DNA of 64,000 nucleotides from the NCBI GenBank assembly GCA_027405735.1, contig JAPEHQ010000008.1, forward strand, positions 868,001-932,000. Reading direction: 5' to 3'. This document shows, piece after piece, positions 1 to 64,000 of this stretch (positions are counted from its first letter, which is position 1; every line of letters starts with the position of its first letter). The position numbers and the translations under genes are program-made. The notes beneath the pieces were generated by a model, which worked only from the letters and a program-made list of their open reading frames with translations, was not told the DNA's origin and did no database searches. The DNA is from Mucor racemosus. Lineage: Eukaryota > Mucoromycota > Mucoromycetes > Mucorales > Mucoraceae.

Positions 1-736
1 TGGTGATATGATTGAATTCACAATAACAGCAAATCAATTGAATCAATTTCGTACAAAAGCAGAAGGATATAGAACAAAAGGAGACAAAAGAGATAAATGG
101 GAATTGATGACAAATATCGATCGTTCAACTAAATACCCTGCAGGAGATGAATGGCATGAAGGATATGTTGATGATGTTTGTGTAATTGGTCAAGATGGTG
201 ACAGCCGCAACAATTTAAATAATAAAATCGGTATGGTTGAATATAACGTTATTTACATTGCTTATTCATATAGTCTATTTTTCTAGCTTCTCGAGGAGCA
301 GAAGATATGGAAATCATTATTTGGGATCCTGTTGAAAGTACACGAACTGATGCGAAAATTGAAATGTCACTAGATTGGCCAGATGCAGCAGATTGTACTG
401 GTTTACGGTTTAAATTAATTGAAAAGGAGGGACAAAAAGTTTTGATTGCAGGAGAATATGATGGACAGATTTGTATTTATAATATTGGTACTGGCCAAAA
501 AAGTAAAACTTTATCAGATGGAAGTAAAGCACAATTCAAACCAACTCGGGTAAGTTTATGTATATATATATATCATATTGTATGTATTGTATATTAATGA
601 AGATCTTTAGATTTTATCTCATAGTATGTCAACTCAAATGATACGAGATGTAACGTGTTCATATGATACCAGGACTATAGTTGCAGTTGATAATAATAAT
701 AATATGTTTATATGGACATCATCGACAACTCAATAA
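1..736 (+). CDS. EED-like WD40 protein (Polycomb PRC2 subunit), 3' part
   Basis: This is the C-terminal part of a WD40 protein; the 5' end lies outside the window. I read three exons: 1-230, 287-549 and 611-736 (stop TAA). The first junction joins G to CT and restores Ala in KIASRGAEDMEIIIWDP. The order of motifs fits the last blades of EED/ESC: YVDDVCVIG, then IIIWDP, then LRFKLIEKEGQKVLIAGEYDG, then MIRDVTCSYDTRTIVAVDNN and FIW. In human EED the matching stretches are YVDCVRW, IVCWKP, FWQKMLALGNQVGKLYVWD and IRQTSFSRDSSILIAVCDD (recalled family knowledge). EED reads H3K27me3 and stimulates the methyltransferase of PRC2. The second intron acceptor could lie a few codons away, but the one chosen keeps the frame. 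Another WD40 family is possible, though the alignment order is specific. Confidence 0.62.
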
Positions 737-1184
737 TTTTATTTTAATTATAAATCAAAAGTGTCATCAATAAAATAAAAATACTATATACTGTCCATAC
801 TACAAGATAACGCTAATTTGTAACATTGTTGTAAATTTAGTGTGCGTTACTATATTCTTTGAAAATAAGTACCATTATAAAATCATGTTTTGTGAACATT
901 GAAATAAACTGCATTGTTTTCGGTACACTTCTGACACCTGAAGCTACACTGTCCAGTAGAATTACTAAATTTTAAAGAAACAAAGGGTATTCCAAAAATA
1001 TTTTACATTTTAGCTTAAATACATTAAATTTACGGCATATACTTGGCGAAATAATTTGGGAATACGTTGTGAAGATTAAATATATTTGAGCTCAAGGCCT
1101 CTGTTTACCCGTTGCTAAAAGGATGCAGTATGATTTGGCCGCATTGCGTTGCCTATTCATAAATTTATTTTATATTTCAGGAAA
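737..1184. other. Intergenic, no gene seen
   Basis: AT-rich sequence downstream of the EED-like gene. No coding frame with splice support and no recognisable RNA gene. It runs into repeat copy A. Confidence 0.5.
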
Positions 1185-3035
1185 AACTCGAAAACAGGTA
1201 AAATTTACTGCTTTTTTTTTTTTAAAAAAAAAAACTGAATCTCACTTTTCATCCCTGCTCAACATTTTGTTTTCACTAAATAACGCCAAGAAAAAAATAT
1301 ATGCCAATGTACCTGAGATGCTCACCTTTAATCCAAAAACAAGTATCCGGAAATATCCTACTTTTTACAGTTGGTATTAATTTTTCAATGCTAATGTTTC
1401 AGATTTTTTACGCGTATTTCACTGCTAATGGATTGAAAACTTTGAGGCTTCATATCTCTAGAAATAATTAAGCTATACTAACACTTTTTAATAATAAAAC
1501 TTACTTGTTTCAAAGTGCTTTATGACATATTTTAATATAAAAATATTCTGAGTACCTTTATTTTTTTTTTCATTTTTTTGACATTTCTATAGTAGGTTTC
1601 AAAATATTGGTTAAATTGAACAAAATTTTTTTTACATTCATGTTATTAAGCTCACTGAGATCTCTCGGACCCAATTTAGAGTTTTTCAAAATATTGATTT
1701 TTCGTGGAGGTATCCTCAAAAATGTGTACAAAAAGGTACCTCCATTTCTGGCGTCCATTTTCCCCTTGTATACCCTCATCCCAAATTCTGAAACTGAAAA
1801 AAATTTGGACAAAAATGGTGTTTTCTCTACGAAAAATGTAGCTAAAAAGTTAAATAATAGCTCGATCGATACATAATTTTTTTGCGTATCATCTCCATTA
1901 ATTATATTTTAAATATGCTTATAAAAAGTGATGTGTATCTTCAAAAAACCTCCAAAATTTCAATTGCATTTTACGCAAAATTTAATGTGAAATATTTATC
2001 TAAATTTTATATAGATGGATGCAAAATCCAAAACTGTACAAAAGCTATTTAGTATACTAGGTCGACTTACTTTGCAGTTCATGAGCATTTAAACAATTTT
2101 GTTTTTTTCATCATTTTTCGTCCATTTTTTAAAATAAATTTTGGAACCCAGTTATCATAAGCTGTAAGCTGTGATATCGACTATTATTTTGGTTATCTCG
2201 ATGAAAAATCAATATTTTTGGCTGAAACAAAAAATACAGAGTAGCTTTAAGTTGGATCTATTTTACTTAAAGATTTTATATAATTTGACTCAATATTGGG
2301 CGAAAACATTCGAAACCCATTTAAAAACCATCTGAATCCTACTTTTTACAACCATTAGGAATCGATAACAGAACCCTTATCTCTTCAGCGAATTCTAATC
2401 CTAATAACTTCCAACTTTACATAAAAGTAGAAGCTCATCTTTGACACTCTGATCTCAAAGAGCAACATCCATAACCTACTGTGTATTGAGAAACCCATCA
2501 CCAAAGTGCACTTATAGCTTGCTGTGCATTTTTATTGAAAACAATTTAGATACAATCTCTATGTATACCAATCCAAGTAATCTGGCACTCTTCATGAATA
2601 TAGATATGAATAGGTATCACAAGTATCTCGGATACTAGTTTTCATAGGTCATTATGCATTTGGCAAGTTTGAACAACAAGTTGGTTACCTGCTATTATAT
2701 TATTCACACCTACTAAGGTCAGTAAGCACGCCAGTTCTAGCCGAATTTGAATTCAGATGGGCTCTCGTTGCAATGTTAGGTACTCCTAGTATTGATTCAT
2801 AGAATTGGAGACTTTTAGTCTCCTTAAATCGTTGTGGAATGGAGAAATAAAAACGCGCATTTATTTACGCTATTTTGTATGTGTTGTTTCAGATATTCTT
2901 TGAAAATTTTTATAAAATCAAATAATGACTCGAAATTGAATTTTGAAGTTACACTTGATGCGCAATAGATGTACAAATAACATTTCTTGATTTCATTACT
3001 TTGGTAGTTTAAGCAACAAATTCTGAAAGTACAGC
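1185..3035 (+). repeat. Dispersed repeat family, copy A (decayed)
   Basis: The sequence matches the left arm at 35870-39232 in the same orientation. Shared landmarks are the ATGCCAATGTAC stretch near 1300, the TTTTTCGTGGAG stretch near 1700, the ATCTCGATGAAAAATCAATA stretch near 2200 and the CCTATTCATATC equivalent near 2605-2620. It is clearly more diverged than the two arms are from each other. It lacks the 728-bp nested element, so it serves as an empty site for that insertion. Short open frames here have no family match and change between copies, so I treat the repeat as non-coding. Confidence 0.8.
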
Positions 3036-3392
3036 AACGCATCTTATCAGGCCGAAGTAATGCTCAAAGCAATGGCGACTGGCTGCAATCGTGCCTATCA
3101 GATACCGCTACTATTATCACGTCAGTAACTTCTACTTTCACTGAATATGTATCTAACAAAAAGAGAAAAATAAGTCAGTAAGTGATGTATACCGTACAAG
3201 ATAAACATGAATCTGACCATGCTTGTTATATGTGTGAATTATTGTCAGATGTCTTAGTTTATTGTTCATGCCTATATAAATATTTCTTTTCTCTTTGCAT
3301 TGCTGATAAAGTTTCATATTATATTCTTAATTGCCACAATAACTTATTTTCTCATCTACTACGACTATTAATACTATTATTATCCTAAATAT

Positions 3393-3475
3393 AGGCATAG
3401 GGATGGGCATAAGGATGGGCATAAGGATGAGTATTAAGATTAGTACAAAGATGCGCATATAGATAGGTATATGAT
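3393..3475 (+). repeat. Imperfect 12-bp tandem repeat
   Basis: Repeated units close to AAGGATGGGCAT run across this stretch with decay toward the 3' side. It lies directly before the orphan nucleotidyltransferase exon. Confidence 0.6.
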
Positions 3476-3498
3476 TTCAATCTTATCCAATTCTTAAA

Positions 3499-3727
3499 GG
3501 TGTTTCATGAAAAGCCATCGAATTGTTTGGTAACAACATTTCAAGTGAGTGATCAAGATGTACACATATTTGGCATTGTGGAAATTGATCAACAAGGTGC
3601 TATTGCAAGCTTTCTTGAGAAGTCTGAACCTACAGCAACAAAGATCCGATCCGCTTGTCCGTGTTTTTATTTGTTCAATGAGGAAGTCGGAATGAGTCTA
3701 CTGGGGCTGATAGCATTCAAATGGTAA
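3499..3727 (+). pseudogene. Orphan exon of a nucleotidyltransferase-like gene
   Basis: About 75 codons resemble the middle of sugar-phosphate nucleotidyltransferases (glucose- or mannose-1-phosphate type): FHEKPSN, then GIVEIDQQGAIASFLEKSEP, then ACPCFYLFNEE. The pattern of a substrate loop with EKP-like and FLEK motifs followed by acPcfYlf is typical of that fold. The piece begins after AAAG, which could be an acceptor, and ends at a GTAAGC donor. No matching N-terminal Rossmann start (GxGxRLxPLT) or C-terminal part lies on either side. It therefore looks like a relic or a transduced exon beside repeat copy A rather than a working gene. Confidence 0.45.
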
Positions 3728-3972
3728 GCGTTTGAGCGTTAGTTATAGCCTTAAACTGAAAAATACGACACTCAAATTTCTGGATCTGGATAGTTTTTAC
3801 TGACTTGATGGCCTTTATCTTTTATTATAACATTTATTCTTCAATTCAACTATCTGAATTTTAGTTTTTTTTTAAACATTTATTGGAATCTTGCAACTGC
3901 AGAAGAGTCAGATATTTATTCATTTAAATGTTGAAACACGAATATTTGTATACTATACTATCATGATCAAAT

Positions 3973-6526
3973 TTACAAATTATTGGCAGTGTCCTCTTTC
4001 ATGAGATTAAGAGCAGACCTACAAATCGAATATAGAATGGCTTTAATATAAAATATGATTATCTCTGCATATTATTCACTTACCCATGCTTAAACCATTT
4101 AATTTGTTGGCCATTAAAAGTATGATTTAAAGGAATATCAACAGTGGATCCATTGGATTTGTGCAAACGAAGCGTCAATGGCTTTCCTTCTTGGAAATCC
4201 GTCAAACCAAGGATATCCACCTTATCAGTTGCATCAACCTTGTCATAATCTTTAGGATTAGCAAAAGTCAAAGGAAGCATACCTTGCTTTTTAAGATTAG
4301 TTTCATGGATACGAGCAAAAGATTTAGTGATAATGGCAGCACCATTAAGGAAACGAGGTTCCAAAGCAGCATGCTCACGAGAAGAACCTTCACCATAGTT
4401 CTCATCACCTACAACAACCCAACGAACACCCTCCTTTTTATAATCGCGAGCTGTTTCGGGAACCCCCTTGTATTCTCCAGTAAAGACATTCTTGATACTA
4501 TTGACTTTATCCTCGCTACTCTTGGCGCCAATAAGGAAATTGTTACTGATATTATCCAAATGACCACGGTATTTGAGCCAAGGACCGGCCATGGAGATAT
4601 GATCGGTGGTACATTTACCCTTAACCTTGATCAAGATAGGAACATTGGTAATATCTTTTCCGTCCCATTTTTCAAAGGGCTTCAATAATTGAAGACGAGT
4701 GGATTTAGGATCAATGGCAACGTCGACTTGGCTTCGCTCTTCGGGTGGTGCTTGGTAAGTGTTTTCTCCGGGATCATAGCCGCGAGGGGGTAATTCGTGG
4801 CCATTGGGAGCTTCCAATTTAAAGGGTTGACCATCAGAACCAATAAGCGAATCTTTCAAGGGATTGAATGTCATATCGCCTGACATAGTAATGGCAGTAA
4901 CGAGTTCAGGAGATGCTACAAAGGCATGAGTAGCAGGGTTAGCATCATTACGGCCGGTGAAATTACGATTGTAAGAAGTGATAATAGAATTCTTTTCACC
5001 CTTTTGAACGTCCTTTCTATCCCATTGGCCGATACAGGGGCCACATGCATTAGCCAAGACAACACCGCCTGCATTTGTCAATATATCCATGATGCCATCG
5101 CGTTCAATGGTAGCACGGATCTGTTCAGAACCCGGAGTAATTGTGAATTTAGCCTTGGCCTTGATGCCATGATCAATGGCTTGCTGAGCAAGAGATGCAG
5201 AACGAGCCATATCTTCATAAGAAGAGTTAGTACAAGAACCAATTAAACCCACCTTGAGTTCTTGAGGCCACTCGTTTTCGTGAAGAGTTTTCTTGAATTT
5301 AGACAATGGAGTAGCTAAATCAGGTGTGAATGGACCATTAATATGAGGCTCAAGCTTATCAAGATCAATTTCAATGACTTCATCATAGTGGGCATCAACA
5401 TCAGCCTTCAAGTTTTGAGCAAAAGATTCGGCATATTTAGCAATGTCGCTACGTTTTGTTGCACGAAGATAATCGCCCATACGATCATTGAAGGGGAACA
5501 AAGATGTGGTGGCGCCAATTTCGGCACCCATATTACAAATAGTACCCATACCAGTACAAGAAATGGAATCAACGCCATCACCAAAATATTCAACAATAGC
5601 GCCAGTACCACCTTTAACAGTGAGAATGCCTGCGACCTTCAAAATGATATCCTTGGGCGAAGTCCAACCATGCAATTTACCATGCAATTTAACGCCAATA
5701 ACTTTAGGACATTTGAGTTCCCAAGGAATACCAGCCATGACATCCACAGCATCGGCACCGCCCACACCAATAGCGACCATACCTAATCCACCGGCATTAG
5801 GTGTATGCGAATCAGTACCGATCATCAGACCACCAGGAAATGCATAATTTTCTAGAATGATCTGATGGATAATGCCAGATCCGGGCTTCCAAAAACCGAT
5901 ATTATATTTAGCCGTGGAAGTAGCCAAGAAATCATATACTTCTTTATTTATATCAATAGCACGAGCAAGATCTTTCTCACCACCGACTTGTGCTTCAATT
6001 AAATGATCACAATGAACAGTGGTGGGTACATGCACAGAAGGTAAACCCGCAGACATAAATTGAAGTAATGCCATTTGAGCTGTAGCATCTTGGCATGCAA
6101 CACGATCAGGACGTAATCTGAGGTAAGATTGGCCACGAACGATATCCTGTGTTTCAGGTTCATCCAAATGACCATAAACAATCTTTTCAGATAAGGTCAA
6201 AGGACGATTTAATCTATTATTAATTAGCATTAAGCGAACACACGCGTATATGAACATATACTATTAGCTATAGTTACTAACCGTTTTTTTATAATTTGAA
6301 GGTTATCTTCAATACGTTGATAATTTATATATTTATCTTGTTCAAAATTAGACATGGCTACTTTTTGCGAAGCCAAACTATAGGACCGGATTGACAATGA
6401 TGTCTTTTTTTTAACATATATTGGTGAGACAAACGAAGCACAAAATGGGATAATGACACCATATGTATATACTAACCTTGGCCACCTTAAAAAATGCATT
6501 TCTGGAAAGGAGCATAATAATAACAC
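3973..6526 (-). CDS. ACO1: Aconitate hydratase, mitochondrial
   Basis: Converts citrate to isocitrate in the TCA cycle using a [4Fe-4S] cluster. Four exons on the minus strand: 6526-6477, 6377-6282, 6213-4084 and 4018-3973, giving 773 residues, close to yeast Aco1. Cluster cysteines are seen in [10 protein letters not shown] and [13 protein letters not shown]. The swivel-domain motif [14 protein letters not shown] is intact. The last exon is tiny: the large frame appears to stop at KHG, but a GTAAGT donor sits there, and splicing gives the standard [16 protein letters not shown] ending. The first exons give a basic, hydroxylated leader that fits a mitochondrial presequence. The start at 6526 and the acceptor of the second exon are the least certain parts; another acceptor at 6411 would break the frame. 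Confidence 0.95.
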
Positions 6527-7637
6527 AGAGTAGGGGGGAGGAGGAGATATGCGTTTAAGGGTTCACTTGTAGAAAAAAGAAAATAAAAGAAGATTTAATG
6601 TGAGAAAATAATGATGAAAAGAGAAAAAGAAGACATTTATCTGTACATACTAGTTACAATAAATAAACAGAAATCGTCATACGGTATGTAATAATCACTG
6701 AATGCAAGACAAATCGTCTGTATATAGACATGTACAGTCACCTTGAACTGACAAAATGTAGATGCATTTGTGATGTATATCATATCCACGTATTTATATC
6801 AAGAGAAAGGCAAGGGTTTTTGGTAAACAACGATATCCTTTACAATTGGCTTCAATGGTAACTTGCAATCCTGGATTGCATTGCAGTGGAATCAAGTCCG
6901 ATGCATAATTTTTATCTCAATTTTTTGTTACTTTTTTTTTTTTTTTTCATAATTTCCATCTTTCAAGAGATTTTTCAATTTTTTTTGTTAATTTAATAAA
7001 GATAAACTTAATTGATTATAAAAAATACACATCTCAAGTACATGTACGTATTTTTTTTTCTTAAAAATCTCGATTTTTAGTTGATCTGCGCTTTTTCCTG
7101 TTTTCGATATATTTTAGCACTTTTTTTAAAAAAGTTGGAGGCGAAGCTTTAGTTTGACAGTTTAGGACCTAGCAACCTATTTAATTCCTTTACAAGTTGA
7201 TTTAATATGTTCTGAGATACCCATATGCTAATCCCAAACTTGAGTTTTGTGATATTCAATATTTAGGCGGATTCTTTTAAGCTTTCTGTATTGTGATATA
7301 TGCACCAATCAACATCCTTTTGAGTACATTTATGCATATGCTTTCATGCATTTACCCTCATTTATTTAGGAAAGTATGGATTCGTTGGGAAAACTTTAAT
7401 CCTGTTTCATTTTGCTGATAGATGAGCAAGCTATAAGTAAAATGATAGCATTGAGATGTACTTGCAAAATGCCAAATTCGTGAAACTATTTTACTCTCAT
7501 TTTTACATGCCTATTATAGTTTTGAGTACGTCACCTATATCCTTAGCATGTTTATTTGCTAAATATCCGTAGCAAAATGGCATAATCAGTCAGTTTCGCC
7601 TTTTGCTTTTTGCTTTTTGCTTTATTAACGCAATAAA
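6527..7637. other. Intergenic between aconitase and Fmp46-like gene
   Basis: Divergent promoter region of about 1.1 kb for aconitase (minus) and the Fmp46-like gene (plus). It contains T-rich runs near 6930 and 7050 and a 3-copy TTTTGCTT motif at 7602-7622 just before the next start. No gene seen. Confidence 0.5.
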
Positions 7638-8033
7638 ATGTCTTTCCGTCCACCTCGTTCATTACCCATTTTGACATTATTCCATAACGTGAAATCCGAA
7701 AGATCCAAGGCAGCACTCGCTTTACTTCAAAATAAGCAAAAGAATGCATCTGGAGAAGAGAAATATCGTATTGATGTTGTAGATGAAAACCAGCAAACAC
7801 CAACCGACACACAACTTAAACAAGTAGCTAGCTTTCTTAATAGTCCAACTCCATGGAAAGACATGATGTTGAATGACCAAATTACAAATGCACATGATGC
7901 TTTTAAAGCTTTGAAAGAGAAACCAGATTTACTTAATTGTCCCATTGTAGTTGATTGGGAAAATGGTAAAGCAGTGATTGGGTCACCTACATTAGATGCT
8001 GTAGAGAAATTGATTCAGGAAAGAAAGAAATAA
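7638..8033 (+). CDS. Fmp46-like mitochondrial redox protein (DUF1687, thioredoxin fold)
   Basis: A 131-residue intronless protein. It has the DUF1687 pattern: LTLFHN near residue 12, an S-to-A region followed by a helix (SKAALALLQ), then YRIDVVDENQQTPTDTQL, and the closing CPIVVDWENGKAVIGS that pairs a beta-strand with the conserved WxNGxAVxG turn. Yeast Fmp46 is a putative mitochondrial oxidoreductase with this fold. No CxxC motif is present; a single Cys lies in NCPIVVDW, as expected for the family. No long targeting signal is obvious beyond the short basic N-terminus (SFRPPRS). It is convergent with the kinase gene, with about 135 bp between stops. Confidence 0.72.
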   Translation: MSFRPPRSLPILTLFHNVKSERSKAALALLQNKQKNASGEEKYRIDVVDENQQTPTDTQLKQVASFLNSPTPWKDMMLNDQITNAHDAFKALKEKPDLLNCPIVVDWENGKAVIGSPTLDAVEKLIQERKK

Positions 8034-8167
8034 TAAATAAAGAAATAAAAATAGTTTATTATGTTACAAAAAAAATTTTTAAAAAAAAGAGGATGCAATA
8101 TGTATACAGAGAAAGAATGAGGGGGGGGGGGAATCACAGGATGTATGTATGTATATAAGAAAGGTAT

Positions 8168-9902
8168 CTATTTTCTATTCGATTTACTTGATTGAGTAGA
8201 AGAATCATTATCATCTTCAGCAGAAACAGTAGGAGCAATGTTAAGTACAACGATATTACAGATTTCTTTGATTTCTGGTCTAGGTTCAACTGCAAGATGA
8301 TGTGCATGAGACAATTCAGGTGTAGTATGTGTACACATTGGAATGTTCTTTACCCATTCATCGTCTAATACTTGTTCTAATGTACAACGTTCAAGGGGAT
8401 TGGGATTAAGAATACGTTTCATAATGGGTCTTGATTCACGAGGTAACATTTTGAATAATTTCTCGGCGCCAAGAGTGGATGGGGTAACAAAATTCTTGTA
8501 AGATTGATCTTTTTCAGGACGAGGTAAGCGCCAAGGGAAGCGACGAATTGACATACAAATTAATACAATAGCGCAAGACCATAAATCAGTAAGACGAGCA
8601 TCATAATCTGGTTCAGTGAATTGTTCAGGAGCAATGTAAGGGTCAGAACCACAAATTCCCTTTGATTTATGCACTCTTGTTTCGTGAGGATATTTATTGA
8701 CAACAGCACAGCCGAAATCAATAATCTTTACAATACCACGTTCATCCAAAACCAAGTTATCAAGCTTCAAATCTCTGTGAGCTAAACCCATGCTTTGCAT
8801 ATAAGAAAGACCGTTCAATAATTGACGCCAGCAACAAGCAACTTCTTCACGAGACATTTTTCCACTCATAACAATGTTGAACAGGTCATTTGGAGCAAAT
8901 TCCATGATTTCAAAGAAATTTTGACCCTCTTGAATAATGTCTAGTGTTTCAATTACATTGATATGATGTAAAGTAGACCCAATACAGAATTCAGCGGTAA
9001 CTTTTTTAATGTATTCTTTTTCTGGTTCATTGGCTGATCGCTTTCTAAATTGCTTAACTGCAAAGGTTTTTCCGTCTGTACCACGACGGATCAAACGTAC
9101 AGACCCACCTGCGCCTTTGCCTACAAAGCGGCCTTTATTAAAAGAAATTTGCGTTTAGTTTTGGTGTAATGATGGATAAAAATAAACAAATCAGCAACTT
9201 ACCCCATTTGCCATATTTGCCTTCTAGGTCTCGGTTAAATTCATTTGCAAAAGAAAGTTCACTTGTGCTCTTGACTGATGGTGTTTTAGATTTATCACTT
9301 TCCTTCTTGGAAGATCTCTTCTTATGTTTATCTCCTCTAAATAACTTTTTTAAATCCTTAAAAATTGTATCTTTCTTTTCAAGATGATGGAAATGTGTGT
9401 GATGGTACTCTTTGTTATAATTTGGTCTTTTAAATATAAACTGAGATGGTGTTGTAGGTCGGACCGGTAATGATGAAACACTTGCAGAATGTGGAATACC
9501 TTTGGCATTAATTGAAGGTGATGCTATTGAGGATATATCATCAGAAGATGAGGATTTCTTTGTCGTGTTTTCATTGAGGGTTTCTTCACCGCCACTGTGT
9601 TGGGGAGATAAGGAAGGTGGAGTATGTACAGCTGTAGGTGGTAATGAAGGTGATGGAAATCCAACGGATGATGTTTCTGATGATGCGCCATCATGATGAA
9701 TGCCATGGTAACGATGGGGAGTTAATAATGGTGTTCCAGGCATAGAAACATCTGGAGTTACATTTTCAAAATGATGAATTGCATGTTTATTTTGAAAAAT
9801 CTTAGCTGGTTGATTGAAATCAACCTTATGTAGTTTGTCTGCTAATTGATGATTTGATGTAACATGTGTTGAATCAATGATTATTGAATGTTGCGAGCTC
9901 AT
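8168..9902 (-). CDS. HAL4/SAT4-type Ser/Thr protein kinase
   Basis: Two exons, 9902-9203 and 9132-8168, giving 554 residues. The first 230 residues are Ser/Pro/His-rich and disordered. The kinase domain starts with [19 protein letters not shown], formed across the intron by joining G to GC. It has AVKQF (ATP lysine), [15 protein letters not shown] and [10 protein letters not shown]. The block [12 protein letters not shown] followed by [16 protein letters not shown] is characteristic of the fungal Npr1/Hal4/Sat4 branch, which controls plasma-membrane transporters such as the Trk potassium system and nutrient permeases. I chose the start at 9902 (MSSQHS); an upstream in-frame ATG at 10013 would add a Phe/Ser-rich stretch unlike a kinase leader. 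C-terminal 60 residues are acidic and serine-rich. Confidence 0.88.
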
Positions 9903-11903
9903 TTTTGTGATAAATATGTAATTGTAAAAAAAGAAAGAAAAATTGTAAAGAGAAAAAGAAAAGGAAAATGTAAATGATTCAAACAAATTTCGCTCCCTTT
10001 TTATACCTCTCAAACATTTACATTAATAATAAGTTCTTGTTATACATGATAAAATGGGGGGAGCAGTGTCTGCTTGCCTAATTAGGGAATAGTATATATT
10101 ATTCTATAGAAAAGCCGATTGATTTGATCCACCGCCCTCCTCTTGATATGTTGTAGAATAGGGGAGTAAAAATCGACGTATGATGAATTCATTATATTCT
10201 ATATCTTGATATAAAATACCATATTATCGGCGGGTATTATGGCATCAATAATCAGACAAAATACAAAAGAAATACTTACTGCGGACGGTTCGGATAAACG
10301 AGGAAACGTCATGGTGGTAAAGATAGATCCGAAAGAAGCTTTTTTTTATTTATGGAAAAATATGAGCCCGGTGGGACCGAGAGTAAATCCGATGCTTTTC
10401 ATATGGCTCTTTTCTTCCATTTGTTTATATATGTGGGAGATACTGTTGCATTTTATCCATATCATAGGATTTACTTTCCAATAACAGTGCTTGTTTTCCT
10501 TGAAAATAAATAAATAATCATTTATATTATTTGATCTAGATTCAGATCAAAAAATTAGCGGCTTTTTTTAGCATTGGTTAAAAGGGTCTGGAATTACTTG
10601 ATTTACTAAAAACGATGATTCGGTGTGTGTGTATGTTCTTTTGCTTGTTCGCTCCTTTCCGCCGGAATAGAAAATCCCAATAATTAATCATCACATTGAA
10701 GTTTCTCAAATGAAAAAAAGATGACACATAAATGATAGATATGAATCATTCAACTAAAATAGCCTCAAATCTATTGAAATTTTAATGAATTTTATTTTGC
10801 ACATGTTGATTAAGTATGCGTGGTATGTGTAACATTATCCACGCTGCTCTTTTGTATAAATAAACAACAAAAACATTTCACTCCCTTTTGATTAATAATT
10901 ATTCTTGAGTGGTTATACAAAAATGCAGGCACAGTTTTATCTGATTTGTTTATAAAGTCTAGAAGACTAAATCAAGGAATTCTTCCAGTTTCATGTCTTA
11001 TCAGCCGTATATTATCTATACAGGCGATACTAGTACTACGTTATGATCACTACATTATCTTGGCTATGATGATCATAGCGCTGTTGTTCCATGTTAAAAA
11101 ATGAGTCAAATGCATGGTGTAACATTCTTTTTTAATAGTTCTTCCATGTTTCTTTCAGAAAAGTGTTACAAAATGAACCCTTAAGTTGCTTAGAGGAAGA
11201 TAAATGATCCGAACGTAAATATTTCACTGCAGATCAAATATTATTGAAAATCATCGACACCCCGCATTCTTCTTTCTCAATGCGAAACCCACTCAAAACA
11301 AAGAAAATCAAATATGCGTTCTGGATTCCTTCTTTCCGCTTGCCATGTATTTTGATACATTTGTCTGTATATAGAAAAAGTGTCGTTTTTGCATGTTCTA
11401 CATGCATATGTTATGCGTGTCAATTTGATCTTGAACTGATTGTGGAAAATATATGGAATAAGCAGAACAACTCATGATTTTATTTTACATATATGTTGAA
11501 ATTAAGGATTTTGTCGAATCATCATTCAAAATTGCATTATGAAACAGATTCTGATTTTGATTTTGATGCTTATGATGGACTGTCAGTTGATTATAAATAC
11601 AAAATCTTTTGTGCTATCCTGCTGCTAAATGTTTCTGTAGGCCTAGATGCTTGATTATTTTTCTTGCTTCATCTCATGTATGTGTTTGTTGTTATAAATA
11701 ATCATTTACTACTATTATATATATATATATATATAAAGACATATTGTTCATGTGGTTTGATGGCACACTTCCAATAAAATTAGACATTCATGCTAAATAC
11801 CCTTGAAAGTTTTACTGGGTATTTCCCAGCCTAAATCAAATAAAAAGATAAAGGAATCCCCATTAAATTTTTTACGTTTTTTGTTATCAAATTCATTTTC
11901 AAA
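9903..11903. other. Long intergenic region, no supported gene
   Basis: AT-rich sequence with isolated short frames, none with a family match or splice support. Includes a (TA)n run near 11718-11736. Contains the promoters of the HAL4-like kinase (minus) and of the small lysine-rich gene (plus). Confidence 0.45.
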
Positions 11904-12137
11904 ATGCCCAAGAAAAACAATGCAAACAAAGACATGACTCAAAAGGTCGATAAAAATCGCCCAAAGTCAAAACATGACAAAAAGGAAGAGCAAAAGAAGC
12001 ACAAACAATCGGTTTGTATTACAATATTGTATGAAAGAACTTTATTTTCCTAAATCGCACACAAATAGAAAAATGAAAAGGTTGCAATGGCTAAAAAAGG
12101 TTTTGAAACTGGCAATGTCAATTCAAAAAGCTCCTAA
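11904..12137 (+). CDS. Small lysine-rich protein, intron-containing
   Basis: Two exons, 11904-12011 and 12069-12137, separated by a 57-bp intron (donor GTTTGT, acceptor AAATAG). They encode 58 residues, starting MPKKNNANKDMTQK and ending VNSKSS. The middle is almost all Lys, Asn, Gln, His and Glu. I do not recognise a family. The composition suggests a disordered, nucleic-acid- or ribosome-associated peptide, but that is inference only. Support comes from a clean in-frame splice, a good AAAATGCC start context and a T-rich leader. It stands alone, more than 1 kb from neighbours on either side. Confidence 0.5.
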
Positions 12138-13325
12138 ATGTATAAACGCCATGTAGCACCGCATCATAAAATTGTATATATTACATTGAATTTAAAAACC
12201 GACTGTATTATGATGAATAAAAAGCTACTTTCTCTTTCTTTTCTGTGCCGGCTTTTATCTATATCATGTATGGAGATCACAAGATGAGCTCATAAGAGAT
12301 CAGCATTTCTATAAAAGCTGAAAAAGGAGAGTGTAATACTGTATATAATATATGCCGAAGTATATGAATGAGTTAATTTCCATCTTGGATGTTAAAGCCT
12401 TTTGGAAGGGTCTTCAGTCTGCTGAATTTATTATCATCTCATGATGTGTAATTACAGACTGCATACTTGTCTATCCGGACCAAAATGTTAAATACAGTTT
12501 CCGTTAGCGTTTAGGCCAGCTGCTTCCTTTTAGCATGCACGAAGGGTAAAATCCTATCCATGCTGTTAAAATTTATACAAAACTAATTGATAAATAAGAG
12601 TTTTTTTTATACATTTGTAATAGTAAAAAAAGCTTGATAATTCTGATGGAAATGCACTGATTATCATGCTATAAGCATGTTTATATTTTTATATTGGTTG
12701 CTAATGTATATCCTGATTGATTTTGGACAATATACGATTCGGTGAGGTCGTGAAATCAAAACCACCATAGAAGTTTTAAAAGGGGTTTAATATGTTTTAC
12801 ATTGTTGTAATCCTTCTATAAAAAACGTTATATGTAATTTCTATTAACTGAAATTATTGCCAGATTTTGTTATCCTTTACTAGATTGGGTTTTCAAATTA
12901 CAAATTTGCTAATATTGAATACGTTGATTCAATTTCCAATTAAATAAGCATTTTCTTATAGACAATATTCTGAATATTTAACCCATTGTAGACTAATGTT
13001 ATAATAAATTCATCAACTCCTTTCATAGTTATTGATCGTTGCACCTGTTTTAATTTGATCATCTCATCCAATATGTCAAGGCAATGCAAACTAAAATCAC
13101 CTCATCTGATAATACTTTACTTACTATTTGACATTCAGCAATGCATATTTGATTACATCCGATCAGTCGTACCTGTAGTTGCAGGAGGTGTTCACAATAT
13201 GTCGAGGTGGATGTTGTTCCTCATCATCATTTACTATTTGAATAACCGATCATTTGGGTTTATTTCAGCCAATACCTTCTTGAATCGTTTTGTATTCCCT
13301 TTCCCTTCCCTAAAACTTTACGAGT
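12138..13325. other. Intergenic, no gene seen
   Basis: AT-rich sequence between the lysine-rich gene and EMP24. No coding frame with support; several T-runs and ATAT stretches. Confidence 0.45.
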
Positions 13326-14201
13326 ATGAATCGACTTTTATTAGGACTTACAGCACTTTTATTGTTAATACAACATGCTTGCTCCATGTCTGTCATCATT
13401 AAGCCCGGAGAAGTTCAATGTTACCATGAAGAACTTGAAGTAGGAGAGAAAATCACCGTGTCTTACCAGGTTTGGATACCATACAACAGTTTTACGACAT
13501 ACAGATTTACTCATAATTTTCTCGGTTATAAAAATGATTAGGTTGGCGATGGTGGTAATCTCGATATTGACTTTTGGGTGAGACTTTTGGAAATTGAAAT
13601 GAAAATTACCCCTTTTGTTTTCTAATGATATTATAGTTTCAAGATCCTACAGATTCCATCATCATTTCAACTACTAGGACTTCTTCCAACTCGCATTCAC
13701 TCCAAGCCAATATTGATGGCAGATATACCTATTGTTTCAGTAATGAATTCTCTACTGTTAGTGAAAAGAAAGTTGGTTTCAATATTCACGAAAACATTCA
13801 AAAGATTCATGATAGCATCAAAGGTACAGGGAAAAAAAACTGTTTTGTTTTTGCCCCCCGCGATTAACACACTTTCACACACATACTCACTCACTCGCTC
13901 ACTTATGTCTAGAGCATACCTATCCCCTTGAAAAGGAAATTGCTGAATTAGCCGAGAGTATTTTTGCAGTAAAAGCTCAACAAGAATACATTGTAGTTAG
14001 AGAACGTCAACACAGAGACAGTAAGGATTGTAATCTACTATATAAACTACACACAAACTTATGTTATTTTGAATAGCTGCTGAAAGTACCAATGCTCGTG
14101 TTAAGTGGTGGTCTATGGCACAATTAGGTTTATTGGTTTCCGTTTGTCTCTGGCAAGTATATTACCTTAAGCGCTTTTTTGAGGTCAAGAGAGCTGTTTA
14201 G
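13326..14201 (+). CDS. EMP24: p24 family cargo receptor, Emp24/TMED2 type
   Basis: Five exons (13326-13469, 13542-13577, 13637-13823, 13913-14020, 14077-14201) encode 199 residues. A signal peptide (NRLLLGLTALLLLIQHACS) is followed by the GOLD domain: CYHEELEVGEKITVSYQ, VGDGGNLDIDFW, and DGRYTYCFSNEFSTVS with the paired cysteines. A coiled segment (LEKEIAELAESIFAVKAQQEY) leads to one membrane span (AQLGLLVSVCLWQVYYL). The cytosolic tail KRFFEVKRAV has the FF motif for COPII binding and a C-terminal dibasic/hydrophobic signal. The tail and VGDGGNLDIDFW are most like the beta (Emp24/TMED2) subfamily. p24 proteins cycle between ER and Golgi and sort GPI-anchored cargo. The second exon is only 12 codons. 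Confidence 0.93.
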
Positions 14202-15826
14202 TTGGAATGAAATAAAGGATTATTATGATCGGATCAAAAAATTGTTATTGTTTAGTGTGTATATTTATAAATAATATATTGGATCTATTGGGAAAGACAT
14301 CCACATTAATGCAATGCACAATATACATTCATTGATTCATGAAATGTTGAACAAATAGCACTTTATCTATAGCAATGATCAAGCTGGGTATGCCATCTAT
14401 AGTAAATACAAAAAGATTCATCAAATCAATTTCAGTACCACATTTGGAGATCCAATGGTTACCATCGTCGCTAACCGAAGGATATTTAAATAAAACAAAA
14501 TGCTGGAAACTAAGTGAGATAATTTGTAGGGTTTCTAAAGGCGTTTATATGTGATGTTTGAATTAGGTGCTGTTTTAAAATACTTTAACAAAGTGCTCCG
14601 TTGATTTAAGGAAATTACTTGAGATGTATCCATTGTTGTACAGTATTGTAGCTTTATACAGTCATACCAATGGCTGCTTTTCCCCTATAGTTTACCGAGG
14701 GAAATCAAGTATATAAGGAGAAGAAGCAATCTACCTTTTGTCTTATTCTTGTTTTCTTTTTTTCTTTTTTTACTTGTTTTTTACTTATGCTTTATGAAGG
14801 TTTTAGGGGTTTGGGGCATACTATGCCATTTTTTTACTAGAATTACATGATATTTTGCTCTTCTGGTCATGGAAAAGGTTAAAGTCATCACACAACGAAT
14901 GTTGAACCACAAGATTTTGTCCGGCCGATGTAAGTAATTGTGTATCCCTGTTGGAGCTGTACTTGTAGAGATCCAAAATTTCTTTGGCATACTTCCTTTT
15001 GTCAGTACTATTTCACAATTGAATTATTTTAATAAAGGTTTGGAATTATTATAAAGCTATAAAGTCTCTGTGCTTCCTTTGTCAAATGGTTATTTTTTTC
15101 TTGCATTTCAAATACATCATAATCTACAGATTTAATAAAACCTGTATTCTATCACGCTCATCCCTAAATATATCTTCTTTCCTTTGTAAAAACAAACATG
15201 AAAAGTATACTTACATGGATTCTATCTATTCTGCGGTAAACTATACATATCAAGTTTGTTTAATAATTAGATTTATCTTGGATATTATCTAAAAATCGAA
15301 AAGTATTAAAACATCAAATTGTACCACTGGTACTTCCAAACTAGGAACTAAACCACGAAGATCTAGTTTTAAGATCTTATTACTAATTATTAATATATAT
15401 ATCATAAAGATGATGGTAATCCATAAGCTTTTGTTTTACTTCTAAAACATCTTTAATAAACTTAGAAGCGTAAAAATTGTATTCCCATGTTGCTTTTTAT
15501 ACGTTTTTTCGCCTCATATTTAAACACCTTCAGCATCCCATGTTGATGGCAGCCAACCTCACATTAAAAGGCTGCAAGATAAAAAGCATGTGTATTTTTT
15601 CCTTTGTACAACGTTTTTAGGATCCTAAAAGAAGCCTGAACATTATTCATAGGATATACTTCATCAAATTTTATATAATCATTTTTGTATCCATTTGTTG
15701 TTACGAAACAATTATTCCAATTGTCATCCTATTCAACATTGTCCCGGCTACAAATTTTATTAAATGAAGCAAGGATGGTTACTATAGTGATTGTTTCATA
15801 AATTTGAATGATGCAGAAATGGCCAG
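14202..15826. other. Intergenic, no gene seen
   Basis: AT-rich sequence downstream of EMP24 up to the hAT-like MITE. No supported gene. The stretch 14690-15000 includes a pyrimidine-rich run (14740-14780). Confidence 0.45.
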
Positions 15827-16302
15827 CTTAAAATTAGTGATATTAAACGAGCCGAGCCTTTTTTATGCAGCCGAGCTTTTCTCAAGGCTCGTTAAAGTTA
15901 GACGAGCTTACAAAAAAGCTCGTTCAACCTCGACGAGCTTTTTTTTGCGCGTGACTAGAGCTCGTTTACCCCAAACGAGCTTTTTTATGCAGCGACTAAA
16001 ACTCATCATCTCAATGCGAGCTTTATTTTACCTTTCCAGTGACAAATATCTAAAGTAAAGCAAACTTATGAATGTCAATTGACAATTATCTAAAGTAATA
16101 ATGTCATAGCATTTACTAATTATTATTTAAATTTGAACTTTTTGAAAAAAAGTCAAAAGCTCGTCTTTCTCAAACGAGCTTTTTAAAAAAAAGTCAAAAA
16201 CTCGTCTTTGTCAAACGAGCTTTTATTAAAGCTCGGCTCGTTGTGGCGAGCTTTGGTCAAGCTCGTCCTAGGCTCGGCTCGTCTTTTATACTTACTTAAA
16301 AT
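15827..16302. mobile_element. hAT-like MITE with GAGCTCG-type subterminal repeats
   Basis: An 8-bp direct repeat CTTAAAAT lies at 15827-15834 and 16295-16302. The 460-bp insert between them starts TAGTGATATTAAACGAGCC and ends with an imperfect inverse (TAAGTATAAAAGACGAGCC on the other strand). Inside are more than a dozen copies of GCTCG, CGAGC and AACGAGC, often as head-to-head pairs. An 8-bp target duplication and short TA-initial termini fit hAT elements; the clustered short motifs fit subterminal transposase-binding sites. It has no transposase and is non-autonomous. Confidence 0.78.
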
Positions 16303-16719
16303 TGAGACAGCGCATTTGAAATGAAAATAAGTCGAGAAAATACTAAGGTATTGCAATGATGGTTATTAAGTAAAGTCTAGATTATTTTTCATTCTCTACC
16401 AGGATATTTAGTTTTTAGATGGCTGTAAAGACTTTTTTTATTTTTTTATAAATTTTGTGAGAGCACTTTTTCTGTTATAGAGATCCATGAAGGGATGACA
16501 GGTATGCAAAACTAAAACCATAGGATAGTACTCATTAACGTCTATCTAACGAATTTTATCTCGTGAAAAAATATTGATTTTTGGTCGAGAAAATTGAGAT
16601 TGAATGATTGATTTTTGGTGATACAAAAAAAGGATCAATTTTGGACGAGGATATACAAGGAAAAATTTTCGCCGACCAAAAAAAAAAATCAAAAAAATGT
16701 ATATCCCCACGAAAAATAG

Positions 16720-17200
16720 GGCCAAAGCTACGTATAAATACTCATTTTGTAGATAATTTTGTTGCGCATAATGTGAAAATAAAATATTTTAGGGTTGCAT
16801 TTGAATAAAGGGTACTTTTTGATCAAAAACCGTTAAAATTTGACATCAAATTTACTAGGGATTTTATGAGAAAAATATTTTTAAATCCTACACAGATCGA
16901 TTCAGAATTAAAAACTGAACCTAAAACATTTAATACGCTAGTTTAACTTACTATGCATTTTTGTGAGCATTTAAACGATTCTGCTTTTTGAATCATTTTT
17001 CGACCGGTTTGTATGAATTGATTTTGGAACTCAGTTAGCATAAGCGATAAAATGTAATGTGAACTATTAGTTGGATTATCTCGACGAAAAATCAATATTT
17101 TTTGCTGGAATAAAATAAGACAGAGTAGCGTTTAGTTGGATCTATCTTGTAAATACAAAAAACTAATACTTCAATTTTAGAGTTTAGATTTTATAATCGA
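16720..17200 (+). repeat. Dispersed repeat family, copy E (partial, decayed)
   Basis: Matches the middle of repeat copy A and the left arm, same orientation. Shared landmarks are TTTAATACGCTAG, a GAGCATTTAAACGATT stretch, ATCTCGACGAAAAATCAATA and ACAGAGTAGC. The flanks of the family are missing, so only about 0.5 kb remains. Identity is visibly lower than between the two arms. Confidence 0.65.
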
Positions 17201-17681
17201 TTTTAGGTCAATGTTAGGGCAATGTTCGTATATTTAGTTATGAGCTCTTTTATTTTAGCCTATATGAATGACCCGAGATAAAAGTATAATGTTTGGTTGC
17301 TTGAGTTAAACGAACTGGTCATTTGACAATTTTTACATTCCCTTGTATGACGAACACCAAAAGCTTTGAAGTGTTTGTATGTTAGATGCAAAATGTTATT
17401 GTATTTTCGTTTCAAGATTGTAAATGTAGAAAGGATCGATGTTGCCGCAAATCATGCAGCTTAACAATAATCCAGGTGAAATAGTGTCCACAATTATAAA
17501 AGAAAATGCATTGAGCAAAATGGCTTTATAACGTATTCTGTAGCTCTCTGAATTATACCATTAATTTTATATTTATTCGTTTTTATATAATTTGAAAAGA
17601 AATGATGCTGTACAACTCTCTTCCTCCGAAAAGAATCAAATAGCGCTTACGCACCTAACAAAAATAAAGTGGGTATTTGTT

Positions 17682-18734
17682 TTAACCGCGAACATACTTG
17701 ACTTTTTGCTTTTTAGGTTTAGCAGGAATTTGAGGTTGTTGAGCAGTTTGTTGAGCCTGCATCTCAGCCATAGTAGGGAGGCCTTGAGCCTTACGTTGTT
17801 CATCAGCAAGTGCTTCGATTTCAGCTAATGTAGTTGTAGGAGCGACAATTGATTTAGGGACATTTCCTTCCTTTTGACATTGAGGCAAGAGTTTTGCAAT
17901 GCCAACAAATAATTCTTTACGAGATGTAATTTCTTGATTAATGAAAAAGTTGTTGTTGTTTTTAATTTGAACTCGAACACGGCCAACGTTTGCCCAATCA
18001 CGAGGATGGCGCTTACCCTAAGTACGAAAATTGTGATTTTAGTATTTTGCATTTGTCTCTCACCGTCAATTATTAATGACTGATACTTTACCTCGTATAC
18101 AACAGAGAAACCCAACTTTTGACAAGCGATTGCCATATGATAAGCGTGAGGGTTCTTTACTGACTTTTCCTTTGCAATCTTTCTACCTTCTTGAGCTGAC
18201 TTGTCGGCATCAATGTAACAAGGATAAACACAAACCCAACTAAAGAACAGGCATGTTAGTAATGCTATACTTTATACATACTGTGAATGTACTTTACTCT
18301 TTGTATTCCTCTGGACGCATTTGACGAGAAACACCATTAGGGCCAGAAGCGACGGTGACAACAGATTCTCTAGCAGGAGGTGCAGCCATAGCAGCACCAG
18401 GACGTTGAGCATCACCGCCAAGTCCACCGGCACCACCCATACTTTGCATCATTTGTTGAAGTTGAGCCATATCAGGCATACCACCTCCTCCACCCATGCC
18501 ACCGCCCATACCGCCCATACCACCCATAGCGCTCATCATACTGCTCAAATCAGGCATACCTCCCATACCTCCCATACCTGGAACGCCACCAGCAGGTGCT
18601 CTTCTAGCTGAAGAGGAAGAGGAAGAAGGTTCATTGGGAAGAGGAAAATCCATGTTATCGATATCCATATCATCCTCATCGTCTAAAAAGACATGATTCT
18701 TTTGAGTTTTCTTCAGATTATTAAGCATAGACAT
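17682..18734 (-). CDS. SEC65: Signal recognition particle subunit SRP19/Sec65
   Basis: Three exons (18734-18298, 18239-18092, 18017-17682) give 306 residues. The SRP19 core begins across the first junction: [20 protein letters not shown], then [21 protein letters not shown], then [19 protein letters not shown]. These are the RNA-binding segments that hold helices 6 and 8 of SRP RNA. The first 145 residues form a fungal-type extension with an acidic patch ([13 protein letters not shown]) and a Gly/Met-rich stretch of GGM repeats (about residues 50-110). The Lys-rich tail [12 protein letters not shown] is typical for RNA binding. It helps target nascent secretory proteins to the ER. It is divergent from TFB3, with 171 bp between starts, so the two probably share a promoter. 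Confidence 0.93.
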
Positions 18735-18905
18735 TTCGTGTATCTAAAATTATCTGTAAATTGAGAATAGAAAGCAAAGGAAGGAATTTTAAAGGATCGT
18801 TATATGAGCTGTGTTGGTGATTCTACCGTCACAGAAAACATTTATAAATGTAAAATCAAAATCAAAATGCAAGATGCTCTTTCTATATTCTCCCAAATAA
18901 TTACA

Positions 18906-20224
18906 ATGGCAACCACTCTAAGAAATCAAACCTTGATGATAGGAAAAACAGGTTCTTCTGTTGTTTCATTTCAGGTAAATTTTTAAAGTGACGGGATGTG
19001 CTTTGATTTCAATTTTACTAATCAATGAGAAATAATTCATGAAATAGGAAGAAGATGCTCAATGTCCAGTATGTAAAAGTGATAAATACCTTACACCAAA
19101 TCTTAAGCTTCTCGTATCGCCTTGCTTTCATAAAATGTAGGTTTCTTTCCTCTCCAGTTATAGATGCATGCTTATTAATTTATTTTTTCAACAGGTGTGA
19201 ATCTTGTATTGATCGTTTGTTCAGTGCAGGTCCTGCACCTTGTCCTATCTGTCAGCAAGTTTTGAGAAAGAATCAATTCATGTCACAGATTTTCGAGGAT
19301 CTTGCAGTAGAGAAAGAAGTTCGTATACGTAAAAGAGCAGCTCGAGTGTAAAGTATATTTTCCATATTATGCCATGGCGCAGTACTAAACATTTAACTAT
19401 TTTAGGTTTAATAAAAGAGCAGAGGATTTCCCAAGTTTACGAGCATATAATGACTACCTAGAAATGGTAGAAGATATAAGTAAGTATACAATTACTGCTT
19501 TTTACATTGAAATATCTCAACATTTTATGTTTGTAGCCTTTAATTTAATGAATGAAGTGGATGTGGCGGAAACAGAAGCAAAGATTGCAGCTTATGAAAT
19601 GGAAAATAAAGATAGCATTGCGGCAAACCAAGCTAAAAATGTCAATGAACAAAGATTTAGAAGTTATCAAGATGAAATGGAAAAGCAAGAACGGGAGCAA
19701 AAGAGAGAGGAATATTTACAACAATTGGAAGAAGAGAGAAAAGAAAAGGAAATGGAGAAATCAGATATTATTTCAGAACTTGCTTCAACCAACAAATCTG
19801 CTCAAGCAGTTATTCAAACAAGACAAGCTACTGCGCTTAAAAGATCATCTGCACTTCGTCAACAGCAACAACAACAACCAGACTCCAATAGAATCGCAAT
19901 GCCTTCATGGATTACAACAGCTATGGATACAGATGCTGAGATGAGAGAAAATGAAGCTAGAAATTTTGATCCATTATTATTACAATATGAATATACCTCT
20001 GGATACACTGTTCGTGAAAACTATATTGATCCGTAAGTCTATTGATGCTAAATGGGCATACTTTTTTTTTATATATATATATTAATATTTCAATTATAAA
20101 CAGATCTACTGAATATCTACTCAACAACAAGCAAGCTAGAGCTGGAGGTTATGCACCGAAATTCGCACATCAACGAGCATTAATGTCAGCATTTACAGGT
20201 GTCTTATGTCAACCTATAGAATAA
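18906..20224 (+). CDS. TFB3: TFIIH/CAK assembly factor MAT1/Tfb3 (RING finger)
   Basis: Six exons (18906-18974, 19048-19136, 19195-19347, 19406-19479, 19537-20032, 20104-20224) encode 333 residues. The N-terminal RING has CPVCKSDKY, LVSPCFHKMCESCIDRLF and CPICQQVL, then LRKNQFMSQIFEDLAVEKEV, the hallmark after the MAT1 RING. The middle domain (FNKRAEDFPSLRAYNDYLEM, then ITFNLMNEVDVAETE) and a long coiled coil follow. The C-terminus (GGYAPKFAHQRALMSAFTGV) matches the segment that activates Cdk7/Kin28 and cyclin H. The protein links the CDK-activating kinase to core TFIIH. One splice junction rebuilds the Met in HKMCES. An upstream in-frame ATG at 18804 would add 34 residues; I prefer 18906 because MAT1 proteins start close to the RING. 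Confidence 0.93.
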
Positions 20225-20390
20225 AATAGTTTTTATTTAAATAAAATGTACAAAAAAAAAAATAAGGAAAGCATAAACTATATAAAAAGAAATGTGGTGT
20301 TGCATATGTATATTTATCGAATTTTCTGCAAGTGGTTTGATTATATATTACTTGTTGATCTAGTTGATTTCTTTTTTGTTGCCAAATCTA

Positions 20391-20455
20391 ACTTTTTTCT
20401 TTCTCTTTCTCTCTCTCTCGCTCTCTCTTTTTGTTGTTGTTGTTGTTGTTGTTAC
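20391..20455 (+). repeat. Microsatellite (CT)n followed by (TTG)n
   Basis: A pyrimidine-rich TCTTTCTCTCTCTCTC block changes directly into about seven TTG units, downstream of TFB3. Simple sequence, no coding meaning seen. Confidence 0.8.
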
Positions 20456-20700
20456 ATGCAAAATATCAAAAAATCATAGAAAATCCAAGGTTATACATAC
20501 AAATAATATTACAAATTGCATTATCAAAAGTAATCAAATTATGTTCACCCTTGTATGACACAACTAAGCCGATATTTCATACCAAGATATGATAGATACA
20601 TTCTGGTTGGAAATACGCGAATACTTTTTAAATGGGGGAAATTCAGATCTATTTTATATTTTTGGGTGTAAGAATGGCTTATTATTGATTGATTTTATTA

Positions 20701-21061
20701 TTATTTACCTTTAATATCAACATATATACCTATGATACAATATGATTAAAAAATGAGCGATTGGTTTTGTAATAATATAAATACCTCCCAGAGTAAAGGC
20801 TTGTTCTATTTTATAATGATTATTGGATTGAAATGGCACCCATTTATTATCTCGAAAGAATAACCAAGTTATTTCTTGTGGGTAATCATGAAGTGTATCA
20901 GAATTACTGCCATGTTCATTTGTATCTTTTGATAACGATGAAGGCGGCAGACATTCCCTTGAATCTATCACAGATGGTGGAGAATTGCTGTTATTTGGTG
21001 TGAGCGGCAATCGACTATTAGCAGTATTATTATAATAAATTGCTTGATATTGGTGATCCAT
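20701..21061 (-). CDS. Small protein with a single WWE-like domain
   Basis: Two exons, 21061-20785 and 20729-20701, join through G and GT to give 101 residues and a stop. Residues 1-65 are Asn/Ser/Pro-rich and disordered. Residues about 67-101 (ITWLFFRDNKWVPF, then HYKIEQAFTLGG, then IYVDIKGK) look like one WWE-type module: a Trp-containing strand, a second strand with Wx-PF, then the helix with IExAF, ending in a VDxK strand. WWE domains bind poly-ADP-ribose units or occur in DDHD phospholipases; here it stands alone. Splice sites GTATTT and CATAG are weak but plausible, and the joined frame completes the domain. Function unknown. Confidence 0.5.
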
Positions 21062-21135
21062 GTTTATATGTGTATGTATAAATACAAAGGATTCTGCTAT
21101 ATTGCTTTGTTATCTTGATTGCCGGATTTAACGAA

Positions 21136-21231
21136 ATGTCAAGTAAAAAGTCCAAAGAAATTCCTCAAAAAGTGATTAATAAGAAAGAAAGAAAGAAGAT
21201 GGGAAAAGTAGTAGATAAAATTTATATGTAA
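21136..21231 (+). CDS. Possible 31-residue basic peptide or first exon
   Basis: A short frame, MSSKKSKEIPQKVINKKER to KVVDKIYM, starts 75 bp from the divergent start of the WWE-like gene. It overlaps a good donor (GTAAGT) at its end, so it may be the first exon of a gene whose remaining exons I could not find. Strongly basic; no family recognised. Confidence 0.22.
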   Translation: MSSKKSKEIPQKVINKKERKKMGKVVDKIYM

Positions 21232-24200
21232 GTGTATTATAAGAAAATACGAGGCCAAATGAAAAGCGAAGATTACGTCGTACAAATTATTGATCTTTTT
21301 TATGTTATTTCGTTATATACATACACATGGGCATCATGTTTGGATATATTCTGATATACGAGAAAAGAGTATTACACATGAGGGAAACAGATATCATTGG
21401 ATAAAGTATACTATAAACATTAACGTCCCAAGCGTTTATATATCTATACATGTAAACCTGGTAAATATAGCTGTTCATGCAGCGGACAACCATAAATCAA
21501 ATATAATCGTTTAGCATTTGATAATCCAATGAAAATAGCAATGAACAGTTTAGTTATGCTCTCACATTACAGTTTTTCTATCCGGTCTTTTACGATAATA
21601 AGAAGATACGAACTGTCGATTTACTATATAATAAAAACTTATACAATAATTAAGACAGATTAATTATATTACAAAACCAATCTGCATTCACAATTTTGCT
21701 AGACATAGAAGAATATCAAGTTTTGCTTATCAGATCGTTCCCATTTTTAAGAAAACGCTTTGCATTTAGGTATCTGAAAGCCATGGACTTTATTTGAATA
21801 CATTTTTTTTTTTGGATTCATAGGCAGTTAAAAACGATAAAGGTATATCGTTTAGCTACTTTCACCGACTAAATGTAGTTTTAAATAGGCCATTTTTGAT
21901 CATTATTCATTCAAAATGAGAAATTGAACCCCTGAAACAAAATTAAAACGTAGACAATGAATTTTCGGTTGGGCGATTAAAACGCAGCTGTATTTTTGAT
22001 GATTTCAAAGTCTTTCTTCACAGCATTTGCATCCATTAATGCATAACTAAAAAATAGTTCTAATGTTAACCAGTATGTGTATCATTAAAGCATATTTTTT
22101 TGCTTTGACTTGATCATTATTAAAACAGAGAAAATATATCAGTTCGATTTATATATATATATATATTACTAGCTCCTTTTTTAAACTAATTTGCAGGTAA
22201 AATGTAATATTTTTGAAGAATCCTTTGAAAATGTTCACAATATAGCGGAGTTTAAATTGACTTTTTGTGTATATAGTGATGGTGGGATATTAATGATGGT
22301 ACAGCTGTTCATGAGGTTTATTGAAGAAGATAAATTGTAGCTCTTTGCATATAAATGTGGAAAGTTGGGGAAGATTAATGCTACTAGATAAACGCAGATT
22401 TTTAATACATTTTAATTATAAAGAGGCTTTTATTCCCTCTGAAATGAAAATCAGCATACCTTTTGTGTTTTATTCCAGAAATGTTGTTTGCTGCAATAAA
22501 TCACGTACATTTGGCACATGTATAAAACTGCATAGCACTTGACCAAGATGAGGAGGCATTACATATGTATCAATACTTTAATCAAATAAAGTGTTACACA
22601 CAATTATTTTGTATACCGATAAAACCATGAGGAAACTATAAAATGACGATATTTAAAGTGATTCTTTCCAATATTTGTGAATATCTTTCTTATATGATTG
22701 CTTGTAAACTTAACAAAAGTTTATAGTATATGGTTACAATCGACAAGACAATAAAAAACACCGAGGTATACCGAGAATTCTAAGGGTTCCTGAACATTTA
22801 TTCAATTATCATACAACACATTTTTAAGGCCCAGTCATTCCAATCCTCGGTATGTGCTGCATTGTAGCAACCATTATTTTTTTTTCTCGAGAAGAATGGA
22901 ATATAAATAGACATTGTTTTTCTGTGGAGAAAAATTGAAAAAAGATTGAATATATTTATTCAAGTGAAGCAGACAAACTCCTTTAAATCAGTAGATGATT
23001 CTAATCAAGCAGTCATTTTTTGCATAATGAGAGATCAAGTTGATATGTATATTAAACACAATGAAAACTTTTTGTAACGCACAAAGCCACGTGCAATCAT
23101 TTACTTTAAAAATGCTGTGTAACTTTGTATGACCTTGGGGGAGAAAAGGGATGACGAGAAGGAAGCAAAATTTTATGCAATCCAAATGGATAGCCTAATC
23201 TTTTTTTATTTTATTTTTTTATAAATATATATAGAAAGCTATTTTTTCGTTTTTTATGTCAATTCCTATTAGTTGCGTTTTATGCCGCTTAAATTATGTA
23301 TATATAAGACTCTAGTTGGTTTGATCTTCTACAATGTCGGGATTTACCGTCAATTTAACCAACTAGCATAAGATTAGTGCCTTTTTTTTTCTGTCTGAGA
23401 TTATATATTATCATAATTTGAAAATTTTTTTAAATTGGCAAGCAGTAAATAAAATGCTTTCCCCTGTACAAAACGGTTTTGCATAACAATCAAAATAAAG
23501 CTAAAAAAGAAGGTCTTTTATGAGCCATTTGATCATTGAAAAACAATGAATAAAAAGAATAAAAATTCTTTTTTTTTAGGGGGGGAGAGGAAATAATCAA
23601 GAACAAATCAGCATAAATGTACATTTGGGTTTATCATTTTGTAACAAAACATATACTTTTTTTGACGTCATATATTCATGTTGTATGCTAAACTCTCCTG
23701 CTTGTAGACACACATACGCACGCTTGAATACACCGTTTCGCAAACCATCAAGGGGTCAAAAAACAAATTTTTCTCGAGTACCACAAATAAAAAAAACCAA
23801 TTTCCTTCAAGGTGAAATTTATCCAATGAATATGTATAATGAGTTTGAAACAATAAGCCATCTAATGCATCCTCTTTCATCTAAAATATGGATTCATGGC
23901 ACATTTTGCAATAAAAATTTTCAATAAAAACTGATGGATCAGACGCATAGCAACAACTTTATACAAATATTATGCTGTTTTTGATGCATTTTGAATGATT
24001 TATAGGCAAAACAGATCAAAACTAAATAGTCAGTACAGTCACAGTGATTAATGTGAGGCTCAACCTATCTTGCATTGATTGGTTAAGCCTTTTTTTTTCT
24101 TCTTTTTTTTGCTTTAATTTTTTTTGCAAATACTTTTTTCGATATTCTTTTTCCTTTTTATTTAGCCATTAAAAAAAAAAAAGAGTACTAAATTCCTTAT

Positions 24201-24374
24201 TAATCTTGATTTTTTTTTTAAAAAGAGAAAAATCAAATGTAAGCATTATAATAAATTTTATTTAAATTTGGTTTTAAATTAGAATTTTTTGTATCATGTA
24301 GAACGGAAATCTTAGGCAAGCAGGAAAAAAAAAAAATCTCGCTTTAAAAAAAAAAAAAAAAGAAAAATTTAATC
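21232..24374. other. 3.1-kb intergenic region upstream of the Rua1-domain gene
   Basis: No supported gene on either strand. It is AT-rich with many homopolymer runs; A-runs at 24322-24334 and 24347-24360 lie in the immediate leader of the next gene. The long upstream region would suit a regulated transcription-factor gene, but no specific site is claimed. Confidence 0.45.
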
Positions 24375-26503
24375 ATGGATATTCAAGGATATCTTCCTGC
24401 AAAAGAAGAACGCTCTAATCTTCATTATGCAGAATGTTCGAATGACCGCTTAAATATGCCAACTAGCTCTGATTATAAACCAAGTCCAAACACATCAAGT
24501 ATTCCAAAGATATTGCCAACATTAGTTGAAGAGGATGATGGTACCAATGCTGAAACAACATCAGCAGCCACTACCACCACAGTCTCATATCCTATTACTA
24601 CTATGGTTACCCCGGCTCAAGATGAATCCATTATGGCATCTTCTTCCTCTTCTTCCTCTTCTTCTCAACAAGATAATTTGAATCCTGCTTTATTATTAAA
24701 CAGATATGATAAACGTAAGAGTAGTCCAGCTATTTTAGGCTTACCGTTTGGCTTAAATCATGAATCCCAACTGAGTTTACATCTATCACAGCAAAGAAAT
24801 TCTATTGAAGCAGCCATGTTATTAGCTAATTTTAACAAATTGATGGCATTTCCAAAAGCAAACGAAGTTGAACATAAAGGTAATTATCATTTATATTTAT
24901 ATTTATATATAAAAAAAAGGGGGGAGGGAGGGGAGAAGTGGGCCATGAAAGAAAGCTTAAATAAATAAAGCATGAAATAAGGAGATAAATTATGCGCATA
25001 AAAAAAACTGATTACTAAAAAAAAAAAAAAAAAAAAATTATTAGTTCATCCTCAACAACAACAATGGCAAGATGACATGTCAATTCCATCGCAAAATAAA
25101 AGTGCTTGGGGAGATGTTCTTATCAACGAAACAGAATCAAATCGTCGACATTCTTATGATGTAAACATGAGCTGGCAAACAATGCCCGAAGCTTTCTTGG
25201 AAAGACCTGATCTCTTACATAAGGCATCAAGTTCTAATACATCAGTAAATGCCACTGCTTCTTCCTCTTCCTCTTCTTCCTGTACTCTTAATACATCTCA
25301 TTCTGATGTACCTGTATTTAAGCAAGAAAATCTTTATAGTCATCATACACCTACAAAGGTTTCTTGGAGTCATGATGATTTGCATCAATTACAATCACAA
25401 CATCCTCATCACCAACAACAACAACAACAATCACAACATCCTTATAGCTCTGTAGAATATTCAAATCATCCTATTTCTCCTCGTCAACATGGTAGACTTT
25501 ATCACCCTACTATGAGTTCTCCACTTGTACCTCATACCTATCATCATCGTTATCCTCCTCCTAATCATCCTCAACAACCACAACAACCACAACAACAACA
25601 ACAATCATCACAGTCTGATCAACATCAGCATCATCACCCTGGTGGTGTTTCAATGTTACACCCGCTTGCTCGTCAACCTGATGTTTCTAATAATGGTGGT
25701 GTGAAACGTGAATTAGAATCACAACAACAACCACAACATCCCTATTATTCTTATACTTTTCCACCTCAACATCCAATGCAACAACGTTATTATTATCCTA
25801 ATAATGGTAAATTACCATTACCTACTCATCAATCAATGGAACCTCAACAACAACCTCAACAACAACAACAGCAGCAGCAGCAACAACAACAACAGCAGCA
25901 ACAGCAGCAACAACAACAACATGCTTCTCCTATTATTTCTAAACCAAAGCGCAAGAAGCACAAGTCTACTAATAATGATGATTTTGATGAAGAACTTGAA
26001 CAGGAAACAAATGAAGAAGATTATCCTGATATGTCTGCTCGAGATGTAGAAGCAGCAAGGACAGATCCAGAAGCAAGACCTCGTAAACAAAAACTTCGTT
26101 TTGTTGGAGATAAATATACACCACAATGGGTTAGATATAATGGTCAATCAAAAGAAGGTTTATGTGATACATGTAAACCTGGTAAATGGTTACAACTTAA
26201 AAATAGTGCATATTGGTAAGATTTATAATATTTTTATATTACTATAGTATAAATATTTATATTTTCCAACAGGTATCATAAACAATTCTTTCATGGTATT
26301 TCTTCTGTATCTGGTAAAGAATTTGTTCAACCATTGGAAACCCGTTGGGTTGATCAAGATTTAGTTGAAGGATTATGCCACCAATGTCATACTTGGGTTG
26401 CTGTAAGTAATGTTAAAAGAAAGAATAGCGTACTCTGGTATCGACATGCACACAAGGTAAAATAAATATTTATTGTGCTATTTATAACGACATTAACTGA
26501 TTA

Positions 26504-26562
<59 letters not shown>

Positions 26563-26610
26563 TGTCACGTTTATCATAAACCAAAACCAAATGTACCAAA
26601 GAAGAGATAA
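24375..26610 (+). CDS. Transcription regulator with Rua1 C-terminal domain
   Basis: Four exons (24375-24879, 25045-26215, 26273-26456, 26563-26610) give 635 residues. The N-terminal 500 residues are low-complexity: Ser runs near residue 95, Pro/His/Gln-rich segments and a polyglutamine tract of about 25 near residue 430. A basic patch (KPKRKKHK) precedes the Rua1_C region: ARTDPEARPRKQKLRFVGD, YTPQWVRYNG, EGLCDTCKPGKWLQLKNSAYW, then GLCHQCHTWVAVSNVKRK and WYRHAHKCH, with paired Cys and His that suggest zinc binding. In Ustilago, Rua1 activates ustilagic acid genes; the family is wider, so the target here is unknown. The last intron holds a 55-base T run directly before its acceptor. The final exon encodes just 15 residues. 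Confidence 0.85.
26506..26560 (+). repeat. Uninterrupted T55 tract inside the last intron of the Rua1-domain gene
   Basis: Fifty-five T residues run directly into the AG acceptor at 26561-26562. It takes the place of the polypyrimidine tract of a 106-bp intron. Confidence 0.9.
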
Positions 26611-26691
26611 ACGTATATGAATTAAAGCAACCAAAGAAAAAAACTAAATTCAAGAAGATTAAAAAGCTAGAATATATCTTTCTTGCAAGGA

Positions 26692-26722
<31 letters not shown>

Positions 26723-28374
26723 CAGATGCCATACACTCAAATATTTATTATATATATCTTTCTTTCTCTCTCTTTTTCCCTTACAGTTTAGTTTCGTTAA
26801 TCCTCTTTTTATATATATATTATTCTTTCCTTTTCTTTCTTTTTTTTTATTTTTTTTTTATTTTTTTTTATTTCCCAAATGTATATGTATATATAAAACT
26901 TTACAATCAATAGCCTTCTCCAAATGTATTTATAAAAAAAAGATCATTGCTGCATAATCTTCCCTTGTTTTTGTACTTTTTGTACAGACATTTAAATTAA
27001 AAATAATTTCATCATGCATAGCATTACTAAATTCGTAAAATTAACCCGAGATTATTTTGCTATTGTTACAATATTAAAATCAAAAAAAAAAAAAAAATTT
27101 ATCTTTTGTTAGACCATTCGATATAGAAGCATTTTTCGGATTTACATTATTTTGTCTAATTCAATTTTTTTTTTGAACTGATCTTTTTCATATCATAAAA
27201 TTACATGAAACAATAATCAGGGTCGTTTAATTATCACCATTAACTGCGCGCTGACAAGAAAAAAAAAGAAATGTTTCGCATATACAAACATGTAAAAATT
27301 CCATGAAACTTTTCGTGCCCCATTTTCATATAATTTCACAAAAAGAGTTTCACTGATTTGTATACAATATAACTATGGTATGATTATGCTTTTTTTTCTT
27401 TCTTCAGCTTGTAATGATATAAAAGTACTCCAAGGTTGATGATTGAAATATCGGCTGCTTAGAGATGTTTGAGGTTTCGTCCTGTTGTTGTTGTTGTTAT
27501 TGTTAATTGTTAATTGAAAGCTAATTTTACAGTCATAAATATATTTATAGGATTATTTCGCTACAATTGTCATGATAAACATTTAATATTATATTAACCA
27601 AAGCTGTGCTATTGGCTTATATTTATATGCTGACATTTTTTATTTACATGATTTTTATGTAAAACTCTACTTATATTCCATGATATGTACAGTGGTCAAA
27701 AAGAAAAAATAGAATGATATTCAAAAGATTAAAGTTCAGCGTAGTAATTGCAATTCAGGGTTCAGTTTTTTATTTTATTTCATTTTTTTTGGGAAAAGAT
27801 GCATGGTATTATCAAAAGCTAACACACATATATCCATATCAAATAAATACAAACATATCATCATTATTATATAATCAATAAACTACTTATCATGTCTCTA
27901 TTTTTTGTTCTCTCAAAGCGAAATTATCAAGGTCGGCTCATGTTATTACATTTACGAATACATGGAAAATTCTGTGGATTTATAGATAGTCTATACATTG
28001 ATTTACAAAAGATAACGAGACAAGTTTTTCTTTTGGAAAAATGAAATGAATGACAAACTATGATGCATTAATAGCAAAGGTTGCTAAAACGAGGAGTATA
28101 TAGTAGATATCAAAAAATGATCTCAGTTTGTATAGTTTGTTTTAGATTTCATGTTACAAACTCATCTATCATGCTTCTTTGTGCTATTTTGAAACCATAA
28201 TTTTCCAATTATAACGCTCAGGAAAGCTATATCACAACCTAAAATTTGTTTGTGTGTGTTTATATCTTTAAAATTAAACAAAAAATTGCAATGTTATAAA
28301 AGAAACAAAAGCTAGAATACAATTTATTGCTTATTCAGTAACACAATATAATTGAGAAAAATTCTGTTTGTGCA
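26611..28374. other. Intergenic, low-complexity DNA
   Basis: A-rich (26690-26722) and pyrimidine-rich (26750-26870) blocks follow the Rua1-domain gene. The rest is AT-rich without a supported gene. It lies between the 3' ends of two convergent transcription-factor genes. Confidence 0.5.
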
Positions 28375-28600
28375 TTATTCAGGAGAAGTTGAGTTTTCTC
28401 TGCTTGACCCAGAACGCTCTCTTGTACGAATTGCCTGACGTCTATTCTGAAACCAGATCTGAACTGTTCTTGGACTCATTCCAAGTTGACGACCTAATTC
28501 GGCTCTTAATTGAGTTGACGGAAAGAATGTTCTTTCAAATACTTTGTTTAATACATTTAATTGCTTTGAAGACGCTCTTCTTCTTTTAGCTTTCAATGGT

Positions 28601-28633
<33 letters not shown>

Positions 28634-29070
28634 CTATCATCAACATCTTTAATTAAACTTGTATTTGATCTTGCTGTTGAAAATGAAGAGGTAGAAGATG
28701 CTGATTGTCTACGTTCATTTGTTAATTCTTGTTCGATTTTTCTTGATTCAATTTGATGCTGTCTTGAAGATCTTTGTTGACGTTTGCCAATTGAATAATA
28801 AGGTTGAGGACAAGAAGGAAGAGGAGGAGGAGGAGGGGGTAATTTATGAATATAATCGGAGTGATGATGATGGTGATGGTGATGGGTATAATAGCACTGT
28901 TGTGGTTGCTGTGATTGTTGTGATTTTGATATCGTTATTTGAACAAATGAATCATCTTGATCATTTAATAAAGATGAAATGTTTAATACTGAAGGTCTTG
29001 ATTTTTGTATAGTATGATGAACCTGCGGTTGTGATTGAGGCTCAATTAGTAAATTACGTACAGAGAGCAT
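28375..29070 (-). CDS. Homeodomain transcription factor
   Basis: A single exon encodes 231 residues. The homeodomain covers about residues 160-220: KRRRASSKQLNVLNKVFERT, FFPSTQLRAELGRQLGMSPR, TVQIWFQNRRQAIRTRER. The recognition helix WFQNRR has Gln at position 50 and Asn at 51, so it is a typical 60-residue homeodomain, not a TALE type. N-terminal parts are Gln/Ser-rich with eight His in a row, a polyproline stretch (PPPPPP) and a run of ten Asp just before the homeodomain. These come from GAT-, ATG- and CCT-type trinucleotide runs. Without an outside search I cannot name the orthologue; filamentous fungi and Mucoromycota have several such factors in development. Confidence 0.9.
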
Positions 29071-29302
29071 TTTGAATTAAAACAAGAAAGAGATAATGAT
29101 AAAATACAAAAAAAATAGGCCATTTTATATTAGTTTTCAAGGATTGATTCCATGATTTATTTTATGCCCGAAATTTTTATGGAAAAAAAGCAGACCACAT
29201 TAAATGAAAAAATATATGGGATCCTGATGCTCGGTATATGAACATATAAAACTTTGGTTTTTCTTTTTTGAAAGTGCTTTACAGTTTCGGAATCATCACC
29301 GG

Positions 29303-29351
<49 letters not shown>
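29303..29351 (+). repeat. A49 homopolymer upstream of the homeobox gene
   Basis: Forty-nine A residues lie about 230 bp upstream of the homeobox start codon (T-tract in the direction of transcription). Poly(dA:dT) of this length normally excludes nucleosomes. The long open frame across it is a Phe-rich artefact. Confidence 0.9.
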
Positions 29352-29357
<6 letters not shown>

Positions 29358-30023
29358 TGACAATGAAGTATTAGTTCCGGAGCGAAAAATAGACTTTTTT
29401 CTTGCCTTTATGGATCCTTCTTTATAGACATAGAGTTCCTCCCCGTGTATTAAAAAAAGTCGGTGCACTGAACTTTTAGGTTGCAAAATTAATAAAAATA
29501 CTTCAGAAATCACCTTGCAAACTTTTTTAAATGTTGAAATTATAGTAATGCTGTGCAAAATTCAATAAATTACTGAATGCTTGCATATTTTCATGTAAAA
29601 TGTTAGTAAGTTTCTGTATGAAATTAAGGCTTTAATATTATTGGGATCATTGGAAATTTCACTTTTTGTACATATAATCGAAAATCGGAACTGAAAGAAC
29701 GTTATATAAAAAACATTCAAGCAAGAATCTCCTTATGCTTATTACACATAGCAAAATAGAACAAAACTTCACATTTCAAATTGCTGATCAAATTGGGATT
29801 CATGCTGATTTCCATTTTTACATGATGAGTGAGCTGATATATATATTTGCCAACATAATTTCTGCAACGTTGCATTTATATACATAAAACAATTATTACT
29901 TTATTTGATGTGATTTATTCCATCTAATTGTTTCCATCGTAAACTGATATAATAATAGAATATATATTTCTGATTTTTTTCTTTATTCCATGTGGTTTTT
30001 AAATTTTTCTCTAATTTTCTACT

Positions 30024-30383
30024 TTAAGCGCTATCTTCATAACCGCTGGTGGGGTTACGAGCACGGTTAGGGACTATAAAATTGCATGTAAATATAAATG
30101 TGGTTCTAGCAATTCGTAATTTATCAAATGAAACTTACGAGGATATGAGATGGGAAGAGGTTCATAACCCTTGAAGCCGAAATATTCACGTCTAACCTTG
30201 GGAACAGTGAAAACCATGACAGGACCTAAATGCGGGGGGTTGGTTGGGAAAAAACAAAAGATTGTTAATTCAATGTTTGTACTCAATTATGTATTTATTC
30301 TGAAATTTACCAGTAGTTCCAAGAACAAAAGACCAAAAGATAACAGGTCTTTCAATAGCAAAACGATTTAAAGCTCTGAACAT
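30024..30383 (-). CDS. NADH:ubiquinone oxidoreductase 9.5 kDa subunit (complex I accessory)
   Basis: Three small exons (30383-30311, 30225-30139, 30073-30024) join to 69 residues. The pattern is RFAIERPVIFWSFVLGTTGP, then VMVFTVPKVRREYFG, then LPISYPL and a short polar tail ending GYEDSA. It matches the fungal complex I 9.5 kDa subunit: one membrane span with EKPAIFWSxxIGxxGP, basic PPxRRR after it, and an IPLTYP motif. This subunit sits in the membrane arm of complex I in the inner mitochondrial membrane. All junctions keep the frame (G plus GT, C plus TC). Its small size and two introns make it easy to miss. Confidence 0.82.
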
Positions 30384-32271
30384 GTTGATAATTTACAAAT
30401 AAAAAGAGAGAGAGTGGGGAGTATGTATCGAGTCAAGAGTCAAGGAATGAAAATTATTTTGTTTTCCCTTTGGTACCTGCCCATCTGGATGTAGATTCAG
30501 CATCCTTTACCCTTTGATGACGTCTCAGAGTCAAAACTCACTGCCCGGCAACAACAAATATTGCATTCATTCGTTAGTTTTTATACTTTTTACTTTTTTA
30601 AAAAAATACCAATAGATACACTTACTCATATTCAAGTCATTCAGAATTATTACCCTACAATATTGCTGTAAAGTATATAGGAAAAATCCTTTAAAACCGA
30701 GACAAGGGAGTTTTTTCTTATATAATTGAACTATTTCAGAACCAATTTTTCGTTGTTGCTGTTTTTTAAAAGCCAACTTTATATTGAAAATTATAGCCAT
30801 AGTATCCGCATTGACATGGTTTAATGATACAATCAGTTGAAACTATAAGACTTATTAACAATATATCTTCAATTCTTGGAATCATTGCTAAAAACAGCGA
30901 AAAGTTGGCAATTTTAAAGAATTGTTTGGACACTTGTAGGCAGTTTCTGAAGTGCAGATCAAGCCAAAACCATTTCTTAGATCACGGATCAACTTGTCAT
31001 ACTTTTTTCTTTTGGTTTCGAAGATCATCAAAAATCGCTAAAAATGTGTCCTCAAATCCCTTATGATCACAGGCAAAAATCATCGAAAATCATTTGATCG
31101 AGTTTTTCACCCCAAAATCCATGACTTTTTAAAAGATATAGTATAATGAAAAATGACCCCATTTTGATACTGCATCATCTGGCGGTTAGACATCTTCCGT
31201 TTCATATGCATATTTTTGACTTTTGGCCAAAAAACAGAATTTCTTATTTTTAGAAATTGCGAGTAATTTTTGGTGACAAAAATTGCTGCAAGTTACATGA
31301 CTGGATGCGCGATCAAAAGTTGTACATAGTTAAGTTATAAAAGCATACATGGTTAATATACTAGATTTAGAGAAATCTTTGAATAAGCGATACGAAATCC
31401 AAAATTGTGTCGAAATTCATTGGAAGCAATCCAAAAAAAAATAGGCGGCATTTGAAATATTTCGGCCAGATTTTGTTGTACATTCATATTTGAAGGTTTC
31501 TTACAAGTATATAATTGCCTTTATCGCAACGCCAAACATTTGTAAATGAAGAACAAAATACTAAAGATATGTCTACTTTTTTTATTTGAAATTAAAACGA
31601 TGAAAAACCATCAATATTGGACATTTTTTCGAAATTCAATATAAGTGGGAGCTGAAAATGGATAAATGTTGCAATTATAATAATAGATATTCCAGTCATT
31701 GTGGTATGATAAAATATACATTAAACTGTATCAGGGTAATCAGCAATTGACTGTCGTAATGAGGTGCTATGAATAATTCTTGCAAGAGCATTAAGTATCC
31801 TTGAATTTAGCTGTCAAAATGGCATTGATAGCTTCTGAAACATCAAATAAAAGGAAGGTTGAAGAACTTGTAGCTGTCAGCAGAAGCTTTAAGCAATTGA
31901 AGGCCTTGTATCATAAACAGCAGTAATCATTGCTTATTATAAAAATGCAATAGATTGATTAGTCAACTATGCACAAACATGTCCTCTAGTCTCATTATTC
32001 TCGAGACAAAAAATAAACATTTGAAATATACGACCTTGCGTATAGAATTATACCTTTTTACCTTATATTAAATACTGCTATTGCTGAATTAGACATGTAG
32101 TATATGAATATTCGATTGATTGAGCAACTAATGAAGCCCAAGAACCTGGATTGAAATCGCATCTTGTGTGTCTATTCATTTTTTGAGTCACAACACGTGT
32201 GGTACACCTTACTAAAGTCTTCGAAATTGCTGTTGACAACAGAAGGTATTTCATTTACTTTTAACATCAAT
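30384..32271. other. Intergenic, no supported gene
   Basis: AT-rich DNA of 1.9 kb. A 35-codon frame at 31819-31926 (basic, ends KALYHKQQ) has no family match and no splice support. Contains a TGACGTCTCA palindrome-like site near 30520, about 140 bp upstream of the complex I subunit start. Confidence 0.4.
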
Positions 32272-33119
32272 ATGTCCATTGTAACTTTATTTGTCGATAC
32301 CTCTGACGAAAAGGTCAGTTCTGAAAGACGTTTCGATAAGAGTTTAACAATTTCTCAACTCAAGGTAAAAAAAAAAAAGGAAAAAGAAATTTGTTAATAG
32401 ATCCATATACTTAATTTAATAAACAATACAACAGTATAAACTTGAGCCCATCACTGGTATTCCTTATTCCACACAAAAAATTGATTTATACCAAGGCAAC
32501 AACCTTCAAGGGTCTCTAGATGATGAAAGCAAAATGTTGGGCGCTTACCCAGTCGAAGATTATATGAGAATTCAGGTTACAGACACCAATCCTCACCGCG
32601 TTAAAAATCAATACACTGATGTTTCACTTGTCGAGAAATTTGAATTAACAGAAGATGAATACGAAAAAAGAACTGGTAAATATACTTTTTTCAATTCTTG
32701 TAAAGTAATCAAGACTAAATATATGAGAAAAAGACACTGTCAGAGCATTTAAAGAGCGTAACAAGTTGGGTAGATTTTCAGCAGAAGCTGCCGCCAATGA
32801 GAAAGCAATTGAAACAGCTCATGAAAATGCAGCAAATCAGATTAAAATTGGTGATAGATGTGAAGTTTTAGGTGATGATTACACTGCGCAAAGACTCGGC
32901 ACAGTTAAATTTGTAGGAGAAACAAAGTTCCAACCAGGATTGTGGGTAGGTATTCAATATGATGAGCCATTAGGCAAAAATGATGGTAGTGTACAAGGCG
33001 AAAAATATTTCGAATGTCCCCCTAAATATGGTGGATTTGTTCGTCCCACAAAAGTAAATGTGGGTGATTTCCCTGAAGAGGAGTTGCTCTTGACAGATGA
33101 TGAACTCGAGGAGATGTAG
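32272..33119 (+). CDS. ALF1: Tubulin-folding cofactor B (Alf1/TBCB)
   Basis: Three exons (32272-32364, 32435-32675, 32734-33119) encode 239 residues. Residues 1-90 are a ubiquitin-like domain ([12 protein letters not shown], then [18 protein letters not shown]). A coiled region [17 protein letters not shown] follows. The C-terminal CAP-Gly domain has [41 protein letters not shown] and the [10 protein letters not shown] end. The GKNDG motif binds the acidic C-terminus of alpha-tubulin or EB proteins. The protein itself ends DELEEM, close to the EEY/DEI-type tail known in TBCB that helps work with cofactor E. It captures alpha-tubulin after chaperonin release. Confidence 0.93.
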
Positions 33120-33905
33120 AAGATACCATGAATCAAACTATCTTTTTTAATAAAATGCAATTCGACTTTTTAATCAGGACAAGCAACACTTTTATTCATT
33201 TTTATAGTTGCTTGTGTAGATAATGCAATCAATATTTTAGACACCTAATGATCATGATTTATTTAAAAAAAAGTATAATCACAATTTCTATTATGTTATA
33301 AACATATTAAAACCACTATTGCCACTGTTTGAAATATTACATTGCTTTAATAAACTCTTTAAAGGATAGATGTATGGTGAGAAATGACACAATGGACCTG
33401 TCAAATCTGATTTACAATAATTTAAATACCGTCGCACGTTGTTGATCTGATGGAAAGCAATAATTCTCGGTTAATACAAATGAATACAATGACAAGAAGC
33501 ACAATCATAATGATAAAACAATCTAACCCAGTGAAATACCCAAATTAAACTAGCTCTTTAGAATATTGGCGAATGATCAACTGATTTCAGTGGCCCAAGA
33601 TACGATTTTGCATCATTTGGTTAGAACATGTATATCACACATTAGCTTTAAAATGCATAAACAAAACTGAAAAGCAAAATTTTCTAGTGTTTGGCTAAAT
33701 AGCTTGGCATTAATGATCATTATTGTCAATTATTATTTGATTTTTGATGTCGGAATGCATCAATTTAACATGTATTCATGCTGTCAAATCGTTCTACAAC
33801 ATCCTCCGGCAGTCACGAGGTACCGAATACTGAAATAAAAAAAACTTTTTTGTCAATTGTTTTGAAGAAATCTTCACTTCCTCTTGATCGATTCTTAAAG
33901 CTACA
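33120..33905. other. Intergenic, no gene seen
   Basis: About 790 bp of AT-rich DNA between tubulin cofactor B and the RS/RRM gene. It contains 3' end signals of the former (AATAAA-like TTTAATAAAATG at 33147) and the promoter of the latter. Confidence 0.45.
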
Positions 33906-35121
33906 ATGTCTAATGAATTAAAGGTAATGTTTGAATAGAGAAAAATGGGTAATTCTGTGGCTAATTTGTGTGTTTTATAACTAAAAAGCCTGCTGAAACA
34001 GCCATTCCTGCAGCTAATGAAGAAGAGCGAGAATTACATTCGGAGGATGTCAGAAGAAGGTATGGATTTTTTTTTAAAGGAACAAGCATCAATTCAGTCA
34101 ATCTGATTCCCTAGATGAATAGGTCTATAGTTTCAGAAGATGAGGATGAAGAATTAGACGAATTTGGAAGGGTCAAACGTCGTAGAGAAAAGTTTAAACG
34201 AGAGAGGTCTGAAGAGAAAGATCAAGATAGAGATGATCGATCAGAAAGTGATCGTGGTAGAAGAGAGGATAGATACCAGCATAGACGCCATCGCCGCAGA
34301 TCTTCTTCTTCTGGATCACGCTCACCTAGACGTTCATATCGCCGTCGACACTCAGACTCTGACAGCGATTATGAACATCATCGTAGTGAAAGTAGACACA
34401 GACACCGTCGCAGTGACAGCCATAGAGGTTATAGAGGCTATCAAAATCATGGCAATAGAGGCGGCGCTGATGTAAGTTTATATTCTGTGATATTGTGAAA
34501 TACATTTGATTAATAATTTCAATCATAGCTCTATTCTGAAGCAGCACAATATATCGATACTGAGTTTTATCCTACAAAAGTCTATATTGGTGATCTAGAA
34601 AATGTCACAGAAAGTCAAATCGAATCAGTATTTTCTCGTTTTGGACCGTTAGAAAGTGTCAAGCTTGTTGAGGGAAAAGAGTAAGAAAGGATCGTATTTG
34701 TTTAAATTTGATATATTTGTTCTAAACAGTTATTATGATAGTTATGGATTTATCACATTTGAGAAAAAAGAATCTGCATTATCAGCAATTCAAAATATGC
34801 ATGGTGCATTGTTAGGAGCGAGACATATAAAAGGTTAGTTGGAAATTGAGTATAACTGGTATGCTGTATATTTATTCTATATGATATTCATAAATAGTCA
34901 ATCGTGCCAAGATCCCTGAAAGAAATAAAGTTGGATTTGGTAATGTACCTTGGCAAGATGAGGATGGTTTAATGGCAAAAGAAGCATCATTTGATAGTTA
35001 CACTAGAAGACGTTCCTCTACGATGATGAAAATGGGCTTGGATGATTCAAATTACCCTACAATAGACTCTGCGGCAGCTGCTATACCTCGCAGAGTATTA
35101 ACAAGTTATGATGATCTTTAA
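33906..35121 (+). CDS. RS-rich protein with one RRM, splicing-factor type
   Basis: Six exons (33906-33923, 33989-34059, 34123-34471, 34529-34680, 34730-34833, 34898-35121) encode 305 residues. After an acidic start (PAANEEERELHSEDVRRR) comes DEDEELDEFGRVKRRRE and an Arg/Ser/Asp/His-rich stretch (about residues 50-145). One RRM follows: TKVYIGDLENVTESQIES, VFSRFGPLESVKLVE (RNP2 region KVYIGDL), and SYGFITFEKKESALSAIQ as RNP1. The C-terminal 70 residues are polar with NVPWQDEDGL. The arginine/serine domain plus RRM points to pre-mRNA splicing or export in the nucleus. The first exon encodes six residues. The third exon uses the acceptor at 34121-34122, since an earlier one would stop the frame. 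Confidence 0.8.
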
Positions 35122-35869
35122 AACTTTTTTCAATATCGCCACCCAATTGTATTTTTCCTGTAAATTCATGTATACATTAGTTCTCATAATTATTTAATAA
35201 TAAAGCTCCACGATATTGCTCTGCCATGTTTTTTTTTTCTTTTGTTTAAATTGATAACAATGAAAAAATATATTTCTAATCCGGAAATGCAACTCATTAT
35301 TTTGCGATTTGAGGCCTAGACAATTTGACTCGCAGGTAATTTTCGTGCGTATTTTCAAAATATAAATGTACATGCATTTTCCTACCTTAAGATGATGACA
35401 ATGCTTTATAAGCTGAACCGTAAATAAGTTATAAGCACATCTATAATTTTGAATTGCTAATTCAAAGGAGATCGGAATAGCTTCTTTATCAGAGTGATAC
35501 CATGGTAATGAGATTTTATATAAACAGTTTGCAACAAATACGGTATATGATAGCTGTTTCCAAATGATATATAAGCAGAAGTCTGTCAGACATTTAGATT
35601 GACAATTAATCTAGCCTTAATTCATTTTAGTAAAGCATTTTCAAGTGTAGTCGCAAAATTCCAGTATCAAGACGTTGATTGCGTAATGATGAAAATTGCA
35701 AGGTTTTTTACTTTTCAATAATTAATATCTCTGCCATTTTAGAAAATTATTAAGACAATTGTATACCATGTTAAAGATGCAATTAAGAAATCAATAATCA
35801 GTAATTGCATATTTTTGGCAAAAGTCTTCGGAATTTACAGCGTGCAATTTTGGATTCCTAGCCAAACTT

Positions 35870-38800
35870 TTTTTTCACTAACTCACAACAAAATAAAAAT
35901 GTATGCCAATGTACTTCAGATGTTCAACTTTAATCCAAAAACGAGTATCTAAAAATATCTTGCCTTTTGCAGTTGGTATTAATTTTTCAGTGCTAATGTT
36001 TCAAATTTTTACACGTATTTCACTACTAAAAAATGAAAAAATTGAGCCTTCATATCTCTACAAAAAATTAAGCTACTCTAACACTTTTTAATAATGAAAC
36101 TTACTTGTTTTAAAACGCTCTATAACATATTTTAGTATAAAAAAATTCTGAGCAATTTTATTTTTTTTCAGTTTTTTGACATTTTTGCAGTACATTTCAA
36201 AATATTCGTTAAATTGAGCGGTATCTTTTTGACATGTATTTCATTGACCTCGTTGAGCTCTCTTGGACCCAATTTAGTTTTCTTCAAAATATTGATTTTT
36301 CGTGGAGATATCGTCAAAAATGTGTGCAAAGAGATATCCTCCCTTCTACCTCCAAATTTCCTTTGTATACCCTCGTCCCAAATTCTGAATTTGAAAAAAA
36401 AATTGACAAAAATCTTGTTTTCTCTACGGCAAATGCAGCTAGAAGGTTTAGCAATAGATCGATCGATAGATAATTTTGCTGTGCATTATTTTCATTACTT
36501 AAGTTAGAAATATACTTATAAAAAGTAATGCGTATTTTCAAAAAACCTCCAAAATTTCAATTGCATTTTACGCAAAATTTTATGTGAAACATATTTTTGG
36601 ATTTAATATAGATGGATGCAGAATTTAAAACTGTACAGAAACCATTTAATACACTAGATCGACTTGCTTTGCAGTTCATGAACATTTAAACAATTTTGTT
36701 TTTTGATTCATTTTTCGTTCATTTTTTCAAATCATTTTTGGAACCCCGTTACTATTGCGTTTAAGCCGTGATAAGAACTATTATTTTAATTATCTCGACG
36801 AAAAAACAATATTTTTTGCTGAAACAAAAAATACAGAGTAGCTTAGAGTTGGATCTATCTTTTGAATGCAAAAAATCAATGCCTCAATTTAGATGCTCAA
36901 TTATTAATAATCAATATTAGGTCAATCTTGGTCAATTTTGATCAATGTCTAGCTAGTGCGCTTATATTCTGGTATTAATATTTTTATTTTCCGAGAAGTA
37001 TCAATGACCTATGGCGTGAATATACATGTTTCTTAAAGATTTTGATGTGATTTAATTCAATATTGGGCGAAAACGTTCGAAAACCATTTAAAAACCATCT
37101 GAAACCTACTTTTTACAACCGTAAAAAACCAATACCAAAAGCCCTGTCTCAGCAAATTTCAATCCTAATAACTTCCAACTTTACATGAGAGTAGGGACAC
37201 ATCTTTGACAAGCTGATCTCAAAGAGCAATATTCATAACCATAACCTACTGTGTGCTGGAAAAACCATCGCCAAAGAAGTGCACCTATAGCTTACTGCGC
37301 AAGTTTTTTGAAACAAAATTCTAATATGATCTCTATTGTAATAAGTACTATGATCTTGTAATAAGTTGAGCCTATTAAGGAAGAAGTACAAAAGGTGGAC
37401 GTTGTTGGTGTTACTAACTGTAGTTGACTATTACTTTGGTCAATAATACTTACTATGTATTAAATGTAATTAATATTGGACAAGTAATATTAAGTAATAG
37501 ATCGGTTGGGGTTGTGATAATAAGTTTATTTGATTTAAAATTATTAACAAAGGAAAGAAACAGAAGATATTTTCACTAATGTTCAATATCTGATTCAACA
37601 TTTACATATTTATATGGATTATCTAATAACTGAAACTAATTCATGCAATTATTGTTGAAACATCATGTAATGTGAATCATTACATCTATGAATACTGATT
37701 CAAGTAAGCTGCCGCTTTTTATGGATATAGATATTGCAGTAAATTACGATGTTATTTACTAAAATAAAAAAAATATAAAAATAAAAGCAGTAGAAATACA
37801 ATTATAATCAGCTAAAGTTTTTATTACAAAAGATTTCTGAAGAGTTAAAATAATTGAAAAGTATGAGGGTATTTATAGTGATTTAGAGAACTTGGATACC
37901 ATCAGACTTGACTGGATGTATATTTAGTAATCTTCCAGTTTTGAGTACATTGTTATTGATTTGATATTTTAAGGGGTAAATTGTATAGAGCATTGACCAT
38001 AAGGGATTGTATGTCAAGTGTGACAATATCGACCTTTTGGGAAATGGTTGTTTTTGTTTATTTCTGTTATATCTATTTTATGTAACCTTGATTTTTTAAG
38101 GGGTAGTTTTTATATGCTTGAATCTTATTTATATTGATAGTGCAACTACGATATAGATGAGTAGTTGACTAAATTGATATCTTTGTTTATTATCATTATT
38201 GATTTGGATAGAATCCTGTTTTGATATATATGTCATTTGTGTAATTGATTGCGCCGTGATCAAGGGTGCTATCATCTACACGACATGTATGGTTCAAAAA
38301 GGGTATTTCATATTTTTAGCATGCGTTTGTTATTGTGTTCAATTGAAACGTTTGTTTATTATCGTTGTTCACATTTCAAGTGGCATCATATTTTATGAGC
38401 GACACTTGAAATTTAGGTTGTTTTTATTTTATCAAGCGTTTTTAGTATGTAATTCCACTGCAGATATGAATAGGTACTACTAGTATTTCAGATGCCAGCT
38501 TTCATGGGTCATTATGCGCTTGGTAAGTTTGAGCAACAAGTTGGCTACATACTATTTATGCCTACTAAGATCAGCAAACTCATCAGTTCTCGACGAATAT
38601 GGATCCAAATGACCCCCCATTGCAATGACAGGCACTTTTAGTATTATTGATTAATATAATTGCAAAGGATTTAGCCGCCCCGAACTGCTGTGTAAATAGA
38701 TAATTGAAAACTCGTACGTGTTCAAACTATTTTGCATCATCAATTGTTTCAAGTATTCTTTGAAAGGTTTTATAAAATTAAATAATGATTCAAAATTGAA

Positions 38801-39232
38801 TTTTAAAGTTGTGCTTAATGCACAGTAAATGTAAGAAGAACATATCTTGATTTCATTAGCCAACAGTTATTTTTGAAGGAGTTTAGCACAAATTTCAAAA
38901 TGAAATCTCTCTTCCTCTGCCTAAAAAAATTAAAGCCACTGGAAAAATGCTTGTAATTAATGAATATTGATCCAAATGGGCTGCAAGTTTCAAAATGTAT
39001 ACTACAACAGATGTAGCAGTATCCAGAGCTACAATTTTATCATTTGATTGATTTACTGGTTACATCGTAAGAGTAAAACGTGCACTTTTTTCTAGTGGGA
39101 TTTGTTGCATAGTAGACCATTTCAAATTTAGAAATAGCGCTAAATCAATCAAAAACAGCATATATGGCAATGATAACTACTGAAATTTATAATTTATAAA
39201 TAAATATTCTCTTTTGTATAATCAAAATTGTA
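35870..39232 (+). repeat. Left arm of a large inverted repeat (dispersed repeat family, copy L)
   Basis: The sequence returns on the opposite strand at 46512 to about 50240. Pairing positions sum to 85744 for 37150-39232 and to 86114 for 36091-36550; the difference of about 370 is the hAT-like insertion in the right arm. Sampled stretches of the inner 2.6 kb are about 99 % identical (my count by eye). The outer 400 bp are clearly more diverged. The inner edge is sharp: shared AAAATTGTA at 39224-39232, then unlike sequence. The arm has no convincing coding capacity. Confidence 0.92.
37735..38462. mobile_element. 728-bp TIR element, copy in left arm
   Basis: The termini are TGCAGTAAATTAC and (other end, inverted) TGCAGTGGAATTAC. 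The 5-bp direct repeat GATAT lies at 37730-37734 and 38463-38467. Repeat copy A has the uninterrupted site (CCTATTCATATCTATATTC in the opposite sense), which shows this is an insertion. No transposase is visible. It is the same insertion event as the one in the right arm. Confidence 0.85.
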
Positions 39233-39250
39233 TTGCAATGTGCTCTACAT

Positions 39251-39282
<32 letters not shown>

Positions 39283-40923
39283 GGAAAAACGTCGCATTTC
39301 AAATATTGATGTAATAAATAGTGCTAATAAGTAAATAGATACCAGAAAGAACATCAGAAAATTATAAACCTTTGTTTCTTGAAGGACTTGCTTTATTGAA
39401 TGGTCAACAGTTGATGGCCAAGTAAATACTAGGCAATTCTATATATTGGCTTTATTTTTAATTTTTGAAATTATAAGTCGATTCAGAATTAAATGTGCTA
39501 TAAAACATTCAACTGATAAACGCTGGTATTTATCTGATTTGTTGTCAAATTTTGAAAACATTATTACTTGAGCATTTTTAAAACTATTGTCGATAAAAGG
39601 AACAATGCAGAAATGCATCTTATCGCTAATAAATATACTTTATTCAGCCCTATATTTGTGCAACTACATGATATAAAGTTTATCAATTGGTTGTAGAAAT
39701 GGTTCTATATGATTCTGTGTTCATGAAACCACCGAAAAGCCTCGAAAAATATCCGTTTGAATTTGCGAGTTTTCGAGTGTTTTCATAGAATAAATAGGTA
39801 TAAACTCTACTTTCACAATTATTTTGTTGAATTTATTCATTTGCACCCATTGTTCTGGCGATAAAGCATGCAATGAATCAAAGTTTACTTCCTGAATGAT
39901 ATTGAAGTGCTACAAACTGAGTTTGTAACGTTTCAATAAAGTGGATGTTCTCAAGGAAACAGGCGAAACTTGGCCCATCTTTTAGGAGTTTCATCAACCA
40001 AAACAATAAAAAAAAAATACTTCAGTATATTTAGGATGTCTACCAACAATATCATAAGTTTTTATAAGGGTTACTATCCTTCAAGCAAATGTAAAAACTC
40101 TCTGAATTTTGAGTTTTTGACTTTTAGATCCTTCCAAGCCTGTATTTCAAAAACTGCGTATTAGTAATGCAAAAATTATGATTTATGCTTTCAAACCTTG
40201 ATTGCGAATACCGAAATTTTAATTGATACACAAATATTGATGTTGGTGATATCATCAGGATTATATCTAACGTAAGAAAACCGTGTAAATAGGCAGCAAT
40301 TTTGGTGTTATCATGATTGTAAGATTTTACGCCATTTCATATGTTTGCCTCCAAATTTTCTCGTCTGCTTGATTGGAAAACAAATATTGCATAGCCTCTT
40401 TATACGTATTTTTTTTTTCAATTTGAAAAATTAAGTATCAATACTTGATTTGTATTACATAATCTTAAAAAAGCTAGTAGGATATTGGACAGGCATTTTA
40501 TGATCTCAACGTCATTAACTTTGTTTACTGTGTTGTAATTATCGTGCTATACTTCGTAATGTCGGGAAAACTTAATTTTCCGGTAAGATAAAAGTCTTTC
40601 CACCTCATTTTTATATATTCAAATGTGAATCAAAATGTTGAAAGACTTTCGATTTAAAGACATCAAGATATATTTTATGATTAGGGGCATTTTTTTCTAT
40701 TTTGATAAACCTTTTTGTGGCGAGAATCTACAGAAAACGATGTTGTTCATGATTACAAATTAAAGTGACAGTCAAAGTGTATTAGTAAAAGATCGCCGGG
40801 CTTTTTTTCCCCTCAATATGGACTCAATGATGCATGAATTGGTTATGGAAAGTATAAAAATGGATTGTTTTCTTGTACCATAATTTTAAAAAACCAAATC
40901 CTTTATCTTAAATAATAATAAAA
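39233..40923. other. Loop-side flank of left arm, no gene seen
   Basis: AT-rich DNA between the left arm and the aldo-keto reductase gene. It contains an uninterrupted T29 run at 39254-39282, just inside the arm edge. No supported gene. Confidence 0.5.
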
Positions 40924-42049
40924 ATGTCTGACCACAAGTACGTTACTTTGCAACCTTCCGGCGATAAGATTCCCCTCGTTGGATTTGGTACCGCAAGAAT
41001 CCCTGCTGCCGAGACAGAGGAAGTAATTTACAATGCCATTAAAACTGGTAATCGTTTGATTGATGGTGCTCTTCTTTATGCTAATGAGCCTGAAGTTGGT
41101 AAAGCTGTAAGAAAGGCTATTGCTGACGGAATTGTTAAACGTGAAGAACTTTTCAGTAAGTAAAATCAAATCTACAGGCATAATCTTGGCATTGATTTAA
41201 TTGGATTTTTTAGTCGTCGGAAAGCTCTGGAATAGTTTCCATGAAAAGAAGCATGTTAAACCTATCTTCCAAAAGACTCTTGATAATTATGGTTTGGACT
41301 ATATTGATCTTTACCTTATTCATTGTAAGTAAATCTTTGGTTAAATATGAAGAAGGATGGGGGATATCTGTTCTTTTTTTAATATTTGGGGATTTTTTAT
41401 TGATATTTTTGTGCAAATAATATTAGTCCCCTTGGCTACTGAATATGTTGATCCTGAAAAAGCTGCCGATTTTTTAAACCCCAACAAAGCGTCCAAGATT
41501 ATCAAGGCTCCTTTACAAGAAACATGGCGGGAGTTGGAAGATTTGGTAGACTCTGGTGTTGTTCGTAATATTGGTATCTCAAACTTTAACGTCCAATCCA
41601 TTCTTGATCTTCTTAGTTATGCTCGTATTCCTCCTAGCGTTCTCGAGATTGAACATCATCCTTATCTTCAACAAAGACGTCTGGTTAATTGGGCCAAATC
41701 TCAAGGTATCCAAGTCATTGCCTATGCATCATTTGGTAACGCTGTATTTGACAGATTACCTCCTGGAACAGAGCATTTGGAAAATTTGATGAAACATCCT
41801 GTGATTGTAAGCATTGCTGAAAAGCATAAGCGTGATGTAGGACAAATTCTTTTGGCTTGGGCTGTTCATTATGAAATTATCGTAATTCCCAAGACTGTCA
41901 AGGTTGAACGTATGAAGAGTAATCTTGATATTGACCATATTCAGTTGGATGATGATGATTTACAAAAGATTGCTAAATTGGAAGCAAATACTCGTTTTAA
42001 CGACATGTTTGTTAATACTTATGGTTTCGATCTCCCTCTCTTTACTTAA
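40924..42049 (+). CDS. Aldo-keto reductase, D-xylose reductase type
   Basis: Three exons (40924-41155, 41214-41324, 41427-42049) encode 321 residues, the usual length of AKR family 2 xylose reductases. The barrel begins [12 protein letters not shown]. The catalytic set is present as Asp in [12 protein letters not shown] (Asp and Tyr), Lys in [11 protein letters not shown] and His in DLYLIHFPLA. The cofactor region shows [23 protein letters not shown], then [16 protein letters not shown]. The usual IPKS is IPKT here, a mild change, so NADPH or dual use cannot be judged. It reduces aldose sugars or other aldehydes in the cytosol. The gene lies in the loop between the two inverted arms, with promoter about 1.7 kb from the left arm. 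The DPEKAADF insert fits xylose reductases. Confidence 0.9.
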
Positions 42050-42731
42050 TTTATTCTTCTTTTGTGTATGTATCATACCCACATTGAATATATAAATGCA
42101 TTTACATTCATATACTTTTTAACATCTATAATAATAAAATTCTGGTCAACACCGCCACACGGTGTACGGCTCGTACTGCCGCAGGCCTGTTTACTTGATT
42201 ATAAGAAGCTTTTCATCGTATTGTAGCTTCCTTTTTTTGGATCAAACTGTGTCCAAAAGACCAATCAATATTTTTCTATGCATATACTAATATTCTAAAA
42301 AAAAGAAAAAAAAAACTGCTATACTACATGCCAGTAAATTTAAAAAGTTTATTTATTATAAAAACGGTTAAGAAGCGCATCAAAAACAATTCTTGAAAGT
42401 GTCATTGAAAAACTCCTACAGCATTATTCACGTTTTTTCTTGCAATAGTTTTCAAAGAGATAATTTACCATGCAGATAGGTTATAACACTGAATCTTAAT
42501 ATTTATTGATGAAAACTTGATTTGGTAAAGCCGAGAATAAGCCCAAAAAACAACAATGCGCAGAATCTTAATGTGGAAAACCCGACATCCCCTTTGTAGG
42601 TACATAATTGCCCTGCTGATGCACTGTATACCAAATCTTAAAATTGAGCACACCATTTTTTTGGAGAACATATTTATTCTTTATTTCGTTTATCTATTTT
42701 CAATTTATATATTCATTTTACTCGAATAAAA
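42050..42731. other. Intergenic, no gene seen
   Basis: About 680 bp between the reductase and the SAP-kinase gene. A GC-richer patch at 42149-42190 stands out against the AT-rich background and can form short hairpins (CCGCCACACGG). No gene claimed. Confidence 0.4.
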
Positions 42732-44550
42732 ATGTTATTCCATACAATTCCAAAGCATGTTGATCAATCTCTCGAGGTAAATGTTGATAAATACAATAAA
42801 TGTTAATGTATTTTTCATAAATTATATTACATCGGTAGTATCTTGAATACGACCAGTTAAATGAAATGTCATTGGCAGATATCATTGATGTTTGTAGAGA
42901 AAGAAACCTCCCAACAGAGGGGAAGAAATCGCAGTTAATCAGTGATCTATTATTTTGGGTGAGGATTCCTAAATATTTGTGAGTATATACATGAAAACGC
43001 ATATTATTAACATGTAGATTATAGAGAGATCATACGAAACCTATACCAGCACCTTCGACACCTCGTCTTGGATCTTTGTCAGACCAACAGCAAGATATGA
43101 ACCCTTTTTTATTACAGCAGCATCAAGCTGAAAAAAACTTATTAAATTCAACTGAATTCTCGCATTTATTTTTGGATGATGATTCATCTACAAATCTAAG
43201 TATTCCATTTTCTGATTTGCTTTATGGTAAAAAGATTGGTAGTGGTGGATTTAAAGATTGCTACGAAGGTATTTTGTACATGGCGTATGTAATTATAGTT
43301 TATTGACATCAAATTTCTTTTTTGCATATTTACAGGCATTTATAAAGGAGTAAATATAATGTTATAATTTACAGTCGAAGATCTAAATAAAAACAAACCA
43401 TTAGGAAATAGTAGCTATTGGGGAACTTCGATTAACACATTTCAATGAAATCGACTTGGCAGAAGTGAAACATGAAATTAACGTATTAAAGTAAATACGC
43501 AGCATATGATGAGTTGATCATTCACTGATGAAAAAAAAAAAAAAAAAATAGACAGCTGCGACATGAAAATGTGATTAAATTTATAGGCGTTTGTACTCAC
43601 CCGAGTCATCTGTGCATTGTAACTGAAATCTGTGCGAAAGGTGACCTATTTGATGTTATTCGTAATTATCAAAGACCTAGTTTTGCACAGCAGGTTATGC
43701 ATATGTATGATATTGCGCTGGGTGTTTCTTATCTACATACTAGAAGGCCATCTATTATTCACCGAGTAAGAACTCATTATATATTATCGCATTATATGGA
43801 TACTATAACTGACTATTCATAGGATTTAAAATCAATGAATATATTGGTATATATAAAGCAATACATGATTGGAATTTACTTAATATTCATCATTATGTAG
43901 ATATCTAAAGATGATAGAGCAAAAATAAATGATTTTGGTCTGGCTCGTATTAGACCTAAAGCAAATACCTTAATGCATACACAATGTGGAACACCCAACT
44001 GGCAAGGTACGTATAATACCCAGTAATAAATCATAGCTTGATTTAACTTGAATTACATATGTAGCTCCTGAATTTTGGTCTTCTAATCCAAGTTACTCTG
44101 AAAAAGTAATACCAGATATAACATATTATTACACATATTATACCAATACATTCTTTATAATTTTTCACAGGTAGATGTATATGCATGCGGGTTGATCTTT
44201 TGGGAAATATTGACTTGGGGCATATATGGATATCCGTATCAAAGTAAATAAAACTGTAGTCAGTTCATGTGCCCGACATTTATGTTTTTTGTCAATACAT
44301 AGATCTAGCCGAACATGCTTTATATGCTGCTGTCAAGGACCATGATATTCGGCCACCAATATCAAAATTAACAAATTCATATCCAAGAAATCTTTTAGTC
44401 TTGATTATGGAAATGTGGGAAACTGATCCATCATTGGTAAATGCAAAAAGAAAACAAAGGTAGCTAAAGTATTTATAAACTTTTTTATTGTTATTATAGC
44501 GGCCTTCCATGAATCATGTAGTTGAACGATTATCTACATATTTGCTATAA
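42732..44550 (+). CDS. SAP-domain plus TKL-like kinase, WNK-like lysine placement; SAP exon frame-broken
   Basis: Twelve exons: 42732-42776, 42839-42957, 43025-43268, 43336-43349, 43405-43490, 43552-43765, 43823-43846, 43901-44006, 44065-44105, 44171-44243, 44303-44436, 44500-44550. Exon 2 encodes a SAP-type motif (LNEMSLADIIDVCRE, then NLPTEGKKSQLISDLLFW), but the halves lie in different frames: one base is missing near 42900. Exons 3-12 sum to 987 bases in frame. The kinase has the loop IGSGGFKDCYEG, EIVAIGELRL where Gly replaces the usual beta-3 Lys, HRDLKSMN, NDFGLARI, TPNWQAPEFW and DVYACGLIFWEILTWG. The Lys after GxGGF is where WNK kinases carry theirs. TKL-like by HRDLKSMN and APEFW. 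A product starting at the Met of DMNPFLLQQ would avoid the frame break. Confidence 0.72.
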
Positions 44551-44680
44551 ATATTATTACTAATAGCTTAAAAAAGCAGAGAATAAATGTATATTTTTAT
44601 TATTAAAATTTCTTTTCTTTTTTCCAATGATGATATGTATAAGGAGCACTAGTTTTGTATTCAATATTATTCAAAGTTCC

Positions 44681-45958
44681 CTAGCGTCTAATACTTGAAC
44701 TTCTGCGTCTGGAGAGTGATCTGCTATATGATCTTGATCTGCTACGTCTGATAGATCTACTTCTTCTGATAGGTGATCTGCTACGTCTGATAGATCTACT
44801 TCTTCTGATAGGTGATCTGCTACGTCTGATAGATCTACTTCTTCTGATGGGTGATCTGCTACGTCTGATAGATCTGCTACGTCTAATTGGTGATCTGCTA
44901 CGTCTGATGGGCGATCTACTTCTTCTGATAGGTGATCTGCTACGTCTTAAAGGTGATCTACTACGACTAAGACTACGACTAAGACTACGACTAAGGCTAC
45001 GACTAAGACTACGACTTAAACTTCTAGAGTAGCTTCTGCTACGAGAATAGCTACGTCCACGAGAATAACTACGTCGTCCGCGGGAATAAGATCGTTTTCT
45101 TCCACGAGAATAACTGCGACTGGGAGATCTTGAACGGGAATAAGAATAGCGTCTTCCACGGCGTACGGGTGATCTAGATGGTGAACGAGAATAACGTCTG
45201 CCTCTGTCTCTACCGCCTCTATAGCGATCTCCACGGCGATTTAATGGTGGAGGTGGACCACGATTGTTGATTTTTCTGAAAGGAGGAGGAGAATAACGAG
45301 CTTCAAAATATACAATATAACCAAATAAACAAATTGTTCCATTGAATTGACAAACATTCATAACTTACCTCTACGTGGAGAGGGTGATCTTTCACGATGT
45401 TTAGGAGCTACAACGCAAACAATTCGCTTACCATCCAATTGTGCCTATTGTTAAATGGTGTAAGATTTTGCATTGAATATGCTTGAAAAATTAATTATTC
45501 AAATTGCTTACATTATCCATATAGCTGATGGCCTTATCAGCATCTTCCTGTGTCTCAAAATCAATGTATGCTTTTCCTTTATTTGTTTTCACTATGTGTT
45601 GCAGTATAATTTAGCCTCGATATATCGTCATGCCATATAAAGTCAAAGGAAATTTTACTTACGAAGCTTATTGATGGGGAATTCAAGAGAACTGATTTTG
45701 CCAAATTCACTGAATATTTCTCTTACATGATCCTCTTTGACATTTCGCGTCAAATTGGTGACTAAAATAGAGTGAAAATGTTCTGGGCTACCTGAACGAG
45801 AGCGACTACGACGTAAAGATGAACGCGAGCGACTTTTTGCTAAGCGTGGAGAGGGTGATCTTGAATGAGGAGATCTAGGTGAAGCCCTTTTTCAAAATAT
45901 TAGAATGAAGCTATTGATTTTTTGTTTGTTTTTTTCTGTGGGTGTTCAAGACTCACAT
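44681..45958 (-). CDS. RNPS1-like SR protein (exon-junction/ASAP type)
   Basis: Five exons (45958-45957, 45886-45663, 45591-45512, 45444-45369, 45300-44681) sum to 1002 bases, 333 residues. The first exon gives only AT of the start codon; the G comes after a 70-bp intron. A short RS leader (SRSPSPRLAKSRSRSSLRR) precedes one RRM: ILVTNLTRNVKEDHVREIF, SEFGKISSLEFPINKL, GKAYIDFETQEDADKAISYM, QLDGKRIVCVVAPK. RNPS1 has the same LTRNV start and a basic proline-rich segment after the RRM (ARYSPPPFRK here). The C-terminal 170 residues are Arg/Ser repeats built on a 39-bp DNA unit. RNPS1 joins the exon junction and ASAP complexes. Other RS/RRM proteins are possible. Convergent with the kinase, 130 bp between stops. 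Confidence 0.75.
44736..44960 (-). repeat. Coding 39-bp tandem repeat in the RS domain
   Basis: Three near-identical 39-bp units (44736-44774, 44775-44813, 44814-44852) are followed by decayed units to about 44960. Each encodes a 13-residue RS unit of the form IRRSRSPIRRSRS. Further 5', shorter SRSLSRSL repeats continue to about 45020. Confidence 0.85.
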
Positions 45959-47281
45959 TTTATGAATTTGTTTTTGACTTTTTCGTAAAAAAGCGTTCAG
46001 TTTATTAGAAAAACTCTTGAGAAAGTCTATAAGAATCTCGTACAAACACGCCTAATGTGACGTGAAATTGACAAAGATTAACGCAAATTGCTTGATAACA
46101 GAGTCACCGGAAAAGTGCTCGCATAAATGTCACAATTGCAACTGTAATTTGTTGGAAACCAAGCATATGGTGTGCTTTATAACCTCATCTTCTTGGTTAG
46201 TTTGACGACCAGAATTCTGTGCATATTCATCGATACGCAAGTTCAACTTGCTTTGTATGATAGAAGCGTTAGTTTAATTTCAGGTATTAGCCCCCAATGA
46301 TACCTATTAAGAAGACATCAATGTCTGGTAAAATTAGATTCTGACTATAATGTTTCCTTTAATTCTTCTCAAAGGCTCAACTTTTGAGATTTTTTCACGA
46401 AAATACAACTACAATTGCAAATAATGCCCTGTTCTAAAATTTTTACGCGCAGTTGTTGGATTCGATATCGGATAGTATCCAAAGCTTCTAATGTAAAACA
46501 CATTTCATCTCTACAATTTTGATTATACAAAAGAGAATATTTATTTATAAATTATAAATTTCAGTAGTTATCATTGCCATATATGCTGTTTTTGATTGAT
46601 TTAGCGCTATTTCTAAATTTGAAATGGTCTACTATGCAACAAATCCCACTAGAAAAAAGTGCACGTTTTACTCTTACGATGTAACCAGTAAATCAATCAA
46701 ATGATAAAATTGTAGCTCTGGATACTGCTACATCTGTTGTAGTATACATTTTGAAACTTGCAGCCCATTTGGATCAATATTCATTAATTACAAGCATTTT
46801 TCCAGTGGCTTTAATTTTTTTAGGCAGAGGAAGAGAGATTTCATTTTGAAATTTGTGCTAAACTCCTTCAAAAATAACTGTTGGCTAATGAAATCAAGAT
46901 ATGTTCTTCTTACATTTACTGTGCATTAAGCACAACTTTAAAATTCAATTTTGAATCATTATTTAATTTTATAAAACCTTTCAAAGAATACTTGAAACAA
47001 TTGATGATGCAAAATAGTTTGAACACGTACGAGTTTTCAATTATCTATTTACACAGCAGTTCGGGGCGGCTAAATCCTTTGCAATTATATTAATCAATAA
47101 TACTAAAAGTGCCTGTCATTGCAATGGGGGGTCATTTGGATCCATATTCGTCGAGAACTGATGAGTTTGCTGATCTTAGTAGGCATAAATAGTATGTAGC
47201 CAACTTGTTGCTCAAACTTACCAAGCGCATAATGACCCATGAAAGCTGGCATCTGAAATACTAGTAGTACCTATTCATATC

Positions 47282-48009
47282 TGCAGTGGAATTACATACT
47301 AAAAACGCTTGATAAAATAAAAACAACCTAAATTTCAAGTGTCGCTCATAAAATATGATGCCACTTGAAATGTGAACAACGATAATAAACAAACGTTTCA
47401 ATTGAACACAATAACAAACGCATGCTAAAAATATGAAATACCCTTTTTGAACCATACATGTCGTGTAGATGATAGCACCCTTGATCACGGCGCAATCAAT
47501 TACACAAATGACATATATATCAAAACAGGATTCTATCCAAATCAATAATGATAATAAACAAAGATATCAATTTAGTCAACTACTCATCTATATCGTAGTT
47601 GCACTATCAATATAAATAAGATTCAAGCATATAAAAACTACCCCTTAAAAAATCAAGGTTACATAAAATAGATATAACAGAAATAAACAAAAACAACCAT
47701 TTCCCAAAAGGTCGATATTGTCACACTTGACATACAATCCCTTATGGTCAATGCTCTATACAATTTACCCCTTAAAATATCAAATCAATAACAATGTACT
47801 CAAAACTGGAAGATTACTAAATATACATCCAGTCAAGTCTGATGGTATCCAAGTTCTCTAAATCACTATAAATACCCTCATACTTTTCAATTATTTTAAC
47901 TCTTCAGAAATCTTTTGTAATAAAAACTTTAGCTGATTATAATTGTATTTCTACTGCTTTTATTTTTATATTTTTTTTATTTTAGTAAATAACATCGTAA
48001 TTTACTGCA
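47282..48009. mobile_element. 728-bp TIR element, copy in right arm
   Basis: Starts TGCAGTGGAATTACATAC and ends GTAATTTACTGCA; direct repeat ATATC at 47277-47281 and 48010-48014. Counterpart of the element at 37735-38462, inverted with the arm. No open frame resembles a transposase. Confidence 0.86.
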
Positions 48010-48598
48010 ATATCTATATCCATAAAAAGCGGCAGCTTACTTGAATCAGTATTCATAGATGTAATGATTCACATTACATGATGTTTCAACAATAATTGCA
48101 TGAATTAGTTTCAGTTATTAGATAATCCATATAAATATGTAAATGTTGAATCAGATATTGAACATTAGTGAAAATATCTTCTGTTTCTTTCCTTTGTTAA
48201 TAATTTTAAATCAAATAAACTTATTATCACAACCCCAACCGATCTATTACTTAATATTACTTGTCCAATATTAATTACATTTAATACATAGTAAGTATTA
48301 TTGACCAAAGTAATAGTCAACTACAGTTAGTAACACCAACAACGTCCACCTTTTGTACTTCTTCCTTAATAGGCTCAACTTATTACAAGATCATAGTACT
48401 TATTACAATAGAGATCATATTAGAATTTTGTTTCAAAAAACTTGCGCAGTAAGCTATAGGTGCACTTCTTTGGCGATGGTTTTTCCAGCACACAGTAGGT
48501 TATGGTTATGAATATTGCTCTTTGAGATCAGCTTGTCAAAGATGTGTCCCTACTCTCATGTAAAGTTGGAAGTTATTAGGATCGAAATTCGCTGAGAT

Positions 48599-48961
48599 TA
48601 GGAATGGGCTTCGATTCGAGTTTGAATCGAGTTTTAACGGAAACGGCCATTCGATTCGAGTTGGAAAACGGCCCGTTCTTTTGTAACCCAGATAAAAAAC
48701 GGGGTGGGAGCAAGTATTGGTTTGCCTTAAGGAGGCTGTTAATAGCAACATTGTCAAGTTAATATGGGATTATGAATTGATAATAGCATATTTGACAGTT
48801 TCACAACTTGAAGTATTTTTTCAATCCTGTTTTCGAGCTTAGCTAACAAAAAAAGAAAAGAAGAAACTCGAATACCCTCATTCGAGTTTGCATAAAAAAC
48901 GGCCCGTTAAAGCAGTCAAACTCGGTTAACCGTAATACGATGCGTTGTTTGTGAAATCCTA
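48599..48961. mobile_element. hAT-like MITE (363 bp) present only in the right arm
   Basis: The 8-bp direct repeat GCTGAGAT lies at 48591-48598 and 48962-48969. The insert starts TAGGAATGG and ends GAAATCCTA (inverse TAGGATTTC). The left arm has the empty site (GCTGAGAC equivalent near 37150). The insert carries GATTCGAG and CGGCCCGTT pairs. Size plus one target copy (371 bp) explains the coordinate offset between the arms. Confidence 0.88.
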
Positions 48962-50300
48962 GCTGAGATAGAGCTTTTGTTATTGGTTCTTTACGGTTGT
49001 AAAAAGTAGGTTTCAGATGGTTTTTAAATGGTTTTCGAACGTTTTCGCCCAATATTGAATTAAATCACATCAAAATCTTTAAGAAACATGTATATTCACG
49101 CCATAGGTCATTGATGCTTCTCGGAAAATGAAAATATTAATACCAGAATATAAGCGCACTAGCTAGACATTGATCAAATTGACCAAGATTGACCTAATAT
49201 TGATTATTAATAATTGAGCATCTAAATTGAGGCATTGATTTTTTGCATTCAAAAGATAGATCCAACTCTAAGCTACTCTGTATTTTTTGTTTCAGCAAAA
49301 AATATTGTTTTTTCGTCGAGATAATTAAAATAATAGTTCTTATCACGGCTTAAACGCAATAGTAACGGGGTTCCAAAAATGATTTGAAAAAATGAACGAA
49401 AAATGAATCAAAAAACAAAATTGTTTAAATGTTCATGAACTGCAAAGCAAGTCGATCTAGTGTATTAAATGGTTTCTGTACAGTTTTAAATTCTGCATCC
49501 ATCTATATTAAATCCAGAAATATGTTTCACATAAAATTTTGCGTAAAATGCAATTGAAATTTTGGAGGTTTTTTGAAAATACGCATTACTTTTTATAAGT
49601 ATATTTCTAACTTAAGTAATGAAAATAATGCACAGCAAAATTATCTATCGATCGATCTATTGCTAAACCTTCTAGCTGCATTTGCTGTAGAGAAAACAAG
49701 ATTTTTGTCAATTTTTTTTTCAAATTCAGAATTTGGGACGAGGGTATACAAAGGAAATTTGGAGGTAGAAGGGAAAATATCTCTTTGCACACATTTTTGA
49801 CGATATCTCCACGAAAAATCAATATTTTGAAGAAAACTAAATTGGTTCCGAGAGAGCTCAACGAGATCAATGAGATGCATGTTGAAAAAGATACCGCTCA
49901 ATTTAACGAATATTTTGAAATGTACTGCAAAAATGTCAAAAAACTGAAAAAAAATAAAATTGCTCAGAATTTTTTTATACTAAAATATGTTATAGAGTGC
50001 TTTAAAACAAGTAAGTTTCATTATTAGAAAGTGTTAGAGTAGCTTAATTTTTTGTAGAGATATGAAGGCTCAATTTTTTCATTTTTTAGTAGTGAAATAC
50101 GTGTAAAAATTTGAAACATTAGTACTAAAAAATTAATATTAACTGTAAAATATAGGATGTTTTTGGATACTCGTTTTTGGATTAAAGTTGGACATCTCAG
50201 GTACATTGGTATATCATTTTTTCTTCGTGTTGTTTAGTGGAAAAAAAATTAGAGCAGAGATGAAAAATAAGGCACAGTTTTTAGGCGGAAAGCTACAGAC

Positions 50301-51043
50301 TTTACCTGTTTTTGAGTCTTTGGTGAGGTACAAAGTAGACTTAGAATTAGATAATGTAATCCGAATAGTTTATATCTATTGAGTAGTGTCTAAGATGTAT
50401 CCTCAAAAGTGATTCGTCGTATGAGAAAACTTATAGAAAAGAGGGCACATTTTGACTATGAAGATTGAAAACGATGAAATTTTTTGATTTTTTTTAAAAA
50501 TTCAAATTGAATATCAAAATACATTTTCACTTATGAAGCGTTTCTTCCAAAAGTACGACAGCAAGACAAATAGGTCGTAAACCATAAAACTTAACGAAAC
50601 TGTCGATTTTCGAGGATATTAAACAGCCAATTTTGAAGCCAATTCCATTTCTAACTCATATTGAAATGTAATTCTTATAAATAGTCTTTTAAACCAAGAC
50701 CTAGAAGCTCTTGGTTCTTTCTTTTACTATTAGCTTTTCTAGTAATAGAGCCTACGTTCTCCGTGATAAATGTTACTAGTCTTTATTATTATTCTTTCTA
50801 TAAATAAGATTTTATGTATCCATAAACTCTCAAAAACAAAAAAAGATATAGTTTTACTTTTTGTTTTATTGTTTAATTAGAAAAAAAAAAGCAATTAGTA
50901 GATATAGATTATGAAGTGTCATTGTTTGGTTTATATATTAAAAATATTATATATATATATATACAGCATAATAATTAATTAATAGATATTGTTTAATTGT
51001 GGAGTTTGGATGAGATCCGGTGTTTTCAACATTGTATGATGGT
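50301..51043. other. Spacer between copy R and the second palindrome
   Basis: AT-rich DNA including a (TA)n stretch near 50950-50964. No gene seen. Weak similarity to the copy D edge extends to about 50400. Confidence 0.4.
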
Positions 51044-53104
51044 AGCTTATAGTTTATAAATTTTATTACTATATACACATTTTATTCACAGGATTTTTAT
51101 GTATAGCAGCTGGAAAGCTGGTAAACCATTTTGAAACATTTTTTTTCTTGATATAAAATGTGTACTAAATGCTTGGCGGCTTTTTTACGTTCTCTTTCTT
51201 GATTATTTTGGTTTTAATTTTGACGGAAAAAGGATATAAAATAATATTCAAAGTTTCCAAAACGTGAATGCTTTATTTTTTTTTGCGGATAACTGTAATG
51301 TTGCAATAAATATGAAACCTTCTTGCTGAGCATTTAATCAAGTGTGAAATTTGCTTGGACTAGTTTAGAGCTCAAGCCATTGAACTTGGTTATGGATTTT
51401 AATGTTTTTGACATATACACTATGAACTAACAGCTACCTCTAACTTTGTAAGCCCAAAGTTACAAGCTCATAGATAAGGTAGTGAATACTGTAGTAGTAA
51501 AAATAGTAGTAAAATTTTGGAATCAGTACTCGCTTTATTCCTAAATATTGGAATATAGATTTTATGACCAATCTGTTTAAATGGAAAAAGACATAGAAAT
51601 ATTGTTACCTCATATTAGTATTCAGTTTGAGATAAGCCAAATAAAAACGACGCTTGCTTCACGTATCTACTATCTTAAAATATAAGCTCTTACTGTAGAA
51701 CATGTATATTACTATTTAGTCATATTTATAAACTACATAAAAACAGCACAAGTAAAAAGAAGGCTTTTATTTATTTCATTAATGTGAACTCAATTTAGTT
51801 CTCAGAAAAACGCAAAATTCCCTTTTTCTGATTAACAGGAAAAATCACGAGAAGGTATGAGCTCGCTAATCCCAAAAAAATGGAAAAGCTACGCTATCTG
51901 CTCCATACTTTTTATATTTTTTTGTAGTGTTTTACATTGCTCATATCAACTGTGATTTCTTCCATGAAGTCTTCCATAGGCTTTTGCTCGATCTGATCTT
52001 TAAATATTCAAAATGAACTGGGTTGTTCAGTCTCCCGAAATCAACTTCATAGTTTTCGACTTCCATTTCACATTTTGCTCGTAGTAAAGGTCCAGTTTCT
52101 GGATTGTATTTTATGTGCTCCAGTACTCCATCCATTACGATCTAATAAACAAAACAGGCAATATTTGTTATCATAGAAACATATATTTTTCTACCAGAAA
52201 AACCGTTGTCTGTCATATCATACATTCATTAAAAAAATTGCAAAAGCGAGCCCGTAGAGCGACGCCGTAATTGAACATAGCAAGATTGAACGGCTGCTAA
52301 GTCTCTTATACTATATATTATGCTATGGTATATCTAAGTTTTAAATAAAAAAGCGTTTCTTTTTTTAACTTTTCTTATATTTAACCATGTATGGTCTGAA
52401 AATTCAGTTTTTATAGCGGACATTTTTCGGGACTCATTTTATCCTTACCAACACTCATGATTTTGATCAAAAAACAGAAAAATCAAATTTTGATACCAAA
52501 ATCAACATTCAAATATACTACAATGTGAGAGACAATTGTAGCCATAGTTAATGCACATTTTATAAAAGCTTAATATTAAATGTTAAGTAATGAAACTTTG
52601 TACTTTTGCCCCAAAAACGGATTTTTGGTTAAAGGATTTTCATGTAATATTTTGTAATAAAAATGTTTGTTATTTTTTATTGAGCAAATAGAGCGCTAAA
52701 TTCTCTATATATGTATATTTTTTGTTTTTATAATTGGTAGTATAATTAACTCTAGATTTGCAAAAACAGAAAAAAAAATTTAAAAAATGCCAAAATTGAT
52801 GATCTGGACAAGGATAATTTTCTAAATTAATATTCCGCTTATAAGCCTTGTAAGTCTTAAAAATAAGAGATTTTATAATACTTGATAATTTTTTCAAGAA
52901 TTTGCGATGCTGTACCCACTTGATTCAAGCTTATTACTGTAAATCTTTATACATGTTAATATTGTGTGGTAATTTTTTTGATGATAATATAGTTTTGCTT
53001 TATAATTATTACGTTAGAGGTAATTTATATTGAATTTTAGTCTTACCTCTCCAATATCATAAACATAAACATGGCCATCACTGGAATCTATTATTACTGC
53101 CTTT
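51044..53104. repeat. Second palindrome, arm B1 (2061 bp)
   Basis: Positions in B1 and B2 sum to 107711 at every point checked, so the arms are collinear without indels. The outer edge is at 51044/56667 and the inner edge at 53104/54607. Two reading frames of 64 and 75 codons are identical in both arms, so the arms are nearly or fully identical. The spacer is 1502 bp. Confidence 0.93.
51900..52135 (-). pseudogene. Unrecognised coding remnant with a frame break, copy in B1
   Basis: A frame reading VMDGVLEHIKYNPETGPLLR to VHFEYLK continues sensibly only after a shift of one base, as DQIEQKPMEDFMEEITVD. Composition before and after the shift (acidic, charged) is protein-like. It follows an acceptor-like TTTATTAG. 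I do not recognise the family. The same break is present in B2. Confidence 0.4.
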
Positions 53105-53299
53105 CTACCCTCTTTGTCCCAAGCCAATTTATTCAATGCTTTACCAGAACCAACTGAAGTACTTACAAATGGTTCCTCGGCATTTGAATTCAAATTCCAT
53201 AAATTAAATTGACTGGTTCTATCTACAGTAGTATCAAACGTATCATCATCAGCCCGCCTTATTATGATATATGTCTGATTCAATTCTGATATATCGAGA
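53047..53299 (-). pseudogene. Dynein intermediate chain, isolated C-terminal exon
   Basis: The exon reads LDISELNQTYIIIRRADDD, then QFNLWNLNSNAEEP, then GKALNKLAWDKEGRKAVIID and SSDGHVYVYDIGE, followed by a GTAAGA donor. It matches the last WD40 blades of cytoplasmic dynein intermediate chain (in human, LDLWNLN, ALNRVRWTHSGREIAVGD, IVIYDVGE). Earlier exons (WD40 blades, LC8-binding region) are absent in the 1.3 kb upstream, which instead holds a MITE. The last 58 bases lie within arm B1 and are therefore repeated in B2. It appears to be a relic at a rearrangement junction, although the exon itself is open. Confidence 0.75.
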
Positions 53300-53450
53300 C
53301 TTTGTAAATTAAAATCAACGTAAAAAGTACCGTTTATTAGAATGAATTAAATATGGGTTTATATAGTTATTGGGATTGTGTGATAAGATATAATGAACAG
53401 GGATCCATTAGATGTGACAATAGAAATTATTATTAATGTGTATGGATATA

Positions 53451-53508
53451 ATATGTCATGTTTCAGTGGTAATATTGCTATATGTCATGTTTCAGTGGTA
53501 ATATTGCT
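53451..53508. repeat. 29-bp direct repeat, two units
   Basis: ATATGTCATGTTTCAGTGG units repeat at 53451 and 53480, ending in a partial third unit. Lies in the palindrome spacer, next to the third 728-bp-family element. Confidence 0.75.
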
Positions 53509-53537
53509 ATAAGTTATGTTTCATTATTAGTTCCTAG

Positions 53538-54261
53538 TGCAGTGGAATTACATACTAAAAACGCTTGATAAAAATAAAGCAACCTAAATTCCAAGTGTCG
53601 CTCAGAAAATATGATGCCACTTGAAATGTGAACAACCATAATAAACAAACGATTCAATTGAACACAATAAAAAACGCGTGCTAAAAATATGAAATACCTT
53701 TTTGAACCATACATGTCGTGTAGATGATAGTACCCCTGATCACGGCGCAATCAATTACACAAATGACATATATATCAAAACAGGATTCCATCCAAATCAA
53801 TAATAATAATAAACAAAGATATCAATTTAGTCAACTACTCATCTATATTGAAGTTGCACTATCAATGTAAATATGATTCAAGCATATAAAAACTACCCCT
53901 TAAAAATCAACGTTGCATAAAATAGATATAACAAAAATAAACAAACAATCATTTCCCAAAAGGTCGATATTGTCACACTTGACATACAATCCCTTATGGT
54001 CAATGCTCTACACAATTTACCCCTTAAAATATCAAATCAATAACAATGTACTCAAAAGTGGAAGATTACTAAATATACATCCATTCAAGTCTGGTGGTAT
54101 CCAAGTTCTCCAAATCACTATAAATACCCTCATACTTTTTCAATTATTTTAAATTTTCAGAAATCTCTTGTAATAAAAACTTCAGCTGATTATAATTGTA
54201 TTTCTACTGCTTTTATTTTTATATTTTTTTATTTTAATAAATAACTTCGTCATTTACTGCA
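53538..54261. mobile_element. 728-bp-family TIR element, independent third copy (724 bp)
   Basis: Starts TGCAGTGGAATTACATAC and ends CATTTACTGCA. The 5-bp direct repeat CCTAG lies at 53533-53537 and 54262-54266, different from that of the arm copies, which shows an independent insertion. It has about 95 % similarity to the arm copies by eye, with small indels. Confidence 0.88.
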
Positions 54262-54606
54262 CCTAGATAACAGGAACCAGTTACTGAACAGATAAGATTT
54301 GCTACATCTGTCAAAGATCTTCTATATAATATGGAATGCTGTAATTCGGAGGATAGTTCAATGTCAATCTAAAATAAGAAGCACCCCATTGTCATTGTTA
54401 TAAGCTATTATAAAAAGCTTGATTTTTTAATAATACAGCAATAATATAAAAAACAAGATGATACTAATAGCATATGGTGAGTATTTAACATCTAAGTAAG
54501 TTTGATAAAGTATGCTATTAAACCCTTTTAGAAATCCTGAGGCAAACACAATATCTTGGTCCTGTGATTCCTATCCATCAAAATGTTGCAATTTCCACCA
54601 CACTAA

Positions 54607-56667
54607 AAAGGCAGTAATAATAGATTCCAGTGATGGCCATGTTTATGTTTATGATATTGGAGAGGTAAGACTAAAATTCAATATAAATTACCTCTAACGT
54701 AATAATTATAAAGCAAAACTATATTATCATCAAAAAAATTACCACACAATATTAACATGTATAAAGATTTACAGTAATAAGCTTGAATCAAGTGGGTACA
54801 GCATCGCAAATTCTTGAAAAAATTATCAAGTATTATAAAATCTCTTATTTTTAAGACTTACAAGGCTTATAAGCGGAATATTAATTTAGAAAATTATCCT
54901 TGTCCAGATCATCAATTTTGGCATTTTTTAAATTTTTTTTTCTGTTTTTGCAAATCTAGAGTTAATTATACTACCAATTATAAAAACAAAAAATATACAT
55001 ATATAGAGAATTTAGCGCTCTATTTGCTCAATAAAAAATAACAAACATTTTTATTACAAAATATTACATGAAAATCCTTTAACCAAAAATCCGTTTTTGG
55101 GGCAAAAGTACAAAGTTTCATTACTTAACATTTAATATTAAGCTTTTATAAAATGTGCATTAACTATGGCTACAATTGTCTCTCACATTGTAGTATATTT
55201 GAATGTTGATTTTGGTATCAAAATTTGATTTTTCTGTTTTTTGATCAAAATCATGAGTGTTGGTAAGGATAAAATGAGTCCCGAAAAATGTCCGCTATAA
55301 AAACTGAATTTTCAGACCATACATGGTTAAATATAAGAAAAGTTAAAAAAAGAAACGCTTTTTTATTTAAAACTTAGATATACCATAGCATAATATATAG
55401 TATAAGAGACTTAGCAGCCGTTCAATCTTGCTATGTTCAATTACGGCGTCGCTCTACGGGCTCGCTTTTGCAATTTTTTTAATGAATGTATGATATGACA
55501 GACAACGGTTTTTCTGGTAGAAAAATATATGTTTCTATGATAACAAATATTGCCTGTTTTGTTTATTAGATCGTAATGGATGGAGTACTGGAGCACATAA
55601 AATACAATCCAGAAACTGGACCTTTACTACGAGCAAAATGTGAAATGGAAGTCGAAAACTATGAAGTTGATTTCGGGAGACTGAACAACCCAGTTCATTT
55701 TGAATATTTAAAGATCAGATCGAGCAAAAGCCTATGGAAGACTTCATGGAAGAAATCACAGTTGATATGAGCAATGTAAAACACTACAAAAAAATATAAA
55801 AAGTATGGAGCAGATAGCGTAGCTTTTCCATTTTTTTGGGATTAGCGAGCTCATACCTTCTCGTGATTTTTCCTGTTAATCAGAAAAAGGGAATTTTGCG
55901 TTTTTCTGAGAACTAAATTGAGTTCACATTAATGAAATAAATAAAAGCCTTCTTTTTACTTGTGCTGTTTTTATGTAGTTTATAAATATGACTAAATAGT
56001 AATATACATGTTCTACAGTAAGAGCTTATATTTTAAGATAGTAGATACGTGAAGCAAGCGTCGTTTTTATTTGGCTTATCTCAAACTGAATACTAATATG
56101 AGGTAACAATATTTCTATGTCTTTTTCCATTTAAACAGATTGGTCATAAAATCTATATTCCAATATTTAGGAATAAAGCGAGTACTGATTCCAAAATTTT
56201 ACTACTATTTTTACTACTACAGTATTCACTACCTTATCTATGAGCTTGTAACTTTGGGCTTACAAAGTTAGAGGTAGCTGTTAGTTCATAGTGTATATGT
56301 CAAAAACATTAAAATCCATAACCAAGTTCAATGGCTTGAGCTCTAAACTAGTCCAAGCAAATTTCACACTTGATTAAATGCTCAGCAAGAAGGTTTCATA
56401 TTTATTGCAACATTACAGTTATCCGCAAAAAAAAATAAAGCATTCACGTTTTGGAAACTTTGAATATTATTTTATATCCTTTTTCCGTCAAAATTAAAAC
56501 CAAAATAATCAAGAAAGAGAACGTAAAAAAGCCGCCAAGCATTTAGTACACATTTTATATCAAGAAAAAAAATGTTTCAAAATGGTTTACCAGCTTTCCA
56601 GCTGCTATACATAAAAATCCTGTGAATAAAATGTGTATATAGTAATAAAATTTATAAACTATAAGCT
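54607..56667. repeat. Second palindrome, arm B2 (2061 bp)
   Basis: Reverse complement of 51044-53104. It includes 58 bp of the dynein exon (54607-54664) with its donor. Outer end ACTATAAGC meets copy D directly at 56667. Inner flank differs from that of B1 after four shared bases. Confidence 0.93.
55576..55811 (+). pseudogene. Unrecognised coding remnant with a frame break, copy in B2
   Basis: Mirror copy of the remnant at 51900-52135, identical and with the same one-base frame break after VHFEYLK. The frame break must have existed before the inverted duplication, or have been copied by conversion. Confidence 0.4.
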
Positions 56668-58890
56668 GGATACTGTTACAACTGTAGTATAATACATTTT
56701 GAAACTTACAACCCATTTGCACCATAATATTCCCTAATTTTAAGCATTTTTCCTATTACCAAATTTCTTTCAAGCAGAAGAAAAGAGTTTTTTTTTTCAA
56801 AAAACATGTTCAAAGATCTTTCAAAAACACAGCGTTTAGTTAATGAAAACAAGATATGCTCTTCATACATCTACTGTGCCTTAAATGCAACTTCAAAATT
56901 TAATTTCGAAACATTATTTGATTTTATAAAAACTTTCAAAAAATATCTGAAACAAGTCATATAAATAGTTTAAACAAGTACACGTTTTCATTTCTCCATT
57001 CTCACAGCAACTCGAGGAGGCTGAACCTTTTGCAGTTCTTTAAAGTAGCACCAGACATACCTATCATTGCAACGGGAGCTTATTTGGATCTGTATTCGGC
57101 AACAGCTGGTGAGCTTACTGACGTTAATGGGTGTCAACAGCAGGCAACCAACTTTTTGTTCAAATTTACCGAATGCACAATGATCCATGCAAGCTGATAT
57201 CTGGTATATTTGTAGTATTTACCCATTCCTGTGCTCCGGTAGAGTGACAACTTACCTAAATTATTATTTAAAACGATTGTATTTTTAATTGTTTTTACTA
57301 AAAGTATGTAACAAATCATAGGTGTACCTTGGCATTAATTTTCTCGACACCACACAGTAGGTTGTGGAAGTTGCTGCCCGTTGGGGTCATCGTGTCCAAG
57401 GTGGGTACCTACTCTCATGTAAAGTTGGAAATTAATAGGATTGAAATTCATTGAGATAAGATTTTTGTTGTCTGTTTTTACGGCTGTAGGAAGATGGATT
57501 TCAGATGGGTTTTAAATGGTTCTCAAATTATTTCGCTTAATAATAAGCCAAATCACTTAAAATCTTCAGATGTGATGCACATTATATCCTCAGTTTATAA
57601 GCCATTAATATATCTCAAAAAAATAAATATCTATTGCAGAATATAAGTACACTAACCAAATGTTGACCAAAATTATTGACCAATATTTACCTAAAATATA
57701 TTGTAAAAAATTGAACGTTTAAATTAAGGCATTGGTTTTTTGTATTCACAAGGTAAATCCAACTCCAAGATACTCGTGGTTTTTTGTTTCAGCAAAAAAT
57801 ATCAATTTTTCGTCGAGATGATCAAAATGATAGTTCATATTACAGCTTGATCCTGTCGTAACTGGGTTTCAAAATCGATTTGACAAATCGACCAGAAAAT
57901 GATCAAAAAAAACAAAATTGCTTAATGGCTCATGAACTGCAAAGTAAGTTGAAATAGTATATTAAATAATTTTTGTACAGTTTTAAATTCTGCATCTATC
58001 TAAAGTAAATTCAAAAACATGTTTCACATAAAATTGTGGGTAAAATGTAACTGAAATTTTGGAGGTTTTTTGAAAATATGCATTACTTTTTATAAGTATA
58101 TTTCTAATTTAAGTAATGAAAATAATGCACAACAAAATTATCTATCGATCGATTTATTGCTGAACCTTCTAGCTGCATTTGCCGTAGAGAAAACAAGATT
58201 TTTGTCAATTTTTTTTCAAATTCAGAATTTGGGACGAGGGTATACAAGGGAAATTTGGAGGTAGAAGGGAAAATATCTCTTTGCACACATTTTTGACGAT
58301 ATCTCCACGAAAAATCAATATTTTGAAGAAAACTAAATTGGTTCCGAGAGAGCTCAACGAGATCAATGAGATGCATGTTGAAAAAGATACCGCTCAATTT
58401 AACGAATATTTTGAAATCTACTGCAAAAATGTCAAAAAACTGAAAAAAAAAATAAAAGCGCTCAGAATTTTTTTATACTAAAATATGTTATAGAGTGCTT
58501 TAAAACAAGTAAGTTTTATTATTAAAAAGTGTTAGAGTAGCTTACTTTTTTGTAGAGATATGAAGGCTCAATTTTTTCATTTTTTAGTAGTGAAATACGT
58601 GTAAAAATTTGAAACATTAGTACTAAAAAATTAACATTAACTGCAAAATATAGGATGTTTTTGGATACTCGTTTTTGGATTAAAGTTGAACATCTCAGGT
58701 ACATTGGTATATCATTTTTTCTTCGTGTTATTTAGTGGGAAAAAAATTAGAGCAGGGATGAAAAATAAGACACAGTTTTTACGGGGAAAGCTACAAACTT
58801 TACCTGTTTTGAGTCTTTCGTGAGATATAAGAATATATAGGTAGCATAATGCAGTCAGTTCAGATCTGTTTAGCAGTGTCTAAGCTATGT
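56663..58890 (-). repeat. Dispersed repeat family, copy D
   Basis: Same orientation as the right arm (reverse of L and A). Starts with TGGATACTGTTAC, matching 46720, and runs through the family to about 58890, with deletions around 57330. It lacks the 728-bp element. Its outer 700 bp resemble copy R closely; the rest is about 75-80 % similar (by eye). Confidence 0.82.
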
Positions 58891-60111
58891 TCCATAAAAT
58901 TTAATTTTGCTCGAGCAGATCTTTACAAAAAAAAAAAAATATCAAAATCCATTTTAACTTGAGGAGAGTAACTTTTTCCGAATGTATCAGAGTAATTTCA
59001 GCTATAAAATATAACAAAACAAACCGTTTGGCTTCTACAAAAGAAAATATAAAAAACTGTTTTTTACTATTAAATGTTCTTAAATGGAACAATTCAATCA
59101 CAAAGGTTTAATCGCAGTATCAGAAGTACGCCAAGAAAATACATTAAGAATTGTATCGACATGTAAATACATTTTTTTACAGCAAATTTATACTTTCAAA
59201 GCTCTAAAATGCTCAAATAAAATAGCATTCTGCTTAATCATAACGCAAGTAAAAATATTATAGTAGTTTCTATATATTTAGCAATCATTGCAGAGCTAAG
59301 TTTTCTATAAAAAAAAAAAGAAATCTTTGAAAAGCATCCGCACGCTGGGCCGTGAATTTGAGCTTCTTTTACAAAACCCATCATATGTTGTTATTATCGC
59401 GGTTCATTCATCAAACCAGGGAGCACACAGAAGCTCTTTTTATATTTCGTTTATAAAATCTTTAATACGACGATATATACTTTTCAAATCTGAATATAGC
59501 AAAAATAAAGATATCTCAAATTCCACATGTCTATGAATAGGATCGTCGTGTCTAAAATGGCCTCATTTTTCAGATTTATAATTTGCCTACAAATCCAGGC
59601 TCTTTTATGTCATTAATATCTACGTAATGGTAGCTCACTGAGTGAAACCCGGAACTTCTATTGTAAAAGCTTATTATATTTATACTTTTCTATGAACGAT
59701 GCATTTTGAATTTCTTTCCTGACCATGCTTTCATTTTCTAGCTACTGACACGCATGTGTTATATCAATGTATGTATATATTATACTTTCTGTATTTCTCA
59801 TTTCATGCTATATAATCAAAACTCGATTTTTTTGAGATTAAATTTAAATGACAGCTTACACAAAATCTCTTGCTTTGGGCATTTTGATTCAAATAGAAAG
59901 AAAATAAATCATCACCATCAGGGGTGAAACAAACTCAACAAAGCAATGAAAGCCGAGAAGCATGAAGAATTTAGTTGTAAAATTTAATTTTTAATTAGAA
60001 AAAAAAAAAAAAAAAGAATAAATGCGATATAAAAAAATCTCATCAAGAGAGGATGCATTATGCGAAATGAATTGAAAATGCTTAATATATTTTTGTAAAT
60101 GAAATGCTTGA
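58891..60111. other. Intergenic, no gene seen
   Basis: AT-rich DNA between copy D and the Whi3-like gene, with an A-run at 60000-60015 near the 3' end of that gene. No supported coding frame. Confidence 0.45.
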
Positions 60112-61624
60112 TTATAAATCAGCTAATAAAGCTGTTCCCATTTGCTTGAAGCAAAATGCATTGTTTTTGCTGATGATTTCCTTGTTTGGCTTGATAAAGA
60201 GAGGGTTCTTTGAGAATGACAACCTGATTCCACCTTTAACAGAATTAGACAACTCATGTCCTTGATGTTGACTCATAGCTTGAGTAGCGAATACCACATC
60301 ATCAAATTCTATAAAACACATGGGACCTTGAGGCTTTTGACGAAAACACATGCGCTTATAACCTTCACATGGAGAAAACAAGAAACGTAATTCATCTTCA
60401 CTTGTAGCAGGAGGCAAATTACCAACATAAAGAGTATTACATGGAGGGTTTTGGTCTGCAGGATTGTTTGTTGCACGGAAAGATCCGGCTGAAATACTTG
60501 CCGATCTTTCAATGTTGGGTGAGGGTTGTAATGAATTTTTACGATTTATAGACAATAAATCTTCTCCACCATCAAAGAAACCATTCATTGAGAATGCAAA
60601 ATCATGATTAGGTGCAGGTGTAGATTTTGACAAGTAACTGAATGGATCGGTATCAAGTTCGGATGAATTGAATGATTTTGAAAAGAAATTAAAAGGATGT
60701 GCCATATCATTGTTATTGTTATCACGGCTAGAAGGGATACCGTTTCGGCCATCAAATGATTTGGAACGGATACTGCATAGAGAATCACCTAAAGAAGGAG
60801 CGTTGTGCGTCGTCATGAGAGGTTCATTCAAGAATGGGTCATCTTTATAATCTCCTGGAGAGAGTAAATCACTTGGAAGAGGAGAAAATGATTCATACCC
60901 AACACCGGTAGCAGAAGATTGTGATGTAGAAAACAGATCAGTTTGTTGTTGAGGTTGACCAAGACTTCGGGGCATGATGGACATTGGAGAGCTAGAAGGC
61001 TCGGGTAAAAAAACGGCAGTAGGTATTAGATTGTTACTATTGATAGTTGTAGAAGTGGTAGCAAATGGAATGATAGAGTTACGTTTTATGTGTAAATTCT
61101 TTTTTGCCATTTCAGCTTTCAAAATTGAACCTTTTTCAACATCTACCCTTTTACCATTCATTTCAATAGCTGCATCTTTGGCTTCTTGACAAGTATGAAA
61201 TTTAGCAAAACCAATCTTTTCTTAAAGCGTTAGCAAATATGCGTGTTTGAAGAATGTCATTATTCATACTTACCATTTGCTTTTTATTCAAGTTGTTCAA
61301 AATACTATAAAAATCTCGATAGTCTTGTTGGTCTTTGCAATGCCATTTTAATGAAGCCGCTTCAAATCCTTTTGAGAAAATAAACATATTTTGGAATTCT
61401 CTTTCTTGCATATCATCTGGAAAACCTACAACAAAAATAGTCGTAACATTATCCTGTTGACATGAAGGTGGAGGAGATGATGGCATTGAAGAAATTGGGG
61501 AATTTGAAGTGCTGTCTGTGTTGCTGATAGTCATTGCTGGTGAAGGTGTCAGAGGATGAATTTCCTTTGATTCATCATTGTGAGAAATTGTTGGGCTTAA
61601 AAGTGTTGTATCACCGCTTGTCAT
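60112..61624 (-). CDS. Whi3-like RNA-binding protein with two RRM-type domains
   Basis: Two exons, 61624-61274 and 61215-60112, encode 484 residues. The N-terminal RRM begins [20 protein letters not shown] and continues across the intron as NNLNKKQM plus [20 protein letters not shown] use the acceptor at 61216-61217; the nearer AG would shift the frame. A 200-residue Ser/Pro/Asn-rich middle follows. The C-terminal RRM is the best conserved part: [53 protein letters not shown], then [16 protein letters not shown]. That ending matches Whi3/Scw1-type RRMs. Whi3 binds G1-cyclin and other mRNAs and controls growth form. An in-frame ATG at 61660 would add 12 residues. Confidence 0.88.
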
Positions 61625-61871
61625 TTTAATTATATTTGTAGAAAGAAAAAATGAAATCAAGGTGAAATATGTGAAATTTATATATGAAATGTGATGTTGT
61701 GTAGTGTCGGGAATGATGTCGCATGACCCTTATTGAAATTTTCTCTTTTTCCATAATGTAATTTAAAGGGCAGAAAACTTGCAATTTTATGAAAAATGTC
61801 CTATTATTTCCAGCTCTTATCTCTTTGCAAACAAACAGAAAAAGCACGATTCTTGCAAACATTTATTAGTT

Positions 61872-61894
61872 AAAAAAAAAAAAAAAAAAAAAAA
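61872..61894 (+). repeat. A23 homopolymer
   Basis: Uninterrupted A run in the upstream region of the Whi3-like gene (T-tract in its direction), between its start and the CHY zinc-finger gene. Confidence 0.85.
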
Positions 61895-62039
61895 TGCTAT
61901 CTTTAGGTATCAAATAGCAAAAATCCTTTCTTCAGAATAATAATCAAAAAATAGAAAAAATTGTATTTCTTAAACCAAAATGCTTGCAAAAAGGCAAGTT
62001 TTCTTTGAAATACACCTTCCGCTTTATCAACAGAAATCT

Positions 62040-64000
62040 TCAAGATGAAGAAGATTCAGTTTGATGACGTTCTTTACCAGCAATGCCTACTCTATCCTGT
62101 TTCTTGGATGTTGTTTTTCCCAATCCCTTGTGTTTATGCGGGTCCTTTTTTTGTTTTTTGTTTTTTAGTACATTGTAAATATGTGCAAATACAAAGATCT
62201 ATTTACCTTTCGGCTCATGGCACTTTTGTTTCTTACACCTTTACCACCTTCCCAAAATGCTTGTTTCTGCGGTGCTTTTTCGAATTCATGCCCACAAATG
62301 CACGGCTTTCCACTGACAATGTTTTGTTCTCTAGAACATAAACCACAAACATGTTTTTTAGCAAATTCTACATGGTGATCTTCATGTCCATCATGGCAAT
62401 TATCGCAAGGATATAATTTGTTACAACAAGAGAATCTAAACCAACGCTTTGATTTGCGATAATGAGAGCATGTACCTTGATCAGGCAAAGGTTCGCCAAT
62501 AGTTAAAGGATCTTCTTTGGACTTTTTCTTCTTTTTCAATTTCATAACTTGCTCTTCGCTGGCTATTAATCTTTCCCCTCCTTCACTGCCGATCTTGACA
62601 AATCTATAATCACCTAATCCACATGTCATTTTTGCGTGACAAGAAAAGCAATTGAAGGTACGAGGTGAATCATGAGGAGATAACCGGACTGTAGAGGTCA
62701 TATCGGCCATACAAGATCCACAAGTACCGATATAAGCCGATGGTAATATATCATATGCAATACATCCTGCTAATTGCAATAAACCAACAGATAAAGCACC
62801 TTGATGAACAAGCTCTATAAAAAAAGAATTAGTTACCTTTTTTCGCTATATATAATTCATAAATATTACCTCCAAGAAGTTTAATGCCCATTACAGAAGA
62901 ACATGTTGGACAAGACATCCATCTTTCAGTTTTAGGTGCATTAGGTTTCTTTTCAGAAGAAGACGATGATGCTGCTTGTTTCTCGTCTTGCTCAGGTTTG
63001 ATACTTTCAACTTCTACTGTGTCTTTACATCTAGCACATTTAACCATAATATGAAGTAAAGTGCAACGGAACAATGAGATATTTTCTAATTTTGGATCAA
63101 CAAGTCTAATTTCTGTTCCTCTTCGAACGGCAGGTTGACTGAGGTTTACTAGTGTCTTTTCTCCATCTTGTTCCTCCTCTGAATGATGATGATATTCATC
63201 CTCTCCGGGAGCCAATTCAACTTCAACTTCCTCTTCCTCTGCTTGTTCAATGACTAAACTGGGATCATTTACAATAATAACCTTATTTTTTTTTATACTA
63301 TTTTCTTCATCAAACAAAGATGTCTTCTTTTTCGACTCTGATTTGGGTTGTTGTTGAGGCATAAATTCGGCTGCTGTAACTGATAAAGAAGGTTGCTGCT
63401 GCTGTGCTGCTTTTACAGGTGGTTTCAAATCTTTTTGTTGTGCAGCTGAAATACTCTCTGCCTCTTCTTGCTCTTCCGTTTTTTGAGTAGGTGGTGTGCT
63501 TAATAAAAGCTCTAAATTTCGATTGAGCCAATTCAAGTTTTCAAATAAAGTGTAATCTCCTTTTGAGACATGCTCATCAAATCCTAAAGATATCCAACTT
63601 GCTCTTGTTTTATCAAGTTTTTTGTTTTCAATCTCGATGGAACATGATTCAAGGGGATATAATGCAGGTATATGATATTTTATATACAATTCATTTCCTC
63701 CAATCAATTGCTCATGGGTAAAGTCTGTGTCATTGACGGAAATAACCAGTGTAGCGATAGTTTCTTTGGAATTAGATCTATCCAACTCGAGTTAATATTG
63801 AATTTCCTTTACCTTTCTATATAATTTCCATACCTCACAGTTTTAAAAGTATCACAAAATCGAGTTTGAAGCTGTCTGAATTCATGTTTTCGTCTTTTAT
63901 CGGCAATTGATATTTCTTTAGATGTATAATGTTTCTTTGGAACTTGCTCAACAGCAACAGGAGTATTAACTTGTTTTGGGTTTTCAATTTGTACAGGCTT
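62040..64000 (-). CDS. CHY zinc-finger protein with RWD-like N-terminal region, 5' end outside window
   Basis: Four exons seen: the partial 64000-63834, then 63777-62870, 62814-62207 and 62126-62040. A region ETIATLVISVNDTDFTHEQL to RNLELLL has an RWD-like look (YHIPALYPLESC). An acidic, Gln-rich middle is followed by CARCKDTVEV and CPTCSSV, then a zinc segment CGSCMAD, FNCFSCHAKMTCGLGDYRF. The CHY finger proper is GTCSHYRKSKRWFRFSCCNK, LYPCDNCHDGHEDHH, HVCGLCSREQ, CICGHEFEKA. Its end KGLGKTTSKKQDRVGIAGKE comes from a spliced last exon and resembles other CHY proteins. In yeast, the related Hot13 helps keep zinc off mitochondrial import components; many fungal CHY proteins have no assigned role. 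The exon at 63777 starts after GGATAG so that ACTGTGAG joins in frame. Confidence 0.85.

What the first reader, a model, noticed from the sequence alone, without database searches (positions are those of the whole stretch)
35870..50300. Large inverted repeat whose loop holds three genes
Two arms of about 3.4-3.8 kb in opposite orientation flank 7.3 kb with an aldo-keto reductase, a SAP-kinase and an RNPS1-like gene. The inner 2.6 kb of the arms are about 99 % alike, far more than other family copies in this window (A, D, E). This is either a recent inverted segmental duplication, a composite element carrying host genes, or arms kept alike by gene conversion. Inverted arms this close can flip the loop or produce hairpin RNA for the RNA-silencing machinery of Mucoromycota.
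Basis: partly seen in the sequence, partly recalled or inferred. Interest (0 to 1): 0.75.

Follow-up and report, generated by a model that had tools for sequence, protein, structure and literature searches.

The report
Inverted repeats kept identical by copying
In a Mucor-like fungus, two old copies of a non-coding repeat face each other around three ordinary genes and were recently made identical over two kilobases, most likely because the cell copied one onto the other; similar identical facing pairs occur at other places looked at in this genome.

Summary
The inverted repeat is real, with the stated junctions: 37147-39232 against 48597-46512 is 99.90 % identical, both mismatches lie in the first 15 bases, and 2071 bases are identical. 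The outer 1.3 kb is 96.3 %, down to 78 % at its outermost end. The arms are not a mobile composite but two copies of an old dispersed repeat ("R", 79-87 % between copies) holding a solo LTR and small inserts. The loop holds an aldo-keto reductase, a SAP-domain kinase and an RNPS1-like gene.

The picture recurs. Of nine nearby inverted repeat pairs measured, seven (three on C8; C1, C6, C12, C20) carry a 1.3-2.7 kb tract with 0-1 substitutions. In five the tract ends inside homologous but diverged sequence, on C20 at both ends. None of six direct pairs shows this.

Best reading: recent ectopic gene conversion between closely spaced inverted copies, partly by copying that ran past the homology (inverted duplication). 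It works like Y-chromosome palindromes, C. elegans inverted repeats and Candida tropicalis centromere repeats, but on ordinary transposon debris. Assembly artefact is unlikely, not excluded; most pairs came from a biased search.

The parts
35837..39849 (+). Left R copy (near-identical to the right copy only in its middle). R homology runs past the identical tract into the loop, to 39697 by independent copies
   Evidence: R profile matches 35837-37355 and 38462-39849 (this copy is a reference row of that profile). Independent: other genomic copies match query positions equal to 39532-39697
46491..50480 (-). Right R copy; runs about 230 bp further out than the left copy, stops about 21 bp past the identical tract
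   Evidence: R profile 50480-48962, 48603-48367, 47282-46491
37162..39232 (+). Left half of the identical tract, 2071 bp without mismatch
46512..48582 (-). Right half of the identical tract
35868..37161 (+). Outer left arm, 96.3 % to 50248-48952; 27 of 50 differing columns lie in 35867-35992
37735..38462 (+). Solo LTR (728 bp, TG..CA) with 5-bp target duplication GATAT (37730-37734, 38463-38467); same insertion in the other arm at 47282-48009
47282..48009 (-). Same solo LTR in right arm
48599..48961 (+). 363-bp insert in right arm only, 8-bp target duplication GCTGAGAT, ends TAGGAAT / ATCCTA (hAT-like by recalled rule, not tested); lies immediately outside the identical tract
   Evidence: sequence; absence from left arm and copies elsewhere
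40912..42046 (+). Loop gene 1: aldo-keto reductase (xylose reductase / dihydromethyltrisporate dehydrogenase relatives), exon frames
   Evidence: PF00248 E 5.6e-29 and 2.4e-4; best named relatives Mucor ambiguus, Parasitella
42839..44460 (+). Loop gene 2: SAP-domain protein kinase, exon frames (frames 43025-43303 and 44260-44460 gave no Pfam hit)
   Evidence: PF02037 E 2.5e-07; PF07714 E 3e-14
44681..45891 (-). Loop gene 3: RRM plus RS-rich protein (RNPS1-like; name recalled)
   Evidence: PF00076 E 2.3e-06; RS-rich frame, whose only Pfam hit is a sub-threshold match, probably low complexity
51044..53107 (+). Second inverted pair IR2, left arm; its first 1.1 kb matched only the partner in the genome search
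54604..56667 (-). IR2 right arm; 1 mismatch in 2064 bp, at the third base from the inner end
56657..58898 (-). Third R copy (E): 91-99 % to both arms in the stretch matching 35972-36614, 66-82 % beyond

Best explanation
Two (with E, three) old, differently truncated copies of the dispersed repeat R lie within 23 kb. The two inverted ones have been homogenised by ectopic gene conversion in several rounds. An older conversion covered about 36.4-37.15 kb (now about 99 %), patches in about 35.97-36.5 kb were shared among all three copies, and the latest copied at least 2071 bp, including a solo LTR, from one arm to the other. That last tract stops next to a 363-bp heterology on the outside and close to the end of R homology on the inside. 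The left arm may be the donor at the inner end, because R runs on across its boundary. At other loci the same repair process, started in inverted homology, seems to have run past the homology and been closed without homology, giving an inverted duplication (IR0, C1, C12, perhaps IR2). Shown: identity steps, shared inserts, tract ends in homologous sequence at five pairs, excess of inverted over direct pairs in the sample. Inferred: gene conversion as the process, donor direction, timing, and break repair within one chromatid or between sisters as the trigger.
For: Identity along IR1 per 100 columns: 78, 89, 97, 96, 95, 99, 100, 99, 100, 100, 99, 98, 97, then 98 and nineteen blocks of 100; 0/2071 inside vs 41/1280 outside, Fisher p 5e-18. 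E is 91-99 % like both arms from 35972 to 36614 and 66-82 % beyond, which simple duplication does not give. The C20 pair has 73 %, then 1316 bases without substitution, then 82 %, within R. C1, C12 and IR0 drop from 100 % to 61-70 % at the outer end; for C1 and IR0 the R profile independently covers both flanks. Among the 40 candidates scored per search only the partner is near-identical: next best 87 % for R, 91 % for the IR2 arm. Orientation: pairs of at least 1 kb and gap under 15 kb, 7 of 9 inverted vs 0 of 6 direct are homogenised, Fisher p 0.007 (pairs; test).
Against: The inner end of IR1 is weak: about 21 bp of R-like sequence lies beyond it on the right (score 4, shuffle maximum 5 in one run and 3 in another). 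IR2 has no homology at its outer ends (z 0.6 and -1.0), and 1.1 kb of its arms matched nothing else, so it must be a duplication. The outer-flank alignments are modest: z 6.2 (C1), 4.0 (IR0), 3.0 (C12, but 0.4 over 300 bp), and the identity of their aligned columns is about that of shuffles. C20 has no homology beyond its 73 % stretch (z 1.0). Four of the seven pairs came from family searches that favour near-identical pairs; in the 124 kb read without that bias the contrast is 3 of 4 inverted vs 0 of 4 direct, p 0.14, and some copies enter more than one pair. Conversion patches also join direct copies (right arm and E), so orientation is not an absolute rule. The near-perfect identity is what an over-correcting assembly might also give.
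Confidence: 0.64

Rival explanations
1. One recent inverted duplication by template switching or break-induced synthesis made the inner arms; the R copies only supplied the starting homology, and no recurrent conversion is involved.
For: IR2 arms hold 1.1 kb that matched nothing else. Inner ends of IR0, IR2, C1 and C12 show no homology beyond the tract (score 0), and the tracts of C1 and C12 run 474 and 110 bp beyond the R profile match.
Against: In IR1 the outer 0.7 kb is about 99 % while the last 0.1 kb is 78 %, and E shares a third pattern; C20 is bounded by diverged R on both sides. One event does not give this. For IR1 a mixture remains possible.
Confidence: 0.21
2. Assembly or library artefact: over-correction of reads between inverted arms, or inverted chimeras of whole-genome amplification.
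For: Six pairs together have 1 substitution in 11,993 bases of tract once the diverged ends are left off (tracts; sum), which is suspiciously perfect. Amplification chimeras are mostly inverted and under 10 kb (PMC1855051, abstract and passages).
Against: Sequence beyond the tract differs between the two arms at both ends of each pair aligned; tract ends fall in register inside 61-82 % similar sequence at C1, C12, C20 and IR0; the arms of IR1 differ by a 363-bp insert with its own target duplication and by 3.7 % outside the tract; direct copies at similar distance were not homogenised; contigs reach 7.1 Mb.
Confidence: 0.13
3. Composite or fold-back transposon that picked up three host genes.
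For: Inverted arms around genes; R is dispersed and present in many copies.
Against: Arm ends are not R ends; the 601-bp loop piece searched has one full match in the genome. A target duplication around the whole was not tested systematically.
Confidence: 0.02

Closest known systems
Primate Y-chromosome palindromes (e.g. P6; PMC3723533, abstract and passages seen)
   Same: Inverted arms above 99.9 % alike through arm-to-arm gene conversion; tracts of about 2 kb (mean 2068 bp there); crossover would only invert the loop
   Different: Those are palindromes of the male-specific region of one chromosome; here they are 1.3-2.7 kb tracts in diverged dispersed repeats on several contigs of a fungus
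C. elegans long inverted repeats (PMC1803023, abstract and passages seen)
   Same: Nearly perfect arms (2207 bp, 99.7 % at one locus) with a short spacer; arms more alike within a species than between species; gene conversion proposed
   Different: There they involve paralogous gene pairs followed across species; here no other species could be compared, and the arms are mainly repeat debris
Homogenised inverted repeats of Candida tropicalis centromeres (PMC7292649, abstract and passages seen)
   Same: Fungal inverted repeats, 3-4 kb arms, homogenised
   Different: [quoted passage not shown] here the loop has three genes and the pairs differ from locus to locus

Membership tests
Gene-conversion-homogenised inverted repeat (palindrome with spacer) | Arms far more alike than the family at large | tested here: met
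   99.9-100 % vs at most 87 % for any other of the 40 scored copies of R
Gene-conversion-homogenised inverted repeat (palindrome with spacer) | Identity changes abruptly inside homologous sequence (tract ends) | tested here: met
   IR1 outer side, IR0, C1, C12, C20; not met at the inner ends of IR0, C1, C12 and at either end of IR2
Gene-conversion-homogenised inverted repeat (palindrome with spacer) | Both arms older than their divergence (present in relatives) | not testable with these tools
   No relative genome held; age inferred only from 78.5 % identity at the outer end
Simple segmental duplication | Uniform divergence along the arm | tested here: not met
   0/2071 vs 41/1280, p 5e-18
Composite / fold-back transposon | Arms end at element ends | tested here: not met
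   R extends beyond the tract
Composite / fold-back transposon | Whole unit mobile, with target duplication and further copies | tested here: inconclusive
   601-bp loop piece has one full match; target duplication around the whole not tested systematically
Homogenised-inverted-repeat centromere | Gene-free CENP-A core, alike between chromosomes | tested here: not met
   Three genes in the loop; loop piece single-copy. CENP-A binding not testable
Hairpin-RNA / siRNA source locus | Transcription across the arms and small RNAs | not testable with these tools
   No RNA data

The most novel reading that the evidence does not exclude
Throughout this Mucor-like genome, any two repeat copies of more than about 1 kb that face each other within several kilobases are quickly made identical, while copies in direct orientation are not. 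A standing, orientation-dependent conversion process would then turn transposon debris into perfect long inverted repeats (naively about 24 per Mb from 3 in 124 kb), each a potential hairpin-RNA source and inversion hotspot.
Probability: 0.38. Interest if true: 0.72.

Novelty: new variant of a known kind. Interest (0 to 1): 0.5.

Why it matters
Near-perfect long inverted repeats are usually regarded as rare and unstable (so PMC1803023). If a fungal genome makes them routinely out of unrelated repeat copies, it offers a natural system for measuring conversion between inverted repeats, loop inversion and break repair, and may supply double-stranded RNA to the RNA-silencing machinery of Mucoromycota (inference). 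It also warns that identity between repeat copies there does not date their insertion: the solo LTR in both arms would be counted twice.

Tried and rejected
Long terminal repeats as the arms: rejected; the 728-bp unit is a solo LTR inside R, with its own target duplication. R as the terminal inverted repeat of one large element: judged unlikely; pairs occur with R facing either way (window and C20 one way, C1 and C12 the other). Two insertions from one young source copy: judged unlikely; no other copy above 87 % for R or 91 % for the IR2 arm among the 40 candidates scored in each search (2545 and 3338 first-look candidates, so not exhaustive). Structured RNA in the window: none at Rfam gathering scores. 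A strict alignment of the flanks with free end gaps gave scores within or near the shuffles and the script stopped with an error; it was repeated with milder scoring. R was not searched against protein families; its longest frames in the arms are 132 aa or less.

Rows dropped before the orientation count: pairs under 1 kb, inverted and direct (inverted ones within single loci: 537 bp 87.9 % with a 440-bp gap, 424 bp 93.2 %, 468 bp 81.6 %, 221 bp 95.5 %, 178 bp 92.7 %, and 637 bp 79.3 % cut by the end of the locus; none above 95.5 %), and LTR pairs (94.7, 95.3, 98.1 %), since LTR copies are alike genome-wide. Pairs under 15 kb seen by position only and not measured because the genome machine stayed busy: inverted S pairs on C1, C13 and C25 and the direct S pair 428037/441888 on C6; just beyond 15 kb, C5 (inverted) and C25 399166/416646 (direct).

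Literature: searches for Mucoromycota, Mucor or Mucorales with inverted repeats and gene conversion, long inverted repeats with fungal genome and palindrome (no paper), palindromes and gene conversion in fungi, conversion of inverted transposable elements in fungi, arm-to-arm conversion and inverted duplication mechanisms. Judged by titles and the starts of abstracts, plus passages of PMC2699053, none listed reports this pattern in a Mucoromycota genome. Only open-licence PMC papers are held.
Full report
What was checked. The window lies at C8:868001-932000 of a 53.2-Mb, 54-contig genome. The closest named relatives of the loop's aldo-keto reductase are from Mucor ambiguus (80 %) and Parasitella (77 %); proteins without an organism name reach 92 %. 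Self-comparison confirms the inverted repeat: 37147-39232 against 48597-46512 with 2 mismatches in 2086 bp, and 35868-37161 against 50248-48952 at 96.3 %. Both mismatches sit at 37154 and 37161, so 2071 bp are identical. A second pair, 51044-53107 / 54604-56667 (IR2), has 1 mismatch in 2064 bp, at the third base from its inner end.

Anatomy of the arms. Both arms are copies of a dispersed repeat, here called R, with no frame above 132 aa in the arms. A search of the genome with the outer part scored 40 copies, of which 38 besides the two arms are 79-87 % alike to the query (3338 first-look candidates, so the count is a lower bound). A profile of R from 11 other copies plus the window reference gives 35837-37355 and 38462-39849 for the left copy and 50480 down to 46491 for the right copy. 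The two copies are thus truncated differently, and the left copy runs on past 39232 into the loop; other genomic copies match there as far as 39697. Inside R, both arms carry the same 728-bp solo LTR with target duplication GATAT. Most full-length relatives scored are 97-100 % alike, and four pairs stand about 6 kb apart in the same orientation, as LTRs of a young element would. The right arm alone carries a 363-bp insert with an 8-bp target duplication (48599-48961; sequence), immediately outside the identical tract.

The loop. A 601-bp piece of the loop has one full match in the genome and weak 69-84 % pieces on C1. Pfam finds Aldo_ket_red, SAP, protein kinase and RRM; the RS-rich frame has only a sub-threshold hit. 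They look like ordinary host genes.

History written in the arms. In 107-bp blocks from the outside the arms are 78.5, 96.3, 97.2, 94.4, 98.1, 99.1, 99.1, 100, 100, 100, 98.1 and 96.3 % alike, then identical for 2071 bp. The third copy, E, in direct orientation to the right arm, is 93-99 % alike to both arms between 35972 and 36507, 91-92 % in the next block, and 66-82 % beyond 36614. In 35865-36344, of 38 substitutions between the arms, the right arm agrees with E at 34 and the left at 4; in 36345-37149 the right agrees at 2 and the left at 6. Such patches are the mark of gene conversion among neighbours. Uniform divergence along the arm is rejected: 0 of 2071 against 41 of 1280, p 5e-18.

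The same thing elsewhere. Sixty kb upstream were read in addition. In these 124 kb there are three pairs above 99.9 % (IR0 at -48394..-46093 / -45329..-43028 in window coordinates, IR1, IR2), all inverted, with spacers of 0.8, 7.3 and 1.5 kb; the most alike direct pair of at least 300 bp is an LTR pair at 94.65 %. Inverted R pairs on C1 (99.67 %), C12 (99.82 %) and C20 (96.99 %), and an inverted pair of a second repeat, S, on C6 (99.4 %), were compared directly. The mismatches are bunched at the ends: with those left off, C1 has none in 2672 bp (one indel), C12 none in 1577, C20 none in 1316 (one indel), IR0 one in 2296. C6 has 13 in its first 300 bp and then one, plus one indel, in 2266 bp; that tract is cut by the ends of the fetched loci. 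On C20 the tract lies between stretches of 73 % and 82 % within R; on C1, C12 and IR0 the outer end drops to 61-70 %. The alignment of those outer flanks beats shuffles by z 6.2 (C1), 4.0 (IR0) and 3.0 (C12, but 0.4 over 300 bp), by score, not by identity of aligned columns; IR2 (0.6) and the sequence beyond the C20 stretch (1.0) do not. For C1 and IR0 the R profile covers both flanks independently. Inner ends of IR0, IR2, C1, C12 and C20 show no homology beyond the aligned part, and IR1 only a doubtful 21 bp. The direct R pair on C11 is 97.3 % with 30 mismatches spread along it.

Orientation. Counting pairs of at least 1 kb with a gap under 15 kb, 7 of 9 inverted and 0 of 6 direct pairs carry such a tract (p 0.007); in the 124 kb alone it is 3 of 4 and 0 of 4 (p 0.14) (pairs). 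The two inverted exceptions have gaps of 9.3 and 9.9 kb; the homogenised C6 pair has 10.7 kb between its S matches, though its tract reaches further inward. The inverted pairs under 0.65 kb seen within single loci are not homogenised. Pairs taken from family searches are biased to near-identical partners, and some copies enter more than one pair, so the contrast, not the frequency, should be read from them, and its p-value is only a guide.

Mechanism. The simplest account is repair copying between inverted homologues within one chromatid or between sisters. Where homology flanks the break on both sides, the result is a closed conversion tract (C20, IR1). Where it exists on one side only, copying runs on into neighbouring sequence and is closed by end joining, leaving an inverted duplication whose outer end lies in homology and whose inner end does not (IR0, C1, C12). 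IR2, with 1.1 kb of sequence in its arms that matched nothing else and no outer homology, is a duplication of unknown start. Direct neighbours may escape notice because crossover or annealing between them deletes the sequence between. This paragraph is inference.

Limits. No relative genome, reads or RNA data were available; the genome machine gave no answer from then on, so several further S pairs known by position stayed unmeasured. An assembly that over-corrects inverted arms is the main danger and needs the raw reads. On checking, confidence was lowered by two points and the novel case likewise, because the flank statistics for C12 and the C6 distance are weaker than first written.

Noticed in passing
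52146-53262 and its copies (L026-L043; IR0 arms): A high-copy repeat (2545 first-look candidates; scored copies 85-91 % alike) contains a piece of a dynein intermediate-chain gene. The window ORF 53346-53014 matches dynein intermediate chain 2 at 8e-10. It looks like a transposon that captured a host gene fragment and spread it.
   Followed up: partly
51044-53107 / 54604-56667: Second near-perfect inverted pair (IR2), spacer 1.5 kb with a solo LTR (53538-54261, target duplication CCTAG); its outer right end abuts the truncated R copy E.
   Followed up: partly
L055 1606-6972 (C8:819606-824972): Third near-perfect inverted pair (IR0), 2302-bp arms, 0.76-kb spacer containing a 535-bp dispersed repeat that ends within a base of the arm.
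   Followed up: partly
C1:4598632/4604684, C9:618833/624878, C13:1146727/1152776, C17:610914/616951: 728-bp LTR copies about 6 kb apart in the same orientation at 99 %: perhaps young LTR retrotransposons.
   Followed up: no
44716-44976: Imperfect tandem repeat coding the RS/SPIRRSRS stretch of the RNPS1-like gene.
   Followed up: no
37337-37683 and the matching stretch of the right arm (about 48061-48407): About 348-bp insert in both arms, absent from most R copies compared but present in L052 at another place in R (78.5 %): perhaps another small mobile element.
   Followed up: no
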